From: Bacillus sp. EAC | GTDB taxonomy: Bacteria > Bacillota > Bacilli > Bacillales > Bacillaceae_G | DNA length: 64,000 nt | Direction of reading: 5' to 3' | Assembly (NCBI RefSeq): GCF_002156875.1 | Contig: NZ_NCSY01000003.1 | Location: 1 to 64,000 of the forward strand | Shown here: piece by piece, positions 1 to 64,000 of the stretch | Layout: every line of letters starts with the position of its first letter | Numbering within the stretch: the first letter of the stretch is position 1 | Translations under genes and position numbers: made by a program | The notes under the pieces: model-generated | Told to the model about the DNA's origin: nothing | Databases searched by the model: none | The model's input: only the letters and a program-made list of their open reading frames with translations

Positions 1-27
1 AACTAACGCGCCAGTTAGTTCAATAAG
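1..27. repeat. Palindromic cassette repeat R1
   Basis: The copy has arms AACTAAC and GTTAGTT around the core GCGCCA, followed by the flank CAATAAG. It begins at the first base of the window, so the array probably continues to the left. It lies 58 bases beyond the stop codon of the minus-strand gene 86-271. Confidence 0.9.
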
Positions 28-85
28 AAGTAATTCGATGTTTGTACGAAACCGGGAAAGCCTAAAACTAAACCAAGTAGCTCCA

Positions 86-271
86 TTACTTGTTAGATTT
101 CTTAATTTCCTCAGTTAAAAGATTTAAATTTTCTTCAATCCTATCCAATTGACTCCTGCGTTTCTTATTAGTACGGAAATATGAAACTATAAGGATTATA
201 ATAAAAGCGAAAAATCCTAAAATTACAAGTTGATAAATAATGTCCCCTACATTAATTGATGAACTATTCAT
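86..271 (-). CDS. Small single-pass membrane protein, DUF4083-like
   Basis: The product is about 61 residues. A short polar N-terminus is followed by one hydrophobic helix (VGDIIYQLVILGFFAF region) and a basic, coiled-coil-like tail ending LLTEEIKKSNK. This layout fits the DUF4083 family of small Bacillus membrane proteins, whose function is unknown. I chose the ATG at 271 because GGAGG at 283-287 precedes it by 11 bases; an upstream in-frame TTG overlaps that ribosome binding site. It is the leftmost complete gene of the repeat-bounded array, in the same orientation as the next seven genes. Confidence 0.7.
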   Translation of the reverse strand: MNSSSINVGDIIYQLVILGFFAFIIILIVSYFRTNKKRRSQLDRIEENLNLLTEEIKKSNK

Positions 272-349
272 TAATTTTGTTTCCTCCAATATAAATTACT
301 TTTTACAGTTTATCACATTGTTGTTAATCAAAACTTAAGTAAAGTGAAA

Positions 350-376
350 AAGGAGCTGAATGATCATCAGCTCCTT
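350..376 (-). terminator. Intrinsic terminator after the 2H phosphoesterase gene
   Basis: A 10-base perfect stem (AAGGAGCTGA / TCAGCTCCTT) with a 7-base loop ends, in minus-strand reading, in a U-rich tract. It lies beyond repeat R2, so a transcript of gene 419-928 passes through the repeat before terminating. Confidence 0.8.
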
Positions 377-387
377 TGCAACTTTTC

Positions 388-414
388 AACTAACGCGCTC
401 GTTAGTTCAATAAG
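388..414. repeat. Palindromic cassette repeat R2
   Basis: Arms AACTAAC / GTTAGTT surround a variant core GCGCTC, with the flank CAATAAG. It ends four bases before the stop codon of gene 419-928. Confidence 0.9.
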
Positions 415-418
415 GATT

Positions 419-928
419 TTACGTTAATTCAATTTTAAATTCGATTTTTGAACTTTCATCTTCCTCGATTATTTCAACCGTTAATTCTGAAATTCTTGTA
501 TTAAATATGTAATTAAAATCTTGTGTTTCATCAATAACTTTTTCAAACTGTTCCTTTTTATTTATTCTTCCAACGGTAATATGAGGAATATAACTAACAT
601 TCCTATATAGAAAGTCTTTTAATATACCCGTGTATAGCCTATCATGTAATTCAATTAGTACGTCATTTCCTTTTTTGACATTAAGAAATAAATATTGATT
701 ATTATTCCCTGTTATTCCTTGTAAGGTAAGTTCAAATGGACTCACGTAAGCTACAGCTTCTTTAATATGTTTCATTAAATCCTCTTTAACTATAGAACTT
801 GTAAATGGGAAAACAAGTGAGATATGTGGCAGGATTAAATCGTGCAAACTATCATATTTCTTTCTAACTTCATTAATTTTTTCTATATTATCAAATTGTG
901 GAATTATACAAATCGATCTATTAATCAT
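419..928 (-). CDS. 2H phosphoesterase superfamily protein (2'-5' RNA ligase-like)
   Basis: The 169-residue protein carries the two hallmark HxTx-type motifs of the 2H phosphoesterases: HISL at residues 35-38 and HITV at 116-119. Each sits on a hydrophobic strand preceded by proline. Family members hydrolyse or ligate 2',5' or cyclic 2',3' phosphodiester bonds in RNA and nucleotides; the substrate here cannot be read from sequence. The length fits a single-domain, YjcG-like enzyme without a signal peptide. The ATG start follows AAAGGAG with good spacing. It is a separate cassette from the second 2H protein next to it, and the two share little sequence beyond the motifs. Confidence 0.82.
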   Translation of the reverse strand: MINRSICIIPQFDNIEKINEVRKKYDSLHDLILPHISLVFPFTSSIVKEDLMKHIKEAVAYVSPFELTLQGITGNNNQYLFLNVKKGNDVLIELHDRLYTGILKDFLYRNVSYIPHITVGRINKKEQFEKVIDETQDFNYIFNTRISELTVEIIEEDESSKIEFKIELT

Positions 929-992
929 TGAAAATGCTCCTTTTCAAGCTCTTATTAATTAATTCCATAAGCATCACTTTAAGTCCTTGTTC

Positions 993-1075
993 AACAAACA
1001 GCTATTTACTTCAAAAAAATAGAGCTGCCATAGCAACTCGTGATCTTGAACTAACGCGCCAGTTAGTTCAATAAG
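993..1075. repeat. Cassette repeat R3 with a probable degenerate partner dyad
   Basis: The canonical dyad with core GCGCCA is at 1049-1068, flank to 1075, ten bases before the stop of gene 1086-1625. A decayed dyad, AACAAAC then TTACTT, starts at 993, exactly 56 bases upstream. That is the same spacing as the clearer double copy at 2315/2371. The canonical dyad is certain; the partner is inferred. Confidence 0.75.
1022..1039 (-). terminator. Intrinsic terminator with one G-U pair
   Basis: In minus-strand reading GAGTTGC pairs with GCAGCTC, with one wobble pair, followed by a run of seven T. It lies just beyond repeat R3 and serves gene 1086-1625. Its sequence resembles the terminator attached to the repeat at 15689. 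Confidence 0.65.
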
Positions 1076-1085
1076 TTTCTACAGT

Positions 1086-1625
1086 TTAACTTTGATACTT
1101 TAAAGGAATATCTATGTATTTTATGTATTTATTAGGCTCTATCTCTTGATATACCCTTAAAAAATTCACCATAAATGTTGGATAAGGAATTAATTCATTT
1201 TCAGCTTTTTTAGCCATTTCATCTAATTCTTCAACTGTTAATCCATAATTTGATTGTCCTAATGTTAAATGTGGTACAAAGTTTTCAAGCTCTAAATATT
1301 TCTTAATTAAATCTTCTGAAGGAGAAATTGCTTGAACAAGTTTATTATGTAAATTGTGTATTTCTGTAGATTCAACACTTAAAAAAAGTACACTTTTACC
1401 AAAGAACTTAGGCTTATGTAGTGATACTTCGAAAGGTGGAAAATCTTCACAAACTTTCATAACTTGAATTAACCAATCTTTATCGGATGTTAAACCACCT
1501 TGTGCTTTTATTGTTATATGTGGTTCAACTACATTAGTTAGAGCATTATTCCCCCATTGGTGTTGGAATTTGATAGTTCTTTCCATATATTCATCTGGTG
1601 CGACTATTCCAATAAAATACTGCAT
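1086..1625 (-). CDS. 2H phosphoesterase superfamily protein (second, divergent)
   Basis: The 179-residue protein has HITI at residues 36-39 and HLTL at 119-122, the paired active-site motifs of the 2H superfamily. Its N-terminus MQYFIGIVAP is typical of the 2'-5' RNA ligase family. The likely role is hydrolysis or transfer at 2',3'-cyclic or 2',5'-linked phosphates in the cytosol; the true substrate is unknown. The ATG follows GGAGG at good spacing, and a TATAAAT at 1647-1653 (minus strand) is a plausible -10 box, so the cassette may carry its own promoter. Terminator and repeat lie on each side. Confidence 0.82.
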   Translation of the reverse strand: MQYFIGIVAPDEYMERTIKFQHQWGNNALTNVVEPHITIKAQGGLTSDKDWLIQVMKVCEDFPPFEVSLHKPKFFGKSVLFLSVESTEIHNLHNKLVQAISPSEDLIKKYLELENFVPHLTLGQSNYGLTVEELDEMAKKAENELIPYPTFMVNFLRVYQEIEPNKYIKYIDIPLKYQS

Positions 1626-1712
1626 TTATTTCCTCCAAATATACTTATTTATACTAATATTTCTCATTAAATATTAATTTCCCTCTAATTACTTAACTAC
1701 TAAAATAAAAAA

Positions 1713-1732
1713 GAGATGCCCCAAGACATCTC
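1713..1732 (-). terminator. Intrinsic terminator after the Nudix gene
   Basis: In minus-strand reading GAGATG and CATCTC form a six-base stem with an eight-base loop, followed by a run of T. It lies 12 bases beyond repeat R4. Confidence 0.75.
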
Positions 1733-1744
1733 CAATTAATATGT

Positions 1745-1770
1745 AACTAAAGCGCCAGTTAGTTGAATAA
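1745..1770. repeat. Palindromic cassette repeat R4
   Basis: The dyad AACTAAA-GCGCCA-GTTAGTT is followed by GAATAA, which directly abuts the stop codon of gene 1771-2241. The left arm ends in A instead of C, as in R6 and the copy at 15689. Confidence 0.9.
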
Positions 1771-2241
1771 TTATCTAATAAATGGCTTATTGTTATGTCT
1801 TAATAATAAATCTTCAAATTCCGGTTTCTGATTTTCCCAGATATCAGGTAATGAGCTGAGTGGGAAATATTTCAAACTTAATGATTCTTCATTACTAAGA
1901 TCTATTGCACCATCATAATCTTTGCAAATAAAAGTTATTTTCAATACTGCAGCTTGATCACCATTCGGAAATGTACACTCATGTTCAGTACCTGAATAAA
2001 TACCCAATAACTCCAAATTACCTAAATTTAATCCAGTTTCTTCAAATGCTTCTCTTCTTACTGTATCAACTACTTTTTCCCCAAGCTCCATGAATCCTCC
2101 TGGATATCCCCATTTATTAATATCAGAGCGTAGTTGTAATAGAACACGTTCTTCAGAATCAATAATAAATACTCCAGAAGCAACCATTATTATTTTATTT
2201 TTCCCTACAAAACTTCTAATATATTGTATGTAATCACCCAT
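1771..2241 (-). CDS. Nudix hydrolase
   Basis: The 156-residue protein has an intact Nudix box: G49, E55, R63, E64, E67, E68 and G70 match GX5EX7REUXEEXGU exactly, so the metal-binding catalytic glutamates are present. Nudix enzymes cleave nucleoside diphosphates linked to another moiety; the substrate cannot be predicted here. The N-terminal VASGVFIIDSEERVLLQLRS strand region is typical of the small housecleaning type. There is no signal peptide. The ATG start follows AAGGAG. It lies between repeats R4 and R5 as a single-gene cassette. Confidence 0.9.
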   Translation of the reverse strand: MGDYIQYIRSFVGKNKIIMVASGVFIIDSEERVLLQLRSDINKWGYPGGFMELGEKVVDTVRREAFEETGLNLGNLELLGIYSGTEHECTFPNGDQAAVLKITFICKDYDGAIDLSNEESLSLKYFPLSSLPDIWENQKPEFEDLLLRHNNKPFIR

Positions 2242-2314
2242 TGTAATCTCCTTTATAACTATTTAAGGTAACTTTACCATAAATAACATATTATTTATTG
2301 AATTTTTAAAATTT

Positions 2315-2397
2315 AACTAAACCGCCAGTTAGCACAAAAAAAAGACTGTCGAAACAGTCAATTACTATTGAACTAACGCGCCAGTTAGTTGAATAAG
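2315..2397. repeat. Composite repeat: two dyads around a terminator (R5)
   Basis: A partly decayed dyad AACTAAA-CCGCCA-GTTAGCA (2315-2334) is followed by an A-run, a terminator hairpin (GACTGT / ACAGTC, 2344-2359) and a canonical dyad with core GCGCCA (2371-2390, flank to 2397). The starts of the two dyads are 56 bases apart. The same architecture recurs at 15630-15715. The hairpin acts as the minus-strand terminator for gene 2435-2764. Confidence 0.85.
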
Positions 2398-2434
2398 AAA
2401 AATTGTTTAATTAAATTTTTTGCTTGGCAGTATT

Positions 2435-2764
2435 TTAATTTCTCCACTTAATCTTTCTCAATTCTGCAACTACTGAATTCGCAATCTTTTCAAGGTATTT
2501 GTAAAAAATTTCATCTTTTTTAAATTGGCTACATAGGCAGTTACCAAAATCCTCATGATACATCAATTCAAAAAAGTAACCTTCTTTCTCTAATTTGCAA
2601 TGTCTAGACCAAATTCCATCATAATTTTCTTTTATCCCGAAATTAAGCTGGTTAGTTAAGATAGTCAGCAAAATATCAAAATCTTCCCATTGAAAAAGTT
2701 CCTCAAATTCAAAGTAAGTATAAACATTAGCTATGTTAGTATCGTATCTACGGATATTAACCAT
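2435..2764 (-). CDS. Hypothetical protein, cassette gene
   Basis: I do not recognise this 109-residue protein. It is soluble and acidic-aromatic in its first half (EFEELFQWEDFDILL). It contains a cysteine pair in DFGNCLCSQF and ends in a basic helix. No signal peptide or membrane segment is visible. A weak GGGAAATG-type context precedes the ATG. It occupies a cassette between R5 and R6. Only 57 bases separate its start from R6, with no terminator there, so it could be transcribed from upstream. Confidence 0.6.
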   Translation of the reverse strand: MVNIRRYDTNIANVYTYFEFEELFQWEDFDILLTILTNQLNFGIKENYDGIWSRHCKLEKEGYFFELMYHEDFGNCLCSQFKKDEIFYKYLEKIANSVVAELRKIKWRN

Positions 2765-2821
2765 TGAGCATTTCCCTCACAACCTTATAAACTCTTTCAA
2801 TATTTTAAAATCGATTTGTTC

Positions 2822-2848
2822 AACTAAAGCGCCAGTTAGTTCAATAGG
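2822..2848. repeat. Palindromic cassette repeat R6
   Basis: The dyad AACTAAA-GCGCCA-GTTAGTT has the flank CAATAGG. It lies 54 bases beyond the stop of gene 2903-3376. No hairpin terminator is joined to this copy. Confidence 0.88.
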
Positions 2849-2902
2849 ATTTTAAATAGGTATAGAACAAAATCAGAAATACTCATTATCTAATTTATAT
2901 TT

Positions 2903-3376
2903 TTAGTTAAAATAAGTACTATTTGCGGATTCACTAGTATTTTGTTTTTCAAAGCATGTAAGTACAAAATAACCTGCTGCTATTCCAATTATTGCAATTA
3001 GTGTAGATGTTGAATTTCCAAAATACCCTCCCATAATGTATTTGATTAATGGAAATTTCATAGAAATTATTTGTTTTAAATATAAGAACGGGGTAATAAC
3101 AAAATATAAGGCTGGAATTCCTAGTACAATAAATCTAACCCAATTGAATTTCCAAAGTCCCTGTTTGAGCAAGTTTTTAATATTATAAGGAATCGACAAT
3201 ATTGCTCCAATAATTAAAGGAAATAAAGTTTGAAATTTATAATAATCAAATAAATCATAAGTAATACTACTTTGCTTATATAGATTACTCTGATGCTTTA
3301 AACCCACTGAGATTACTACACCTAATATAATCAAATATAATAAATACGCTACTATACTTTTAATTTTATCTTCCAC
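2903..3376 (-). CDS. Four-helix membrane protein of unknown function
   Basis: The 157-residue protein has four predicted membrane segments: residues about 8-26 (AYLLYLIILGVVISVG), 48-66 (LFPLIIGAILSIP), 82-102 (IVLGIPALYFVITPFLYL) and 124-143 (LIAIIGIAAGYFVLTCF). Short polar loops separate them. I recognise no family. The ATG has an AAGGGGG ribosome binding site about seven bases upstream. A 212-base upstream region separates it from R7, enough for its own promoter. Confidence 0.65.
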   Translation of the reverse strand: MEDKIKSIVAYLLYLIILGVVISVGLKHQSNLYKQSSITYDLFDYYKFQTLFPLIIGAILSIPYNIKNLLKQGLWKFNWVRFIVLGIPALYFVITPFLYLKQIISMKFPLIKYIMGGYFGNSTSTLIAIIGIAAGYFVLTCFEKQNTSESANSTYFN

Positions 3377-3552
3377 ATAAATCCCCCTTGGCCTTTATTA
3401 ATCTAACTAAAATATTAAACAATTGAACCCATTTTCCCTTTATTCGACTAAAAATATGTTAGGTAATTATATAGTAGTACAAAAAAAAGATTTTTCTTTA
3501 CTGAATATTGTCTCTTTGAAAATAAATGTTGATATCTTGGAAATTAAAAAGA

Positions 3553-3570
3553 CTGTCTAAAATTAGACAG
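3553..3570 (-). terminator. Intrinsic terminator linked to repeat R7
   Basis: CTGTCTA pairs with TAGACAG around a four-base loop, with an A-run on the left that becomes a U-run in minus-strand reading. Its A5-GACTGTC context resembles the hairpin inside the composite repeat at 2344. Confidence 0.75.
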
Positions 3571-3588
3571 CCTTTTACTAACTTATAC

Positions 3589-3615
3589 AACTAACGCGCC
3601 AGTTAGTTGAATAAG
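3589..3615. repeat. Palindromic cassette repeat R7
   Basis: A canonical dyad with core GCGCCA and flank GAATAAG; CTTAT four bases outside the left arm nearly mirrors ATAAG on the right. It ends eight bases before the stop of gene 3624-4088. Confidence 0.9.
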
Positions 3616-3623
3616 GACTTGTA

Positions 3624-4088
3624 TTAGATATTAATTAGTAAAGTTCCATCTGAGTGAACTGTTACTAATGGTTTATCAGGATCGCTTTCTACAGTAAGAA
3701 TACTTTCTTTTCCAAGTACGTTTGATATTTTTTTCATAAAATCGAAAACTATATTAGCTTCAGACTCACTATTAACTTCTTTTGGATCAATATCGAACTC
3801 AATTTCATTTTCTGAAAAGAAATAGCAATTTATCAAAACACCTTTAATATTAATAGCCATCATAATACTGTGATTCTCTTTTTCTTTAAATAATTTATTA
3901 ACAGTTGTTTCTTTAAACTCCGATACTTGTCCATCCTTATATAAAACAATATTCCAGTGAGAACTATGGATGAATTCATATAATTTCTGCCACTCGTCTA
4001 AATCTACGTTAAACACATAAATATCTCTTAGACTTCCATCTACAAAAAATACCTGATCCATAACTCCGTTGCTAATGTTTCTATCCAT
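3624..4088 (-). CDS. Hypothetical soluble protein, cassette gene
   Basis: I do not recognise this protein of about 154 residues. It is acidic, with alternating strands and helices (WQKLYEFIHSSHWNIVLY) and a C-terminal strand pair (PLVTVHSDGTLLINI); a small immunity-like fold is possible but unproven. I chose the ATG at 4088 because GGGGA lies eight bases upstream; an upstream ATG at 4103 overlaps it. Only 41 bases lie between this start and R8, so the cassette has almost no room for a promoter and may depend on transcription through R8. Confidence 0.6.
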   Translation of the reverse strand: MDRNISNGVMDQVFFVDGSLRDIYVFNVDLDEWQKLYEFIHSSHWNIVLYKDGQVSEFKETTVNKLFKEKENHSIMMAINIKGVLINCYFFSENEIEFDIDPKEVNSESEANIVFDFMKKISNVLGKESILTVESDPDKPLVTVHSDGTLLINI

Positions 4089-4129
4089 ATGTACATTCCC
4101 CATAAAAGTATATTTTAATATCCTAATGC

Positions 4130-4156
4130 AACTAACGCGCCAGTTAGTTGCATAAG
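4130..4156. repeat. Palindromic cassette repeat R8
   Basis: The dyad with core GCGCCA extends outward symmetrically (ATGC before, GCAT after), giving 11-base arms. It lies 67 bases beyond the stop of gene 4224-4937 and has no attached terminator. Confidence 0.9.
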
Positions 4157-4223
4157 GTATTTAATTAAGTAGTACACGATTTTTATAAGTTATTATGACG
4201 TAAACGATCAGTTTAGTTAAATA

Positions 4224-4937
4224 TTATGATTGTTTTACAAAGACTTTTCCGATGTCCAAGTCCTTATTATTTGCTAATGATTGAATTAAAAAATGTATAC
4301 CTTCTATACCGCTACTTCCCAAATCAAAATATGTAATATATTTTTTTCTGTATTTCTTTATATACCGCATATAATTAATATATTTATCGCCTGATTTTTC
4401 GGATTCAAGATTCCAACTATCGTACGCTCTCTTTAGAGTATCAACTATAAGTTGTTTATCATCGTCACATTCAGTGCTATTTAGACTTACTTCAAGGCAT
4501 ATGTCTGATTCTATATAACCTGAATATTCCACTTCAAAGGGAAACATCTCAGAATCAACAACAATCGTCTTTTTCTTAGATTGCATTTTTATAGATTTAA
4601 TTGGAAAATCTTCACACCAGCTAAAAGTAATATCTATATCTTCTACATTATCAACCGGGCGAATAATTTTTTGGTCAGAAGTGCACCATTTAACGGTTAC
4701 TTCTCTACTGAAAGATCTCCAATCAACTGCACTAACTTTTGTATAACCATGTCCCTCTTTAGCAAATTTTGCACTGTTTTCATCGATTAATATGCCCCAC
4801 AAACAATTTGTAATGGATTCACCTAATAACTTTGTACCGCTTTCAGTAAGTTGTGTAATTAATTTTGATTTAAATGAAGGATGAAAATCATCCACAAATG
4901 TAAAATCAAGTTGTAGTTCCTTCTTCTTTCTTCCCAT
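4224..4937 (-). CDS. Hypothetical protein, cassette gene
   Basis: I do not recognise this protein of about 237 residues. It opens with a basic patch (MGRKKKELQL), continues as a soluble strand-rich protein with several cysteines (ITNCLWGILI, VKWCTSD, FSWCEDF), and ends in a tyrosine-rich basic helix (KYRKKYITYFDLG). I prefer the ATG at 4937, preceded by AAGAG; a GTG at 4946 is the alternative. It is the last minus-strand member of the array, with R9 89 bases upstream of its start. Confidence 0.6.
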   Translation of the reverse strand: MGRKKKELQLDFTFVDDFHPSFKSKLITQLTESGTKLLGESITNCLWGILIDENSAKFAKEGHGYTKVSAVDWRSFSREVTVKWCTSDQKIIRPVDNVEDIDITFSWCEDFPIKSIKMQSKKKTIVVDSEMFPFEVEYSGYIESDICLEVSLNSTECDDDKQLIVDTLKRAYDSWNLESEKSGDKYINYMRYIKKYRKKYITYFDLGSSGIEGIHFLIQSLANNKDLDIGKVFVKQS

Positions 4938-5026
4938 AAAGTTCACTCTTTCTTAGTAAATAAACTAAAACAAATTATACCTTAGTTTCTCATAAAAATA
5001 CTTTAATTTTTCATTATCGATTATGT

Positions 5027-5053
5027 AACTAACGCGCCAGTTAGTTGAATAAG
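5027..5053. repeat. Palindromic cassette repeat R9
   Basis: A canonical dyad with core GCGCCA and flank GAATAAG. It lies between the divergent starts of the last minus-strand cassette gene and the plus-strand gerA gene, closing the one-directional part of the array. Confidence 0.9.
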
Positions 5054-5128
5054 AGATATGTCTGAATCGTAAGGACAACTTAGCACATACTAAATATTGG
5101 GAATTAATGATTCAGTGACTAGAGGTGA

Positions 5129-6604
5129 ATGAAAATTAAACCAAGTGATGAACTAAACGCTACGATTAGTCTCAATAAGAATATCGAAGTTATTAAAGAA
5201 ACATTGAATAACACGGCTGACTTGTCTATAAGACCACTTCAAATTGGTGGAGCTCAAAAGTACGAAGGTGTACTTTTATATATTGAAAATCTAGTTGATT
5301 CACAGGCTATTCGTGATAATATCATTTCACCTTTACTTCAAATTAGGAATTCAAATGAATTGGATCATCAAAACGTAATGAAAAGTTTAGCCTATCATCA
5401 TATTCAATCACCTTCAGTAGAAATTAGTCAGTCGATTAAAACGGCTGTAAATGGAATTGTAAGAGGGAAAACGCTCTTAATGGTTGCTGGGTTTGATCAA
5501 ATTGTCATAGCAGAAACCACTCAATGGCAACAACGATCAGTTGAACAAAGTAGCAGGCAACGTTCACCTGCCGGTCCCATGATTGGACTGTCAGAACAAT
5601 TAAAAGTGAACATAAATTTAATTCGAAATTTTATTCTTTCGCCAAATTTAGTTGTGGAAATGAAACAAATCGGACGTTTTGCACAGACGGACCTTTCCAT
5701 CGTCTATTTAAAAGATAAAGTGGATACGATTGCGTTGGAGGAAGTTCGATCACGGATTGATTTATTAGATGTCGAATACGTTTTAGAATCGAGAGTGATA
5801 GAAGATGTTTTGGAAGGAAGGAAGAAATCCATTTTCCCTCTTGTTTTCAACACAGAAATGCCTGACATCGCAGCTGCTGCCTTATACGAAGGTAGAATAG
5901 CGGTATTAGTAAATGGTACTCCACAAGCTATCATTGTTCCCTCATTATTTGTTCAGTATATGGCAGAACCGAATGAATACTATACCAAAAACGGTAGACT
6001 CTCAAATCGATTTATCTTGTTTTTTTGTTACTTTTTGTCAATCCTCTTGCCAGGTATCTATGTTGCGGTTGCTAATTTTCATGAAGATTGGCTTCCTATA
6101 AAATTTGCCAAAAAATATTTTACACATTCAGAAACCATTCTCCCTTTTTTTGGGGAAGTGTCACTGTTGCTGCTCATATTATACATAATGAGTTTAATAT
6201 CCTTTCGAATTCAAACGGATTTAATTATTGTGGCTTCGTTGGTTGGAACTATGGTTATTAGTACGACAGCCGTCGATGCCAATTTAATCCATTCATTAAG
6301 TTTGATTATTGTAGGTATTTCATTTCTAACCAATATGTTGTTTGCTACTGGAGGCATGAATAATGCTGCATTCAGTTTGAGATTTTTATTTTTAATCTTC
6401 GGTAGTTTTTTTGGTTTAACTGCAATCGGAATCGGAGTCATATTTTTGATTATTTATTTGTCTTTATTGCGTTCAGTCGGTGTGCCATATTTAGCACCAA
6501 TTATTCCATTTCGACCACAAGAATTCAAAGATGTATTTTATCGAGGTGATTTAAAGAAACTAATTAACAGTCCACACAAATATCCACATGACGATAAAGA
6601 ATAA
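5129..6604 (+). CDS. Spore germination receptor A-subunit (GerA family), solitary
   Basis: The 491-residue protein matches the GerAA type. It has a soluble N-terminal part of about 290 residues, including ARGxxLM-like NGIVRGKTLLMVAGF and the segment GPMIGLSEQLKVNINLIRN, followed by several membrane helices (IFLFFCYFLSILLPGIYVAV onward) and a basic cytosolic tail ending in an acidic hexapeptide. These proteins form inner-membrane germinant receptors with B and C subunits. No gerB or gerC partner follows here, so it is an orphan. AGAGG lies only three bases before the ATG, an unusually tight ribosome binding site. The gene is framed by repeats R9 and 6686-6719, on the opposite strand from the array. 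Confidence 0.88.
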   Translation: MKIKPSDELNATISLNKNIEVIKETLNNTADLSIRPLQIGGAQKYEGVLLYIENLVDSQAIRDNIISPLLQIRNSNELDHQNVMKSLAYHHIQSPSVEISQSIKTAVNGIVRGKTLLMVAGFDQIVIAETTQWQQRSVEQSSRQRSPAGPMIGLSEQLKVNINLIRNFILSPNLVVEMKQIGRFAQTDLSIVYLKDKVDTIALEEVRSRIDLLDVEYVLESRVIEDVLEGRKKSIFPLVFNTEMPDIAAAALYEGRIAVLVNGTPQAIIVPSLFVQYMAEPNEYYTKNGRLSNRFILFFCYFLSILLPGIYVAVANFHEDWLPIKFAKKYFTHSETILPFFGEVSLLLLILYIMSLISFRIQTDLIIVASLVGTMVISTTAVDANLIHSLSLIIVGISFLTNMLFATGGMNNAAFSLRFLFLIFGSFFGLTAIGIGVIFLIIYLSLLRSVGVPYLAPIIPFRPQEFKDVFYRGDLKKLINSPHKYPHDDKE

Positions 6605-6685
6605 CAGATTATGTAGTTTAGAAACAACATGGAAAAGGATCTTATAAAAGAATATTTTTTTTACATAATCCTTTTAACATTGATT

Positions 6686-6719
6686 CTTATGCAACTAACG
6701 CATGCGTTAGTTGCATAAG
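6686..6719. repeat. Perfect 34-base palindrome form of the cassette repeat
   Basis: From CTTATGCAACTAACGCA at 6686 to the mirrored end at 6719 every base pairs, with core GCATGC. This is the longest and only fully symmetric copy; it shows that the outer CTTAT / ATAAG bases belong to the element. It lies 81 bases after the gerA stop codon. Confidence 0.92.
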
Positions 6720-6837
6720 TACCCTTCATTAGATAAAAAAATGTTGTACTAATTAGTAACCATATGAGTACCATGGGAAATTACATAACTGTTCCAATTG
6801 CAAATGAGTATATTTTAAACCCAATAATATGGTTAAT

Positions 6838-6950
6838 GCTTCATCATTATTGTCGTATACAGCTACATGGAGTCCTTTGGAAGCAACTTGTTATGCAATC
6901 TGATTTTCTAAAACATCACTACCTGCAATAGTTACATTATTATAATTCAT
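6838..6950 (-). pseudogene. Decayed N-terminus of a 3-hydroxyacyl-CoA dehydrogenase gene
   Basis: In minus-strand reading from an ATG at 6950 the product begins MNYNNVTIAGSDVLENQIA, then meets TAA and continues QVASKGLHVAVYDNN. The intact gene at 8677-9573 begins MKYHNVTVAGSGVLGSQIAY and continues QIAFKGFNVAVYDIN. The ribosome binding region upstream is also nearly identical. The in-frame stop, the damaged GxGxxG loop and the loss of homology after about 38 codons show that it is a remnant of a duplicated copy. Confidence 0.85.
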
Positions 6951-7088
6951 AGGAATTCTCCTTTTTTATATACCTAGTCATTACTTATTTATTTTGAAAG
7001 ACATTTTCCTAAATAACGTTGGTTACGGTCATATCAGAAAAATAAAGAAACAAAAGTATGCGTCGATCCAGCTGGTTCATAAATTACA

Positions 7089-8486
7089 TTAAAACTGTAT
7101 TTGTACTTTTGGTATCTGATATGCTCCATCAAGTAAAGTTTGTTTAGGCATATACATTCTTAACGATAGAACAAAATGATTTTTTGGTGAAGGAAGCCAA
7201 TTAGATTCATGCCCTACTGGTACAGCATTTTGGATATATATATCTAATGAACCATCAGCATTGTATTTAAGACCCTTTGTTCGATCGCCAATAGAAAAAC
7301 GGTTTATCGGGTTGTTAACAAAGAAAAAATCTGATCCGTACATGCTTAACGACCAAAAAGCATTTACTGGTGGCAAATGATTTTTATCAAAATGTATAAT
7401 ATATTTTTGCTCTCCACTAAGAGGATTACCGTTACTATCAATTTGAGTAAATGGATAGATAGCTTCTTTTGGTATATTAGCTCCTAATCCATAGCGTGCA
7501 ACTACAGCTCTCGTTAAGTAGTTCGTATCGTATGTCCCCACATCGTAATATTCTGTCCAAAAATTATTCGTTTTTCCTACAATAGATAAAGATTTTGCAA
7601 TAATATCCTGTGCATCTATCAAACCGCGTCCAAGTCCCGCCATTATTGAAGGATCCTGACTTGTTTCGAACCCTTTATTTGGATCGATTCCAATTAATTT
7701 AAATTGAGATAACATCGCAGCATCTCTTGCTGGCGCAGGATATAACTTCATTAATTGAGTCATAATTCCAAAGTAACGTACTGGATCATTGTAATCACTC
7801 TCTAAAATAGTAGGCAGATTTAGTGAAGGTCTAGACTGTTTTTTATCATATGGTGTTAGTGTATATTTGTTTTGAATAGCATGCACAGTGGATAAATCTT
7901 TTTCTCCATCAACTAATGTACGTCCTAGCAGCCAAACCATATTAGTAGGAGTCTTGATCACTTTTGAATTCTTATTTATTTTTCCCTTCCAATTCGGTCC
8001 TACAATAACATATTTTCCTGCTTTTGTTCCTGTTGTACGTGTTCCAACATAGTGAAAAGAATTCGTATACATGTCCATAAATTGAAAAGAATAATATCTA
8101 CCATTCACATTAGGAACGCTTAAAACGATTGGCCCTTTTGAAAGGTCAAGCCATGAACTGGAATAGAGCGTATCATTGTTAGGTTGAACAACGTCTCTAA
8201 ACGTATCGTCTTTTAAATTTCTAGCATGAACAAAAGTGTTCAGTGGAACATTTTTTGATGTTCTTTGCATCGTTTTTGCCATTTCAAGAAGAGGATAACC
8301 ATATATATATGCCTGGACTCCAATACTGTAGGCTAAATTCTCAAGATATTGGTTCTGAACTGCTAATACGGAGGTTTCATTTTGTGAAGGGCTAGGTGCC
8401 GTATTAGCGAACACACTCCCTGCAAAAATAGCCATTGATGTTAGAAAGCCTATTACGGGTATTAAAAGTTTTTTTTCTTTTTCCAT
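7089..8486 (-). CDS. Secreted DUF1254/DUF1214 family protein
   Basis: The protein of about 465 residues starts with a cleavable signal peptide (basic MEKEKK, hydrophobic core LLIPVIGFLTSMAIFAGSVF, ANTA cleavage region), so it is exported. The DUF1254 region follows (QPNNDTLYSSSWLDL, YYSFQFMDMYTNSFHYVGTR) and the C-terminal DUF1214 region (FWSLSMYGSDFFFVNNPINRF, MYMPKQTLLDG). The biochemical role of the family is not settled. I chose the ATG at 8486, ten bases after AAAGGGG. It sits between a fragment of an SDR gene and a fragment of a dehydrogenase gene, which suggests insertion into a duplicated operon. Confidence 0.85.
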   Translation of the reverse strand: MEKEKKLLIPVIGFLTSMAIFAGSVFANTAPSPSQNETSVLAVQNQYLENLAYSIGVQAYIYGYPLLEMAKTMQRTSKNVPLNTFVHARNLKDDTFRDVVQPNNDTLYSSSWLDLSKGPIVLSVPNVNGRYYSFQFMDMYTNSFHYVGTRTTGTKAGKYVIVGPNWKGKINKNSKVIKTPTNMVWLLGRTLVDGEKDLSTVHAIQNKYTLTPYDKKQSRPSLNLPTILESDYNDPVRYFGIMTQLMKLYPAPARDAAMLSQFKLIGIDPNKGFETSQDPSIMAGLGRGLIDAQDIIAKSLSIVGKTNNFWTEYYDVGTYDTNYLTRAVVARYGLGANIPKEAIYPFTQIDSNGNPLSGEQKYIIHFDKNHLPPVNAFWSLSMYGSDFFFVNNPINRFSIGDRTKGLKYNADGSLDIYIQNAVPVGHESNWLPSPKNHFVLSLRMYMPKQTLLDGAYQIPKVQIQF

Positions 8487-8582
8487 GAAAATAAGACCCC
8501 TTTCTGACAACGTTTTCATTTTTATTATTAAGAAAATATAATATTTTTTAACCTACCTTTTTAGATTTTTCGAATAAATCAT

Positions 8583-8661
8583 TTAGGTACGACTTGTACT
8601 TTTTCAATATATCAGTATTAGCGAAACTTGGATGATTCAAGGAAGCCAAAGTATTGACTCC
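8583..8661 (-). pseudogene. Fragment of an SDR gene
   Basis: The minus strand reads GVNTLASLNHPSFANTDILK, matching GVDVGTIHPSFANTDMMK in the intact SDR gene at 9707-10540; at the base level, 8583-8661 aligns with about 9949-10022. Only this internal stretch remains, so it is a relic of a second SDR copy. It lies just upstream of the DUF1254 gene. Confidence 0.75.
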
Positions 8662-8676
8662 TTAGAGTGACCTGTA

Positions 8677-9573
8677 TTAATTTAAAAACTCTGGTTTCAT
8701 GAATTTTGGGTTGGGATAATTGTAGAAACCTTCTCCTGTTTCTTTTCCAAGTTTTCCTTTATCGATATACTCAGTTTTCAATAACTTAGCTAATTTTTCA
8801 GACTCTTGATCACCTAACGCTTCCGCTTTTGTATGTGCAATGTGATAAGCGGTTCTAAGACCTATAATGTCTAAAAAAGCAAAAGGTCCAATGGGGGATC
8901 CTGTTGCGATCATCCATGTTTTATCAATCGTTTCTATATCAGCAACTTCATTAGATAAGAGCATCGTAGCAGCTTCTAAAAAAGGAACTAATAAAGTGTT
9001 CATAATATAAGCCGGTTGCTCTTTATGTAAAGGTAAAGCAACCATACCAATGGCTTTAGCAAATTCAATTACGTCATTAAACACATTTATATCCGTTCCA
9101 TTGTGTTTCATGATTTCTGCAACATTGTTCTTCCAAATTTCATTAGCAAAGTGTAGAGCTAGAAATTTTGCTGGTCGTCCTGTCGCTTCAGCAAATTGGC
9201 TTGGCAATAAAGTGGAAGTGTTCGTTGCGAAAATTGACTTTTCAGGAGCAACTTTCCCTAACTCTTTGTAAAAATCAGTCTTAATTTGAGCAACTTCAGG
9301 AATCGCTTCAATTACTAGGTCTGCTTCTTCAACAGATTTTGATAAATCACAACTGAAGGAAATTCGATTAAAAGCAGTATTAACCTCTTCCGCAGTAGCT
9401 CCTAAATCTTCTTGATAACGTGCCTTCAAATTTAAGATTCTATCTTTTGCAGTGTTTAATGATTCTTCATTAATATCATATACAGCTACGTTGAAACCTT
9501 TAAAAGCAATTTGATATGCAATCTGACTTCCTAAAACACCACTACCTGCAACAGTAACATTATGATATTTCAT
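8677..9573 (-). CDS. 3-hydroxyacyl-CoA (3-hydroxybutyryl-CoA) dehydrogenase
   Basis: The 298-residue protein has the N-terminal Rossmann NAD loop GSGVLGSQ at residues 10-17, the conserved NTSTLLPSQ segment, the catalytic histidine in LALHFANEIW, and the C-terminal dimerisation domain with GSPIGPFAFLDIIGL and GKETGEGFYNYP. It oxidises 3-hydroxyacyl-CoA to 3-ketoacyl-CoA with NAD, in fatty-acid or butyrate-type metabolism. Length is normal for the family. It follows the SDR gene by 133 bases on the same strand, probably as an operon. A decayed second copy lies at 6838-6950. Confidence 0.9.
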   Translation of the reverse strand: MKYHNVTVAGSGVLGSQIAYQIAFKGFNVAVYDINEESLNTAKDRILNLKARYQEDLGATAEEVNTAFNRISFSCDLSKSVEEADLVIEAIPEVAQIKTDFYKELGKVAPEKSIFATNTSTLLPSQFAEATGRPAKFLALHFANEIWKNNVAEIMKHNGTDINVFNDVIEFAKAIGMVALPLHKEQPAYIMNTLLVPFLEAATMLLSNEVADIETIDKTWMIATGSPIGPFAFLDIIGLRTAYHIAHTKAEALGDQESEKLAKLLKTEYIDKGKLGKETGEGFYNYPNPKFMKPEFLN

Positions 9574-9706
9574 AGAAATTCTCCTTTTTTAGTTATTAAT
9601 TGGGTATGCTTTAAAAACTTTCACTTCAGAGTTTTCAACTCATAGAATCAAAGGTAATTCTTCCGGATTCATGTTTCAGCAGACCTTTTTTATTGTCATA
9701 TATCAG

Positions 9707-10540
9707 CTACTTCATTAATGACTTCCCTGCGGTATAAGCTGTCAATGTTTCCTTAATTTTATTTTTGGTAAAAAATCGTTCAATTAGTGGTTGAGCGAAG
9801 CTAGGACACATTGCAGCAAGCCAGAATTTCTTAGGTACTACTGTCATTCGTTTTCTTGTAAGAAGAGCATGCTCCATGGCGTCGATGACTACCTCGGGTT
9901 CCAACATCCCCCAGACTCCCTTGTTACCATTCCACAATTGTTTACCACCAGGTACGACTTCTATTTCTTTCATCATATCAGTATTGGCGAAGCTAGGATG
10001 GATCGTTCCTACATCAACTCCAAAAGGTCGCATTTCTAACCGGAAACAATTCGCCATCGCGAATACGGCTGCCTTAGAAGCAGTGTAGTGAGAATTCAAA
10101 GGCGATTGGATAAAGGCAGCCATCGAAGAAACTACCATTGCGTAACCTTTAGACTCTTTAAGACTAGGAGCAGCAGCATGTAGAGTATTAAAGACTCCTA
10201 TTAGATTAACGTCAATTACTTTTCTAAAATTATTTGGGTCTATATTTTCCAAAGGATCTATCGTACCAATTCCAGCATTTGCTACCACGACATCCAGCTT
10301 ACCGAAAGCTGAAATAGCCGTATTCACTGCTCCTTTTAAATCTTCAAGAGAAGTTACATCTCCCTCGACGATACGCATTTTGGAACCAAATGGCGTCGCA
10401 ACCTCTTTCATTAATTCAGGCTCAAGCCCGAAAAGTACTACTTTCATTCCTCTTTTAGCCATCCGTTCCACAAGTCCCGCACCCAATCCTCTTGAAGCAC
10501 CCGTTACTAAAGCTACACGTCCTTGAACCATCCATTTCAT
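9707..10540 (-). CDS. Short-chain dehydrogenase/reductase
   Basis: The 277-residue protein has the SDR cofactor motif TGASRGLG at residues 13-20, NAG in VVVANAGIG, the catalytic serine in VVSSMAAF and the YTASK active site. C-terminally it carries a lipid-type SDR extension. It catalyses NAD(P)-dependent reduction or oxidation of an unidentified alcohol or ketone. The ATG follows AAAGGAG. Its neighbours (a hydroxyacyl-CoA dehydrogenase on the same strand, an acyl-CoA ligase further on) point to acyl-chain or sterol-like substrates, which is inference. A fragment of a second copy is at 8583-8661. Confidence 0.88.
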   Translation of the reverse strand: MKWMVQGRVALVTGASRGLGAGLVERMAKRGMKVVLFGLEPELMKEVATPFGSKMRIVEGDVTSLEDLKGAVNTAISAFGKLDVVVANAGIGTIDPLENIDPNNFRKVIDVNLIGVFNTLHAAAPSLKESKGYAMVVSSMAAFIQSPLNSHYTASKAAVFAMANCFRLEMRPFGVDVGTIHPSFANTDMMKEIEVVPGGKQLWNGNKGVWGMLEPEVVIDAMEHALLTRKRMTVVPKKFWLAAMCPSFAQPLIERFFTKNKIKETLTAYTAGKSLMK

Positions 10541-10635
10541 ATCTTTATACTCCTTTCGACATTAAAAAACTATTAATTTTCATAAAATTCAAAAAAATAA
10601 ACCTTACCCAGAATATTATAATAAAGTAAACTATC

Positions 10636-10725
10636 GGACAATTACCCGAAAGGGTGGTAAACCCCGAGTTAATTCTTTTGGTATAGGATTAATCCTGTGA
10701 TTATCACTCTAACGGGTAATTGTCC
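10636..10725. promoter_or_regulatory. Widely spaced 13-base inverted repeat in a divergent promoter region
   Basis: GGACAATTACCCG at 10636-10648 is mirrored exactly by CGGGTAATTGTCC at 10713-10725, 64 bases apart. It lies between the divergent SDR gene and the regulator at 10813. A smaller palindrome AGGATTAATCCT lies between the arms. The arms could be paired operator half-sites or sites for a looping regulator; function is inferred. Confidence 0.55.
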
Positions 10726-10812
10726 ACCTCTATCAAACTATTTAAAATCAGAATTAACTAAATTTTCAATAAATCAAAATTAAGTAATATACTTGAACGG
10801 AGGTGATTAAAA

Positions 10813-11505
10813 TTGCAAAATAATTGGGCTTATATATTAGATCTATTTTGTTATCGTCATGGATTTGCGGGACAAATATACGATTCACGAGGGAACGAAC
10901 TATTTCCATTTATTAATTATTGTGAAGGACATCAGAAGTCAATGGAGTTCTATGGAGACAAAGTAAACCAAGAATTTTGCCTCCCAATTATCGAGCAGTT
11001 TAATTCATTAACAGATCCAGTGGTTTTAAGATCGAAAATTATCCTTCGTCCAAATATCATTCTGTATCCGTTTACTGTGGATCATCAGAAATACTTTTTG
11101 TTTACAGGCTTTTATTTATGTGAAGGTGAAAAAGAATGGCTGCTTGAGAATACGATGGAAACCCCTTGGAAGTTTTATCTAGGTACATTGAAAATTTTCA
11201 CACTTTCTGAAGAACAGAATATGATTCATGAAATTGGCAGGTTGGTTCAGTTGTTAACAAATCAAGGAAGCCTAAGTCCAAAAGTTGCAGTTTCCGAGCA
11301 GTCTAATGAACCTCTTACAGAACGCGAGAATCAAGTATTAGTGCTAATAGTAAGGGGATTGACCAATAAAGAGATAGCCAAGAACCTGTTTATAAGTGAA
11401 AACACAGTGAAGGCCCATGTGCGGAAAATATTGCAAAAGAAAAAAGTGGAAGATCGACGTAAATTGATTATCTTGCATTCCGAAAATGATCCGTCCAATA
11501 CTTAA
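10813..11505 (+). CDS. LuxR-type regulator with PocR-like sensory domain
   Basis: The 230-residue protein ends in a LuxR-type helix-turn-helix (LTERENQVLVLIVRGLTNKE, then ISENTVKAHVRKIL, residues about 172-222). The N-terminal 150 residues contain cysteine- and aromatic-rich segments (CYRHGFAGQIYDSRG, YCEGHQ, FLFTGFYLCEGE) that resemble a PocR-type ligand-binding domain; that assignment is tentative. There is no receiver aspartate, so it is probably a one-component regulator. Translation starts at TTG, eight bases after AGGTG. It lies divergent to the SDR operon and upstream of the hydrolase, its likely targets. Confidence 0.75.
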   Translation: MQNNWAYILDLFCYRHGFAGQIYDSRGNELFPFINYCEGHQKSMEFYGDKVNQEFCLPIIEQFNSLTDPVVLRSKIILRPNIILYPFTVDHQKYFLFTGFYLCEGEKEWLLENTMETPWKFYLGTLKIFTLSEEQNMIHEIGRLVQLLTNQGSLSPKVAVSEQSNEPLTERENQVLVLIVRGLTNKEIAKNLFISENTVKAHVRKILQKKKVEDRRKLIILHSENDPSNT

Positions 11506-11614
11506 AATTTGATTTAAGCGACATTATAGTTGGTTATTAGAAACATTGTATTTTTTATGGATTTGAAACCGTTTACACGATAGTGATCATCTAGTATTGA
11601 AAGGAGAAACAAAT

Positions 11615-12535
11615 GTGAGTACAGTAAATAAAACATTTAAATTTAAAGCTATTAACTCCACGTTTCTTAGTGGAGGATTGAAATGCGGAGGAACGCTTTA
11701 CTTACCCATAGGAATAAATAATCCTGCCATCATTATCATGGCTCATGGGTTTGCTGGTACACGAGATTTCAGATTAGATGCTTTTGCAGAAAGATTTGTA
11801 GAAGCTGGTGTAGCCGCTTTCTTTTTTGACTATCGAAATTTTGGGGATAGCGAGGGGGAGCCTCGCCATTGGGTAGATCCAAAGAGACATCAAGAGGATT
11901 ATTACGAGGCACTGAAACATGTCAAATCTTTGACTGAGATTGATGCTAATCGTATCATTTTATGGGGGAGCTCTCTTTCAGGTGGACATGTTCTAACAAT
12001 TGCGGGGAAACAACCTTCAATTGCAGCAGTGATTGCACAAGTTCCGCATGTAAGTGGAATTCCCACCATGTTAGCTATGAAAACGAGCGATCTTCTTAAA
12101 GCTGTTGGCGCAGCATTGCGTGACATTCTAAGTAACACGTTGTTCAAAAGTCATTATTACAGCCCTGTATTCGGAAAGCCTGGAGAATTTGCGGCTATGA
12201 ACTCTGAGGGAAGCTGGGAAGGATTTAAGCAATTGGTACCCCCAGGATCCCGATGGGAAAACAAAGTACTGGCTAGGGTATTTCTTAAAATTCCGATGTA
12301 CAGCCCCTCTCACAGTGTACACAGGATACTAGTACCTTCATTAATCATAGCAGGAAGCAAAGACACTGTAACACCAGCAGCGACTACCAGACGCGTAGCA
12401 ACTAAAATAAAAGAAGCAGAGTTCCACATGCTTGAATGCACTCATTTTGAGCCCTATACTGGAGATTATTTCGAGAAGAATATTGCCATTCAAATCGAAT
12501 TTCTTAAGCGCCATGGTTTTTGTCCTCAAATGTAA
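11615..12535 (+). CDS. Alpha/beta hydrolase
   Basis: The protein of about 306 residues has an alpha/beta hydrolase core. MAHGFAGTRDF is the oxyanion loop, GSSLSGGH the nucleophile elbow, GSKDTVTP carries the acid and CTHFEPYTG the histidine. No signal peptide is present. This sequence type is close to dienelactone-hydrolase-like and CocE-like esterases; the substrate is unknown. I chose the GTG at 11615, preceded by AAAGGAG; a TTG at 11597 overlaps that site. Together with the neighbouring CoA-ligase and dehydrogenases it could release or degrade an ester, which is inference. Confidence 0.82.
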   Translation: MSTVNKTFKFKAINSTFLSGGLKCGGTLYLPIGINNPAIIIMAHGFAGTRDFRLDAFAERFVEAGVAAFFFDYRNFGDSEGEPRHWVDPKRHQEDYYEALKHVKSLTEIDANRIILWGSSLSGGHVLTIAGKQPSIAAVIAQVPHVSGIPTMLAMKTSDLLKAVGAALRDILSNTLFKSHYYSPVFGKPGEFAAMNSEGSWEGFKQLVPPGSRWENKVLARVFLKIPMYSPSHSVHRILVPSLIIAGSKDTVTPAATTRRVATKIKEAEFHMLECTHFEPYTGDYFEKNIAIQIEFLKRHGFCPQM

Positions 12536-12580
12536 AGGCTCCTCAGTAGGTGATTAATCAATGAGAAATAAACAATAATG

Positions 12581-12614
12581 CTTATGCAAATAACGTGCTC
12601 GTTAGTTGAACAAG
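12581..12614. repeat. Cassette repeat, extended 34-base copy
   Basis: CTTATGC, left arm AAATAAC, core GTGCTC, right arm GTTAGTT and outer GAACAAG make an imperfect 34-base dyad. The core resembles that of R2 (GCGCTC). It lies 45 bases after the stop of the hydrolase gene. Confidence 0.8.
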
Positions 12615-12684
12615 CACTTATCTAATTTATGAATAAACAATGTTTCATTTGATTTAACAGTAATTAATTGGTCTTAATGAAAAA

Positions 12685-12704
12685 AAGGAGGATAATTCCT
12701 CCCT
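12685..12704 (-). terminator. Intrinsic terminator of the acyl-CoA ligase gene
   Basis: In minus-strand reading a GGAGGA / TCCTCC stem with a four-base loop is followed by a run of six T. It lies about 80 bases after the ligase stop codon. Confidence 0.75.
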
Positions 12705-12785
12705 TTCCCTTTAATTCATAGAAATTTTTTATTCATTCCGGAGAATTTGACAAAATTCTGGTAAATTATGAAAAATCACAACAAC

Positions 12786-14375
12786 TTATAAGGTAGTTGA
12801 AGAAGATTTTTTCTGGGCAATTTCTTCTTCTATCATTTGCCGAAGGATAAATTTCTGAGTTTTCCCACTAGCATTTCTCGGCATGCTATCAGAGAAAATA
12901 TAGTTTCTTGGGCGCTTATAGTTTGCTAGTTTGTCACTATTTTTACAGAAAAGGTCCAGTTCCTCACTTGATAGATTAGGGTCTTTAGCCACTACAAAAG
13001 CTATGACCAACTCTCCCCATCTGTCATCAGGCTGACCGATGACTGCAACATCAAGGATACCAGGATGACCATATAACACATCTTCGACTTCACGTGGATA
13101 TACATTTTCACCTCCGCTAATAATCATGTCATCCACTCGGTCCTTTACAAATAGAAAACCTTCTTCATCAAGATAACCGATATCACCAGAATGGTACCAC
13201 CCTTTATACATTGCTTTTCCTGTTGCCTCTTCTCGATTGAAATATCCGGCCATCATACTTGGGCCTTGGACAATAATCTCACCAGGTTCGTAAGAAGGTA
13301 GAATATCTTCCGGATCAGAAGGACCGTCCTCATTTGGTCTCACAATTCGAATTTCATGATTCAAGATAGCTTGCCCAGCCGAACCAGCCTTTCGAATTTG
13401 ATCTTCTTCAGCTAAAATCGTAATGGCAGGACCCATTTCAGTCATTCCGTAAGCTTGAACTAGATTTACATTAAGTTTCTCCTGACAAGCTTTGACAAGT
13501 ACAGGAGCCATAGGTGCTGCCCCATACAATCCAAGATTCAAGCTAGAAATGTCGTACTTATCCACATCCTCCTGAAGAAGCATATTCCACATGGTAGGGG
13601 CTGCAAAGAATTTTGTAATTTTTTCTTGTTCAATTACCTTCAAAACTTGGGAAGGTTGAAAATGGTGCATGAATACGTTCGAAGCGCCAATATGAACACG
13701 TGGCAAGAAAAAACAATGCAACTCAGCACAATGGAACATTGGAGCCACAATCAGCCCTCGATCATGTTGAGAAAGTTTGGTAGACTGAATCAACACCAAG
13801 CTTTGTTCCACCATTTCACGATGCCGATGTATAACGCCTTTTGGCCTACCTGTCGTCCCACTTGTATACATAATCGCATATGTATCCGTTTCATCCACTT
13901 TTTCTGCTTTGAATTGATCAGAAGCTTGTGCTACTTTCGTTCTATAGTGTTTTGCGAATTCAGGAGCCTCTTGATCTGTATACCAAAAAGATATGTGTTG
14001 AAATCGATTTTCAATTCTTGATATGACTGGTTCCAATTTCTCTTCAAATAGAACAACCTTCGGAGAGGCATCTTGTAAAATGAAAGCAACTTCTTCAGAC
14101 ATGAGACGGAAATTGATTGGATTGAAAATTGCCCCTATCTTGGCACAGGCAAAAAAAGCTGTCGCCAATTCCTCCCGATTAAACAAAAACGTTGAGACTC
14201 GATCACCTTTTTTCACACCTTCCGACTGTAATGCATTTGCTAGCCGGTTCACTTCCTTATCCCACTCTGCATATGTCATACGAAGCTTACTTCTAGTATC
14301 GTAAAAAGCTTCTTTTCCTGGGAACTTTTTAACCGCTAAGTCAAAGATTTTACCTATAGTGATTGTCATCGCCAT
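12786..14375 (-). CDS. Acyl-CoA synthetase (AMP-forming, FadD-like)
   Basis: The 529-residue protein has the full adenylate-forming signature: P-loop MYTSGTTGRPKGVIH (about residues 168-182), QAYGMTEMGP, the hinge and A8 region YHSGDIGYLDEEGFLFVKDR, SGGENVYPREVE, and the catalytic lysine in NASGKTQKF near the C-terminus. It activates a carboxylic acid, probably a medium or long-chain fatty acid, with ATP and then CoA. The ATG lies just after a GGGAGG site. It is convergent with the hydrolase gene and separated from it by a cassette repeat. Confidence 0.9.
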   Translation of the reverse strand: MAMTITIGKIFDLAVKKFPGKEAFYDTRSKLRMTYAEWDKEVNRLANALQSEGVKKGDRVSTFLFNREELATAFFACAKIGAIFNPINFRLMSEEVAFILQDASPKVVLFEEKLEPVISRIENRFQHISFWYTDQEAPEFAKHYRTKVAQASDQFKAEKVDETDTYAIMYTSGTTGRPKGVIHRHREMVEQSLVLIQSTKLSQHDRGLIVAPMFHCAELHCFFLPRVHIGASNVFMHHFQPSQVLKVIEQEKITKFFAAPTMWNMLLQEDVDKYDISSLNLGLYGAAPMAPVLVKACQEKLNVNLVQAYGMTEMGPAITILAEEDQIRKAGSAGQAILNHEIRIVRPNEDGPSDPEDILPSYEPGEIIVQGPSMMAGYFNREEATGKAMYKGWYHSGDIGYLDEEGFLFVKDRVDDMIISGGENVYPREVEDVLYGHPGILDVAVIGQPDDRWGELVIAFVVAKDPNLSSEELDLFCKNSDKLANYKRPRNYIFSDSMPRNASGKTQKFILRQMIEEEIAQKKSSSTTL

Positions 14376-14703
14376 ACCTCCCGATTTAAACTATGAGTCT
14401 CACTCAAGCGCTCTCCCTTTTCTGAAACTCACATCACATCTCTCCAATTCACCAACTTATATAAAATTAACTTAATAATTGTTCGAATTTTCAAAATATG
14501 ATTCATACTAATAATTCTAGTTCGTAAAGCTACATTCCTGTTTAACATTTCTCCGATTTTATAAAAAGATTTTTTTACTATTATCTCAACTAACTTTCCA
14601 GGTAGGTGAATAAAACAACAGCAATGGACTGTTCACACGGGCTTTTAATTAAGATTTTCGTCAATAATAATTATAAGAAAGAATTATTGGAGGAATTTTA
14701 CTA
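14376..14703. other. Intergenic region upstream of the recombinase
   Basis: This 328-base gap holds the promoter side of the acyl-CoA ligase gene, a degenerate cassette repeat (14588-14614) and the GGAGG ribosome binding site of the recombinase. No further gene is visible. Confidence 0.6.
14588..14614. repeat. Degenerate cassette repeat upstream of the recombinase
   Basis: The left arm AACTAAC is perfect, the core is TTTCCA, and the right arm is altered to GGTAGGT with the flank GAATAAA. The match to the consensus arm, core ending CCA and flank makes it a decayed family member. It lies 90 bases before the recombinase start. Confidence 0.6.
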
Positions 14704-15543
14704 ATGTTATTATCTACTACTTGGCAAAGTTACTATAATGATAAATTAATTGAAGGATATTCATTAATTACATTACAAGCTTATCAAATACAATCAAATC
14801 TATTAATTCAACATTTTGGTGATATCGCAATTGACAAAATTACTACTGATGGATTGAAACAGTATCTAGCAAAGGTTGGTGAAACCTTAAAACCTGCAAG
14901 TCTTGCACATCGTGTGCGTTTTATTAAGTCATTTTTTCGTTGGGCACATGAAGAAGGTAAAATCAAAAAAAATCCTTCCTCAAAACTAAAAGAACCGAAG
15001 TTCGGAACTCGAATCCCTAAATTCTTAACTGAAAAAGAAATTGAACACCTTCGCGAAGCATGTCAAACTGCAAAAGAGCATGCAATAATTGAATTTATGT
15101 ATTCAACAGGATGTAGGATAGGTGAAATTGTATTAATTAATAGAAAAGATATCAATTGGTCTAATAACTCTGTGATTGTACGAGGAAAAGGTGATAAGGA
15201 AAGAGAAGTTTACTTCAATTTTCGATCTGAGATTTGGTTAAATAGGTATTTAAATGAGCGACAAGATGAAGATGCCGCACTATTTGTAACAGAAAGAGCC
15301 CCTCACAGATTAAGTATCGCTCAAACACGATATATCATAAAAAATTGTTCATTACGTTCAGAGTTTAATAAGGAAATTTCACCACATCAGCTTAGACACA
15401 GTTATGCCACTCATTTAATGGATAATGGTGCTCCTCTTGAAGTAATACAAAGTTTATTAGGTCATGAAAAGAGTGAAACAACACGCATTTATGCCAATCT
15501 AAGTGGAAAACAACGACATGATCATTATAGTAAATACTTTTAA
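14704..15543 (+). CDS. XerC-type tyrosine recombinase
   Basis: The 279-residue protein has an N-terminal SAM-like core-binding domain (about residues 5-85) and a complete catalytic domain. The active-site residues are R138 in TGCRIGE, K162 in RGKGDKERE, H228 and R231 in HQLRHSYATHL, H254 in LLGHEKSETT and the nucleophile Y263 in RIYANLS. It is XerC/XerD-like in size and lacks the extra helix between the second and third motifs that marks IntI integron integrases. GGAGG precedes the ATG. Cassette repeats lie on both sides (14588, 15630-15715), making it the obvious candidate to act on them; that link is inference. Confidence 0.9.
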   Translation: MLLSTTWQSYYNDKLIEGYSLITLQAYQIQSNLLIQHFGDIAIDKITTDGLKQYLAKVGETLKPASLAHRVRFIKSFFRWAHEEGKIKKNPSSKLKEPKFGTRIPKFLTEKEIEHLREACQTAKEHAIIEFMYSTGCRIGEIVLINRKDINWSNNSVIVRGKGDKEREVYFNFRSEIWLNRYLNERQDEDAALFVTERAPHRLSIAQTRYIIKNCSLRSEFNKEISPHQLRHSYATHLMDNGAPLEVIQSLLGHEKSETTRIYANLSGKQRHDHYSKYF

Positions 15544-15629
15544 AAATAGGACCTAAAAAATGTCCTTTTACTTATAAAATATATTATTCAATTATAAAAC
15601 ACGACCCATTTTGTGAAGGATTACACTTA

Positions 15630-15715
15630 AACTAAACTGCCAGTTAGTCCAATAAAAAAAGCCGCATTAGCGACTTGTGATCTTGTTCAACTAAAGCGCC
15701 AGTTAGTTCAATAAG
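15630..15715. repeat. Composite cassette repeat downstream of the recombinase
   Basis: A dyad AACTAAA-CTGCCA-GTTAGTC (15630-15649) is followed by an A-run, a hairpin (about 15661-15677) and a canonical dyad AACTAAA-GCGCCA-GTTAGTT (15689-15708, flank to 15715). The dyad starts are 59 bases apart. The hairpin and the TGATCTTG that follows closely match the unit at 1022-1048. The sequence left of the first dyad matches that at 22145-22180. Confidence 0.85.
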
Positions 15716-15725
15716 ATATAACGTT

Positions 15726-16025
15726 TCAATTATAAAAATAATGATTGTACCTTCTAAATAAAGCGTTTCTTCTTTTATTACTTGGTTCACTATAATGGTC
15801 CATAAATCCATTTCCTAAAGACATACTCATAAAGCCATTACTTACTCCAATGGTGTTTTTTCCTGGTACAAAAGGGTATTCCTCTACTTCCCAGTTTGCA
15901 TCTTTATTATTTTTCACAACTACTTCTCCAAAATAAATCGCCATTACTTTTTCAAATTCATTTCTAACTATTCCCAGCTTATTGAATTCATTCTTTTCAT
16001 ATAACTCAAAGTACCATTTTTCCAA
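15726..16025 (-). pseudogene. Cassette gene fragment, probably 5'-truncated
   Basis: The open frame gives about 99 residues from a TTG with no clear ribosome binding site. The same frame stays open further upstream and reads DIFNADYKVESLKN before a TAA, so protein-like sequence precedes the only possible start. This suggests loss of the true N-terminus. I do not recognise the family; visible segments are WYFELYEKNEFNKL and a glycine/methionine-rich loop (NGFMSMSLGNGFM). Its stop lies ten bases from the repeat at 15689, the usual cassette arrangement. It could instead be a small intact gene with a poor start. Confidence 0.5.
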
Positions 16026-16110
16026 ATTTTTTAAGCTTTCAACTTTATAATCAGCATTAAAAATATCGGATTATTGGGCTAACTAAATCTAATTGTATTA
16101 GTAACTCATT

Positions 16111-16305
16111 TCATTTATTTCTTGTGAAAATAATAAATAATAACAAGCATGAAAAGACTAATAGAGTCGTATAGCCTCCATTTAAATCTATCCTAATATC
16201 GTTTAAATACATATATATAATAGGAGGTATTTCAAATAGAATAATAAAACCTAAAAAATACCACTTTAAATTTTCATCTAAATGTTTTCTAAAGTTCAGC
16301 TTCAT
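16111..16305 (-). CDS. Small two-helix membrane protein
   Basis: The 64-residue protein has two hydrophobic segments (YFLGFIILFEIPPIIYMYL and YTTLLVFSCLLLFIIF) joined by a short polar loop and a basic C-terminus. A strong GAGGAG site precedes the ATG. No family is recognised. It is upstream of the truncated gene at 15726 on the same strand and has no repeat at its 3' end. Confidence 0.6.
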   Translation of the reverse strand: MKLNFRKHLDENLKWYFLGFIILFEIPPIIYMYLNDIRIDLNGGYTTLLVFSCLLLFIIFTRNK

Positions 16306-16505
16306 TTAATATTATTCTCCTCTCACACGGATTTGTTTGAGTTGAAAATCTTTTAAATGATATTATTTAAAACGTGTTTTAAATCCCTTTGGATTATAGA
16401 TTCTAGACAATAGTTCATTTACTTCCTTTGAGTGGAAATAAGTAACTAGTACTCTTTTTGTAAAAAATTTTAGCAACAACTACTTTATCGATTGTGGCTA
16501 AATGG

Positions 16506-17330
16506 TTATTGAATGAACCCTGATCCCAAAATGGGCATCTGACTCTCGGTCACATACCGCAATTTGTTGTTTTCTTGAGTTGATAGATAAACTTCCCTGC
16601 TCGGTATTTCCGGGATGATTCGGTAGCCGTTCTCCTCAATCCAGGAACCTAGATCGATGCTAACTGGTGTATATATATCTGGACTGCTCATATGTGTCAC
16701 TGACGCAACCGCCATTTCCGGCAACACCTTCGTCTGAAAGCGAGCCGTGTCCTGAAGCTTGCGCGGGATTGGGCAAGCTATTTCCAAATCGATACTGTAT
16801 TCACACTTCGTACAACTATACCACAACACCATATGGGTAACAGGTAGCGGAATTCCATTCCATTTTAAATATTCGTCGATTTCTTCGAATAACCCAGGAA
16901 TACTTGCTCTATCCGTGGTCTCTTTAAGCGTTGCAACCATTAAGGGCTCGACCTTCTTAACCACAACCTCGTAATGAGAAAGACCGTCACTTTGCCGTTC
17001 AATTTGCTCCAGTCTTACCTCAATACGCCTTAAACGCTCCATTTCAGACTGAATCAGCGAGTGCAGCGCCTTCTGCTTAAGTCGAAACATTCTGCGAATT
17101 TCCTCAGTAGATACATTATCATTCAGAAGCTGTTTGATTTGTCCAAGTGTAAAACCAAGATCCTTAAACGCCAGAATTCGATGAAGATCAAGTAGCTGTT
17201 CGCTCTTGTAGTAACGGTAACCGTTTTGTTGATCGGTATAGGCAGGTTTGAGAAGTTCAAGTTGGTCATAAAATCGTAATGTTTTAGCGGGAACTTGGCT
17301 TAACTTTGAAAACTCGCTGATTTTAAACAT
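16506..17330 (-). CDS. MerR-family regulator with GyrI-like effector domain
   Basis: The protein of about 274 residues starts MFKISEFSKLSQVPAKTLRF, the MerR helix-turn-helix with YYxSEQL wing, followed by the dimerisation coiled coil and a C-terminal GyrI/BmrR-like ligand-binding domain (about residues 125-274). Such proteins sense multiple drugs and activate efflux genes. I chose the ATG at 17330, preceded by AAAGGAG. A MerR-type promoter with a wide spacer precedes it at 17356-17387, suggesting autoregulation. Base composition looks more G+C-rich than that of its neighbours, a hint of transfer. No efflux gene lies beside it. Confidence 0.85.
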   Translation of the reverse strand: MFKISEFSKLSQVPAKTLRFYDQLELLKPAYTDQQNGYRYYKSEQLLDLHRILAFKDLGFTLGQIKQLLNDNVSTEEIRRMFRLKQKALHSLIQSEMERLRRIEVRLEQIERQSDGLSHYEVVVKKVEPLMVATLKETTDRASIPGLFEEIDEYLKWNGIPLPVTHMVLWYSCTKCEYSIDLEIACPIPRKLQDTARFQTKVLPEMAVASVTHMSSPDIYTPVSIDLGSWIEENGYRIIPEIPSREVYLSTQENNKLRYVTESQMPILGSGFIQ

Positions 17331-17355
17331 TTGATTCACTCCTTTCTGTACTAGA

Positions 17356-17387
17356 ATTATAAACCTTCCATATAAGTGGAAAGTCAA
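17356..17387 (-). promoter_or_regulatory. MerR-type promoter with operator in the spacer
   Basis: On the minus strand TTGACT and TATAAT are separated by 20 bases, wider than the usual 17. The spacer holds the dyad CTTTCCA / TGGAAGG-like arms. This is the geometry MerR-family proteins untwist, and it lies directly upstream of the merR gene. Confidence 0.75.
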
Positions 17388-17474
17388 GCAAAAAAAACAT
17401 TGCAAACCGATATCACCTATATTTGCAACAAAAGTGAATTTTTAATCAAACCACATTTTCCGAATTTTAATAAA

Positions 17475-17705
17475 AAACGGCAACGGGATAATTCATGCCC
17501 TCCAAACAGGTGAAATTACGGTGCAGGATTAGATGTATTTGTCAAAGAACCAATTAATATGGATAATCCCCTAGTTTCAATGAAGAATGTTGTTACTTTG
17601 CCGCATATCGGCTCTGCCACTTACGAAATTCGCTTTAAAATGGCGATGTTAGCTGCAGCTAATCTCGTATCTGCATAAAAGGAGAAACCCCGGCAAATTT
17701 AATTA
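17475..17705 (+). pseudogene. Broken C-terminus of a 2-hydroxyacid dehydrogenase
   Basis: The plus strand reads NGIIHALQTGEIT, then after a one-base frameshift at about 17519-17522 GAGLDVFVKEPINMDNP, NVVTLPHIGSATYEIR and MAMLAAANLVSA, followed by stops. GAGLDVF and the catalytic histidine segment PHIGSAT are diagnostic of the D-isomer 2-hydroxyacid (glyoxylate/gluconate) dehydrogenases. The N-terminal two-thirds is missing. A terminator hairpin still follows at 17771. Confidence 0.85.
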
Positions 17706-17770
17706 AAAGGTAAGTATTAATAGCCGCGAGTGACTTTACTAGATTATATTCGCGCTGCTCATAAAAAAAG

Positions 17771-17807
17771 AAAGGCAACATCACCAATTTTGGGATATTG
17801 CCTTTTT
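17771..17807. terminator. Intrinsic terminator, possibly bidirectional
   Basis: AAAGGCAA pairs with TTGCCTTT around a 20-base loop, with an A-run on the left and a T-run on the right. It lies after the dehydrogenase remnant. Confidence 0.65.
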
Positions 17808-17819
17808 ACGTTTATTCTA

Positions 17820-18230
17820 ACCAAATTACAACAACAGTTGTTTCTGTCCTATTGTTAATGCCTCAGCCATTTCTTGGTGCACTATTCTCTCCACCTATAG
17901 ATTCTGCAGTTTCCATTTGAATTATATTTCATTCACCTAAAAAAGTACTCGTTTTACTCATTTGCTTGTCTTTCAATAAAATAATACCAGCAACCAGCAA
18001 AGCCTCTCTTTGAAAATGAGTTAAACTGCCGCCGAGTGTAACAACTCATTTTTAACATAGATGAAAAAAACACCCTTCCATTTAGTGTAACTAAAACACT
18101 TCAAATATTTCAGTTAACCTTCAGAGAGTGGAACTTACCCTCTCCATTAGGATGCTAAAACACCTTCCTGGTTTTACCTCTTCAATTTTTTTGAACCTTA
18201 ATATTTTATGACTACCTATGGCGCGTGTTT
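17820..18230. other. Gene-free stretch with relic character
   Basis: No convincing gene is visible. A short minus-strand run reads HQEMAEALTIGQKQLLL before a stop, which may be a gene relic that I cannot assign. A hairpin with AAAATGAGTT / AACTCATTTT arms lies at 18013-18052 and may terminate gene 18235-18549. Confidence 0.4.
18013..18052. terminator. Hairpin terminator, 10-base stem
   Basis: AAAATGAGTT at 18013-18022 and AACTCATTTT at 18043-18052 form a perfect stem with a 20-base G+C-rich loop. A- and T-runs flank it, so it could work in either direction. Confidence 0.5.
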
Positions 18231-18234
18231 AATA

Positions 18235-18549
18235 CTAAACATAACTAAGGCCTATTTTATTATTAAATATTTGGTTTTTATTTTTAAAGATAAATGATTC
18301 GTTTGAATAATCTATTACTAATTGATTATCATACACTTCTTCAAAGTCATTATTAACTAAAAATTCAATGTTATCTACTGTTAAAATTTTTTCATATGCG
18401 TCATTTGGTCTTTTGTTAATAACTTTCATTTCGTAAATATTATTTACTATGTCACAGCTCCCACGATCAAATGACAATTGAATAAATTGATTCTCATTCA
18501 TTTTATTGCACAATACTTCCTTTGCAGAATCAGTTATTTGAAAATCCAC
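18235..18549 (-). CDS. IscA/HesB-like (Fe-S biosynthesis family) protein
   Basis: The 104-residue protein resembles the small Bacillus members of the Fe-S biosynthesis fold. It starts MDFQITDSAKEVLCNKM, followed by FDRGSCDIVNNIYEMKVI in the position of the usual cysteine-bearing turn, and a strand-rich C-terminus. The C-terminal CGC motif of true A-type carriers is absent, so iron-sulphur carrier function is doubtful. It starts at GTG, seven bases after GGAGGG. Confidence 0.6.
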   Translation of the reverse strand: MDFQITDSAKEVLCNKMNENQFIQLSFDRGSCDIVNNIYEMKVINKRPNDAYEKILTVDNIEFLVNNDFEEVYDNQLVIDYSNESFIFKNKNQIFNNKIGLSYV

Positions 18550-18723
18550 TTATAAACCCTCCTTACAGTAAGGATATTGTTCTAACAACAAACCATAATA
18601 ACACTAATAATATCCATACGATTTAGCTTGATTAATTAATTCACCATTTAAAAACTCTATAATAAAACCTGGTTACTTCTTGTACTTTTTCTCTTAGTAC
18701 TTGGGGTAACGATCACCTCTTAT

Positions 18724-19152
18724 TTACTTTACAATCATTACAGCACAATTCGCATGCTGGACCACTTTATGGCTTACACTTCCCAAGAGCAGTTCTGAAA
18801 AGAGGCTAAGTCCCCTGCTACCCATTACGATAAGATCGTAATCTCCCTCTTTTGCCTTCTTGCATATCATTTCTGCAGGATCTCCAATATGGTATTCGCT
18901 ATCATATTGTATAGATGACCCTGAAAGGACTTGTGCGGATTCATCTAAAATCCTCCTAACTTCCTCTACTTGCAATTGTTCAATATCAATATCCACTCCG
19001 AAAGCAACTGTATTGATATTGTTACTAGGAATGATATGAAGAAGCGTTATACGGGCATTTATCCCCATGTTTTGCGCCAACCTTTTTGCCGATTTCAATG
19101 CATGTTTAGAGTGTTCGGATCCGTCAACTGGAACCAAAAATCGTTCATACAT
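18724..19152 (-). CDS. Universal stress protein (UspA family)
   Basis: The 142-residue protein begins FLVPVDGSEHSKHAL and ends with the nucleotide-binding motif GSRGLSLFSELLLGSVSHKV, which matches G-2x-G-9x-GS. It therefore belongs to the ATP-binding type. These small cytosolic homodimers are induced by stress or growth arrest. The ATG follows AGGGGAG. It is monocistronic. Confidence 0.9.
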   Translation of the reverse strand: MYERFLVPVDGSEHSKHALKSAKRLAQNMGINARITLLHIIPSNNINTVAFGVDIDIEQLQVEEVRRILDESAQVLSGSSIQYDSEYHIGDPAEMICKKAKEGDYDLIVMGSRGLSLFSELLLGSVSHKVVQHANCAVMIVK

Positions 19153-19511
19153 ATTGTCACTCCCCTTATTATAAAATCTTATTTTTAAGATAAAACCTAT
19201 GACGGTGATTATCTTTTTTATTAATCAGATCAGATCCTCCGCTTTGATGACAAAACTTGACGGCGATCGTTAATAACATATTTTAATTTGATGCTTTTTA
19301 ATAGAATCCCTCAAAGATTTTCCATTGTATGCGCAACTTTTTAATTGATCGCGAAATCATAGGGGAGATTCTCCTATCTATAAAACCATATTTGCAGTTG
19401 CTTTAATCGTAACTAATAGCTGAAGACCCAACTTGAGAACGTTCATTCTCAAATATCCAAATAAAAATTAATGGTTTGTTTGCATTCCCCCTCTCCGTTC
19501 ATTATTACATA
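19153..19511. other. Intergenic region with one operator-like palindrome
   Basis: The region holds the promoter side of uspA and the palindrome at 19433-19452. A hairpin-like stretch near 19250-19300 is weak. I see no gene. Confidence 0.5.
19433..19452. promoter_or_regulatory. Operator-like palindrome, copy 1
   Basis: TTGAGAA-CGTTCA-TTCTCAA has perfect 7-base arms. A near-identical copy lies at 20799-20818 upstream of the MFS gene, so both are probably sites for the nearby TetR protein or another regulator. Confidence 0.6.
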
Positions 19512-20714
19512 TCATCTTGAAGCTCCTTTATTTGGAACTGTTGTACTATATCTCTCACGTTTAAATCGAACTGAATATAACAAGACATAAACGACAATCA
19601 AGGAAGAAAACAGATTTAGCACGATAAGAGAAATGTTTAAATTGAAAATTTGAGTAAGTGCTCCAACAAAAACAGGAGGCACAATAAACCCTATATACGC
19701 ACACATCCAGAAAGCCGAAATCACACGTGGTTTCGCTTCAGGTACAGGCAGTTGCCCTGCAAAAAATAGTGCATTTTGGAAAGTCCATCCACCACCAAGT
19801 GCTTGTATGAATATACTGATCCATAATAATGGTAAACTTGCTATAAAACCAGATGTAACAATCAACCAAGAACCAATAACTAAAAGCAAGATCCCCCATC
19901 TAATACGTGTAACAGGTTGAGAAGGTCTAGGAATAAACTGTGCGAATGCACCACCACCTAATAGAATTAAAAAGATCAAACCAGAAATAAATAAATTAGA
20001 TGTGTGAATAACATTTTTCACGAAAGTAGGAATTAGAGCAAGTGCTGTTCCTTGGATCGTAAATACTGTAAAAATAGCAAGTCCAGACATCGACCAAAAG
20101 TGAGAACGTATTTTTTTTGGAACGCCAAGTGATATCTTATGTTTTGCAAGCTTTTGTTCTTTCGTAACTACATCCTTTGGTAGAGATCCTAGTATGACAT
20201 TCGAGATAATTAATAATCCTATTAAGATCCAAAATGGTAATCTAAGTGGTTGAATAGGCAAATATTGTAACATGAAAGCCGCTATTGCTGGTCCAAGTCC
20301 AAAGCCAACAAGTACAGTAACTCCTGAATATTTAATAGCTTTACCAATTTTTTTGGGTTCTGATTGTCTAATTAGAAAAGCCACAGACGTACCAGTAAAC
20401 GAACCATACGCAATTCCCTCTAAACTTCTTCCAACATATATCATCCACGCTTCTGTACTACCAATCATGAGCAAAGTTGAAACTATTGAAATCAAAATAC
20501 TAATGCTAAGAACTTTTTTCAGTCCCCAAGCACTTCCTTTTGCCCCCACAACAAGTAGAGTCGGTAACAGGAATGCAGCATAGATAGCAAACAAAATCGT
20601 AATTTGCAAACTGTTTAATTGATAATATTCGCTATACAGAGGAAATAATGGAGTTACAAAAGTTGCTCCACAAGACATCAATAATATAACTAATAACATT
20701 CTTTTCACATTCAT
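19512..20714 (-). CDS. MFS transporter (drug/sugar efflux type)
   Basis: The 400-residue protein has twelve predicted membrane segments and the MFS motif-A-like loop VVGAKGSAWGLKKVL after the second helix. It also has GRSLEGIAYGSFTG in helix 4 and GFGLGPAIAAFML in helix 5, as in proton-driven drug exporters. Substrate is unknown. The gene is flanked by operator-like palindromes and lies downstream of a TetR-family gene on the same strand, a standard efflux/repressor pair. Confidence 0.85.
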   Translation of the reverse strand: MNVKRMLLVILLMSCGATFVTPLFPLYSEYYQLNSLQITILFAIYAAFLLPTLLVVGAKGSAWGLKKVLSISILISIVSTLLMIGSTEAWMIYVGRSLEGIAYGSFTGTSVAFLIRQSEPKKIGKAIKYSGVTVLVGFGLGPAIAAFMLQYLPIQPLRLPFWILIGLLIISNVILGSLPKDVVTKEQKLAKHKISLGVPKKIRSHFWSMSGLAIFTVFTIQGTALALIPTFVKNVIHTSNLFISGLIFLILLGGGAFAQFIPRPSQPVTRIRWGILLLVIGSWLIVTSGFIASLPLLWISIFIQALGGGWTFQNALFFAGQLPVPEAKPRVISAFWMCAYIGFIVPPVFVGALTQIFNLNISLIVLNLFSSLIVVYVLLYSVRFKRERYSTTVPNKGASR

Positions 20715-20798
20715 TTTCCTTTCTAATTCTTAATTTTAATTCTTATCTTTTATAACCTTATTAACAATTTTCTTACTCTATAGCCTTTCGTCACTCTT

Positions 20799-20818
20799 TT
20801 GAGAATGTTCATTCTTAA
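20799..20818. promoter_or_regulatory. Operator-like palindrome, copy 2
   Basis: TTGAGAA-TGTTCA-TTCTTAA lies 85 bases before the MFS start. It differs from the copy at 19433 by two bases. Confidence 0.65.
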
Positions 20819-21092
20819 AAATACAAACCTCCACAACTCCGCGATTAACAAAGGATATACTCAGGTTTCGGGAATATCACGATTTGTTAAAGTTCGCAGT
20901 TATTTAAATTCATTAATATAAATTTTTCAGGCTGAATTCATGCTCCAATAATTGTATTTTAATTAACCCTTGTTTTCGAAACTCAATACATAAAAGCTAT
21001 TTATATTAGCTTCCGATACTTTTAATTGTTTATTGGCTATTCATCAATGCAATTATTAACTTCCTTCGACGTTTATATTTATAACATATTGT

Positions 21093-21129
21093 GAACGAAC
21101 GGTAAAGAATTATTTTTTACCGTTCGTTC
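21093..21129. promoter_or_regulatory. 14-base inverted repeat, operator candidate
   Basis: GAACGAACGGTAAA at 21093-21106 mirrors TTTACCGTTCGTTC at 21116-21129. No T-run follows on either strand, so a terminator is less likely than an operator for the TetR protein encoded next to it. Confidence 0.55.
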
Positions 21130-21218
21130 TCGAATTATTATTAAAATAAATAGCAACAAAAAAAGTTAATGTCTTTAGATAACTATTTTTCATTCACTAT
21201 AAAATTAGAAATCCGGTC

Positions 21219-21794
21219 CTAATCTAATACAGAGAGTGTCGTATCAATAATATTTTTAAGTTTATTTTTATCCTTAGTTGTTTTGACTAATACTCGTAAA
21301 CCTACATAAGAATTATGAATAAACTGAGATAGTTTTTCTATATCATGGTGTTTAGGAATTTCTCCTGAATCGTGTCCACGTAATAGTAATTCAAGTATAA
21401 TTTTTTCTGTTTTAGAAAAATTTTGTTCAATTTTTTCTGCTACTTCTTGATCATGTAAAGTCAACTCAACTGCACTATTAATTGTCAAACAACCAACCGA
21501 TTTTTCGTTATCTTGGTAAATGGTCATTTCTAATATACTTCTAATAGCATCTTTCACAGTTGATGAATTCTTAACTTGTATATCCATTTTTTTCTTCATT
21601 TTGTGATCATAATGTTCCAATGCTTTAATAAATAGTGTATGTTTGTCACCAAATGTATCATATAAACTTCTTCGGTGAATCCCCATATGAGAAACAAGGT
21701 CTTGCAATGAGGTTTTTTCGTAACCTTGATACCTAAATAGTTCAGTTGCTTTTTGTAAAACTTCTTTTTCATCATATTCCTTATGTCTTGCCAC
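21219..21794 (-). CDS. TetR-family transcriptional regulator
   Basis: The 191-residue protein has a typical N-terminal helix-turn-helix (ELFRYQGYEKTSLQDLVSHM, GIHRRSLYDTFGDKHTLF) and an all-helical C-terminal effector domain with KSVGCLTINSAVEL, as in AcrR-type repressors that sense small organic ligands. Translation starts at GTG after AAAGGAGG. A TATAAT -10 box lies at 21817-21822. It probably represses the MFS transporter downstream and perhaps itself. Confidence 0.9.
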   Translation of the reverse strand: MARHKEYDEKEVLQKATELFRYQGYEKTSLQDLVSHMGIHRRSLYDTFGDKHTLFIKALEHYDHKMKKKMDIQVKNSSTVKDAIRSILEMTIYQDNEKSVGCLTINSAVELTLHDQEVAEKIEQNFSKTEKIILELLLRGHDSGEIPKHHDIEKLSQFIHNSYVGLRVLVKTTKDKNKLKNIIDTTLSVLD

Positions 21795-21816
21795 GCTAGT
21801 ACCTCCTTTTGAAAGA

Positions 21817-21822
21817 TTATAG
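21817..21822 (-). promoter_or_regulatory. -10 box of the tetR promoter
   Basis: TATAAT with the extended TGC context lies 23 bases before the GTG start. A matching -35 box is weak. Confidence 0.5.
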
Positions 21823-22025
21823 CATACTTAAAAATAAACATTGTATAATCAGTAATACACTTTTTAAAAGGAGTTTGACAGATAAAGGATTCTAAATTCA
21901 AAATTGCGGTTTAATAAGTGTTCGTTACTTATGTTAAACGATTAAGTATTTTCTATATTAAAAGGCGTCAAATTACTAACTCACTTCTTTAACGGAATTT
22001 ATTATCTTTATTTCTATCTATCCAT

Positions 22026-22071
22026 TTTTACCATTTATTTGAAGTGTTAACACTTCAAATAAATGGTAAAA
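22026..22071. repeat. Perfect 46-base palindrome
   Basis: Pairing runs without a mismatch from 22026 to 22071 around the centre GTT|AAC; the inner arms are GAAGTGTT and AACACTTC. There is no loop and no T-run beyond the stem ends except TTTT on the left. It is not related to the GTTAGTT repeats. Role unknown. Confidence 0.85.
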
Positions 22072-22160
22072 TAAATTACTCCCTTTCGTTAAAATTTGTC
22101 CGATATTAGAAAAACACGGATGAATTTAGGTTTTACAAATATAAAAGCACGGTCCAGTTT

Positions 22161-22214
22161 GTGAATATTTTCACTTAAACTAATCGGCCATTTAGTTTAA
22201 GTGAAAACATTCAC
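22161..22214. repeat. 54-base dyad, diverged relative of the cassette repeat
   Basis: Two 24-base arms (22161-22184 and 22191-22214) differ at only two positions and surround the core CGGCCA. The inner arm ACTTAAACTAA and the flank to the left (about 22142-22180) match the sequence at 15590-15636 beside the recombinase, so the two share a common origin. Confidence 0.75.
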
Positions 22215-22274
22215 AATAGTTATATTCATTTCACCATATAGTTGAAGAAGTTTACTAAACAATACATAACTAAA

Positions 22275-22305
22275 AGGGACAAATTCAATGAAAGAATTTG
22301 TCCCT
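22275..22305 (-). terminator. Intrinsic terminator of sbcC
   Basis: AGGGACAAATTC pairs with GAATTTGTCCCT around a seven-base loop and is followed by TTTTAG in minus-strand reading. It lies 61 bases after the sbcC stop. Confidence 0.85.
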
Positions 22306-22365
22306 CCATAATTTTTACCTTCCAAATGATAAAGAATTGATTACCAAATGTTTTCGAAGATCACA

Positions 22366-25300
22366 CTATTTAATCAATATCGAAATCTCTGAAAAACCAT
22401 GATTTGTTTTATGCACTTCGATTACAGCTGGCATTGCATCTTTTACATCTTGAACGTGGGATATTACTCCAATTAGGCGACCTGATTTTTGTAGTTGGAT
22501 GAGTGTGTCAATTGCTTTCGATAATAACTCTTCATCTAATGAACCGAATCCTTCATCGATAAATAATGTATCGATTGAGACACCACCTTGATGTGCTTGA
22601 ATAATATCTGCCATGCCAAGGGCTAAGCAAAGTGAGGCGTTAAACTGTTCTCCACCAGATAGCGTTTTAACATCACGTGCTAAACCTGTATACGAATCGT
22701 AAACTTCTAAACCTAACCCACTTTGTTTTCTACCTTTTTCAACTGTCTCTTTTCTCTGCAGTTGGAATTGGCCATTTGATAAATGGTCCAAGCGAATGTT
22801 GGCAGATTCAATTATTTGCTCAAAATAATCTAATAAAACATAACGCTCAAATGATATCATTTTATCATTATCGCCTTTCGTAACTTTATATAGATCATTT
22901 AAACCGGCTAATAATTTTTCTTTTTTAACAAACTCTTCTTGATATATTTGTAGTTCATCATTTAATTGGATCAGTCGTTTATTTAATTCTTGTAAGCGAA
23001 TGATCTCATTTAGGCTATTATCAACTCGTAGATTGATTTCCTGTAGTTTAACTTTAATTTCTTCTTCATCAATTAGTTCAGTAGAAGTGACTTGATTCTG
23101 AAGTAGTTCCTTTTCCGTGTTTAGTCTTTGATTGTTTTCTTCAAATAAAGTTATTTCATTACGTAATTGTTCGATCGATGGAATAAATTCTTTTGCTTGA
23201 ATAAAATCATTTTCAACATAAAATTGATTTTCCTTTAATTTATCTTCATATTGAACTTTCGCTTTTTCGATTTCACCAGATAATCTTGTTAAATCCTGTT
23301 CTAGATGTGCACATGTTGTTTCTTTTATTGTTTTTTGTTCTGAAAGAGCTTTATGATATTCTTCAATTTTTACAATTTCAGCTCGAAGACTTTTACTGTT
23401 TCTTTCACAATCATTCATTTCTACTTGCCATTGTTCATACGTCCTAATTGATTCAGGTAGCTTCGATTCAATTTGAACAATTTTAAGTTTTAACTCGTTT
23501 AAGTCATTTGTACAATCAGTAACTTCTTTAATTTTTCCAGTTAATTTATTCGTTAATTCCGTTACTAACTGTTCCTTATTTTTTATCGATTGTTGAATTC
23601 TTTCTAAAGTCTCTTTCTTCTCAGTAAGTAACTTAAGATTTGATTCTATTTGTTTAAAATCATTTCCTAAATCAATTAGTCCCTCTTTTGAAAAATCAAA
23701 TTGTCCGTATTCCTCAATAAAAGACTGCTCATTTTGTTGATTTGTACTTTCTAAGCTTTTTAACTCACCTAATTTAGTTGCGAGTTGATTTTGAAGTAGT
23801 GTAACTTCTTCTTTAAGCTTTATTGCATCTTCTTCATTTACTGATCCAATAAATTTTGCAAGAGTAGGATGATGAGTACTTCCACATACTGGACACTCTT
23901 GATTTTCATTTAAATCTTTTGCTAAGTAAGCTGCTTTCTGTTGCACCATTTCATGTTCAATTTTTGACAGCTTTGTTTGTAATCTTTCAATGTTTACATG
24001 ATTTGATTGATAATCATTTCGTTTCTGATCAAACTCATTTTTTCCTAACACAATTCGTTTGGCGAAAGTTCCTTTTTGATGAACCTGTTGTTTTAATAAA
24101 GTTGTTTCCGCCCATTGTTCATAAGTTCCTTCATACTGTGCTAAATCATTTTTAAGTTGATTGTATTCTTCATTCACTTGTTTTAAATCAGATTGTAAAC
24201 TTTTTTCCTCATTTGTCACTCGATTAAATTGTTCATTTTTTAAAACAAGCTGAGCTTCATTCGATCGAAAACTTTCAATACTTTCTTTTAATGCCAATAA
24301 ATTAGTATAATGATTCTCTAAATTTAGTAATATTTTCTTTTTATCAGGTAAGGCAGCAACTTCAAGTGAAATAGTATTAAGTTCTTGAAGAATCTTTTGT
24401 AAGTTTTCAGTTTCTATCGCTAATTTTTCATTAGTCAGTTTATAGTTGTTTTTTAGTTTATCAACTTCTGTTTTAAAAGGTAAAACTTTTTCAGCTCGAC
24501 TTGCAAACTGTAACTTTATTTTCTTCTCTTCCGTTAAAACTTCTTGATCTTTTAAGAGTGCTAATAATTCATTAATTTCTTGCAATCTCTTAATATTTTT
24601 ATTATGTGTTTCAGCTGTAAACAGTTTTTGTTTTTGGGTTTCTAATAGTTCTTTTAGATTCAATTCACTTTCTTCAAGCTGCTTCAATTCTTGATTTACA
24701 TTTGTAATCTTTTCATTCAATAAATCTTTAACTATATGAAGATTGATTTGCGCGTCCTCAGTGATGTTAATTCCTTTTTCTTGTAAAAGTCCTTCGACAG
24801 CTTCTAATTTAATGACTATTTTTTGTTTTAGATTTCGAAAACTATTCTCCATATTAGATCTGGCAATACCAATTTTATCTTTTACTTTGTCATATAATTC
24901 GGTTTTAAAAATTTTACGTAATATTTCTTCTTTTTCTTTCGTATCCGATACTAATAGTTTTCTAAACTCACCTTGTGGCAAAAGCACGATTTGTTTAAAT
25001 TGGTCTGCATTAATACCTAATAGTTCTTCGACTTTTTTATTTACAATCGTTGTTTTATTAAACTCCTGGCAATAAGGTACTTTTTCTTCATTTTCGATTT
25101 TATAAAACTCAATCTTATCTCCAGTTATCCCTTTATTTTGCTTCTTTTGGTGTCCCTTTTGTCTGAAAATATTGTATTGCTTCCCCTTTAGTTCAAAAGT
25201 TAACTCAACACTCGTATAGATTTCATCGTCCGCAAAGTGGCTTCGCAATAATGATTGATCATTTCTATTTTCACCACTTGCTTCACCATATAAAGCAAAA

Positions 25301-25446
25301 CAAATCCCATCAAATATAGTTGTTTTACCCGCTCCAGTTGGACCAGTAATCGCAAATAATCCTTTTTCATTTAATGCATTAAAATCAACATTTACTCTGT
25401 CCTTATAAGGTCCAAATGCATGCATTATAACTTGTAATGGTCTCAT
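22366..25446 (-). CDS. sbcC: Nuclease SbcCD subunit C (Rad50-like ATPase)
   Basis: The 1026-residue protein has the Walker A GPTGAGKTT near residue 35, two long coiled coils, the zinc hook CPVCGSTHHP near residue 515, the ABC signature LSGGEQFNASLCLALGMA and Walker B IDTLFIDEGFGSLDEE. With SbcD it forms the Mre11-Rad50-type complex that cleaves hairpins and long palindromes and processes DNA ends. The start is one base after the sbcD stop, so the two are translationally linked. Length is normal. Confidence 0.97.
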   Translation of the reverse strand: MRPLQVIMHAFGPYKDRVNVDFNALNEKGLFAITGPTGAGKTTIFDGICFALYGEASGENRNDQSLLRSHFADDEIYTSVELTFELKGKQYNIFRQKGHQKKQNKGITGDKIEFYKIENEEKVPYCQEFNKTTIVNKKVEELLGINADQFKQIVLLPQGEFRKLLVSDTKEKEEILRKIFKTELYDKVKDKIGIARSNMENSFRNLKQKIVIKLEAVEGLLQEKGINITEDAQINLHIVKDLLNEKITNVNQELKQLEESELNLKELLETQKQKLFTAETHNKNIKRLQEINELLALLKDQEVLTEEKKIKLQFASRAEKVLPFKTEVDKLKNNYKLTNEKLAIETENLQKILQELNTISLEVAALPDKKKILLNLENHYTNLLALKESIESFRSNEAQLVLKNEQFNRVTNEEKSLQSDLKQVNEEYNQLKNDLAQYEGTYEQWAETTLLKQQVHQKGTFAKRIVLGKNEFDQKRNDYQSNHVNIERLQTKLSKIEHEMVQQKAAYLAKDLNENQECPVCGSTHHPTLAKFIGSVNEEDAIKLKEEVTLLQNQLATKLGELKSLESTNQQNEQSFIEEYGQFDFSKEGLIDLGNDFKQIESNLKLLTEKKETLERIQQSIKNKEQLVTELTNKLTGKIKEVTDCTNDLNELKLKIVQIESKLPESIRTYEQWQVEMNDCERNSKSLRAEIVKIEEYHKALSEQKTIKETTCAHLEQDLTRLSGEIEKAKVQYEDKLKENQFYVENDFIQAKEFIPSIEQLRNEITLFEENNQRLNTEKELLQNQVTSTELIDEEEIKVKLQEINLRVDNSLNEIIRLQELNKRLIQLNDELQIYQEEFVKKEKLLAGLNDLYKVTKGDNDKMISFERYVLLDYFEQIIESANIRLDHLSNGQFQLQRKETVEKGRKQSGLGLEVYDSYTGLARDVKTLSGGEQFNASLCLALGMADIIQAHQGGVSIDTLFIDEGFGSLDEELLSKAIDTLIQLQKSGRLIGVISHVQDVKDAMPAVIEVHKTNHGFSEISILIK

Positions 25447-25447
25447 T

Positions 25448-26602
25448 TTAATCCTCCTTTACAAATGTTTCTAAAAGTAATTCTTTCATGAATTCTTCAT
25501 CGTCTCTACTTAACTCTTCATTCGTCATTTCTTTATAAAATGATTGAAATAACTCAAGTTGGTTCTTGGACTGTTTTTCAACTGACTTACGATTTATTTC
25601 TGAATCGATTAGTTGTGTTTTACGTTTTCGACTAACATGCATTGCATTCGGATAAACGGTTCTAATTTGCTCCATTGGTTGTACGACCATATGTTCATCA
25701 GTTAATTTTACAAATACATAGTCTTCATTTACCGGTTGATTTCTTATTTCTTCAATGGTTCCTTCAATTGAGCGCAAGTCACGCTTTGGATGAAAATCAC
25801 GTTTCACAACAGTTATTTCATTTTCATTTTTTAACTCAACAATAAAGCATCCTTTTTTGTGATTTTCCTCTGAAAGGGAGTACTTCAATGGAGAACCAGA
25901 ATAACGAATCGATTGATTTCCAACATAATGTGCTCTGTGTAAGTGACCTAGTGCTGTATAGTTAAATTCATGAAAATTATGATGCGACACATATTCTGCA
26001 CCACCGATTGATAAGGTGCGTTCCCCCTCTGTTTCTTCATCAGAAGGTTCCCCATTATTAGTTACAAATGCATGTCCAACAAATACGTTGCGAGCGTTCG
26101 TATCTAACTCTTCGTCCCTAATTTTATTAATTATTGCTCTCATCGCATCGTCATGTGAATGAATATCCTCATTTTTCAATATATATTTCACAATACTTGG
26201 CTCTGCATAAGGTATTAAATAGAAATGCACTTCACCATGTTCATCTTCAAAAATGACTTTTTTAAATGGAGATTGAAATTTCCCTGCGATATACAAACCT
26301 TCTTTTTCCATAAACGAGCTTCCAAACTCAATACGTTCTGCACTATCATGATTCCCGGCAATTGCAAGGATAGGCGTTTTCAAATCGATAGCTATGCGTT
26401 TGAATACATCATTTAATAGTTCAATTGCTTCAGTTGGAGAAATACTTTTATCGTATAAATCACCAGCAATAACAACAGCATCTGGCTTTTCTTCCTTAAT
26501 GATATTAATAAATTCTTCCATTATATAACTTTGATCATCAGTCATATGTACACCATGTACTATTTTACCAAGGTGCCAATCTGCAGTATGAATGAACTTC
26601 AT
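25448..26602 (-). CDS. sbcD: Nuclease SbcCD subunit D (Mre11-like)
   Basis: The 384-residue protein carries the metallophosphoesterase motifs HTADWHLG, VIAGDLYDK, AGNHDSAER, VGHAFVT and ALGHLHRAH, all in order. It is the Mn-dependent 3'-5' exonuclease and endonuclease of SbcCD. I chose the ATG at 26602, six bases after AGGTG; a TTG just upstream is the alternative. Divergent from the thioredoxin-like gene. Confidence 0.96.
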   Translation of the reverse strand: MKFIHTADWHLGKIVHGVHMTDDQSYIMEEFINIIKEEKPDAVVIAGDLYDKSISPTEAIELLNDVFKRIAIDLKTPILAIAGNHDSAERIEFGSSFMEKEGLYIAGKFQSPFKKVIFEDEHGEVHFYLIPYAEPSIVKYILKNEDIHSHDDAMRAIINKIRDEELDTNARNVFVGHAFVTNNGEPSDEETEGERTLSIGGAEYVSHHNFHEFNYTALGHLHRAHYVGNQSIRYSGSPLKYSLSEENHKKGCFIVELKNENEITVVKRDFHPKRDLRSIEGTIEEIRNQPVNEDYVFVKLTDEHMVVQPMEQIRTVYPNAMHVSRKRKTQLIDSEINRKSVEKQSKNQLELFQSFYKEMTNEELSRDDEEFMKELLLETFVKED

Positions 26603-26773
26603 CAATTACACCTCATTATTTTCATCTTTTTATACGTACTATTTTACATCAATATACGAACGTTTGTATGCTTTTAACCAAATAAATTCTAAAAATGTTT
26701 AATAGCGGTTAAATTATTTGAAATACTAGTTATTATAATTCAAAATAGAGCTATAACATAGTAGGAGGCCATT

Positions 26774-27091
26774 ATGGAGAAAATTGTAGATGTAAAAAAA
26801 TATGAAGAAGTAACAAATAGTGAGAAAGCAACAGTTGTAAAATTTTATGCAACTTGGTGCCCTGATTGTTCACGTTTAGATGCGTTCATCGGGGAAGTAA
26901 TTGAAGAACACCCATCGTTCACTTGGTATACAATGGATCGCGATGAATTTCCAGAAATCGCTAGTGAGCAGCAAGTAATGGGCATTCCAAGCTTACTTGT
27001 TTTCAAAAATGGTGAGAAAATAGGTCATTTACACAGTGCAAATGCTAAAACACCAGAACAAGTAGAAGAATTTTTAACGCAATATGAATAA
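26774..27091 (+). CDS. Thioredoxin-family protein (YtpP-like)
   Basis: The 105-residue protein has the thioredoxin fold with the active site CPDC at residues 29-32 (VKFYATWCPDCSRLD), an MGIPSLLVFKNG cis-proline region and a C-terminal helix. It is cytosolic and likely a dithiol reductant of the small YtpP/YdfQ-like type instead of the main thioredoxin, which has CGPC. GGAGG lies seven bases before the ATG. Confidence 0.88.
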   Translation: MEKIVDVKKYEEVTNSEKATVVKFYATWCPDCSRLDAFIGEVIEEHPSFTWYTMDRDEFPEIASEQQVMGIPSLLVFKNGEKIGHLHSANAKTPEQVEEFLTQYE

Positions 27092-27096
27092 ATAAC

Positions 27097-27126
27097 AAAA
27101 GGATGGTGTATAAACACCATCCTTTT
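27097..27126. terminator. Bidirectional terminator
   Basis: AAAAGGATGGTGT pairs with ACACCATCCTTTT around a four-base loop. It serves both convergent genes, the thioredoxin-like gene and the PAP2 phosphatase. Confidence 0.92.
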
Positions 27127-27750
27127 TTATATTTGTCTTTTTTCATGTAAAAAGATAAACGTATTCTTACAAATACTATACCAAGCATACCCTACGAACC
27201 ATCCTGCAATAATATCTGACAGGTGATGGACATGTAAATAAACTCTGCTAAACGAAATCAATAATATAATGAGGATCGCAGTGATCTCAAGAATTCTTTT
27301 CTGTTTTATCAACCGAACATCCAAAACAATGAGGATAAAACATACTGTTAAAAAGAAACAAGTAGCCATCACAGCGTGACCACTTGGAAAACTAAATCCA
27401 TGCTCAACATAATACATAGAAGTTGGACGTGGTCTCTCATAAATCCCCTTCAGTACATTAACAACCACTCTCGCTGTCAATAATGTAATAATTAAGGAGA
27501 TGCCTGTCCAAGCTTTCTTTCGAAAAATTGAATAAATTAAAATGATGACAGCAATCGTTAAATACATTTTAGAAGACCCAAAATCCCTCAGAAATAAACA
27601 AAAAGAATCTAACGCATCGGTTCGAATCATTTCAAAAAATTTAAAAGATGAATGATCAATGTGCCTAACAGTTTGACTATCATAGAGTAATCCTAAAATA
27701 AAAAACAAAAATATAGATGTAAAAATTGTTATCCAGTTATTTTTTTTCAT
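27127..27750 (-). CDS. yodM: PAP2-family membrane phosphatase (YodM-like)
   Basis: The 207-residue protein has about six membrane helices and the three-part lipid phosphatase signature: KGIYERPRP, then FPSGHAV, then SRVYLHVHHLSD. It probably dephosphorylates an isoprenoid or phospholipid pyrophosphate at the outer face of the membrane. Gene order with yozD and yodN next to it supports the yodM assignment. GGAGG precedes the ATG. Confidence 0.85.
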   Translation of the reverse strand: MKKNNWITIFTSIFLFFILGLLYDSQTVRHIDHSSFKFFEMIRTDALDSFCLFLRDFGSSKMYLTIAVIILIYSIFRKKAWTGISLIITLLTARVVVNVLKGIYERPRPTSMYYVEHGFSFPSGHAVMATCFFLTVCFILIVLDVRLIKQKRILEITAILIILLISFSRVYLHVHHLSDIIAGWFVGYAWYSICKNTFIFLHEKRQI

Positions 27751-27816
27751 ACATTCCTCCGACTAAAAAATGATCGATTAGAAGCTGCCTATCTATTTAA
27801 AAGACAAAGTGAAAAA

Positions 27817-27834
27817 CGACGAGATTTCCCGTCG
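27817..27834 (-). terminator. Intrinsic terminator of yozD
   Basis: CGACG and CGTCG form a short G+C stem followed by TTTTT in minus-strand reading, just after the yozD stop. Confidence 0.75.
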
Positions 27835-27846
27835 CCACTTTCATGA

Positions 27847-28023
27847 CTATTCGTCATCATCATCAATTTCATCAATCATACATTTTTCAAGTAAGTATTC
27901 AAAAGTAATATCGGCTAATTCTTCAATTTCTTCTTCCTCTGGTACATAACCACGCTGAATGAGCTGTTGATAGAAAAATTCCGCAATTTCTTCCGTATCA
28001 ATAACTACCTCAATTTCCTTCAC
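27847..28023 (-). CDS. yozD: YozD family protein
   Basis: The product of about 58 residues is very acidic: it reads MKEIEVVIDTEEIAEFFYQQ, then PEEEEIEELADITFEYLLEK and CMIDEIDDDDE. This is the conserved YozD pattern of Bacillus, function unknown. I chose the GTG at 28023, six bases after AAGGGGTG, because family members start MKEI; an ATG two codons upstream is possible. Confidence 0.85.
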   Translation of the reverse strand: MKEIEVVIDTEEIAEFFYQQLIQRGYVPEEEEIEELADITFEYLLEKCMIDEIDDDDE

Positions 28024-28176
28024 TAGCATCACCCCTTACTAGTTAATATGTGAAAAATGAGAAAATATGAAAAAAACCTTTCCAAGCACCAAAATTAATA
28101 ATATGTAACCTTTAGCATATTACACAAATGACAAGCATATATTCAATTAAAACATGTTAAAGGAGATCGGGTACTC

Positions 28177-28344
28177 ATGATAAAAATGGACAAGCATTCA
28201 AATTTAAATGTAAAAATGAAAGAAATTATGTTTAATGAAGAGTTTTTTGAAGCAACGGTTGAAAAATTTACTTCTATTATCTTTTTCATTTTATTAGGGA
28301 TAGGCATACCTTTTATGATTCATTTAATTCTACAATTACTGTAG
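28177..28344 (+). CDS. Small single-pass membrane peptide
   Basis: A 55-residue frame starts MIKMDKHSNLNVKMKEIMF and ends with one hydrophobic helix (SIIFFILLGIGIPFMIHLIL). AAGGAG lies 11 bases before the ATG, and the frame fills the gap between yozD and yodN on the opposite strand. No family is recognised. The good ribosome binding site and membrane helix argue that it is real. Confidence 0.55.
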   Translation: MIKMDKHSNLNVKMKEIMFNEEFFEATVEKFTSIIFFILLGIGIPFMIHLILQLL

Positions 28345-28359
28345 AATCTCCTCTGTCTC

Positions 28360-29028
28360 TCAATTCGTTTTCTTCTCAGAAAATTTATTTAAATTTTTTA
28401 GCACTAGATCCATCACAATTTTGTATTCTTCGTCCTGAAAAATCGAATAAAGCACTGCATAATCATTATATATATCTAATAATCCATCTATAATTTCCTG
28501 CTTCGTTGTTTTATTACGATTCTTGTTAAAATCGTTCATTGACCTTAATTTCTCTAAATCTAATTTTGTGATTCCGTTTTTATCATTTCTAAGTTTCTTC
28601 AAGATGGCATTTGCCGTTTGTGCTGTTGCGATTAATGTAAGGTCCGTTTCATCGGCTTCTAACCATTCTCCATCTGTAATTCTGGCTAATTCATAAATCG
28701 TATCTTCCCAAGCGTCATTTTTATAACGCCACACCTCTGTACGATATCCTACAATTCGAAAAATTTCTTTTTCATATCCATTCACTTGAACTAAATCTCC
28801 AAAAGAAAATGAATAATTAACCTCTATCCATTCCTTCTCAAGTTTTTTCCCATCATATTCATTGAGAAGCTGTAAAGTATTCTCCACATAAAGTCCGTCA
28901 TGATTATTCACTTCATAAACAAATACGCCGTCCATCAGTTTAATATTTGTTATTTTACCGACAGTTCCATATAACGTTATCACGACAATATCATCTACGT
29001 TATATTTGGGTTGTTTTTTCTTTGTCAT
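28360..29028 (-). CDS. yodN: YodN family protein
   Basis: The protein of about 222 residues starts MTKKKQPKYNVDDIVVITLY, an SH3-like strand region repeated once (FGDLVQVNGYEKEIFRIVGY), and ends in a helical acidic/basic tail. It matches YodN by size and by its place between yozD and yozE in Bacillus. Function is unknown. I chose the ATG at 29028, eight bases after AAGGAGG; an upstream ATG at 29064 lies before that site. Confidence 0.75.
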   Translation of the reverse strand: MTKKKQPKYNVDDIVVITLYGTVGKITNIKLMDGVFVYEVNNHDGLYVENTLQLLNEYDGKKLEKEWIEVNYSFSFGDLVQVNGYEKEIFRIVGYRTEVWRYKNDAWEDTIYELARITDGEWLEADETDLTLIATAQTANAILKKLRNDKNGITKLDLEKLRSMNDFNKNRNKTTKQEIIDGLLDIYNDYAVLYSIFQDEEYKIVMDLVLKNLNKFSEKKTN

Positions 29029-29069
29029 CCTCTTATCCTCCTTCTTCATTCGTCGTGACTTCATACGTT

Positions 29070-29474
29070 TTTACTGTATACTATGCAACCAAAATAGAAT
29101 TGTCTGTCATTTTAAACGTAAATAAAAAAAGGGAATAGCCTATTTTGTATGAATAAGAGAGAACGTTTAGATTTGAAATAAATTCATACTTAGTAGATTC
29201 ATATCCATGATAATTGTTTGTATTCTATTGTAAGAAAATACCGATATCCGAAATGAGTGATCGAAAATGCATTTTAGCTAGTCTGCAATTTATTCAGATT
29301 GCTTGATTACAATTTCAAAATAAAAAAAGAAATCGAGCCTATAGAATTTCTTCTAAGACTCGATTTTTTTTTTCAATTCTAGTCCACAATTAATTAAAGA
29401 ATTAGTTCATTGTTGTTTAATCTAATCCATGTAGATAAATTGCTTTTCCATTTATTAAACTAAACACGCACTGT
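29070..29474. other. Intergenic region with a terminator
   Basis: Apart from the hairpin at 29330-29366 nothing is visible. Confidence 0.5.
29330..29366. terminator. Bidirectional terminator
   Basis: AAATCGAG pairs with CTCGATTT, with an A-run to the left and ten T to the right. It probably serves gene 29475-29669 on the minus strand. Confidence 0.75.
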
Positions 29475-29669
29475 TCAATAAACATTCGCAGAAGAAATTA
29501 TTGCAATGCTCCACATTATTAATGTAAAAGAGATTGTTAGCCAAAAAGTATTTTTTGATGTTTTTTCATCATTTTTTATTTTTTTCATGATTGCTACAAG
29601 ATTTACACAAAAAATAATACAAAGAAATGGTATAAAAAGCCATCCAATATATAGAAATGGAATAATCAT
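29475..29669 (-). CDS. Small two-helix membrane protein
   Basis: The 64-residue protein has two hydrophobic helices (IPFLYIGWLFIPFLCIIFCV and TFWLTISFTLIMWSIAIISS) separated by a basic loop (KKIKNDEKTSKN). AGAAGGTG lies before the ATG at good distance. No family recognised. Confidence 0.6.
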   Translation of the reverse strand: MIIPFLYIGWLFIPFLCIIFCVNLVAIMKKIKNDEKTSKNTFWLTISFTLIMWSIAIISSANVY

Positions 29670-29848
29670 TAAATTTCACCTTCTAAAAAATATACTTTTA
29701 TTTCACAAAGTTATATTTCAACGTAAATAATACATTTCCTTTTTTAATAGGTTTTATAATTTACTTCTTGAGCAATCCTGCCTATAAACAGAATCAAAGT
29801 GGATAAAAAAAAGCTGTCTAATCTGCATTCATAAATCTTCAAAATAAA

Positions 29849-29872
29849 ATGCACCCCAATTGGAGTGCATTG
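29849..29872 (-). terminator. Intrinsic terminator of the secreted Ig-like gene
   Basis: AATGCAC...GTGCATT form an 11-base stem with a single mismatch, followed by TTTATTTT on the minus strand. Confidence 0.75.
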
Positions 29873-29908
29873 AAGAACTTTAACTATTTAGATGAATTAT
29901 TTATAAAC

Positions 29909-31954
29909 TCAGTACTGAATAAACTTAAATGACGTCTTGTTTCCGTTTCGATCTGTTGCACTATAGAAAAGTTCATTATAAGGGCTAAAATATACTTTCG
30001 ATATTCGGATATTTCCATATCGATCAGAGGCTATCTTTTTCATTCGGTTAGTACCACTAAATATTTCCACCATCGTATACGGCTCAGTTTTCCCAATCAT
30101 TGTTTCGCCAATCTGAGTCCACTTTACAGTCGGTGGAGTAATATCTTTAACAACTTTAATTGATTTTACTTTACTTGGAAGATATCCTGTTTTCGTAAAA
30201 GATATTTTGAGAGTTGTCCCGGCTTTATCAATCGATACTTTCCCAATATTTAAAATGAAATTTCCGTACTTGTCCGCTTTTCCAACAAATGTTTTAGTTT
30301 TAGATTTTACGTTAACTGTTGCAAATGGTACTGTATGTCCTTTTACAAGCGGACTAGAATCTGTAATTGGATCTATTTTCACATTACTAATGAGTGGTTT
30401 CCATCCATTTGATTTAGTTAGATTATTTTTGTTAACTTCGTACGAAATTAATTCTTGTAGATTCGAGTTCCCTTCTTCTATTCTGTATTTGGCATGAGCT
30501 AGTACCTCGAATTTCTTAGCAAAAGGCTTATTTAACTTTAAATAGTAGAAACCCTTTTCATTGGATTTCATGGTTTTGATTAGTTTATTTTCTGTACCTG
30601 GCTCTGTTAAAGAAATTGTTACAACTGAATTAGGACGTGTTTTTCCATATACCTCTTTACTATTCAATGGTAAATCCCCTAGTTCAATTGGAAATTTTAC
30701 CCCATCATTAGTAGGTTTAATTGGAGAAAAAGCTTTCATTCCTTTAAAAGTTGATATCAATGTTGCATTACCAGCCTCATTAGGTATTAATTGTTTTGAT
30801 CGATTAAAAGTGTATTTACCATAAGGATCATCATATGCTACCGAGAAAGTAACATCTTTTAAAGGTATGTTAACAACTGTAGCATCTTGCTTAACACCCT
30901 CGACCTTTAGGTTAATTGGATTCTTGTTTTCGACATTAACAATTGAAGGATTAATTCTAATCAATGAAAAATCTGAGAAAAATCCCTCTGTAGAGAAAAA
31001 ATTACTTGAACCTGAATCATCTAGTTGTAAAATTGTTCGATCTTCATTCATTTCCAGCTTATGTATGTTTGATATTTCTTCAATAATCTTAAAGTTGGGG
31101 AAATTAATTACAGATAAACTTTCTTCTTGTTCAGACTTATGAACTTGAACAAAAATATGCTTATTCGTTTTATCGAAATATACTTTATTGATTTGATTGT
31201 TTGAAACATATTTTTTCAATTCTAAATTTGAAACATCTTTAAATGAATGCACTGTGTCTAAAACTTGTATCTTTTGATCCTTTGTAAGAACGATTAGCCA
31301 TTTGCCATTCTGAGAAAGTTCCAGTGATTTAATATGCTTAAGTGCTGAAAATGATTGCTTAATTTTACCAGTATCTAAATTTATTTTGTAACCTTTTCCA
31401 TTTCCAAATGCAAGTATACTATTACTAGATGGCTGAAAAATCATACTTTCTATACTACTAATATTAAATGGTAGTTTAATAGTTATACTGTATGGTTTTA
31501 CATTTTCTGTAACTTTCCAAGAAACAATATATTTATTTTTCTTATTTTCACTATAAACAGCACTATAATACTTATTTCCCGCTACTGCAGAAGTAAAGAG
31601 ATTTCCTGGAAAGTGCTCTTTAAACACATAGTGTTGAAAGTAAAAATAGTCAAATGGTGAGAAAAAACTAGATCGTTCAGTTGTAGATAACTTCGGATAA
31701 TTAAATAATGGATTAGATTTAATATCAATTGATTTATTCGTATTTAAGTTTTGAATAGAATTATGGTCTTTCCCGTTAAAAATAACGTAGTTTAAATGTA
31801 ACTGATTACTTGTGTTCATTGATGAGCTAAGTAACCCTGGATGATTTGATAGATTAGATTCTGCGTGCACAACCGAAACCGCTTTCATATTACTTGTAAT
31901 TCCATTAACTAGAAAAAAAACTAAGAAATAAATGACAAACTTTCTGATTTTCAT
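29909..31954 (-). CDS. Secreted protein with propeller-like and bacterial Ig-like domains
   Basis: The 681-residue protein has a signal peptide (MKIRKFVIYFLVFFLVNGIT, Ala-X-Ala-like site near VVHAES). Residues about 90-320 look like a degenerate WD/propeller region (SVYSENKKNKYIVSWKV, LALSQNGKWLIVLTKDQK-like strands). Three or four Ig-like modules follow, each with a VKGHTVPFATVNV or IGKTEPYTMVEI type strand and a DKYGNF / DRYGNI turn. No anchor or catalytic motif is visible. It is probably released or wall-associated, with a binding role; that is inference. AAAGGGGAG precedes the ATG. Confidence 0.7.
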   Translation of the reverse strand: MKIRKFVIYFLVFFLVNGITSNMKAVSVVHAESNLSNHPGLLSSSMNTSNQLHLNYVIFNGKDHNSIQNLNTNKSIDIKSNPLFNYPKLSTTERSSFFSPFDYFYFQHYVFKEHFPGNLFTSAVAGNKYYSAVYSENKKNKYIVSWKVTENVKPYSITIKLPFNISSIESMIFQPSSNSILAFGNGKGYKINLDTGKIKQSFSALKHIKSLELSQNGKWLIVLTKDQKIQVLDTVHSFKDVSNLELKKYVSNNQINKVYFDKTNKHIFVQVHKSEQEESLSVINFPNFKIIEEISNIHKLEMNEDRTILQLDDSGSSNFFSTEGFFSDFSLIRINPSIVNVENKNPINLKVEGVKQDATVVNIPLKDVTFSVAYDDPYGKYTFNRSKQLIPNEAGNATLISTFKGMKAFSPIKPTNDGVKFPIELGDLPLNSKEVYGKTRPNSVVTISLTEPGTENKLIKTMKSNEKGFYYLKLNKPFAKKFEVLAHAKYRIEEGNSNLQELISYEVNKNNLTKSNGWKPLISNVKIDPITDSSPLVKGHTVPFATVNVKSKTKTFVGKADKYGNFILNIGKVSIDKAGTTLKISFTKTGYLPSKVKSIKVVKDITPPTVKWTQIGETMIGKTEPYTMVEIFSGTNRMKKIASDRYGNIRISKVYFSPYNELFYSATDRNGNKTSFKFIQY

Positions 31955-32104
31955 GGTGATCTCCCCTTTGTTGAATTAACTAAATTATTAATATTTGATT
32001 AGAAATATTTCCCAACAAGTCATTCTACCATATTAATAATTTAATAGTTTTGAATAGAATAAAATTTTGATTGGTAAAATATTACAAAACGCTTTTTCTG
32101 CAAA

Positions 32105-32134
32105 AAAGAGGTTCTTCAAATGAAGAACCTCTTT
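32105..32134. terminator. Strong terminator hairpin
   Basis: AAAGAGGTTCTTC pairs with GAAGAACCTCTTT around AAAT. It terminates the MFS gene 32184-33479 on the minus strand. Confidence 0.88.
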
Positions 32135-32183
32135 CCTATTATTTAAATGATACCATCTGTCCTAGGTTTTAAAGTTGTTATTT

Positions 32184-33479
32184 TTAAACATCCAATCCCC
32201 GTTGACTTTCTTTACTACCTCCACGAGACCATATCACGACTGGTATTAGGAGCAAAGATAATATCCCACCAGATAATGCTAATGTTGCATAACTTGTATT
32301 TGCTACAATCATGCCAGACATTGCTCCACCTGAAGCTCCAGCTAATGCTATAAAAACATCCATTGAGCCTTGTGTTTTGGCGCGTGATGAGGAATCTGTT
32401 GAATCAACAATTTGAGCTGTTCCACTGATCAAACCAAAATTCCATCCTAACCCAAGTAAAGAAAGCGCTATGACTAGTAGAACCATAGAATCACTTGGTG
32501 CTAAAGCTGCTAACACACCGGCAAATAGCAATGTACCTCCTGCGGCAATGGACATGGCTGTTCGTCCAATCTTATCAACAAGGATTCCAGTAACTAAAGA
32601 AGGAAGGTACATCGAACCAATATGAAACCCAATCACAATACCTACTTCATTTAGTCCATGTCCATGGTGCTTCATGTGAACAGGTGTCATTGTCATTATG
32701 GCAACCATTACAATTTGAGTCAGAACCATAATTGTACCACCGACAATAATACCTCTTTTATTTTTTAAATAGTCAACCGTTTCCAATTTACCTTCATGCT
32801 CATGTTCTTGCTTATATGATTCAATCATTCTTGCAATCATAAGTGGATCTGGACGAAGCATGATGTTGATTACTAGACCGGCTAATATAAATGCAACTGC
32901 TGACAAGATGAAAGGACCAGCAAGGGCTGGAACACCTATCGAAAGAGCAAAATGGCCCATTACGCCTACTAAGTTTGGCCCTGCAACTGCTCCGAACGTA
33001 GTTGAAACCATTGCGATACTAATTGCTGTCGCTCGTTGCTTCTTATTTGCCAAATCTGTCCCTGCATATCGAGCTTGTAAATTGGTCGCAGTACCTACAC
33101 CGTAAATCAAAAGGGATAAAAATAAAAGAACAATACTATTCGTGATTGTTGCAATTACAACACTGATTGCACCTATCCCCCCTGTTATAAAACCTGCAGT
33201 TAGCCCCATACGTCGCCCAAACCTTTGAGAAAGTCTGCCGACGATGAAAGCACCACATGCAGAGCCTAATGTAAATAATGCAGCAGGCAATCCTGTAAAT
33301 GAGTCTGTTCCAAGCATTTGTTGGGCAATAAGTGCTCCGACAGTGACCCCTGCAGCTAGACCCGCTCCACCAAAAATTTGTGAAATACTCACAATCAACA
33401 ATGTTCGTTTATATAACATTTTCTGTTTTTCTTGTGAATCTATGTAACTTTTCTTCAATTCGTTCGCTTTCATTGCCAT
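32184..33479 (-). CDS. MFS transporter
   Basis: The protein of about 431 residues has twelve predicted membrane segments, an MFS motif-A loop GRLSQRFGRRMG after helix 2 and a second one, GILVDKIGRTA, after helix 8. A cytosolic loop (RPDPLMIARMIESYKQEHEH) joins the halves. It resembles proton-driven multidrug exporters; the substrate is unknown. I chose the ATG at 33479; AGAAGGTG lies four bases upstream, so the next ATG two codons on is also possible. Confidence 0.85.
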   Translation of the reverse strand: MAMKANELKKSYIDSQEKQKMLYKRTLLIVSISQIFGGAGLAAGVTVGALIAQQMLGTDSFTGLPAALFTLGSACGAFIVGRLSQRFGRRMGLTAGFITGGIGAISVVIATITNSIVLLFLSLLIYGVGTATNLQARYAGTDLANKKQRATAISIAMVSTTFGAVAGPNLVGVMGHFALSIGVPALAGPFILSAVAFILAGLVINIMLRPDPLMIARMIESYKQEHEHEGKLETVDYLKNKRGIIVGGTIMVLTQIVMVAIMTMTPVHMKHHGHGLNEVGIVIGFHIGSMYLPSLVTGILVDKIGRTAMSIAAGGTLLFAGVLAALAPSDSMVLLVIALSLLGLGWNFGLISGTAQIVDSTDSSSRAKTQGSMDVFIALAGASGGAMSGMIVANTSYATLALSGGILSLLLIPVVIWSRGGSKESQRGLDV

Positions 33480-33790
33480 GTAACACCTTCTTATTAAAAT
33501 TGATTTCTTAAATTTAAACACCAAGCTCTCACTGATTTTCCCTAATCGTAACATAAAATATAGACTGTTTACTTTTTTTGTTTGAAGTTATTTTTAAAAT
33601 TTTTTTAAAAGTAACAAATGAATCAAACAGTATATAAAAAATATAATTCTCGTAGTCTATTGAAATCCCTAAAAAAGTTTCTCACATTTTTTAATTATAT
33701 GAATAAGGAACTCTTTACTAACTATGTACAGTAGAAAATAAAAGGGATTATTCACTAATCTGTATAAGTAGTATTTAAGGAGATGATCAA
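33480..33790. other. Divergent intergenic region
   Basis: It holds promoter space for the MFS gene and for the small membrane gene at 33791. A partial inverted repeat (TATAGACTGTTT near 33556 and AAACAGTATATA near 33627) may be an operator. Nothing else is visible. Confidence 0.4.
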
Positions 33791-34024
33791 ATGAAAAAGA
33801 CAATAGGCGCAATTTATGTACTTGTTTCATTAATTATGTTTTTTACAATTCCCATTATCGATGCGTTATGTACGGCAATTTCTATAGCAAATTCTATTGG
33901 GGCTGGAAATTTTGTGAATTTTGAAGGACTTTTACTATGGGTACCCATCATTACGTTTGTGATTGGATTGACTCTACTATTTGGAAAAGAGACAAACGCC
34001 TGGTTTAATCCTTCTGATAAGTGA
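33791..34024 (+). CDS. Small two-helix membrane protein
   Basis: The 77-residue protein has two hydrophobic helices (TIGAIYVLVSLIMFFTIPII and LLLWVPIITFVIGLTLLF) with a glycine-rich loop between. AAGGAGATG precedes the ATG. No family recognised; it is alone between divergent and downstream units. Confidence 0.6.
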   Translation: MKKTIGAIYVLVSLIMFFTIPIIDALCTAISIANSIGAGNFVNFEGLLLWVPIITFVIGLTLLFGKETNAWFNPSDK

Positions 34025-34317
34025 AAACGGAGTATTTTTATTTTTAGAGCTGTAATCACTTCTTTATTTCGAGTTTGTCCTCTAGAAATAAAGATACATC
34101 CTAATTGAAAGATGCTTTACTCAACAAATAAATAAAACTAGTTATTCCTCATGAAAAGGTGTGAATTTTGCTTGTTAAAGTTAAGCTTCCAATTCGACTC
34201 GAAGAATATAAAGTTTAAATTCAACTAATCAATTAAATCGAATACAAGAAATATAAAGTTCTCACTTAACGAAAAATGTATAAAATGGAAGTAATAAAAA
34301 ATAAGGAGGCAATAAAA
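34025..34317. other. Intergenic region upstream of the leader peptide
   Basis: No gene is visible. A TATAAA-like sequence at 34280-34285 may be the -10 box for the leader-ABC transcript, with no strong -35 box. Confidence 0.4.
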
Positions 34318-34374
34318 ATGAGAAAACAAACGAATCCAATAGTAATATCATATAAGGGTGTAGCTCTTTATTAG
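34318..34374 (+). CDS. Leader peptide upstream of the ABC exporter
   Basis: An 18-codon frame, MRKQTNPIVISYKGVALY, has a near-consensus AAGGAGG seven bases before its ATG. It ends 61 bases before the ABC exporter gene. An inverted repeat begins inside its last codons (34349) and closes at 34401, so ribosome position on the leader would decide whether the hairpin forms. Leader-controlled antibiotic ABC transporters are known in Bacillus (BmrB-BmrCD, VmlR). The regulatory role is inferred. Confidence 0.6.
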   Translation: MRKQTNPIVISYKGVALY

Positions 34375-34401
34375 AGTATAAACGTTATATTCCCTTATAT
34401 G
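34349..34401 (+). promoter_or_regulatory. Attenuator-like hairpin overlapping the leader peptide
   Basis: CATATAAGGG at 34349-34358 and CCCTTATATG at 34392-34401 are perfect complements. A second small dyad, TGTGTT / AACACA, follows just before the exporter's AAGGGG site. No strong T-run follows, so control of translation or of elongation is possible. Confidence 0.5.
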
Positions 34402-34435
34402 TGTTTAGTTAATTAACACAAAAAAGGGGTAATTT

Positions 34436-36178
34436 ATGAAAATTTCAATTAAAAAATTTTTTTCTTATTATAAACCGTATTTAAGATTGTATCTTACTGT
34501 ATTGGCATGTGCTTTTATCGTCTCTGGGTTAACTTTGGTGTTTCCATTGCTCGTTCGGTATATTACGAAAGTTGTCCTTGAAGGTGACTTGTCAACTGCG
34601 CTAAGTAAAGTGTATTGGCTAGGTGGGATCATGCTAATTCTAGTTGCGATTCAGAATTTAGCGAACTACTTCGTGGACTATAAAGGTCATGAAGTAGGTG
34701 CATGTATGGAAAGTGATATGCGAAGCGAATTGTTCGCCCATATGCAAAAGTTGTCATTTAGCTTTTACGATAAAGAAAAAACAGGTCAGCTCATGTCTCG
34801 AATTACGAATGACTTGCTTTTACTTTCCGAGCTATATCATCACGGTCCAGAGGACTATATCAAATATCTCGTTCGATTTATTGGAGCATTTTTCATATTG
34901 TTTTTTATAAACGCACCATTAACGATAGCTGTTTTTTGTTTTTTACCTTTCCTAGGTGTTTTTGCCTTGTTTTTTAATAAAATTTTGAACAAGGCAATAA
35001 GAAGAAACAAGGAACGGATTGGGGAAGTAAACGCGCAAGTAGAGGATAGCCTATCAGGAATTAGGGAAGTAAAATCGTTTGCTAACGAGTTTGTCGAGAT
35101 TGAACATTTTAATCGTGAAAATAATCGTTTCCTCGAAAGCCGCAAGAAAACATATAAGGCCGAAGCATACTTTTATAATGGTGTTGAAATATTTCTACAA
35201 TTGATTACAATCACGGTTATTATCTTTGGAAGTGCCAGTATAGTCAACAATACGTTAGATTTAGCGGACTTAATAACTTTTTTACTGTATATTAGCTTTA
35301 TGATTGAGCCAATTCAACGACTTACTCATATGAGCACGCAGTTTCAAGAAGGAATCACTGGATTCCAGCGATTCATGGAAATTATGAATCTTAAACATGC
35401 AATCGAAAATAAACCGGATGCCTTAATACTTTCAGATGTACAAGGAGAACTTAAGTTTCAGCATGTTTCCTTCCGTTACGAGGAGCATTTAGAACATGTA
35501 TTGTTTAATGTTTCACTTCATATTCATCCAGGGGAATACATCGCTTTAGTAGGTCCTTCAGGTGCGGGAAAAACAACATTATGCTCACTCATCCCTCGCT
35601 TTTATGATGTGATAGATGGAAACTTATTACTAGACGGAATCAACGTTTGTGATATCGATTTGGAGTCATTAAGAAAAAATATAGGTTTTGTACAGCAAGA
35701 TGTTTACCTATTTTCAGGTACAGTGCTCGAAAATATCCGTTACGGTAAGCCATCAGCTAATGAAGAAGAAATTATCACTGCAGCAAAGAATGCCAATGCA
35801 CATGAATTTATTATGAGTTTGCCAAATGGATACCATTCCGAGATTGGTCAACGTGGTGTCAAACTCTCTGGTGGTCAAAAACAGCGACTTAGTATCGCGC
35901 GCGTGTTCCTAAAAAATCCACCAGTTCTCATATTAGATGAGGCAACAAGCGCCCTAGATAATGAGAGCGAAAGCATTGTAAAGGATTCACTCGAAACTTT
36001 AGCTAAAGGCAGAACAACGATCGTGATAGCACATCGCCTTTCAACTATTCGCAATGCCGAACGGATTATCGTTTTAACAGAAAAAGGTATTGTAGAGCAA
36101 GGAACACACGATCAATTACTTTCAAGTGGAGGAGTTTATGGTCAACTCTATTCAAAACAATTTGAATTACAATTATAA
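34436..36178 (+). CDS. ABC half-exporter (multidrug type, LmrA/MsbA-like)
   Basis: The 580-residue protein joins an N-terminal six-helix membrane domain (about residues 15-300) to a C-terminal ATPase domain. The latter has Walker A GPSGAGKTT, Q-loop FVQQDVYLF, signature LSGGQKQRLS, Walker B VLILDEATSALD and the switch histidine IVIAHRLST. It works as a homodimer or with an unlinked partner to export lipophilic compounds. A leader peptide and hairpin precede it, pointing to translation-coupled, perhaps antibiotic-induced, expression. The AAAAGGGG site precedes the ATG. Confidence 0.92.
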   Translation: MKISIKKFFSYYKPYLRLYLTVLACAFIVSGLTLVFPLLVRYITKVVLEGDLSTALSKVYWLGGIMLILVAIQNLANYFVDYKGHEVGACMESDMRSELFAHMQKLSFSFYDKEKTGQLMSRITNDLLLLSELYHHGPEDYIKYLVRFIGAFFILFFINAPLTIAVFCFLPFLGVFALFFNKILNKAIRRNKERIGEVNAQVEDSLSGIREVKSFANEFVEIEHFNRENNRFLESRKKTYKAEAYFYNGVEIFLQLITITVIIFGSASIVNNTLDLADLITFLLYISFMIEPIQRLTHMSTQFQEGITGFQRFMEIMNLKHAIENKPDALILSDVQGELKFQHVSFRYEEHLEHVLFNVSLHIHPGEYIALVGPSGAGKTTLCSLIPRFYDVIDGNLLLDGINVCDIDLESLRKNIGFVQQDVYLFSGTVLENIRYGKPSANEEEIITAAKNANAHEFIMSLPNGYHSEIGQRGVKLSGGQKQRLSIARVFLKNPPVLILDEATSALDNESESIVKDSLETLAKGRTTIVIAHRLSTIRNAERIIVLTEKGIVEQGTHDQLLSSGGVYGQLYSKQFELQL

Positions 36179-36191
36179 TTTTTAAATAAAA

Positions 36192-36228
36192 TTCGGCTCT
36201 CCCTTTTTTAAAGGAGTGGCCGATTTTT
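36192..36228 (+). terminator. Intrinsic terminator of the ABC exporter gene
   Basis: TTCGGCTCTCC-like and GGAGTGGCCGA arms pair with mismatches around a T/A loop and are followed by seven T. Confidence 0.7.
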
Positions 36229-36363
36229 TTATTGGACCTCAATAAAAAGAATAAAAGAAAATTAACTTTCAATTAAAAATTTTTAATTTTCAATATTTTT
36301 ATTTTTTGTTTTTGTATACTGTACCTACTAATCTTTAAATTTAATATTACGGAGGACATTAAC

Positions 36364-36663
36364 TTGCCAAACAAATTAGATGAATTAAACGAAAGAAATA
36401 CATTAAACCATAAAGACGTTGTAAAATACGTTAAACATGTATTCGATGAGCTAGACATGAAAGCGAAAAAGTTTCGTGATGAATGTGCAATTAATGCAGC
36501 AGCTCATGTTAAACCTGATTTAGAAAAAGAAAAAGAGTTTTATAATAATATTCATAATATAAAAAAGTTACTTATTGAAGTATTAGAACGCACAACTGAG
36601 GATTTTGAACATGTTGGGGATAAAAACTGGATTAAAAACTTTAAGGATGGCGTTGATCAATAA
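36364..36663 (+). CDS. Hypothetical charged helical protein
   Basis: The 99-residue protein is highly charged and all-helical (KDVVKYVKHVFDELDMKAKK, NIKKLLIEVLERTTEDFEHV). It starts at TTG, nine bases after GGAGG. No signal peptide or membrane helix is visible and I recognise no family. A clear terminator follows, so it is a monocistronic gene. Confidence 0.6.
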   Translation: MPNKLDELNERNTLNHKDVVKYVKHVFDELDMKAKKFRDECAINAAAHVKPDLEKEKEFYNNIHNIKKLLIEVLERTTEDFEHVGDKNWIKNFKDGVDQ

Positions 36664-36681
36664 TTAAATAAATCAATACAA

Positions 36682-36707
36682 AGAGCGGTTTCTAAACCGT
36701 TCTTTTT
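36682..36707 (+). terminator. Intrinsic terminator
   Basis: AGAGCGGTTT pairs with AAACCGTTCT around two bases, with one wobble pair, then seven T. Confidence 0.85.
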
Positions 36708-36822
36708 TTATGAAATGCTCAGTTAAAGTGAAATCTTGAACATTAAAATAAATAATTACACAAAACTAAAACGACCTCAACTTATTCATTTTAACTTACA
36801 AGTGAAGGTCGTGCCGATTATA

Positions 36823-37455
36823 CTAGATTCTTTTATTCGTTAAACTAATTGTTGTTGTTTCATTATCTTTTAATCTTAGTATCTTATTTTGATATTTCGC
36901 CTCAAAATTTTGTAGCCTTTCTTCAATACTTTCCTCACTTCCATCAGAAAATAAGTCATTTCGATCGTAATGCGGGAAGATATTTCTATTTATTAATTGC
37001 AGTGCTGTATAATCCGTCATATTAACTGTGTTGATATCTGAGGTAAAAAGATGAGCAAGTTGAATGTTATCGCCTAAAATCATTGAACCTGCACTTACAC
37101 CTACAATTAAAACTTCTTCTCTTGTCATCTCTTTTAAAATTTCATTTGCACCACTTTTTCTTACGTGATGAAGAAGATAAAAAGGATTTCCACCAGCAAT
37201 ATATACTACATCATATTGTTTTAATCGTGTTGGTTCTTCAAACTCAATATCCATGAATTCCACTTGTTTAAATCCCATTTCCTGAAAATCATTTTTCGCT
37301 TTTTGAATATATTTATTCTTATTTTTTTGTTGCACTGAAGCTGTAGTGATAATCGTTACTTTCATGCCAGTTCTGTTTTCAGGAAGTAACTTTATAAATT
37401 GATTTTTTATTTCTTCAGTTAGAAAACCGCATGAAGTTAGAAATAATTTAGCCAT
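36823..37455 (-). CDS. Peptidase E-like protein (family S51, type 1 glutamine amidotransferase fold)
   Basis: The 210-residue protein starts AKLFLTSCGFLTEEI and has IAGGNPFYLLHHVR and the nucleophile turn GVSAGSMILG, with a histidine in NIFPHYDRND. These match dipeptidase E (Asp-X dipeptidase) and related S51 hydrolases. Cytosolic. AGGGGAAACG precedes the ATG. Exact specificity is uncertain; cyanophycinase-like relatives exist. Confidence 0.82.
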   Translation of the reverse strand: MAKLFLTSCGFLTEEIKNQFIKLLPENRTGMKVTIITTASVQQKNKNKYIQKAKNDFQEMGFKQVEFMDIEFEEPTRLKQYDVVYIAGGNPFYLLHHVRKSGANEILKEMTREEVLIVGVSAGSMILGDNIQLAHLFTSDINTVNMTDYTALQLINRNIFPHYDRNDLFSDGSEESIEERLQNFEAKYQNKILRLKDNETTTISLTNKRI

Positions 37456-37690
37456 TCGTTTCCCCTACCCCAACAAACATTTCAATTTTATTTGGTCAAT
37501 TAAACATGCGAATTAGTTAATCTACTTTCTTATAGTAAATCAAACTGGTCCGCTAAAATATATCTTTCTATTCGCCAATGTGACATAAATTCCCTGCATG
37601 GATTTAAAAAGAAACCATCTCGCGAATTTTTCAACTTAGAACAACACTATTTTAAAAGATCTTTTAGAAATGAGACTTAAATAAAAAAAA

Positions 37691-37710
37691 GATACAACAA
37701 AAGTTGTATC
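37691..37710 (-). terminator. Intrinsic terminator of yozE
   Basis: GATACAAC and GTTGTATC pair around four bases and abut the yozE stop codon; eight T follow on the minus strand. Confidence 0.85.
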
Positions 37711-37929
37711 TTACACATCTTCTTCATACAAATTCCATGCTTTATCGAATATGCTCATTGGCATATGGAATGTTCCATCCAATTCTAAATATGAACTTAT
37801 CTCATCATATTCTTCTGATTGTTTCGGAAAAGAGTGATCATTAAAAAGATGATCTGCAAATAATCCAATATCAGTTGGCACTTTATAGTTTCGATGTTTC
37901 ATCATATAGTGGTAAAATGACTTTTTCAT
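37711..37929 (-). CDS. yozE: YozE family protein
   Basis: The 72-residue protein reads MKKSFYHYMMKHRNYKVPTD, then FADHLFNDHSFPKQSEEYDE and ISSYLELDGTFHMPMSIFDK, the conserved sterile-alpha-motif-like YozE pattern of Bacilli. Function unknown. Its position next to yokU and kamA matches the Bacillus order. GAGGGAG precedes the ATG. Confidence 0.88.
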   Translation of the reverse strand: MKKSFYHYMMKHRNYKVPTDIGLFADHLFNDHSFPKQSEEYDEISSYLELDGTFHMPMSIFDKAWNLYEEDV

Positions 37930-37984
37930 GATACTCCCTCTACCTTACAATAAATTTATTTCATTAGTTATTAACTTAAAAATA

Positions 37985-38284
37985 CTAGTTAAATGATGAG
38001 AAGTCAAAATAATTTCTCTTTAATAATCTTGGTTGCTTCATTAATTCTTCGAATGAAACAGAGACTGGAAGCAATTCAGTCGAAATCAGAAATAATTGAT
38101 CTTCAATGGTTTTCACTAAATCTTCACGTTGATACGAAAATTTACAATGGTCACAATAATATGACGGCACATTTGTTATTGTAATTGCACGTGAGCCATC
38201 TGGTAATTCCCAATGTACTACAGCTTTTGTTTCTTGTAAATTAAGTTCCTCACACCAATCACATTTTAATGAATTATTCGTCAT
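37985..38284 (-). CDS. yokU: YokU family protein with YgiT-type zinc finger
   Basis: The protein of about 99 residues carries two CxxC pairs: CDWC near the N-terminus and CDHC (PSYYCDHCKFSYQ) after a WELPDGSRAITI strand, typical of a YgiT-type zinc ribbon. It overlaps the 3' end of kamA by 11 bases, so the two are co-transcribed and probably coupled. I chose the ATG at 38284; an ATG at 38299 is possible. Role unknown. Confidence 0.82.
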   Translation of the reverse strand: MTNNSLKCDWCEELNLQETKAVVHWELPDGSRAITITNVPSYYCDHCKFSYQREDLVKTIEDQLFLISTELLPVSVSFEELMKQPRLLKRNYFDFSSFN

Positions 38285-39683
38285 TCTTCTCACTTCCATC
38301 CATTTTTTGAATTTGAGCTTTGTATTTTTTCTCTTTTAATTCATCCCTTTTTTCTCGTTTATTCTTTAATGAGATATGAGTTGGGTCCTCTTGATATTGC
38401 TCTCTTTTCTTCATTCGTTCTAAATCAGAAGGAATTAGGCTTTGAATTTTATCAGTCATTATACTAGCAATTCCAACTTTTGCAGCTTTCTCTAGATAGT
38501 CAGGATAAACAAGAGAAAAATAATCTTCCGCTGTATCTTCAGTATACGCTTCAGGTTCTGGATAAGAAGTAATAACGCCTTCAAAATTTCTTAAAACGGT
38601 TTTTTTACTACTTTGAGACACAATGTAGTTTGGCTGAAGTGAGATTTTACCTCCTCCACCTGGTGCATCAACAACAAAAGTAGGAACTGCATAACCAGAC
38701 GTATGCCCTCTTAATCCTTCAATAATTTCTAACCCTTTTGCAACTGGTGCTCTAAAATGCCCGATGCCTTCAGATAAATCACATTGATAAATATAATAAG
38801 GTCTTACTCTTATTTTGACTAAATCATGAACAAGCTTCTTCATGATCGGAACACTATCGTTTATTCCAGTTAAAATAACAGATTGATTACCTACAGGAAC
38901 ACCCGCATTTACTAACATTTCACATGCTTTTTTAGCTTCTTCAGTAATCTCAATACTTGTATTAAAGTGAGTATTTAACCAAACAGGATGATATTTTTTT
39001 AGAATTTCACATAAATTATCGGTAATTCTTTGTGGGAATACGACAGGAGCTCTCGTGCCAATTCTTATAATTTCAACATGATCAATTGCTCTTAAATTTT
39101 TTAAAATATATTCTAAAATATTATCATTTATCAATAATCCGTCTCCGCCTGAAATTAACACATCTCTAACTTCCTCATTTTGACGAATATATGAAATCGC
39201 ATCATCTAATTGTTTTTTGGGAACTCCCATTCCAATTTGACCTGAGAAGCGACGTCTTGTACAGTAGCGACAATACATTGAACATTGATTTGTTACTAAA
39301 AACAGTACACGATCTGGATAGCGATGAGTTAACCCAGATACAGGACTATCATCATCTTCGCCTAATGGATCTTCAGCATCGTATTTTGTTTTATTTAATT
39401 CTTTACTTATTGGTACAGATTGCATGCGAATTGGGCATCGGGGGTCTGTAGGATGCATTAAGGAAGCGTAATAAGGTGTTATATTTAATGGAATTGTTTT
39501 AGTAGAAATTTTTACTCCTTCTTCTTCATCCTTTGTTAATTCAATTACTTGTTTTAAATCGTCTAATGTTCTAACTGTATTTGTTAATTGCCATAACCAA
39601 TCATTCCATTGCTCATCTGTTACATCTTTCCATAAGGGGATATCTTTCCAATGCCTTTGTGGTTTATAAAGCTGATTTTTCAT
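38274..39683 (-). CDS. kamA: L-lysine 2,3-aminomutase
   Basis: The 469-residue radical SAM enzyme has the cluster motif CSMYCRYC with cysteines 134, 138 and 141, the SAM-binding ISGGDGLL, and the PLP lysine in PGGGGKISL near residue 343. It converts L-lysine to L-beta-lysine using an iron-sulphur cluster, SAM and PLP. A proline-free charged C-terminal tail extends past the core, as in Bacillus YodO. GGAGG precedes the ATG. First gene of the kamA-yokU-yozE group. Confidence 0.95.
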   Translation of the reverse strand: MKNQLYKPQRHWKDIPLWKDVTDEQWNDWLWQLTNTVRTLDDLKQVIELTKDEEEGVKISTKTIPLNITPYYASLMHPTDPRCPIRMQSVPISKELNKTKYDAEDPLGEDDDSPVSGLTHRYPDRVLFLVTNQCSMYCRYCTRRRFSGQIGMGVPKKQLDDAISYIRQNEEVRDVLISGGDGLLINDNILEYILKNLRAIDHVEIIRIGTRAPVVFPQRITDNLCEILKKYHPVWLNTHFNTSIEITEEAKKACEMLVNAGVPVGNQSVILTGINDSVPIMKKLVHDLVKIRVRPYYIYQCDLSEGIGHFRAPVAKGLEIIEGLRGHTSGYAVPTFVVDAPGGGGKISLQPNYIVSQSSKKTVLRNFEGVITSYPEPEAYTEDTAEDYFSLVYPDYLEKAAKVGIASIMTDKIQSLIPSDLERMKKREQYQEDPTHISLKNKREKRDELKEKKYKAQIQKMDGSEKNDE

Positions 39684-39792
39684 TCATGGTCCTCCTTATT
39701 CAATCGGACTGCCAAAGTGTACATTTAAATAGTTTTCTAGTTATATACCTACTACTTTATATGCATTTAGCAAATAGAAGGTGAAAATGCAA

Positions 39793-39858
39793 AAAAAAAT
39801 AAAAGGCTTATCTCAATTAAGCACAATGAAACCGACTAACGGTTTGTTAGTCGGTTTC
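39793..39858 (-). terminator. Hairpin pair ending the yjcZ-like gene
   Basis: A 13-base perfect stem (GAAACCGACTAAC, 39828-39840, with its complement at 39846-39858) is followed on the minus strand by a second small stem GCTTA / TAAGC and a long T-run down to 39790. The second hairpin is the classical terminator. Confidence 0.75.
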
Positions 39859-39880
39859 TGTGGCTGACGCTCAATGTTTT

Positions 39881-40015
39881 TTAAACTCTTACAAAAGTAG
39901 CACCGATAATAATTAAAAGAATAAATAATACAACGATTAACGCAAATCCACCGCCGCATCCACCGCATCCCCAGCCACCATAGCCTCCGCCATAATAAGG
40001 TGAGTAACCTTTCAT
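39881..40015 (-). CDS. YjcZ-family sporulation peptide
   Basis: A 44-residue peptide begins [20 protein letters not shown], then [20 protein letters not shown] and FVRV. The Gly/Tyr/Cys-rich head plus one membrane helix is the YjcZ/YhzK-type sporulation peptide pattern. It is too small to be found by length alone, but it has GGAGG nine bases before its ATG and a terminator. Probably in spore or mother-cell membranes. Confidence 0.88.
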
Positions 40016-40200
40016 GAGTGTTGCCTCCTTCACATAGGTAATATGTTATTACACTATTTAAGTTATGAAATGATTAAACTATATGTGAATAGGCTCAAGC
40101 CTAATTTTAGGTTTATTAATTAGATATGTGTTCTGCTTATTAAAAATGTAGTGAGTCATCAATCATTAATTTTTTTGCAATCAACTAACAAAAAAAAAAA

Positions 40201-40219
40201 AGACCCCAAAAGGAGTCTA
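40201..40219 (-). terminator. Intrinsic terminator
   Basis: In minus-strand reading AGACTCC pairs with GGGGTCT around four bases and is followed by eleven T. It would end adenine deaminase transcripts that cross the MITE-like element. Confidence 0.8.
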
Positions 40220-40242
40220 TACGTATAATTTGTATATATGAT

Positions 40243-40474
40243 GTCTTCTTTGTAAACATAGTTCTAATTAGGATGGGTATTTGTCGATTCCCACTACAGG
40301 ATGCTCCCTTTCCGTGGCTCGGGCGCTGAGCCTCCTCGTCGCAAATGCGCCTGCTGGTGTGATCTGTACTGCTACTCCCACAGGAGTCTCGCACCTTTCG
40401 ATTCAATCATTTTCTATATTTATTGAATTCATTAAAGAAACCTTTTTAAAAGCAACAATCTTTTAAAAAAGAGC
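40243..40474 (+). mobile_element. MITE-like element, copy A
   Basis: About 232 bases with imperfect inverted ends: GTCTTCTTTGTAAACATAGTT on the left and, read in reverse, GCTCTTTTTTAAAAGATTGTT on the right. The core is G+C-rich (GGATGCTCCCTTTCCGTGG, GCTGAGCCTCCTCG, CTACTCCCACAGGAGTCTCG). It codes for nothing. It lies three bases from the adenine deaminase stop. Related copies are at 50219, 57103 and 59322. Confidence 0.75.
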
Positions 40475-40476
40475 AT

Positions 40477-42204
40477 TTATTTTTCATCTATGAACACGGG
40501 AATAAATTGAAATGAGCATACATTAAATAAACCCTTAGTTGTGATTTTAATACTAGGGATAACTGGAAGCGCAAGAAATGATAATGTTAAAAATGCATTG
40601 AACGAGTTGTCAGGTCTAATTTTTAAGAGTTCCTTCTCTACTAGTTTCAGACTTGCTTCTACTTCTTCAGAAAATTGATTACTTATTAACCCCCCAATTG
40701 GAAGTGACAGCTTAGTAAGCACTTTCCCATTCGAAACGACTACAATACCACCATTCATTTCTTCGATTGTTTTAATGGCAAGCATCATATCTTCATCATT
40801 CATTCCAGCAACAATTAATTGATGTGAATCGTGGGCAATCGTTGTTGCAATCGCACCCTCTTTTAAATTTAATCCTTTTACAATCGCTAATCCCAATTCT
40901 TTTTCTGCGTGATATCGATCAATTACTGCAATTTTACATAAATTTTCTTTTTCATCTGCAAAAAACTGATTATCGATTAATTGTATTTTTTCAACGATAT
41001 GGTTCGTTACAATACTTTTCGGTTTTATCTCGATAATATTTGCAAAAGACTGCCCATCCGATTTTAATATTAGATCTTCCTGTTTAAGTTCACCAAGGCT
41101 AATTGAAGTTGTAATCAGTTTAGTTTGTTCTCGTTTAATTGATAATTCGTTAAGTTTTTTTCCTTGAACAACAAAATCATTTTTACACCACACGTCTGTT
41201 ATTTCTACTTTTTCCAAGTCATTTATGAATACAAAATTCGCTTCATAACCTGGTGCGATTGCACCTTTTTGTTTTAATCCATAACATTGTGCTGGATTTA
41301 AAGTTGCCATCGAATAAGCAGTTAACGGAGATACCCCAAAAGCAATTGTTTCACGAATGCAGTAATCAATAGATCCTTCACTAATTAAGTCATCTAAATG
41401 TTTATCATCCGTGCAGTACATCAATCTATGTGCATTACCTTCATTTACAGCGGGTAACAAGTCCTTTAAATTTCTTGCTGCAGAACCCTCTCTTAAAGCT
41501 ACATACATCCCTGCTCTAAGTCGATCAATAACTTCTTCCACGTTTGTACACTCATGATCCGTTAAAATTCCTGCATATGAATAGGCGTTGATTTCATTTT
41601 TAGATAATCCAGCTAAATGACCATCGATTGGCTTTTGAAATTTATGTGCTAATTCGATTTTATCGATCATTTGCTTTTCCATATTCATAACAGCTGGATA
41701 GTCCATTACTTCTGCTAAACCGAGCACTCTAGGATGACTTATAAAAGGCTCTAAATGCTCTGCATATAAAACAGCTCCGCCACGTTCAAGTGATGTTGCA
41801 GGAACACATGAAGGAAGCATTACTCTAACATCTAAAGGTATTTCATTAGATGCATCTAGCATAAATTGAATTCCTTCTACGCCCAATACATTGGCGATTT
41901 CATGTGGATCAGTGATAACAGTCGTTACACCATGTGGGAGTATTGTTCTAGCGTATTCACTTGGAGTTACCATTGACGATTCAATATGAACATGTGAGTC
42001 GATAAATCCTGGTGAAATATACTTACCTTGTGCATCTATGACATGATTTGCCTCATAGTCACCGATTCCAACAATCATTCCATTTGTTATCGCAATAGAA
42101 TCTTCTATAATTTCTTTCGTAAATACATTTAGTATTTTCCCATTTTTAATAAGGAAATCTGCCTTTTCAGCTTTAGTAGATGCTTTCATTTCGTGTAAGT
42201 TCAT
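40477..42204 (-). CDS. ade: Adenine deaminase
   Basis: The 575-residue amidohydrolase has the metal motif GFIDSHVHIESSM, TTVITDPHEIANVLG, and DGHLAGL / CTDDKHLDDL further on, the standard Ade order, plus a C-terminal domain with IAHDSHQLIVAG. It converts adenine to hypoxanthine in purine salvage. AGGAGG precedes the ATG, and the leader carries a purine riboswitch, so purine supply controls expression. Length normal. Confidence 0.95.
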   Translation of the reverse strand: MNLHEMKASTKAEKADFLIKNGKILNVFTKEIIEDSIAITNGMIVGIGDYEANHVIDAQGKYISPGFIDSHVHIESSMVTPSEYARTILPHGVTTVITDPHEIANVLGVEGIQFMLDASNEIPLDVRVMLPSCVPATSLERGGAVLYAEHLEPFISHPRVLGLAEVMDYPAVMNMEKQMIDKIELAHKFQKPIDGHLAGLSKNEINAYSYAGILTDHECTNVEEVIDRLRAGMYVALREGSAARNLKDLLPAVNEGNAHRLMYCTDDKHLDDLISEGSIDYCIRETIAFGVSPLTAYSMATLNPAQCYGLKQKGAIAPGYEANFVFINDLEKVEITDVWCKNDFVVQGKKLNELSIKREQTKLITTSISLGELKQEDLILKSDGQSFANIIEIKPKSIVTNHIVEKIQLIDNQFFADEKENLCKIAVIDRYHAEKELGLAIVKGLNLKEGAIATTIAHDSHQLIVAGMNDEDMMLAIKTIEEMNGGIVVVSNGKVLTKLSLPIGGLISNQFSEEVEASLKLVEKELLKIRPDNSFNAFLTLSFLALPVIPSIKITTKGLFNVCSFQFIPVFIDEK

Positions 42205-42205
42205 T

Positions 42206-42315
42206 TTTACTCCTCCTAATAATAGGAGAGATGATGTTTTGTCATATCTCTCGTAGTCAAACTATACGGCAGTTTGGTAGAAACTCTTGGACCGCTATTT
42301 CCAAAATTATACGAG
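42206..42315 (-). promoter_or_regulatory. Purine riboswitch (guanine class) and expression platform
   Basis: On the minus strand 42315-42250 reads CTCGTATAAT, a first stem-loop, the invariant junction GAGTTTCTACCA, a second loop CGTATA and the closing TGACTACGAG. This is the purine aptamer. The specificity base in GACTAC is C, which pairs with guanine or hypoxanthine. Downstream, CTCCTA / TAGGAG (42211-42226) can bury the AGGAGG site of ade, and GAGAGAT / ATCTCTC offers the competing pairing. A translational OFF switch is inferred. Confidence 0.88.
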
Positions 42316-42522
42316 CTATTAAGAAACACTTTTCAATAAAAGTGTAAGAACTTAATTTGCTTATATTTAATTGTCTTAAAAATCTATATTAAAAGTATTC
42401 TATTAAATTATGACTATAAAAATCAATTATTATTTTAGAAAACTTAAAAAATAAAATAATTCATAATTTTCTTTTTAGTGAATAGGATTTCTATTGGAAA
42501 GGTCTATTTAGGAGGTAATCGT

Positions 42523-43296
42523 TTGAATCTTACAACTCAAAGAGATAATTCAATCTTTCAACGTTCTTTTACTGATCAATTTGTCTTCAAAACTAAGCAA
42601 AGTACAAGAACTAATATATTCGTTCAATATTATTATAGGCATTATGATTCGATTCAAAAGTTCAAAACAAATAATTTACAGCCTTCACAAGTTTTTAAAA
42701 TTGAACATCAAAAAAATTTATCTTATATAAGGCTTTTACATGCATCTCCAGGAGCACCTCTTCTTGAAGTTTACATCGATGGCATTAAGTCTTTTACAAA
42801 GTTACCTTTTAAAAGTACTACTCTCTACATTCCTATTTCTTCAGGAACGCATCGTATTGATCTGTTCACTTCGGGTGAAACTCCAAAACAAGTTTTATCT
42901 AAGTCAATAGATGTTGACTCAAATCATTTCTATACAATTGCAGCGAATGGTGAATTAAATGATCTTTCGTTATTATCGCTTATTGATAATACATTTTTAA
43001 CGTATGGAGAGACTAAAATTCGTTTTATCAATTTAGCTAAAAATAATCCAAATCTTGATTTAGCAGTTAAACAAGGCGAGGGAGATGTCGTATTTTCTAA
43101 TCTTAAATATAACGATTTTTCAGAGTATCTTACATTAACACCTATGACTGTAAACTTAGAAATTCGTTTATCAGGTACAAAAACGATTCTATTCCCCTTA
43201 TACAAATCGAAATTTGGAGAGAACAAACTTTATAATATTTTTGCTGTTGACTTATTATATAGTGATTCAAAAATTGACGTGTTTAAAGTCAATTAA
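42523..43296 (+). CDS. DUF4397 domain protein
   Basis: The protein of about 257 residues contains a tandem DUF4397 region: YIRLLHASPGAPLLEVYIDG with SSGTHRIDLFTSG, then IRFINLAKNNPNLDLAVKQG with TPMTVNLEIRLSG. The family is mostly extracellular, yet no signal peptide is present here. I chose TTG at 42523 because AGGAGG lies seven bases upstream; a GTG at 42478 has no such site. Function unknown; a spore-surface role would fit a signal-less DUF4397 protein but is speculative. Confidence 0.72.
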   Translation: MNLTTQRDNSIFQRSFTDQFVFKTKQSTRTNIFVQYYYRHYDSIQKFKTNNLQPSQVFKIEHQKNLSYIRLLHASPGAPLLEVYIDGIKSFTKLPFKSTTLYIPISSGTHRIDLFTSGETPKQVLSKSIDVDSNHFYTIAANGELNDLSLLSLIDNTFLTYGETKIRFINLAKNNPNLDLAVKQGEGDVVFSNLKYNDFSEYLTLTPMTVNLEIRLSGTKTILFPLYKSKFGENKLYNIFAVDLLYSDSKIDVFKVN

Positions 43297-43324
43297 AAAA
43301 ACTCGGAAATTCATCCGAGTTTTT
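43297..43324. terminator. Bidirectional terminator
   Basis: AAAACTCGGA pairs with TCCGAGTTTT around a six-base loop, serving the convergent DUF4397 and histidine kinase genes. Confidence 0.9.
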
Positions 43325-44428
43325 TTATGTTCGTTTTGGAAGTGTAATATAAAATGAAGTCCATTGATCATCTGAAAGACATTTTATTTCACCTTCATGT
43401 TTTTCAATAATTTGTTTGCATACGAATAAACCAATACCAGTGCCGTGATTTTTAGTCGTAACGAATGGTTCAAAAATTGTCCGAATACTCTCTTCGTTAA
43501 TTTTCGGTCCATTATTTCGAATTTGAATAACCACATTCTCACCTAAATCGGCTACTTGATATTGAATAATTTTTTGGCCTTCATTTTCTGCAAGCGCATC
43601 AATTGAATTCATAAATATGTTTAATAAAACTTGACGTAATTCATTTCGAAAGCCAGGTATGTATATGTTTTGAGATAATCCTTCTTGTAAAATTACGTTC
43701 GAATTTACAATACTTGGATATAGAAACTCCGTAATATCTTTAAATAAATCATTAATTAAAAAATACTCAACAACTTGATCTTGATCCTTTTTTGATACAT
43801 GTAGAAATTGATCAATTCTAAAGTTTAATTGATGTAATTCATGATCAATAATATCTAAATATTTTAACTGAGGATGATCTAATCTAAGAAGTTTGACAAA
43901 TCCAATGATTGATGTGAGAGGATTTCTAAATTCGTGAACAAAACTTGCTGACATTTGCCCTAGTATGGTCAGTCTCTCTTTATGAGTCTCATCAATAAAT
44001 TGTTTCTTTTCTTGAATATCTTGATTAATTATGTATGAATATCGTTTTACAGTATAATAAATAAACTGGTCAAAAACATAGTTGATTTTATCAATTAAAG
44101 GTTGAAGTACAGTAATACTTTCACCAAAAGCAGCTAAATGTTTAAATAACTCACTTCTTCCAATATTCGAATTGTATACAAATTCCCCTATATTTACGCT
44201 TGCTTGAGCACGCTCCTCAGCAATTTTATTCGATAATTCTCTTACTTCATCTTCATTAATTTTATTTTCTACGAATAATAATGTAAATTCGATCAATTTT
44301 GTTCCATTAATGATAATTTCTGATTTAAATGGATCATTTTCGCCAATTAATGCTTGAGAAACCCAATTCTTAACTAATGTTGGCATATTTTCTTGAATGA
44401 AAGCACTATATTTACTTTCTATAGACAT
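43325..44428 (-). CDS. Sensor histidine kinase
   Basis: The protein of about 367 residues has a soluble N-terminal sensor region (about 1-160, all-helical), then the HisKA box with the phospho-acceptor histidine in SFVHEFRNPLTSIIG, the N box NIFMNSIDALAEN, and G boxes GTGIGLFVCKQI. No membrane helices are visible, so it senses a cytosolic cue. No response regulator is adjacent; orphan kinases of this type (KinA/KinE-like) feed the sporulation phosphorelay in Bacillus, which is inference here. I chose the ATG at 44428. Confidence 0.85.
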   Translation of the reverse strand: MSIESKYSAFIQENMPTLVKNWVSQALIGENDPFKSEIIINGTKLIEFTLLFVENKINEDEVRELSNKIAEERAQASVNIGEFVYNSNIGRSELFKHLAAFGESITVLQPLIDKINYVFDQFIYYTVKRYSYIINQDIQEKKQFIDETHKERLTILGQMSASFVHEFRNPLTSIIGFVKLLRLDHPQLKYLDIIDHELHQLNFRIDQFLHVSKKDQDQVVEYFLINDLFKDITEFLYPSIVNSNVILQEGLSQNIYIPGFRNELRQVLLNIFMNSIDALAENEGQKIIQYQVADLGENVVIQIRNNGPKINEESIRTIFEPFVTTKNHGTGIGLFVCKQIIEKHEGEIKCLSDDQWTSFYITLPKRT

Positions 44429-44682
44429 ATCAATAAGGAACACCCCCTGATTAAACTTACTTAATTTAAATAGTAACAAATTTTTAAATATTCGTTAAGT
44501 AATATTAACAAAAACTGTTTAAATTGTTATTAATCTCCTATAAATTTAATTCTACTTGAATAATTGGAATTGGTCTATACAGTAACTTTGAACTAAAAGT
44601 ATACAAAAATGTCAATAATGTGATGTAGAGAATACGATAAGATTAGATACAATTAAATTAAAAATTGAAAGTAGGTTTTTCG

Positions 44683-45072
44683 ATGGCTGGAAATAATGTT
44701 GAAGATTATTTAATTAAAGGTATCTATGGGGAAAAGCAAATAAAAATAGAAGAACGCAATATTTATTTAGGGACAATACGTGAAAGAATTGAAATTGCAT
44801 TAACAACTAGTCAAGTAATGGCAAATGCAATTTATCAACATATTGAACCTGCATTAAAAATAAAAAATGTTACTTTATTACTAAATGGTACTCTTCCTTA
44901 TTCTGCAATTTCAAAATATATTCAATTAGCCAAAAAAAATAATATTCAATTTTCACTTGTAAATAATTTACCACATCCTACTCCAATCGGGCTTGTTGTG
45001 ACGCATAAAAATGCTGTTGATAAAAGTGAAATCTTCATTAAAGACGCACTTTATAATTCAACGAAGTTTTAA
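44683..45072 (+). CDS. YueI family protein
   Basis: The protein of about 129 residues reads MAGNNVEDYLIKGIYGEKQI, then RNIYLGTIRERIEIALTTSQ, LLLNGTLPYSAISKYI and PIGLVVTHKNAV. This is the conserved YueI (DUF1694) pattern of Firmicutes; function unknown. I chose the ATG at 44683 after AAGTAGGT; a TTG at 44665 is upstream. Confidence 0.85.
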   Translation: MAGNNVEDYLIKGIYGEKQIKIEERNIYLGTIRERIEIALTTSQVMANAIYQHIEPALKIKNVTLLLNGTLPYSAISKYIQLAKKNNIQFSLVNNLPHPTPIGLVVTHKNAVDKSEIFIKDALYNSTKF

Positions 45073-45111
45073 CATTTCGGTATGTGAAATTTTATTGAAT
45101 CGTATAAAAAC

Positions 45112-45145
45112 AGCGCAACATTGTAATTCACAATTCTGTTGCGCT
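45112..45145. terminator. Bidirectional terminator
   Basis: AGCGCAACA pairs with TGTTGCGCT around a 16-base loop. It overlaps the 3' end of the CBS-domain gene and follows the yueI-like gene. Confidence 0.82.
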
Positions 45146-46480
45146 ATTTTCTATTTGCTCTTGCTCTGTTTTTGTAGACGGATCTCTTATTAATTCGATG
45201 GATTTTATATAATGGCCATCAATTTTCAACACCTTAAACGTATAATTACTTATCTTTGTTGAATCTCCTTCTTGAACATCAAAATTTTCAGTTAAAATCC
45301 AACCACCAATCGTATCAACATCCGTATCATCAATATCTAAACTGAATACATCGTTTACTTCACTAATTAATACTTTCCCTGCAATTACATACTTGTTTTC
45401 GCTTACTTTATAAATATCTTCTTTTTCATCCACATCAAACTCGTCTCGAATTTCTCCAACAATTTCTTCTAATATATCTTCAACCGTAACTAGTCCTGAT
45501 GTTCCTCCATATTCATCAACTAATATAGACATATGGATATGCTCGCGTTGCATCTTTACTAATAGATCATGGACTGATATTGATTCAATCACTTGAATTA
45601 TCGGGCGGATATATTGCTCAAGTGTTTTTACTTCCGATTCCCCTTTATGTAGGACAAAATCTGTAAAAACATCTTTAAAATTTATGAGACCAATTACATG
45701 ATCTTTATCCCCATCAACAACTGGAAAACGTGTATATTTTTCTGTACTCATAAATTGGATATTTTCAGCAAACGGAACACTAATGTCAATTGCGACCATT
45801 TCTGTTCTAGGAACCATTATTTCTTTTGCAACTCGCATATTAAAATCAAAGATGTTATTTACATATTTAAATTCAGATTGATTTATTTCGCCGCTTTTAT
45901 AGCTCTCAGATAGCAAAATTCGTAATTCTTCTTCTGAATGAGCCACTTCATGTTCTGATGCTGGAGGTATACCAAATATCTTTAAAACAAGCCTAGCTGA
46001 ATTATTAAATAACCATATGAATGGATACGTAATTTTATAAAATAGAATTAATGCCGGTGAAAAAAGCATCGTAATTTCTTCTGCCTTTTGAATTGCAACG
46101 GTTTTTGGTGCTAACTCCCCGACAACTACATGAATAAAGGTAATCACTCCAAATGCAATTAAAAATGAAATTGTACCATTAACTGCAGTTGGTAAATTAA
46201 ACTTTCCAATTATGGGATGGACCAACTTATCAACTGTCGGTTCTCCTAACCAACCTAAACCTAAACTTGTTACGGTAATACCTAATTGACATGCAGACAA
46301 ATATTCATCTAAGTGCGTAATCACTTTCTTAACAGCTCGAGCCTTTTTATTTCCTTCACCAATCAACTGATCAATTCGAGAACTACGGATTTTTACAATT
46401 GCAAATTCCGACGCTACAAAAAATGCTGTGAAAGCAATTAATACAACAACTAATAGTAATTTAGTACCTATTCCTAACAA
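45128..46480 (-). CDS. CNNM/CorB-type hemolysin-family membrane protein
   Basis: The protein of about 450 residues has an N-terminal DUF21 (CNNM) membrane domain with four helices and CQLGITVTSLGLGWLGEP, a pair of CBS domains (about 200-330, IMVPRTEMVAI and DEYGGTSGLVTVEDILEEIV) and a C-terminal CorC/HlyC domain (VDTIGGWIL). Members are linked to magnesium or cobalt export. A GGAGGG abuts the ATG at 46489, so the TTG three codons later (46480) is the better start. Confidence 0.88.
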   Translation of the reverse strand: MLGIGTKLLLVVVLIAFTAFFVASEFAIVKIRSSRIDQLIGEGNKKARAVKKVITHLDEYLSACQLGITVTSLGLGWLGEPTVDKLVHPIIGKFNLPTAVNGTISFLIAFGVITFIHVVVGELAPKTVAIQKAEEITMLFSPALILFYKITYPFIWLFNNSARLVLKIFGIPPASEHEVAHSEEELRILLSESYKSGEINQSEFKYVNNIFDFNMRVAKEIMVPRTEMVAIDISVPFAENIQFMSTEKYTRFPVVDGDKDHVIGLINFKDVFTDFVLHKGESEVKTLEQYIRPIIQVIESISVHDLLVKMQREHIHMSILVDEYGGTSGLVTVEDILEEIVGEIRDEFDVDEKEDIYKVSENKYVIAGKVLISEVNDVFSLDIDDTDVDTIGGWILTENFDVQEGDSTKISNYTFKVLKIDGHYIKSIELIRDPSTKTEQEQIENSATEL

Positions 46481-46734
46481 CTGTTTCATCCCTCCATTTG
46501 GAAGTAGAAAGCCTCTTCTCTAATTGTTTTCTAACTCAGGCTTATCTTAGTATATTCAGTTACAGAACTTGTTATCAAATTTTTTTTATGCAACTTTGAA
46601 TTCGACTAAATAATGTATATCGAACAGAATATAAGAAGTTTTGACGAGTCAGCACTAGTTTTGTCAATCATGAAGGAAATCAATTTTCATTAGAAGAATG
46701 ATATGTATATAAACCATTTAGAGGAGGAATGACA

Positions 46735-47202
46735 ATGTTAACGACCTCTCAAGTAGCAGAGCAGCTACAATTAACAAATAAAAAGGTTTTATATTATTCA
46801 AAAAAAGAGAATTTTACTTTAGAGAAATCATCAACTGGCTCTTATTTATTTACGGAAGAACAAATAAATCAAATTAAAAAGGCGCATGAAAGTACGCTTC
46901 AAACTAATGATTCAAATCAATTAGATCGCGAGTATATTCTTCAGATAGAACAATTAATAAAAAATGTTACGAATCTCGAAGCTAAGATGGAAACGAAAGC
47001 AAATGAAGTTGTATCTGTTCAGGTGCTTGAACATCGTAGAGAAATTGAAGATTTAAAAAAATTCGTTGTCAAACTTGAAGATGAAATTATTCTTTTAAAT
47101 GAAACTGTAAAATCTTTAAAATCCGAATTGGATGATCAAAAAAAGATCGTTGCGTTTAAACCGAAAAAACGCTTTGCAATTTTATCAATATTTGGAGTTT
47201 AA
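46735..47202 (+). CDS. MerR-like helix-turn-helix coiled-coil protein (RacA-like)
   Basis: The protein of about 155 residues has an N-terminal MerR-type helix-turn-helix (LTTSQVAEQLQLTNKKVLYY, then TGSYLFTEEQINQIKKA) and a long central coiled coil (residues about 65-140), ending in a short basic tail. This matches RacA, which anchors the chromosome to the cell pole during sporulation, in size and layout, but the identity is moderate. It could instead be another MerR-coiled-coil protein. I chose the ATG at 46735, seven bases after GAGGAGG. Confidence 0.55.
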   Translation: MLTTSQVAEQLQLTNKKVLYYSKKENFTLEKSSTGSYLFTEEQINQIKKAHESTLQTNDSNQLDREYILQIEQLIKNVTNLEAKMETKANEVVSVQVLEHRREIEDLKKFVVKLEDEIILLNETVKSLKSELDDQKKIVAFKPKKRFAILSIFGV

Positions 47203-47228
47203 TTAAGTAAGACATATAAACATTGACT

Positions 47229-47261
47229 AAAAAACGTAGATGGTTTTCATCTACGTTTTTT
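47229..47261 (+). terminator. Intrinsic terminator of the RacA-like gene
   Basis: AAAACGTAGATG pairs with CATCTACGTTTT around a short loop and runs into seven T. Confidence 0.88.
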
Positions 47262-47321
47262 TACATACTTAATGGATTGTTGGTGAAAATAAATTCGAAT
47301 GATAAAAAAGGAGGAATTGCC

Positions 47322-47513
47322 ATGCAAAAAAATGCACGACAATATACAGAAGATGCAAATACTGCCATCAAACATGCTGTTGAAAATCTTCAATCTGCCC
47401 TTGATACTGTTGAAAAACCACATAATCATGAACTCATTGAACAAGCATTACAGGCTTGTCAAAATGCCTATAATCAAACAAATAGTACAGCAAATGTACT
47501 TAGACAAGAATAA
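47322..47513 (+). CDS. Small helical protein
   Basis: The 63-residue product reads MQKNARQYTEDANTAIKHAV and ends in NSTANVLRQE; it is helical, with repeated Ala/Asn/Gln heptads. It resembles small DUF2564 or DUF3813 type Bacillus proteins, but I cannot assign it. AAGGAGG lies eight bases before the ATG. A terminator follows. Confidence 0.7.
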   Translation: MQKNARQYTEDANTAIKHAVENLQSALDTVEKPHNHELIEQALQACQNAYNQTNSTANVLRQE

Positions 47514-47520
47514 TATCGAT

Positions 47521-47545
47521 AACTCAGGTAGAAATAACCTGAGTT
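47521..47545 (+). terminator. Intrinsic terminator
   Basis: AACTCAGGT pairs with ACCTGAGTT around seven bases, followed by a T-rich tract. Confidence 0.85.
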
Positions 47546-47555
47546 TTTGATTTTT

Positions 47556-48116
47556 TTATTTTTTGTCGTAATACATTAAAATTTCTTTAAATTCCTCAGA
47601 ATACTTTAATAGCTTAGTAGCATGTTGAATGTCTAATAAAAATGGCACAGCAATAATGTCATCACTAATTTCAAAATATTCATCGATTGGCAGAATTTTA
47701 AACCCTACACTTCGAGCAAACATATACAATCTTTTATTTATTGTACCAATATACCAATCGACATTATTATTACTCGCATGGTCATAGCATGCTAAAAGTA
47801 TCTGTTTAAAGAAACCCTTCCCTCGATTTTCTCGATTTATTAATAGCTTACTAATTTCATAGATTTCTTCATTTTGAATATATTTAATGTATTTATTCTC
47901 TGAAAAATTATAATAATATTCATTTTTATTTTCTGGTCCAACTTGATATTTATCGAATTCAATCGTTCCGATCAGCTTTTTTTCGGAATCACATATACCA
48001 TATCGAGTTACTTGATTATCTCTTTTTAAGAAAGGCATTTCGTTTTCTTCACAAAAATCTCCCCAAAGTTCGTCAAATAAAAAGTTCTCTTCTTTTGTAT
48101 GAATAATACGAAACAC
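47556..48116 (-). CDS. GNAT-like acetyltransferase domain protein
   Basis: The protein of about 187 residues reads FRIIHTKEENFLFDELWGDF, has a core strand IYEISKLLINRENRGKGFF that carries the acetyl-CoA loop NRGKG, and ends in an SVGFKILPIDEYFEI region, the layout of the GNAT fold as in acyl-homoserine-lactone-synthase-like or N-acyltransferase relatives. Substrate unknown. GTG at 48116, preceded by AAGGATGGGG, is the likely start; a longer ATG frame reaches 48212. It follows the McrC-like gene by about 120 bases and might belong to the same unit. Confidence 0.6.
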   Translation of the reverse strand: MFRIIHTKEENFLFDELWGDFCEENEMPFLKRDNQVTRYGICDSEKKLIGTIEFDKYQVGPENKNEYYYNFSENKYIKYIQNEEIYEISKLLINRENRGKGFFKQILLACYDHASNNNVDWYIGTINKRLYMFARSVGFKILPIDEYFEISDDIIAVPFLLDIQHATKLLKYSEEFKEILMYYDKK

Positions 48117-48234
48117 ATTAACCCCATCCTTGTATTTAAATGTCATATTAACATTTAGATAAATTCTCGTTTTTAATATTTTAACAAAATATTCTAATAT
48201 TTGTAAACGCATACATTTATTTTTTTGTACTTAT

Positions 48235-50112
48235 TTACGAAATATTTACGATTGTCCGGTTAATTATCTCAATTAATTCTTTTTCACCAATTAGCTCATA
48301 ATTATCCTCACCTTTTTTCTTTGGATAAAACTGAATATATGTTCCACATCCAGCTTCTAGAACTTTTCGATGAACATTACTACCTGGATATAAGCAGATT
48401 ACTTCCTGGATTGGCTTTCTAGCATAGTTAAGCTTCCCATTAACTCGTTCAACATACTTTAAGCCCCAATACTTATACATTTGCTCCATAGCCTTTGTAT
48501 TGCCAACAGGTTGATAAATGTTAAACATCGGACTATATTTGATTTCAAAGATAATTGAGCCCGCAAATTCATTATTCGATTTCCGAAAAAAGTCTAACCG
48601 AATATCAGGTTTTTTCGATTCTTCACCACTAAAAAAATTCGTTCCTTTTAATAATGAAACCTGTGGACTACCTTCAATAATTTCATTAAATACTAAATTG
48701 ATTATCCAATTCTTATTTTCAAGCTTTACAAATGCACCATCCATCAATTCATCATCTTTTACATGCATTAATATTTGTTCAGCTAAAGGATCCTCTATAT
48801 TTTCATATCCTTGCTTCAAAAACAAGTTACATAACGAGAAATAAACAAAATACTCATATAATAAAAATGTTGGTTTATAGACTGGTAATAGCATCTGCTT
48901 TTTGCCATATTCTTTTACCTTTTTATCAAATAGACTTAATGAATGAACAAAATTCAAAAATACTTTTGATGGACTAGTAGGATATCTTGTAGTCAGTGAA
49001 TCTGTAGCAGCACGAAAAATACCTAAAGTATATTCCCTAAAATATACTTCATATAGATTATCAAGTGAAGTAGTAATTCTCTTTTTTTCAATTACACTTT
49101 TTTGCAATTTCTCTAATTCTATTTCTTTTAGTAGTTTAGACTGACGATATTTCGCTTTTTCTCGATCAGTGATTGAACCATTCCCTACTACATTCTGCAT
49201 CATTTTTTCGATATCTTGCACTTGATAATCTATTTGATCCATTTTCTTTTTATCCTTCATTAGTTCATACTTTACAAAAGTTAATAGAGTTTCAATTGTC
49301 AGGATAAACTTCCTAACTTTATTTTTGGCATATTTAATTTCTTCTAAATAGTTTTCTTCTTGAACGACAGGCTGCATTGTTAAATTCGTAGCATTTGAAA
49401 TTGCTGGATGGATTAAATTCCACCTCAATGTTGTAAAATCAAGCTTCGTGACTTTTCTTTGTAATTCGTAAACCTTCTTTTGTTTTCGTTTAAGCTTACT
49501 TTTGAACTGTTGAATGGCAACTAGCAATCTTTCCTCATTTGCTTCTATAAAACGAATGATAGGCCAGAAATACATTGTTCCATTTTGAGTTAATGTAGCA
49601 GATGACTTTTTAAAGAATTGTGAATCGTTCATAATACCATTTATTTGTTGATTTAAATTTGAATGCATCCATTCTAACTGATCATATTCTAAATTTTTCG
49701 GTAGTATTTTTACCATTCCATAAAAGCGTTGTTCTTGATAAATAATACAAAACTCATAGAAACCACATCTCCACGGATAGGCATTCTCCGTTTTCCCATG
49801 TTCATAGATTAATATTTTCTTCGTTTCAGTTGTAAATATATATTGCTGGTCATCTAAGTTCTCTTGTTGAAAATGATATAAATTATTCCAAACAAATGTA
49901 ACTTTCCCATCAAAATCTCCATCAATTTGAAAAAAGAAACGTTTTAATTCTTGGATTTCATACGTAAATAAATAAGCATCTTTTGCATGTCTTGTTAAAA
50001 TATCTAATGAAATCTTCTCTTCCTTCCCACGCGTCCCGATTCGAATTGAAAGAACAAATGGAAGTATGAAACCTTCATCACAAATTTCAGTTGTGTACTG
50101 ATTAATTGACAT
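48235..50112 (-). CDS. DUF2357 / PD-(D/E)XK nuclease protein (McrC-like)
   Basis: The 625-residue protein has a strand-rich N-terminal region (EGFILPFVLSIRIGTRGKEE), a central DUF2357-type helical part with a long coiled coil (RKQKKVYELQRKVTKLD; EKAKYRQSKLLKEIELEKLQ), and a C-terminal nuclease core: KKPDIRLDFF followed by SIIFEIKYSP, which fits the D...ExK active site. This is the McrC type of effector. The partner AAA protein lies upstream at 50449. It probably cuts DNA on command of the ATPase, as in type IV restriction, but target and modification are unknown. Confidence 0.72.
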   Translation of the reverse strand: MSINQYTTEICDEGFILPFVLSIRIGTRGKEEKISLDILTRHAKDAYLFTYEIQELKRFFFQIDGDFDGKVTFVWNNLYHFQQENLDDQQYIFTTETKKILIYEHGKTENAYPWRCGFYEFCIIYQEQRFYGMVKILPKNLEYDQLEWMHSNLNQQINGIMNDSQFFKKSSATLTQNGTMYFWPIIRFIEANEERLLVAIQQFKSKLKRKQKKVYELQRKVTKLDFTTLRWNLIHPAISNATNLTMQPVVQEENYLEEIKYAKNKVRKFILTIETLLTFVKYELMKDKKKMDQIDYQVQDIEKMMQNVVGNGSITDREKAKYRQSKLLKEIELEKLQKSVIEKKRITTSLDNLYEVYFREYTLGIFRAATDSLTTRYPTSPSKVFLNFVHSLSLFDKKVKEYGKKQMLLPVYKPTFLLYEYFVYFSLCNLFLKQGYENIEDPLAEQILMHVKDDELMDGAFVKLENKNWIINLVFNEIIEGSPQVSLLKGTNFFSGEESKKPDIRLDFFRKSNNEFAGSIIFEIKYSPMFNIYQPVGNTKAMEQMYKYWGLKYVERVNGKLNYARKPIQEVICLYPGSNVHRKVLEAGCGTYIQFYPKKKGEDNYELIGEKELIEIINRTIVNIS

Positions 50113-50448
50113 AATATTTTCTCCTCATAAAAATCAACTAAACGCTGAATTATAAGTTAATAAATATTTAACATTTTGAGCAATGTAAAACTATTTTTTT
50201 ATTTCACGTTAAATTTATGCTATTTTCCTAATTCTTGTTGGAATTATACTTCTAGATTTATAGATTTCCACGTCAGGATGCTAGTTTTCGGTGGAACTTC
50301 GTTTCCTAAGTCGAATAGCTGGAGGGGTGTTACTACCCCTCTCTGCTATTAAATAAGTCTGTACATTTTGCTCCAATAATCATCTTCTTTATACCGACTG
50401 CTTTAACAAATCCTTTTTAATAAACAACTTTCTTTTAGAAAAGAGCTT
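50113..50448. other. Gap between the McrBC-like genes
   Basis: The gap is almost filled by MITE-like copy B (50219-50446). It ends two bases from the stop of the AAA gene. Confidence 0.6.
50219..50446 (+). mobile_element. MITE-like element, copy B
   Basis: About 228 bases with ends GCTATTTTCCTAATTCTTGT on the left and, read in reverse, GCTCTTTTCTAAAAGAAAGT on the right. The core keeps TTTCCACGTCAGGATGC but the rest is decayed and replaced by a strong stem (GGAGGGGTG / TACCCCTC). It lies between the two McrBC-like genes. Confidence 0.6.
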
Positions 50449-52398
50449 TTAATTAACATATCCATCAATTTCTAATTGCTTTCTTTTCTTTTTTAATTCA
50501 CTTATCGAATTATCAAAATCTGATATACTTTTTCCGAGCTTCGACTGCATTAACAAGATCAATAAACCTTCTTGGTCATTATTTTCACCGGTTCCAATCA
50601 ATTCCTCTAAATTAGCTAGTAATCCTCTAACTTTTGTTAAAACCCGCTGTTTGACAAATAAATCAATCGCTTCTTTTCGTTCAAATTGATTGTGTGTAGG
50701 TAGAATAGGAATATTTGCTAAGTAATTAGAGAGATCCTTTATCATACGTGGAGAAATTATTCTCTCACTTAGCGATTCTTCAACTATATTATTTAGTTCA
50801 TCAAAAAACTTCAGTTCTTCAACTGTTAGCTCAGTTGACCTTTCAGATTGTACCGTCCAATCATTAAAGGACTCGGCATTAATATAGATTTGTGGAACAT
50901 TTTCATAAATATTTTCATTGCTCATTCTTTCAGAGTAGTTTACAAATGAAGTAGATTTTAACGAAATAATATTTACACGATCAAGTAATCTTAACGAAAA
51001 CTCACTTGAAGTTTCATCAAAATTTACTGTTCCAACAAATATGATATTATTCCCTATCTTCACTTTTGGTTTATAGTATTGATTAATGACAACATTATGA
51101 TCATGGAATAGTGTAATAAATCTTTTATCTGAAGGCATCTCCAAAATAGATAAAAATTTACTAAACCAATGCTCAATTTGTGAAAGATTCATTTCATCAA
51201 AGATAACCATATACATTCGATGAGGAAATTGTTCTGCTTCGATTAATAGTTTCGTAATACCTGTTTCTGAATCAATATAAATGCCTGTTGAAGGATTTAA
51301 ATAGCCTAATAAATCATAATGTTCCCTATAGGAAGGAGTAATAGGAACAAATAATAATTCCTTTCCAAATTCCAAGCCGAGTGTTTCACCATAGATTCGA
51401 GCTAATTGTGATTTACCTGTACCACTTACTCCTCCTAATATTGTTAATGCTTGGAATTTACAGCAAATATGAAAATTAATTAAGTCTTTTCTTTCATATA
51501 AAAGCCCTTGTTGAAGACAATTCTGATAAAATCTTTCAATAAATGCATTTTCATTCGTATCGATACTCCACTCATCCGGAAACGGCTGTTTCTCAGTAAA
51601 ATCTTGAGTATAGATCAGTTCTTTACTTTCCTTTTTGAATGTTTTATTCAATTCTTCCCAATATTTTTGGGGAATAAAATAGATTAAATGATTGGAATGA
51701 ATAAATGAGTTTAATTCTTCATTATTATATTCTAGGTAAGTTACTTGATTTTGTTTTTCTAAATAACTAATATCATTCATCATAGATTTAAGAAATAAAT
51801 TTCCATAAAGTCTATTATCATAAAATACAAACTCTGGTTGATCAAAATCATTATAGTATTTTGGTAAATGAATAGGTAAAGAGCCTTTAATTAAACGATT
51901 TTCAACTTCCTCACGTTTACCCTCGCCGCGAAGCTCGATGACTGGAATTAATTGATATGTCGTATCTCTTTTTCCATCAAAGAAATCTACTAAATCAGCT
52001 GTAATTATTTCATTTGCGTATTCAAGACGAAATAATACTAGTTTTGTATCAAATATCTTTTTTAACCCTTCGATAATATCATCTTTTTTCTTGTGCTTAA
52101 TTAGTGGTTTTATTTTACTTTCATTATTCTTATTTGCAGTTGTTCCTACAAATAGTACTTCTTGAGTTGAAAAACTCGCTTTAATCTTTTGTGGTATTGG
52201 CGATAAACATTCGATATAAAATCTAATATGATCATCGTCCTCATAGTACAATAAGCTTTGCTTTTCTTGGTCGACTATTCTTTCTGTTACGATCTTTCCT
52301 AGGAATAAAAAATTATGAATTTTTTTCGATAATTTCTGGGTCAATGCGCGTTTTAATTTCAAAGTCATTTCCCCCACTTTCCGACATTCCTCATACAT
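50449..52398 (-). CDS. AAA ATPase/GTPase, McrB-like
   Basis: The 649-residue protein has an N-terminal region of about 300 residues of unknown fold, then an AAA+ module: Walker A GGVSGTGKSQLARIYG near residue 320, Walker B MVIFDEMNLSQIEHWF, and sensor FVGTVNFDETSSEFSLRLLDR with the arginine finger. DEMN and VGTxN are typical of McrB-type motors that drive McrC nucleases. The N-terminus may recognise a modified DNA or another trigger. Start is uncertain: ATG at 52398, or TTG about 12 codons later with GGGGG before it. Confidence 0.72.
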   Translation of the reverse strand: MYEECRKVGEMTLKLKRALTQKLSKKIHNFLFLGKIVTERIVDQEKQSLLYYEDDDHIRFYIECLSPIPQKIKASFSTQEVLFVGTTANKNNESKIKPLIKHKKKDDIIEGLKKIFDTKLVLFRLEYANEIITADLVDFFDGKRDTTYQLIPVIELRGEGKREEVENRLIKGSLPIHLPKYYNDFDQPEFVFYDNRLYGNLFLKSMMNDISYLEKQNQVTYLEYNNEELNSFIHSNHLIYFIPQKYWEELNKTFKKESKELIYTQDFTEKQPFPDEWSIDTNENAFIERFYQNCLQQGLLYERKDLINFHICCKFQALTILGGVSGTGKSQLARIYGETLGLEFGKELLFVPITPSYREHYDLLGYLNPSTGIYIDSETGITKLLIEAEQFPHRMYMVIFDEMNLSQIEHWFSKFLSILEMPSDKRFITLFHDHNVVINQYYKPKVKIGNNIIFVGTVNFDETSSEFSLRLLDRVNIISLKSTSFVNYSERMSNENIYENVPQIYINAESFNDWTVQSERSTELTVEELKFFDELNNIVEESLSERIISPRMIKDLSNYLANIPILPTHNQFERKEAIDLFVKQRVLTKVRGLLANLEELIGTGENNDQEGLLILLMQSKLGKSISDFDNSISELKKKRKQLEIDGYVN

Positions 52399-52473
52399 TT
52401 TACGTTTCTTATTCGATATTTATGATTATTCGCATCTATTTCACCTTGATTACTTAAGCCTATATCAAAAAAA

Positions 52474-52502
52474 AATGCTCAGAACTAAGTACTCTGGGCA
52501 TT
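52474..52502 (-). terminator. Intrinsic terminator of the GNAT gene
   Basis: ATGCCCAGAG pairs with CTGAGCAT with a wobble, followed by eight or more T on the minus strand. Confidence 0.75.
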
Positions 52503-52514
52503 TTTACTATTTTT

Positions 52515-53000
52515 TTATAACATAATTTGATAATAAACAATATCAAGCCATTGATTAAATTTTTGGCCTGTTTTATAAAAATGACCAACTTTTTCAAATG
52601 ACAGTTTTTCATGTAACCTTTCACTCACTTCATTACCACTTGTTATACATGAAATAATGGTATGATGACCTAGTTCTTTTGCAACCTTAATCATCTCAAC
52701 CATCAATGCTTTTGCAAGCCCTTTACGGCGATGTTCGGGATGAATATAGACAGATAATTCAACAGTATGCTTATAAGCATCTTTTTCTTTGAACTGTGTT
52801 AAAGAGCAATATCCAGTTACAACTCCGTTTTCTTTGGAAACAATTACAGGATATAAATCTGAGTGCTTATCGAACCATTGTAACATTTCATCCAATGTTT
52901 TTGTCTTTGTATCAAATGTTGCTGTAGTATTAAGGATCGCATCATTATAAATTGTTACGATTTCTTTTACATCTTCTTGAGTTGCGATTGAAATATTCAT
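52515..53000 (-). CDS. GNAT acetyltransferase (phosphinothricin/methionine sulfoximine type)
   Basis: The protein of about 161 residues has the Pat/YwnH layout: MNISIATQEDVKEIVTIYND, NTTATFDTKTKTLDEM, the acetyl-CoA loop HPEHRRKGLAKALM and HEKLSFEKVGHFYKTGQKF. Members N-acetylate phosphinothricin, methionine sulfoximine or related amino acids. I chose the ATG at 53000, preceded by AGGGGA. Confidence 0.85.
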   Translation of the reverse strand: MNISIATQEDVKEIVTIYNDAILNTTATFDTKTKTLDEMLQWFDKHSDLYPVIVSKENGVVTGYCSLTQFKEKDAYKHTVELSVYIHPEHRRKGLAKALMVEMIKVAKELGHHTIISCITSGNEVSERLHEKLSFEKVGHFYKTGQKFNQWLDIVYYQIML

Positions 53001-53150
53001 ATGTAATCCCCTTTTCATCTTTTTCACTTTCTTCTATTTTACAATGTTTTACAAATAAATTTCTATCAAAATGATTTATGAGAAGAAACATGCACAGTAT
53101 TTTTAGTAATCTCATATACTGCGATAGTCAGAATGTAAGGAGGTATGAAG

Positions 53151-53633
53151 ATGAGTGAAAAAGATAAAAACACTCAAGATGAAAAGCAATCATCATCTAT
53201 CGATTTTCAACATTATATTAAAAAGGTTGATGAATTAATTGATCAATCACCAATCCGAAATATATTTGATGAAATCGATAAATTCTTTCACAAGCATGGC
53301 GTATTTTCCTCAATCGGTATTGACATGATTGAAAATGGTGACGAATTGGTCATTCAAGCAAGTTTACCTGGGGTAAGTAAAGAACAAATTTATATGGATA
53401 TTGAAGGATCAATTTTAACAATTGGTTTAAAGAATGATACAACACAAGAAATACAAAATGACCAAATGGATTATTCTTATAAAAAATATTCGTATAGTCA
53501 ATCTCAGCGAATTGTAAAACTACCTTTCCCAATCAATGCAACAACAGCATCTGCGATTTATGAAAACGGAATGCTAGTCATCAAAGGTACAAAACTTCCG
53601 GAATACCAAAAACAAATCTTTTTAGATAAATAA
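53151..53633 (+). CDS. Hsp20/alpha-crystallin family small heat-shock protein
   Basis: The protein of about 160 residues has the alpha-crystallin domain: GDELVIQASLPGVSKEQIYM at the start and AIYENGMLVIKGTKL, the conserved A-x-x-x-n-G-v-L box, at the end. It is an ATP-independent holdase, possibly spore- or heat-induced. The N-terminus is short and charged. I chose the ATG at 53151, six bases after AAGGAGGT. Confidence 0.85.
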   Translation: MSEKDKNTQDEKQSSSIDFQHYIKKVDELIDQSPIRNIFDEIDKFFHKHGVFSSIGIDMIENGDELVIQASLPGVSKEQIYMDIEGSILTIGLKNDTTQEIQNDQMDYSYKKYSYSQSQRIVKLPFPINATTASAIYENGMLVIKGTKLPEYQKQIFLDK

Positions 53634-53636
53634 ATA

Positions 53637-53669
53637 AAAAGAGCACCTTTCTTTGATCGGTGCTCTTTC
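53637..53669 (+). terminator. Intrinsic terminator of the Hsp20 gene
   Basis: AAAGAGCACC pairs with GGTGCTCTTT around an 11-base loop, then a T-rich tract. Confidence 0.85.
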
Positions 53670-53748
53670 TATTTGACTCTTTTTTTATAATTTTTTGTTA
53701 TTTAGAATTCAGTTGATTCCTCAATTGAATGCTTGGTGTTTTTTATTT

Positions 53749-54330
53749 TTATTTTGTTAGCTTTTCAATATCCGATAAAATTTCATCAAACTGAACGTTA
53801 CTTACACCGCTATAATCTTTTACAATTTTTCCTTTTTGATCAATTAAATAGAATTTTGTCCCATGGATAACTTGAGAATTATTTTCTGGTTTTTTTACAA
53901 TTGTCTTAAAGTTTTCAGATACAAATTTTTCAATTGTATTTTGTGAATAACCAGTTAAAAAATGCCAATTATTTAAATCTGCATCAAATTTATTAGCGTA
54001 AGTTTTTAATAAATTTGGCGTATCAACTTCTGGATCAATACTAAAGGAAACAAAATCAACATTTAATTTTTTCTCCGCTGCTTTACGTTGAAGTTTTGAG
54101 AAGTTTGCAGTCATTGGCGGACAAACAGTTTCACAACTAGTAAAGATAAAGTCTGTTAACCACACTTTTCCTTTTAAATCATTCGAACCAAATGTTTTAC
54201 CTTCTTGATCTTTATATGTAAATTTTTCTAAATCCCAATTTAACGGATCTTGAATTTTATTTCCACAACCACTTAAAATTGCTAAACATAAAAACAATAC
54301 AATTGGCATGGAAAAAGCATACTTCTTCAT
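53749..54330 (-). CDS. Sco1/SenC-family copper lipoprotein (cytochrome oxidase assembly)
   Basis: The 193-residue protein has a lipobox LSGC with the acylated cysteine at 22, the copper-binding CETVC (C66 and C70) and the third ligand in VIHGTKFYLID. It delivers copper or reduces thiols for the CuA centre of cytochrome c oxidase on the outer face of the membrane. A thioredoxin fold follows the anchor. Length normal. Confidence 0.92.
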   Translation of the reverse strand: MKKYAFSMPIVLFLCLAILSGCGNKIQDPLNWDLEKFTYKDQEGKTFGSNDLKGKVWLTDFIFTSCETVCPPMTANFSKLQRKAAEKKLNVDFVSFSIDPEVDTPNLLKTYANKFDADLNNWHFLTGYSQNTIEKFVSENFKTIVKKPENNSQVIHGTKFYLIDQKGKIVKDYSGVSNVQFDEILSDIEKLTK

Positions 54331-54506
54331 ATCATATCCCCCTAAGTTGCTTAGTACCTGTATATTGTACCAAATGCAAATGGTCCTTTCTAATAATTTG
54401 AGTTAAATAACATAATAATTTAAAAGTTATCAAATGATTTATTTACAAATTACATGTAAACTTATACATATCTAAACAAATTGTCTTCTCGAAAGGGTTG
54501 ATTTTT

Positions 54507-55457
54507 ATGGCGAAAAAACGATATGAAAACTATGATTCTCCAAGTTATAGGAATTCTTTAAAAGATTTTATAAAATGGAGAATTGAAAGAAGTAAAAAAC
54601 AAAAAGATTACAGTGAACTTCCTCAAAGTGAGAATAAACTTGTTAATTATTTAGAAAAAAATAGAAATGATACATCAGTAACTTGGATCGGTCACTCGAG
54701 TTTCTTACTTCAACTGAATGGCATCAATATACTTACAGATCCTGTATATTCGAATCAAATGGGTTTTACTAAAAGATTGTCTAAACCAGGATTAAAAATA
54801 ACTGAGCTACCTTCAATTGATCTCATTTGTATTTCGCATGGTCATTATGATCATTTAGACTTTAAAACAATTCGTCATTTTCCAAAATCAACCTTATGCT
54901 TGGTACCTATTGGACTGAAACAAAAATTTGCAACGAGAGGCTATTTAAATGTCATCGAAATGAATTGGTGGGAAACTAAAAATTTATTTGGTCTTGATAT
55001 TACGTTTGTACCCGCTCAACATTGGACGAAAAGAACATTATTTGATACAAACAAATCGCATTGGGGTGGGTTTATATACGAAACACCAGATGAATGTTTA
55101 TATTATGCAGGTGATAGTGCTTATTTCTCTGGATTTAAAGAAATTGGGAAACGTTTCGAGATTGATATTGCTTTACTACCAATTGGTGCGTATGAGCCAG
55201 AATGGTTTATGAAACATGATCATATGTCTCCTGAGGAAGCAGTCAAAGTATTTCTAGAATTAAAAGCAAAACTATTTATTCCCATGCACTATGGCACATT
55301 TAGATTAGCAGATGATACACCAAAAGAAGCATTAGATCGCTTAGTAAATGAATGGCAAAAACTCCTAATTCCCGTGGAAAAACTTAAAATTGCTCGATTA
55401 GGAGAAACGATTTTACCATCTCATATTCAAAAGATTAAAGAAAAAGTGTATTTATAG
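54507..55457 (+). CDS. MBL-fold metallo-hydrolase (UlaG / NAPE-PLD-like)
   Basis: The protein of about 316 residues has the metallo-beta-lactamase motif SHGHYDHLD, WIGHSSFLLQLNGINILTDP before it, and the later metal ligands AQHW, YAGDSAYF and PMHYGTF. That set matches UlaG-like lactonases and NAPE-phospholipase-D-like hydrolases. Substrate unknown. I chose the ATG at 54507, nine bases after AAAGGG; an in-frame TTG lies three codons before. Confidence 0.87.
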   Translation: MAKKRYENYDSPSYRNSLKDFIKWRIERSKKQKDYSELPQSENKLVNYLEKNRNDTSVTWIGHSSFLLQLNGINILTDPVYSNQMGFTKRLSKPGLKITELPSIDLICISHGHYDHLDFKTIRHFPKSTLCLVPIGLKQKFATRGYLNVIEMNWWETKNLFGLDITFVPAQHWTKRTLFDTNKSHWGGFIYETPDECLYYAGDSAYFSGFKEIGKRFEIDIALLPIGAYEPEWFMKHDHMSPEEAVKVFLELKAKLFIPMHYGTFRLADDTPKEALDRLVNEWQKLLIPVEKLKIARLGETILPSHIQKIKEKVYL

Positions 55458-55540
55458 TAAATTGAAATTAATATGGAGTCTACTATACTTTAATTTTCGA
55501 ATGTAAAATTCAATCAGTATTAATCAGATTTAATCACATA

Positions 55541-55570
55541 AAAAGCTCAGAGTTTTTTCTCTGAGCTTTT
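55541..55570. terminator. Bidirectional terminator
   Basis: AAAAGCTCAGAG pairs with CTCTGAGCTTTT around a six-base loop, between the convergent hydrolase and DegV genes. Confidence 0.92.
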
Positions 55571-55634
55571 TTATATAACTTATACCAACATACCGTATTT
55601 TATTTGAAGAAAAAAATAGAGTGAATATGTTTTT

Positions 55635-56477
55635 TTACTCGGCATAAAAGACAAAACCAATTGCACCTTTTCCAGTGTGTGTGCTAATAACTGGAGTCGT
55701 ATAATACGTCTGATCTATTGAAATTGTGGTTAATTTTTGAATAGAATCTTTTAATGCTTCTGCAACTTCAGGTGCATCAGCATGAGCAATTCCAACACCT
55801 TTAATGGTTTTACCATTTGTATCTTGTTCAAAATATTTTGTTAAAGTTTTAACTACTTGTGAATGATTACGGACTTTTCCAACAGGTGAATATACGCCAC
55901 CTTCTAATGATGCAATAGGTTTAATACTTAACAAAGAACCAATAAATGCTTTACCTTTACCTATACGGCCACCTTTAACTAAATTATCAAGCGTATCCAC
56001 CATAATATATAAGTGAGTGTTATCTTTAATTTGTTTAACTCGATCAACTATTTGAGCTACTGTTGAACCGTCTTTTACCATTTTAGCAGCCTCAATCACT
56101 TGAAATGCCATTGCTCGCGTAATAAATTCGGAATCAATAACTGTTACGTCTCCGTCTACCATATTAGCAGCTGCACATGCTGTAGAATATGTACCACTTA
56201 AACCACTTGATAAATGGAATGAAATAACACTACTACCATCAGCAGTTAACTTTTCAAATGTCTCAACAAATGTTCCTACAGCTGGCTGCGATGTTTTGGG
56301 TAATTCGTTTGAATGTTGCATTTCATCTATAAATTCTTTTGAAGTAATATTAATTCCGTCTAAATACGTTTCACCATTTATTTGAATTGATAAAGGAATT
56401 ATCGTTATATTTAAATTTTCAATATCTTTTAATAACAAATCAGCAGTAGAATCAGTTACAATCTTTATGTTTGCCAT
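55635..56477 (-). CDS. DegV family fatty-acid-binding protein
   Basis: The 280-residue protein starts IKIVTDSTADL and has SQPAVGTF, SFHLSSGLSGTYSTACAAAN, DTLDNLVKGGRIGKGKAF and HTGKGAIGFVF, all DegV signatures. DegV (FakB-type) proteins bind a fatty acid and present it to the FakA kinase for incorporation into phospholipid. No fakA is adjacent. Length normal. Confidence 0.93.
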   Translation of the reverse strand: MANIKIVTDSTADLLLKDIENLNITIIPLSIQINGETYLDGINITSKEFIDEMQHSNELPKTSQPAVGTFVETFEKLTADGSSVISFHLSSGLSGTYSTACAAANMVDGDVTVIDSEFITRAMAFQVIEAAKMVKDGSTVAQIVDRVKQIKDNTHLYIMVDTLDNLVKGGRIGKGKAFIGSLLSIKPIASLEGGVYSPVGKVRNHSQVVKTLTKYFEQDTNGKTIKGVGIAHADAPEVAEALKDSIQKLTTISIDQTYYTTPVISTHTGKGAIGFVFYAE

Positions 56478-56621
56478 TTAATTCACATCTCTCTTTTCAA
56501 TAATTCTAGAGGCTTTCAAGGCCGTTTTTTTTTAACAAAGTTAATTAATTATATCACTTTTAGATAGACTTAACATTAATTATTAAATTCTCATTAAATT
56601 TTATTAATGATCTACAAAATA

Positions 56622-56648
56622 AAAAACTCGGTTAAAAACCGAGTTTTT
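56622..56648 (-). terminator. Intrinsic terminator of tatA
   Basis: AAAAACTCGGTT pairs with AACCGAGTTTTT around three bases, just after the tatA stop. Confidence 0.88.
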
Positions 56649-56654
56649 TATCTA

Positions 56655-56834
56655 TTATTTCTTTTTTTCATCTTTATCTTCTAAAAGGTCATTCGTTAAT
56701 CCTTGAGTAGAACGCTTAAATTCTTTTAGTGTTTCACCAAAAGCTTTACCGATTTCCGGTAATTTTTTTGGACCAAATATAATTAAAGCTAAGATTAGAA
56801 TTAAAATTAAACCTGGAAAGCCTATGTTAGCCAT
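56655..56834 (-). CDS. tatA: Sec-independent protein translocase subunit TatA
   Basis: The 59-residue protein has the TatA pattern: [20 protein letters not shown], the [15 protein letters not shown] hinge and amphipathic helix, and a charged tail ending DKDEKKK. It forms the pore of the twin-arginine pathway in the membrane. No tatC lies beside it, as is common for accessory TatA copies. I chose the ATG at 56834 after GGGGGA. Confidence 0.92.
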
Positions 56835-57333
56835 TATTTTCCCCCAACTTCCATCCACAATTATAAGTAATCAATATTCTTACTTTCCTTATATAGTAAT
56901 ATTGTCAAAAATATCACCATTCGTCAAATAATATTAAGGAAAATTAATAAAAATAATAACTAAACTAAATCTAGTTAACATAACAATATTATTTTTAAGT
57001 GAATTAATCAATAAAAGTACTATGTCGATTTTAATAGTATGGGGTACTTTAATAGAAACTATACTAATGAGGTGCTTGTAAAAATATGTGCTCTCTTCAT
57101 TAGGCTGTTTTCGTAAACTTTGTTGCTAATAACAAGTAATTCGCAGATTTCAACTCAATGATGCTCCTATGACCTCCTCAGTTCGCCTGCAGGGTCTCAT
57201 CTGTCTCGCTACTCCCACAAGAGTCTCGCACCATCCGCTCGAATCATTTTCCATATTACAGTTTACTTTAAGAGCATTTTAATAAAGAAAGAAACAATCA
57301 TTTATAAAACAGCCTTTCATTAATAGAGTTAGT
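56835..57333. other. Intergenic region with MITE-like copy C
   Basis: The region contains promoter space for tatA and MITE-like copy C (57103-57314). Nothing else is visible. Confidence 0.55.
57103..57314 (+). mobile_element. MITE-like element, copy C
   Basis: About 212 bases with the clearest terminal inverted repeats: GGCTGTTTTCGTAAACTTTG on the left and, read in reverse, GGCTGTTTTATAAATGATTG on the right. The core keeps GATGCTCC, CTCCTCAGTTCGCC, CTCGCTACTCCCACAAGAGT and CTCGCACC, as in copy A. It lies 19 bases from the iadA stop. Confidence 0.75.
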
Positions 57334-58503
57334 TTACTCAAAAGTACCCTTTACTAATGTTTTCCCTAGTTGATACATGATTTTCCCTTTAGATATTACA
57401 GATTCTATTTCAAGTGTTTTTTTATTTAAAAATACTAGGTCTGCATCATAACCATTCTTTATTTGACCTTTATTTTGTAGTTTTAATATTTTTGCCGGAT
57501 TACTTGTTATTACTTTTATTGCTTCATCGATCGCAATTCCTTCATTAAGAATCGCATCCTTAACTTCAGCATATAAACTACTTACTCTTCCGACCTTCAT
57601 TCCTCTTAACTCACCATTCTCATCGAAATCTGGTAAGCTCCCCTGACCATCCGATGTGAACGTAATCTGTTCAATATTTACACCACTTTCTAACATTCGT
57701 TTTAAACCAATACTGCACTTTACTTCTCCATTATCAATAAAATGCGGTATTGTACTTGTAGTAAAATCTACATAACCTCCTTTTTTCGCGTAATTTATTC
57801 CAGCCTCAAATAAATAACCATTTCGATTAATATGAGTTGGATAAAATTGAGTGATTGGTAATTCTGTTTCTTCTACAATTTCTTCAATCATAGAGAGCAT
57901 CGCTTTACTATCACCAATATGTATATTAACAACTCCCGATTTACCTGAAAGTAAACCTCCATTCCTCGCATTTGCGGCGATTCTGGCTAATTCTTGTTTA
58001 GTCGGCTGAGACGAACGATGATCGGAAATGGCAATTTCGCCTACCCCTATAATCTTGTCAATTAAAATAATATCTTCTTCAATTTTCGAGAACAACGTTT
58101 TTACTGGAGTTTGATAAGATCCCGTATAAACAAATGATGTAATACCTTCTTCTTCAAGTGCTCTACATTTTGCAAGTAGACTTGTCATCGTTCGTGTAGT
58201 TCCATCTGTGCCAATTACACCTATAACCGTGGTAATTCCACCTTTAATACAATCTGATAGTAATAACTCAGGTGTACGCGTTTTAAACCCACCTTCTCCT
58301 CCCCCACCAATTAAATGAACATGGGAATCAATAAAGCCAGGCACAATATAATAGTTTGTTGCATCCACTATTTGTATAGGCACTGATGAAGAATGTAAAT
58401 CAATTTCTTTATGAACGAACTCTATTTTGTCATTTGAAATCAAAATATCATTTTTACCTAATGAAGCGGGTGAATATACTTCACCATTTTTAATAAGAAT
58501 CAT
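57334..58503 (-). CDS. iadA: Isoaspartyl (beta-aspartyl) dipeptidase
   Basis: The protein of about 389 residues is an amidohydrolase with the metal motif GFIDSHVHLIGGGGEGGFKT, the bridging segment IGEIAISDHRSSQPT, NIHIGDSKAML, PTHINRNGYLFE and TSDGQGSLPDFDENG, all as in IadA. It hydrolyses beta-aspartyl dipeptides made by asparagine or aspartate damage. I chose the ATG at 58503, five bases after GGAGG; a longer frame to 58536 starts before that site. Confidence 0.93.
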   Translation of the reverse strand: MILIKNGEVYSPASLGKNDILISNDKIEFVHKEIDLHSSSVPIQIVDATNYYIVPGFIDSHVHLIGGGGEGGFKTRTPELLLSDCIKGGITTVIGVIGTDGTTRTMTSLLAKCRALEEEGITSFVYTGSYQTPVKTLFSKIEEDIILIDKIIGVGEIAISDHRSSQPTKQELARIAANARNGGLLSGKSGVVNIHIGDSKAMLSMIEEIVEETELPITQFYPTHINRNGYLFEAGINYAKKGGYVDFTTSTIPHFIDNGEVKCSIGLKRMLESGVNIEQITFTSDGQGSLPDFDENGELRGMKVGRVSSLYAEVKDAILNEGIAIDEAIKVITSNPAKILKLQNKGQIKNGYDADLVFLNKKTLEIESVISKGKIMYQLGKTLVKGTFE

Positions 58504-58692
58504 AGCAACCTCCTGCAATCTTGAATAGTATGACATTAGGTTATCATATTTAATTTGAAAATTGTGATAAGAAATTAAAAACTATTTCATGACAATTATT
58601 CAGCTCAATTTAAAATGAAATCCCTGTAATTGTTAATAATACTCATATGTCTAAAACAGATTTAAAAGTTAATTGTTTAGGAGGCATTGTTT

Positions 58693-59319
58693 ATGAGTAG
58701 AGCAATGAAGGAAGAAATAGCTAATGCAATCACCCACGGTATAGGTGCTATTTTAAGTATACCTGCACTTTTTTATTTAATTACAAAAGCCTTTAAATAT
58801 GGGTCCACATGGCATATTATTTCATTTACTACATTTGGGGCAACGATGCTTCTACTATATATTTGTTCAACTTTACTTCACAGTGTTCGTCATCCTAAAG
58901 TCATCAAGCTTTTTACAATTTTAGACCATTCGGCTATTTATTTGTTGATTGCAGGAACATACACACCTTTTCTACTTGTCACGTTAAGAGGTTCAATTGG
59001 TTGGACTTTATTTGTGATAATTTGGACGTTAGCCATTTTAGGTATCGTATTTAAATTTAAATTCATTAATCGTTTTGAAGTTTTTTCAACAATTGTCTAT
59101 TTGATAATGGGTTGGTTAATGATATTCGCCATTAAACCTATTTATTTTGGATTAACGGAGAATGGATTTTTCTATCTATTATTAGGAGGTTTACTATATT
59201 CCGTTGGTACAATCTTCTTCTTAGCGAAAAAACTACCTTATAGCCATGCGATATGGCATTTATTTGTATTACTTGGTAGTGCCTCTATGTATATTTGTGT
59301 CTTTAAATTCGTAAATTGA
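58693..59319 (+). CDS. Hemolysin III family membrane protein (YplQ/YqfA-like)
   Basis: The protein of about 208 residues has seven predicted membrane helices and the PAQR-type conserved residues: EEIANAITHGIGAI at the start, STLLHSVRHP, LDHSAIYLLIAGTYTPF and HAIWHLFVLLGSASM at the end. The family is distantly related to adiponectin receptors; it was named for a hemolysin but its role is probably membrane lipid homeostasis. I chose the ATG at 58693, eight bases after GGAGG. Confidence 0.9.
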   Translation: MSRAMKEEIANAITHGIGAILSIPALFYLITKAFKYGSTWHIISFTTFGATMLLLYICSTLLHSVRHPKVIKLFTILDHSAIYLLIAGTYTPFLLVTLRGSIGWTLFVIIWTLAILGIVFKFKFINRFEVFSTIVYLIMGWLMIFAIKPIYFGLTENGFFYLLLGGLLYSVGTIFFLAKKLPYSHAIWHLFVLLGSASMYICVFKFVN

Positions 59320-59321
59320 AC

Positions 59322-59461
59322 GCAGCTTTCGTAAACGTTGTTGTTATTAAAAAAGTATTTCGTTGATTTTCCCTCCTGGAGTCTCGCAAATCTGTTCATC
59401 ATATTCTTTATTTACAGTTTTTTAAACATTAAAAAAAACACAAATCACTTAGAAAAGAGTC
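59322..59461 (+). mobile_element. MITE-like element, copy D, internally shortened
   Basis: About 140 bases. The left end GCAGCTTTCGTAAACGTTGT matches copy C and the right end reversed reads GACTCTTTTCTAAGTGATTT. Only CCTCCTGGAGTCTCGCAAAT of the core remains. It begins three bases after the hemolysin III stop. Confidence 0.6.
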
Positions 59462-59471
59462 AAATAAAAAA

Positions 59472-59500
59472 GAAAGCGCTCATTATAAAATCGCGCTTTC
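59472..59500 (-). terminator. Intrinsic terminator of plsC
   Basis: GAAAGCGC pairs with GCGCTTTC around 13 bases, with a T-rich tract on the minus strand. Confidence 0.75.
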
Positions 59501-59505
59501 TTTTC

Positions 59506-60213
59506 TTATGCTTCAATTATTTCTTTTATATAGTTTGATAATTCTTTTGCATCTGTTATTCCAATTTTTTCTGGATAAACAGGTGGGAATACTTTTAGTG
59601 TAACATTTGCAGGTTTAATTCGATTCCCATTAGCCTCTAATATATTGTATGTCCCTTCGATTCGCACTGGAATGACAGGTACACCTGACTTTGTAGCTAA
59701 GTGAAAACTTCCTGATTTAAATTCACCAACTTGGCTAGTTTTACTTCTCGTGCCTTCAGGGAAAATAACTAGAGAATGACCATTTTGTAGTTTTTCAACA
59801 CCATCTTTAATTGCTTTTAGAGATTGTCTACGATCACTTCTATCCATAAATACACAGTGCATTTGTTCCATCCAATCAGGTACAATAGGTAACTTTGTAA
59901 TTTCCATTTTTGCTATAAATCCGATTGGTTTTTTCAAATATCCTAATAATAATGGAATATCAAAATTACTTTGATGATTACTTACAAACAAGACAGATTG
60001 GTCTTTTGGAATATTTTCTAAACCTTCAACTGACACTTTACTTCCAGTACAGCCAATCATCATATTTCCGAAGTAATCAGGAAAAACATGCATCAATCGA
60101 TCTCTTTCATGTACAGGTAAATCTTTAGGTAATTTTTTAACTGATGATAATTTAAGCTTTGCTTCAATTACACCAATTACAATGCGTGTTGCAGCAAATA
60201 CTGTGCGAAACAT
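59506..60213 (-). CDS. plsC: 1-acyl-sn-glycerol-3-phosphate acyltransferase
   Basis: The protein of about 235 residues has the acyltransferase motifs SNHQSNFDIPLLL, DRSDRRQSL, FPEGTRSKTSQVG and VPVIPVRIEGTY in order, with an N-terminal membrane-associated helix. It makes phosphatidic acid from lysophosphatidic acid. I chose the ATG at 60213, preceded by GGAGGAC; a longer frame to 60300 starts before that site. Confidence 0.92.
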   Translation of the reverse strand: MFRTVFAATRIVIGVIEAKLKLSSVKKLPKDLPVHERDRLMHVFPDYFGNMMIGCTGSKVSVEGLENIPKDQSVLFVSNHQSNFDIPLLLGYLKKPIGFIAKMEITKLPIVPDWMEQMHCVFMDRSDRRQSLKAIKDGVEKLQNGHSLVIFPEGTRSKTSQVGEFKSGSFHLATKSGVPVIPVRIEGTYNILEANGNRIKPANVTLKVFPPVYPEKIGITDAKELSNYIKEIIEA

Positions 60214-60320
60214 ATTAGTCCTCCGATAATTGAGTATGTTACTTATTATACAAAATGCACTTACACTTGAAAAGCATTTATCATTTATAGCAAATTTCAC
60301 TTATTATTTCATAAAAAAAA

Positions 60321-60342
60321 GATCGACTTAAGTAAGCCGATC
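60321..60342 (-). terminator. Intrinsic terminator of azoR
   Basis: GATCGGCTTA pairs with TAAGTCGATC with one wobble pair, followed by eight T on the minus strand. Confidence 0.85.
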
Positions 60343-60360
60343 CCTTCAATTCATTTATCT

Positions 60361-61017
60361 TTAGTTCGAAACTTTAATTCCACTAAAATCTTTTGCTAAT
60401 ACTTTAGCTTTTTCAATTGCTGCTGCTTTAATATCAGCTGCTTTATCCGGCATAGCTGCCATACCTTCTACATGTAATGTAGTTACTTCTTTAACACCAA
60501 TGAAGTTTAATGCATTTCTTAAGAATGGGCTGCTGAAATCAACTGCAGTACCTGGTCCTTCAGAATACACCCCGCCACTAGCTTGAATGTGTAATGCTTT
60601 TTTATTTTCAAGTAATCCTACTGGACCATTTTCAGTATATCTGAATGTTTGACCAGCTACAGTTACATTATCAATGAAGTTTTTAACAACTGCTGGAAAA
60701 CCGAAGTTCCATAAAGGTGTTACAAATACATACTCATCAGCTTTTGAGAAAATTTCTAAGTTGCTACCCATTGCTGCTAATGTTGCTTGTTGGTCTGCAC
60801 TTAACTCTTCAAAAGATGTACCATTAGCTAATTTTCCCCAAGCCTCAAGTACATTTCCGTCTATCATTGGAACATTTTCTTTAAAAAGATCAAAGTGTAC
60901 AACTTCATGTGTAGGATTTACTTGTTTGTACTCATTAATAAATGCTTCCCCTACAGATAGACCAAATGAATTTTCAGTCGCATTTGGATTTGCAGTAATA
61001 TAAAGTAATTTTGTCAT
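60361..61017 (-). CDS. azoR: FMN-dependent NADH-azoreductase
   Basis: The 218-residue flavodoxin-fold protein reads TKLLYITANPNATENSFGLS, PLWNFGFPAVVKNFIDNV with the FMN-binding turn, and IQASGGVYSEGPGTAVD. These are AzoR hallmarks. It reduces azo compounds and quinones, probably protecting against thiol-reactive quinones. AGAGGAC precedes the ATG. Length normal. Confidence 0.93.
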   Translation of the reverse strand: MTKLLYITANPNATENSFGLSVGEAFINEYKQVNPTHEVVHFDLFKENVPMIDGNVLEAWGKLANGTSFEELSADQQATLAAMGSNLEIFSKADEYVFVTPLWNFGFPAVVKNFIDNVTVAGQTFRYTENGPVGLLENKKALHIQASGGVYSEGPGTAVDFSSPFLRNALNFIGVKEVTTLHVEGMAAMPDKAADIKAAAIEKAKVLAKDFSGIKVSN

Positions 61018-61118
61018 AGTTATTTCGTCCTCTCAGTTTTAATTATCTTTAATTCGAGATATATTCCCAAAAATAAAGGGATATTTTAATCCCTTAAATT
61101 CATAATAATATCTTTAAT

Positions 61119-61607
61119 TCAAGATGTCAATTGTTTTTCGTAAATAAAATATTTAAATTTAATTTTTGAATTTTCATCAAATTGTTCTTCTGAACAAGAT
61201 TTTACTTTCCATTCATCTTTATTAAATGTTGGAAAAAATGTATCTCCTTCAAAATTATGTTGAATTTCTGTTATATAAAGAGTGTCTAGGTAAGGAAATG
61301 AAAGTTTAAATATTTCTTCTCCGCCGATAATAAACAAATCTTTACTTAAATTTTCCTTGATATAACTCTCTATATCATTTATTACAGCTACTCCCTCTGC
61401 TTTATAATCAGGTTGCCTTGTAACAACTATATTCTCACGATTAGGAAGTGGCCTACCAATTGATTCAAATGTCTTTCTACCCATGATCACTGTATGACCA
61501 GTCGTTATCTTTTTAAAATAAGCGAGTTCCTGAGGTAGATGCCATGGCATTTTATTATTTAAGCCAATTACATTATTTTCTGACATTGCTAAAATAGCTG
61601 CGATCAT
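61119..61607 (-). CDS. dfrA: Dihydrofolate reductase
   Basis: The 162-residue protein begins [20 protein letters not shown], then [35 protein letters not shown] and [15 protein letters not shown], all standard DHFR segments, with the substrate acid in LPQELAYF. It regenerates tetrahydrofolate from the dihydrofolate produced by ThyA. Its ATG overlaps the thyA stop by four bases (ATGA), so the two are translationally coupled. Confidence 0.96.
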
Positions 61608-62398
61608 ACACTTACTACTCCCTTGATAGCAGGATGCGAATCATAGTCTTCTAATGAAAAGTCTTCAATTGAAAAGTCAAAAATATTTTTGATGTTCGGA
61701 TTAATCTTCATTTCCGGCAATTTTTTTGGTTCCCTTGTTAATTGCAAATTGATTTGTTCAAGATGATTTGTATAGATATGTGCATCTCCAAATGTATGTA
61801 CAAAATCCCCTAACTCTAAATCACAAACTTGAGCAATCATCATTGTTAAAAGTGCATATGAAGCAATGTTAAAAGGTACACCAAGGAATATATCAGCTGA
61901 ACGTTGATACAATTGACATGAAAGTTTACCATCGTTTACATAAAATTGGAAAAAACAATGACAAGGTGCAAGTGCCATTTTATCAATTTCTCCAACATTC
62001 CATGCCGACACAATTAATCTTCTTGAATCAGGATTTGTCTTAATTTGTTCAATTACTTCAGAAATTTGATCAATTGTCGATCCATCACCTGCTTGCCATG
62101 ATCTCCATTGATGGCCGTAAACTGGTCCTAATTCTCCATTTTCATCTGCCCACTCGTTCCAAATTCTAACACCATTATCTTGTAAGTAACGAATATTCGT
62201 ATCACCTTTTAAAAACCATATTAATTCATGAATAATTGATTTTAGGTGAACTTTTTTTGTAGTTACTAATGGAAATCCTTCTTGGAGGTTAAAGCGCATT
62301 TGATAACCAAACGTACTGATCGTTCCTGTACCTGTTCGATCTGTTTTAGTCATCCCATTATCCAATACGTATCTACATAACTCTAAATATTGCTTCAT
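61604..62398 (-). CDS. thyA: Thymidylate synthase
   Basis: The 264-residue protein has the nucleophile cysteine in [13 protein letters not shown], the folate/dUMP segments [31 protein letters not shown], and [15 protein letters not shown]. It methylates dUMP to dTMP using methylene-tetrahydrofolate. TAGGAGG precedes the ATG. First gene of the thyA-dfrA operon. Confidence 0.97.
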
Positions 62399-62487
62399 AT
62401 TGACCTCCTAAATAAAATAACTCACTTTTGATTAAATCAAATAATATTTTATATGTATGGACAGAAAAATCACAAGATTCTTCTTTA

Positions 62488-63261
62488 CTATTTCTCAATA
62501 TATCCAAAATGAAACTCAGCTGACTTTCGAATTAACTGCTTAAAGCCATATTTTTCAAATCGATCACTCTTAAAATGATCTTTTAAAACGACTCTTTTTC
62601 TTGCTACTCTAATTGCTTCATTCATTGCTTCGAATGACAGATCACTAAATGATGCTAAATTTTTTAAGCCTGCTATACCATTCGAGCTCTCAATATTCCG
62701 TTCAAACATTGGGTCAAAATAGACAATATCAAAAGAATTATCTTCTAATTTGTAAAGATATTCTTTGTAATCACTATTTTCAACTATTATTCTTTTTGTA
62801 ATCTGTTCCCAGTCAATTATATTTTGCTTATTTGTATGCAAGCCATGCTCGGTGAGATAAGCTATTATGTTGTTTTTCTCTAGTCCGACAACTCGTCCAT
62901 GTTCACCTACAACATAACTTGCTACTATACTATCCGATGCCATTCCAAGTGTACAATCAAGTAGTTCATCTCCACTTGTTAATAAACATGCTTCGCAAAA
63001 CGGATCATGATCTCCATTTTTGAGTCTTCGGATACGAAACACCGATGAGTTAGGATGAAAAAAATATGGGAGTGAATGTCCGTGTTCATACCATTCGATC
63101 CTTTGTTTACCTACTACAAGAATGGGTTCTTTCCACTTATTATATAGTTCGTCTAAACTATATTCATTTCTTTTTATTTCCTTACTGGCTAAATCGGATG
63201 CGATTTTTTTAGCTTTTTTTGTTAATTCGTCATTTGGTCTTAAGCATGTTGTAACAATCAT
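62488..63261 (-). CDS. Class I SAM-dependent methyltransferase (RsmJ/YpiP-like)
   Basis: The 257-residue protein has an N-terminal region of about 90 residues, then the methyltransferase core: LLDCTLGMASDSIVASYVVG with the SAM loop, VVGLEKNNIIAYL acidic strand, and IVYFDPMFERN (DPMF in place of DPPY/NPPY). It resembles the RsmJ-like (DUF548) group that methylates 16S rRNA, and Bacillus YpiP by its neighbourhood. Target unproven. AAGGAG precedes the ATG. Confidence 0.78.
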   Translation of the reverse strand: MIVTTCLRPNDELTKKAKKIASDLASKEIKRNEYSLDELYNKWKEPILVVGKQRIEWYEHGHSLPYFFHPNSSVFRIRRLKNGDHDPFCEACLLTSGDELLDCTLGMASDSIVASYVVGEHGRVVGLEKNNIIAYLTEHGLHTNKQNIIDWEQITKRIIVENSDYKEYLYKLEDNSFDIVYFDPMFERNIESSNGIAGLKNLASFSDLSFEAMNEAIRVARKRVVLKDHFKSDRFEKYGFKQLIRKSAEFHFGYIEK

Positions 63262-63282
63262 ATGTCTCCTTAAATTAAGAAA

Positions 63283-63304
63283 AAAAGAGGAGATTTCCTC
63301 TTTT
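63283..63304 (-). terminator. Intrinsic terminator of brxA
   Basis: AAAAGAGG pairs with CCTCTTTT around six bases and overlaps the last base of the brxA stop; a T-run follows on the minus strand. Confidence 0.8.
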
Positions 63305-63732
63305 TACATTTGGTTAAATATCGACTGTATTCTAGCTTTAATATCCTCAGGAGTTGATCCCTCGATTTGTTCTCTTGGTATAAAACCAACAACTTCTTTC
63401 CCTTTAAAAACTGCCATTGAAGGTGAAGAAGGTGGGAACTCAGCTAAATACTCTCTTAATGTAGCTGTTGCTTCTTTATCTTGTCCTGCAAATACAGTCA
63501 TCGTGTGTACAGGTTTATTATCTGCCTCTACAATTGCTTGAACAGCAGATGGTCTAGCTAAACCAGCTGCACATCCACACACTGAGTTAATGACAAAAAA
63601 TGCTGTATCATTTAAATCATTCATAAATGAATCTACTTCTACTCCAGTTGTTAATTCCGTAAAACCATTTGAAGTTAATTCTTCTCTCATCGGTTTTACA
63701 ATACCTTTCATATACTCATCGTATGCATTCAT
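63304..63732 (-). CDS. brxA: Bacilliredoxin BrxA (YphP)
   Basis: The 142-residue protein has the CGC active site (C52-G-C54 in [13 protein letters not shown]) and a thioredoxin-like fold with [17 protein letters not shown] and [16 protein letters not shown]. It removes bacillithiol from S-bacillithiolated proteins in the cytosol under oxidative stress. AAAGGGG precedes the ATG, which overlaps the upstream stop by four bases. Confidence 0.95.
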
Positions 63733-64000
63733 TCGTTTAAATCCCCTTTATCATTTTCTATTTTCATTCGCTCAGTCATTTGTTTCCAAACAGAGCCTAA
63801 AGCTTCTTCCCCATTTTCAATTCGATGTAGTGCAAGTTGAATTTGTAACTTCACCTCAAATTCAGGGTCATCAAGAGCTTCCTTAAGTGCCGGTATAGCA
63901 CTTTCGTCACCAAGCTCAAATAAAAACATTGCAGCACGCCATCTAACTAATTTACTTGGGTCTTTTAGCGCATCAATCATTACTGGCATCGCATCTTCAT
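63729..64000 (-). CDS. HEAT-repeat protein (conserved virulence factor / YpgR-like), partial
   Basis: The visible 90 residues are the C-terminal part of a longer protein that continues beyond the right end. They hold HEAT-type helical repeats: [40 protein letters not shown] and [18 protein letters not shown], then a charged tail. The frame stays open to base 64000, so no start is visible. By neighbourhood with brxA it matches the YpgR/CvfC-like protein of Bacilli; role unclear. It overlaps brxA by four bases. Confidence 0.8.

Follow-up and report, generated by a model that had tools for sequence, protein, structure and literature searches.

A probable integron-like cassette system of Bacillales with a dedicated Xer-like recombinase and double-stranded sites

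The first 15.7 kb of a 64,000-nucleotide stretch of DNA from Bacillus sp. EAC (contig NZ_NCSY01000003.1, positions 1 to 64,000, hereafter the window) very probably belong to an array of an integron-like cassette system that is peculiar to Bacillales and uses a dedicated Xer-like recombinase and double-stranded sites. In the mechanism that we propose, the recombinase encoded at 14704–15543 would recognise a 34-bp dyad, site A, and exchange strands inside its 6-bp core or at the edge of that core, such that mostly one-gene units would be excised or inserted between like-oriented A sites. A cassette would thus run from one A core to the next, comprising the right half of A, often a hairpin and a second dyad (site B), the gene, and the left half of the next A; in related genera, foreign cassettes would lie at an attI-like half-site right after the recombinase gene. 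The parts of the window are as follows:

1..27, minus strand: site A (R1), core GCGCCA on the plus strand, at the contig end
86..289, minus strand: cassette gene 1, encoding a small protein of membrane type without a family match above cut-off
349..377, minus strand: terminator-like hairpin, directly downstream of R2 on the gene strand
388..414, minus strand: site A (R2), core GCGCTC
388..1068, minus strand: complete unit, site to site, with a 95.5% identical unit in a G. solisilvae array
419..928, minus strand: cassette gene 2, 2'-5' RNA ligase superfamily
1022..1039, minus strand: terminator-like hairpin, directly downstream of R3 on the gene strand
1049..1075, minus strand: site A (R3)
1086..1625, minus strand: cassette gene 3, 2'-5' RNA ligase superfamily
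1712..1733, minus strand: terminator-like hairpin, directly downstream of R4 on the gene strand
1745..1771, minus strand: site A (R4)
1771..2241, minus strand: cassette gene 4, NUDIX
2315..2334, minus strand: site B of the R5 composite
2344..2359, minus strand: terminator-like hairpin between A and B, R5 composite
2371..2397, minus strand: site A (R5)
2435..2764, minus strand: cassette gene 5, no Pfam match
2822..2848, minus strand: site A (R6)
2860..3614: block with gene 6, which has a 90.4% identical counterpart in an array of G. solisilvae
2903..3376, minus strand: cassette gene 6, no Pfam match
3589..3615, minus strand: site A (R7)
3624..4103, minus strand: cassette gene 7, no Pfam match
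4130..4156, minus strand: site A (R8)
4224..4946, minus strand: cassette gene 8, no Pfam match
5027..5053, minus strand: site A (R9)
5129..6604, plus strand: spore-germination gene, GerA type, flanked by R9 and site 6693, identified by eye from the sequence
6686..6719, no orientation: perfect 34-bp A-type palindrome, core GCATGC
12581..12614, minus strand: degenerate site A with GAGCAC as its gene-strand core, following the AMP-ligase gene
12786..14375, minus strand: putative gene for an AMP-binding enzyme, flanked by sites 12588 and 15689, taken from its sequence as the one A3 member matching AMP-binding
14588..14607, minus strand: B-like site, upstream of the recombinase start
14704..15543, plus strand: tyrosine recombinase, 279 aa
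15630..15649, minus strand: site B of the composite adjoining the recombinase
15682..15715, minus strand: site A adjoining the recombinase, last clear array site

In the site alignment the conserved dyad has the geometry 14-6-14, rather than the 11-6-11 proposed in the initial annotation of this DNA. Other elements of that description were borne out: nine repeats in the first 5 kb (starts 1, 388, 1049, 1745, 2371, 2822, 3589, 4130 and 5027), each palindrome 0–67 bases past a stop codon (the eight minus-strand ORFs stop 6–74 bases from the 20-mer, or about 0–67 from the outer ATAAG), and the end of the canonical form near 15.7 kb. A 34-column profile trained on array stretches gives 12 sites in 0–20 kb and none in 20–64 kb. 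With up to three mismatches the window holds 18 matches against 6.2 ± 2.6 in shuffled sequence, and none of 100 shuffles reached 18. The sites past 5 kb (6693, 12588 and 15689) flank larger units, among them the one with the recombinase gene. The eight genes had been called unrelated, which is not true of all of them, as two share the 2'-5' RNA ligase family; the gene side of R9 holds the plus-strand GerA-type gene and no minus-strand gene. Site B, and the terminator that separates it from A, are additions to the first description. A search of window positions 1–20000 against Rfam gave zero matches.

Across this genome, which belongs to the genus Gottfriedia, and that of G. solisilvae, the arrays comprise 352 sites and 340 units with a median length of 639 bp. 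As in integrons, single-gene cassettes stand in rows of one orientation: 257 of the 340 units contain one ORF of 50 aa or more, and 336 of the 352 sites share the majority orientation of their own stretch, which is uniform in three stretches (117/117 sites in the largest, 55/55 and 38/38). The longest, with 117 sites, lies within a 0.89-Mb contig. The largest ORF of a unit is on the gene strand of its site in 287/317 cases, and the median distance from stop codon to site is 22 bp (n = 284). In one closed record, recombinase and sites occur together on a 250-kb plasmid bearing T4SS genes; PLSDB types this plasmid as non-mobilizable despite those genes. A generic dyad scan of related plasmids was set aside, being mainly noise outside Gottfriedia.

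The cargo is diverse, with NUDIX, GNAT, SUKH, APH-type phosphotransferase and chloramphenicol-acetyltransferase-like proteins among its families, and for five of the eight genes in the window no Pfam family reaches its cut-off. The scan took ORFs of at least 70 aa that fall entirely within one locus, and covered 110 of 124 ORFs in the window's own genome (9 of the 14 left out are opposite to the array) and 96/96 in contig C11 of G. solisilvae, with contigs C1 and C17 left out. On the 96 C11 ORFs only, PADLOC returned 11 families, of which one has an E value of 6.4e-11 and the others have 1.3e-07 or weaker.

The initial annotation had suggested that the dyad be sought next to XerC-like genes, and a Xer-like recombinase gene does sit inside the array. 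Its product carries Arg138, His228-x-x-Arg231, His254 and Tyr263, to which we assign the roles usual in this superfamily. The family to which it belongs is found in 95/397 Bacillales genomes and 46/135 genera (E ≤ 1e-50). The recombinase resembles XerA, XerC and XerD in size, domain make-up and best profile matches, whereas it falls under the NCBIfam cut-offs of all three, shares 31–32% identity with the two Xer-type proteins of its own genome, and with its family forms a separate clade apart from them in a midpoint-rooted tree, from which rows with stops (L089, L147) had been dropped and in which the long branches of XerX_own_C28 and IntI_L154 make the places of these two unsure. Relatives were also sought in viral contigs, where 126 stretches fit a peptide pattern and none encodes a relative, and in phage records, of which 935 match, none at 60% identity or more.

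It can be envisioned that the host XerC and XerD act on the sites, as they do on the pdif modules of Acinetobacter, and that the array recombinase is incidental cargo. Those modules, as described in PMC12907356, form rows on chromosomes and plasmids, and like the present units they are small groups of genes bordered by short inverted-repeat sites that have a 6-bp centre; their sites are 28 bp long, for XerC and XerD, and come in C/D and D/C order. The arrays described here have neither 28-bp 11-6-11 sites nor an alternation of C/D and D/C orientation; they differ in having one 34-bp site type in near-uniform orientation and a dedicated recombinase family. The likeness to Xer/dif sites drawn in the initial annotation extends to the six-base core and the inverted arms, and the closest solved relatives of the recombinase are XerC-like, XerD and XerA. 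Site A itself is unlike dif, and the genome has a separate canonical dif, with a single mismatch to the B. subtilis dif sequence. More favourable to host enzymes is the state of the gene in Gottfriedia relatives, 7 of 12 of which have only interrupted, split or partial recombinase copies, several of them bearing arrays, while 2 have no close copy; a second G. solisilvae copy has Asp at the position of Tyr263. Set against the separate dif, the separate clade and the different site organisation, we regard action by host XerC/XerD as improbable, and the array recombinase as the likely enzyme acting at site A, judging from sequence.

In part of the recombinase family an attI-like half-site lies 3' of the recombinase stop codon: about 20 of 52 family loci have one by eye, and about 32, chiefly in a second subclade, do not. 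Among 6 loci of one genus (15 pairs), the DNA diverges at the attI-like core, identity falling from 0.87 over the preceding 25 nt to 0.35 over the following 60 nt. Directly at the stop codon of the window's own recombinase gene there is no attI-like site, the nearest A lying about 145 bp away with B between. In other genera the site orientation is not always that of the recombinase (at L130–L132 it is mostly reversed), and at L114 and L115 no sites were seen.

Mobility of the cassettes, which had been inferred from the repeats, is now supported by the exchange of neighbours: the same unit adjoins different neighbours both within and between the two species, with the switch inside the site, so that a gene order fixed across relatives is not what is seen. 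The gene-side flank of R2, for example, is 96.7% identical to a G. solisilvae flank that has another neighbour. Strict pairs share the upstream flank alone in 18 cases and the downstream flank alone in 12. Contig ends of the window's own assembly coincide with sites (window positions 1–272 are 100% identical to the end of contig C10), and with pairs near ends removed there remain 13 upstream-only and 9 downstream-only pairs, 9 and 6 of them within long G. solisilvae contigs. Upstream-sharing pairs have an identity of 0.97 at columns -7 to -3 and 0.29 at columns 27 to 80; downstream-sharing pairs have 0.95 at columns 20 to 26 and 0.33 at columns -60 to -8. Because normalised identity at core columns 7–8 is intermediate in both kinds of pair (0.63 and 0.31 in upstream-sharing, 0.45 and 0.48 in downstream-sharing pairs), the exchange point can be placed within the site but not at a particular base. 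These counts rest on the stricter sets, which replace 176 downstream-only pairs that were not counted as exchanges since many match merely through similar terminator/B sequence.

Cassette-sized blocks are shared between the two species, although some of the shared blocks hold recombinase gene copies instead of cassettes. The unit at 388–1068 is 95.5% identical between species against 74% for sbcCD, the one locus serving as housekeeping yardstick. The 21 window genes left of sbcC had no match above 28% identity in the 15–30 kb beside sbcC (7/12 relatives examined). The check proposed earlier, for a single cassette gained or lost where the neighbours are identical, yielded no clean case: the two candidates were discarded as overlapping hits of one site, and of two pairs sharing both flanks one is this double hit again and the other a neighbourhood conserved in both G008 and G009.

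Downstream of A on the gene strand there is often a terminator hairpin and, about 60 bp on, the weaker dyad B. A terminator-like hairpin lies within 55 nt downstream of A at 196/351 sites and upstream at 12/351. Because units with different neighbours switch within A, terminator and B are assigned to the next unit; the terminator thus rides at the cassette front and would therefore halt transcription of whatever gene is upstream. Promoters were not found inside cassettes at more than chance level (best sigma-70-type score 7.93 against 8.09 in shuffles, n = 185), nor were promoter-like matches in window 1–5200 (26 against 32.9). We infer that circles are the intermediates of exchange, and that B and the terminator each have a role in the system.

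The position of site A at gene 3' ends, adjoining terminators, also suggests ordinary terminators or REP-like repeats, with genes shuffled by homologous recombination between cassettes or repeats. A looser pattern of the arms alone, with two mismatches, gives 308 genomic matches (the first ones alone were listed), compared with 71 for a reversed control, and contig C5, which has no strict match, holds two perfect palindromic copies with the core GCATGC. However, the even genome-wide scatter expected of such elements is not seen, as all 64 strict repeats (at most one mismatch to the 27-mer) cluster in 8 of 28 contigs, those with arrays, and the T-run follows a separate hairpin after A. Shared blocks moreover tend to end at A and almost never span a site: when G. 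solisilvae is compared with itself, 19/30 block ends lie no more than 25 bp from the centre of a site (6.3% at random) and 0/15 blocks span a site, and between the window's own genome and G. solisilvae 11/34 ends are at sites (random 5.0%) and 1/17 blocks span one. Repeats of this ordinary kind are accordingly a very doubtful explanation.

Least likely is a true IntI/attC integron, in which A, hairpin and B together form an attC recombining as a folded single strand: a hairpin does separate A from B and pairing is possible, the gene strand folding A to B in 44/113 composites (14/113 on the other strand, with little or no covariation and with the script's DNA energy parameters unsure), yet A is conserved in sequence and folds on itself in 63/113 (gene strand) and 94/113 (other strand). 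Among 12 pairing tests, the strongest (A13 with B4) was equalled by 81/2000 shuffles, against at least 199/2000 for each of the other 11; because pairing is mixed and only one test of 12 comes near significance, attC-like folding is kept solely as a rival. By its sequence the recombinase is not an IntI. It scores 94.5 bits on the IntI profile TIGR02249 against a cut-off of 265, which nothing in the genome exceeds; aligned with one Bacillota IntI it has 14- and 26-residue gaps at the IntI-specific insert, and profile positions 170–234 are unmatched in it, with nearly the same positions unmatched in the Xer proteins of the genome.

Integrons are the best-known bacterial means to stockpile and reshuffle single genes. 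The system described here resembles them in having a tyrosine recombinase gene beside mostly one-gene units of one orientation and diverse cargo, very long arrays of the chromosomal type and, in part of the family, an attI-like site by the recombinase. It differs from them in the recombinase and in the sequence-conserved dyad, in that genes point toward the 3' end of the recombinase gene (at the loci read), and in the placing of terminator and B, which are downstream of the crossover and 5' of each gene. On balance it seems likely that Bacillales own an independently evolved counterpart of the integron, in which a recombinase spread over dozens of genera would capture, store and reshuffle single-gene cassettes via double-stranded dyad sites, with attI-like entry, arrays of more than 100 cassettes, plasmid platforms and front terminators. 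Among the matches listed from CC-licensed PMC papers (without preprints), no title or abstract describes the system or its site sequences; if real, it would have gone unrecognised because integron searches seek IntI and folded attC sites. The mechanism is directly testable, as site A, its attI-like counterpart for entry and the recombinase are all defined.

Complete integrons are rare in Firmicutes, for reasons that the IntegronFinder 2.0 authors call unclear (PMC9024848), and in our searches 2/398 Bacillota genomes exceeded the IntI cut-off. A separate Bacillales system, if true, would partly answer why this is so; it would also suggest that cassette capture arose more than once from Xer-like enzymes, and would expose a large hidden gene pool.

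Site A, the dyad that parts the mostly one-gene units of the array, was reported in the initial annotation as nine repeats, and all nine lie at the positions given for them; eight of these follow the 3′ end of a gene on the minus strand. The dyad arms and 6-base core are likewise borne out, but the proposed 11-6-11 geometry gives way to 14-6-14: alignment of the own-genome sites yields the consensus CTTATTC-AACTAAC-GCGCCA-GTTAGTT-GAATAAG, with 34 conserved columns (arms of 14, core of 6) and the weakest conservation in the outer left arm. The window holds 18 repeat matches with up to 3 mismatches against 6.2 expected (0 of 100 shuffles reached 18), and in the whole genome all 64 matches with at most one mismatch to the 27-mer fall within 8 of the 28 contigs, the reversed control giving 0. 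A looser, arms-only pattern occurs at 308 places in the genome versus 71 for its control, and part of these places have been mapped. When 299 genomes sampled from the order were searched with a related pattern, counts stood clearly above control solely in the window's genus, Gottfriedia (7 of 8 sampled members), and elsewhere peaked at 7 per strand, in two genomes; the pattern suits the window's genus, and left arms and cores differ in other genera. A-type palindromes with the core GCATGC lie at window 6686-6719 and on own-genome contig C5 (147073 and 148639), which has zero strict 27-mer matches; these may be empty target sites or old terminators. At several sites (L061:11595, L067:650, L127:14649 and L132:7706) one arm is swapped for the same short sequence at the same point, as though a further element integrates at exactly that position.

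A site-A profile, trained on the very array stretches that were scanned, finds 352 sites in the arrays of the own genome and Gottfriedia solisilvae, 336 of them facing the way most sites in their stretch do; all sites share one orientation (117/117 and 55/55) on two contigs, each about 0.9 Mb long, of G. solisilvae, and the profile has zero hits in the window at 20-64 kb. These sites delimit 340 units with a median length of 639 bp, of which 257 carry one ORF of at least 50 aa and 23 carry none. In 287 of 317 units the gene strand of the site carries the largest ORF, whose stop codon precedes the next site by a median of 22 bp (n = 284). The own assembly is fragmented and contig ends coincide with sites; array contig ends overlap by 271-272 bp at 100% (window 1-272 with C10:15782-16053, and also the ends of C12 and C13), so C10 probably extends the window's array leftward. 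Predicted cargo in both genomes (cassette protein sets A2 and A3) includes single members of the chloramphenicol-acetyltransferase and beta-lactamase families and several APH-type, NUDIX, GNAT and SUKH proteins.

On the gene strand, a terminator-like hairpin lies within 55 nt downstream of A at 196 of 351 sites, versus 12 of 351 on the opposite side. Beyond it lies a weaker dyad, site B (core TGGCAG), mostly 58-61 bp past the start of A, which scores at least 15 of 25 at 140 of 318 sites versus 40 of 400 random positions. In further species of Gottfriedia the order A-hairpin-B recurs close to the recombinase, and it is also seen, by eye and with the core GGGTGC, on one Sporosarcina and one Metabacillus plasmid. 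Site B may, at a guess, be an accessory binding site; attC-style folding of A with B gave a mixed picture and has little support. No promoter signal above chance was found within cassettes.

Evidence for exchange of units comes from the flanks. Among 424 A-like sites, pairs share the upstream flank alone in 49 cases, the downstream flank alone in 176 and both in 2, the count of 176 being inflated because terminators are alike. Requiring 90% identity running up to the site leaves 18 upstream-only and 12 downstream-only pairs, or 13 and 9 once contig ends are excluded. In the 13 pairs with a common upstream flank, identity is 0.97 at columns -7 to -3, 0.69 at -2 and -1, and 0.29 at 27 to 80; the 9 with a common downstream flank reach 0.95 at columns 20 to 26 and 0.33 at -60 to -8. 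This drop across the site in both sets places the exchange point inside site A. In the right arm the first base mostly tracks the downstream unit (normalised identity 0.78 vs 0.14), and the two variable core bases show intermediate identity in both strict sets. Independently of the flanks, shared blocks, a few of which are recombinase-gene copies, tend to stop at sites: their ends fall within 25 bp of a site in 19 of 30 cases when G. solisilvae is compared with itself (chance 6.3%) and in 11 of 34 when the own genome is compared with G. solisilvae (chance 5.0%), and blocks spanning a site number 0 of 15 and 1 of 17, respectively. Two shared blocks lie in the window:

388-1068: exactly one unit, 95.5% identical to a G. 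solisilvae array unit that has a different neighbour there
2860-3614: block common to the own and G. solisilvae arrays, 90.4% identity

At sbcCD, the locus adjoining the array in the window, the two species are 74% identical; set against this, the values for the blocks suggest recent transfer or exchange of units, with one housekeeping locus as a thin yardstick. In the 7 relatives examined, of 12 in the genus, the 15-30 kb next to sbcC contain nothing that matches any of the 21 window genes left of sbcC at more than 28% identity. No clean pair differing by gain or loss of a single cassette was found.

The candidate enzyme is encoded within the array:

14704-15543: tyrosine recombinase, 279 aa, flanked on one side by a B-like site (14588) and on the other by a B/A pair (15630, 15689)

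G. solisilvae has relatives at 91-92% identity, and two other Gottfriedia have them at 82%; in seven further relatives the gene is interrupted, split or partial, and two have no copy at E ≤ 1e-50. A second G. solisilvae copy (L018:1501-2331), otherwise 91% identical, is probably inactive because Asp replaces the presumed catalytic Tyr263. Plasmid copies occur in "Arthrobacter citreus" NEB 577 (82%), Sporosarcina psychrophila (66%) and Peribacillus simplex (63%). The 250-kb NEB 577 plasmid (CP053689.1; loci L079 and L171) carries recombinase, sites, VirB4 and other T4SS genes, yet is typed non-mobilizable; the genome collection places this strain in the window's Bacillales genus, so its name looks wrong. 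At E ≤ 1e-50 the family is found in 95 of 397 Bacillales genomes and 46 of 135 genera (in 33 of the 46, by count from the table, the best match is 1e-100 or better), with full-length members outside the genus reaching 69% identity and the weakest counted below 40%; an even draw across the phylum gave 6 of 398 at E ≤ 1e-65, own genome included. Another group of recombinases, at 36-42% identity, has longer open frames (about 310-370 aa; G009:C1:27262, G146:C10:55396 and similar) and occurs in Bacillales and beyond.

By eye, about 20 of 52 loci (L007 and L079 being one record) have, after the recombinase stop codon, a terminator and then an attI-like half-site of the type CTCTT-GCACCC-GTTAGTTTAAG, whose right arm is cassette-type and whose left arm is specific to the platform. 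Across six loci of one genus (15 pairs), identity is 0.87 over 25 nt before the core and 0.35 over 60 nt after it, the pattern that entry of different cassettes at this point would leave. At L087, L091, L096, L098 and L142 the right arm is followed by a short palindrome of the AAGTG..TTCAC type, and a mirror-image counterpart of similar sequence stands before the B site at window 15630; this palindrome may be an additional binding site. A loose-motif scan of 20 longer loci showed sites oriented like the recombinase plainly in several, with 14 at L127 and 7 each at L116 and L119, against 0, 0 and 2 facing the other way; those of L130-L132 are mostly reversed, and L114 and L115 gave none. A second subclade (L104-L106, L133-L141 and L144-L152, with L142 and L143 falling in the first) mostly lacks a half-site after the stop codon.

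Taken together, these observations make it likely that the arrays form an integron-like cassette system on whose site A a dedicated Xer-like recombinase would act, a confidence slightly lowered because recombinase copies are broken in several relatives and site orientations are mixed among the longer loci. The recombinase would pair two A sites, or the attI-like site with A, with strand exchange in or beside the core of A, whose asymmetry would set orientation, and the front terminator of a cassette would stop the transcript of any gene upstream.

Acinetobacter pdif modules differ in site length, orientation and probably enzyme, and the system is for these reasons not one of them. The system would work like an integron, but its recombinase is not an IntI: it scores 94.5 with the integron-integrase model against a cut-off of 265, the IntI insert is missing from the alignment, and the closest solved structures are XerC-like 4a8e, XerD and XerA, with IntI4 weaker. 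A 57-row tree with midpoint rooting unites all 50 family members in a single clade (99/98) and sets the 4 Xer-type and 3 IntI sequences outside it; two of the branches outside the family are long. Among the matches listed from CC-licensed PMC papers, preprints not included, none describes such a system.
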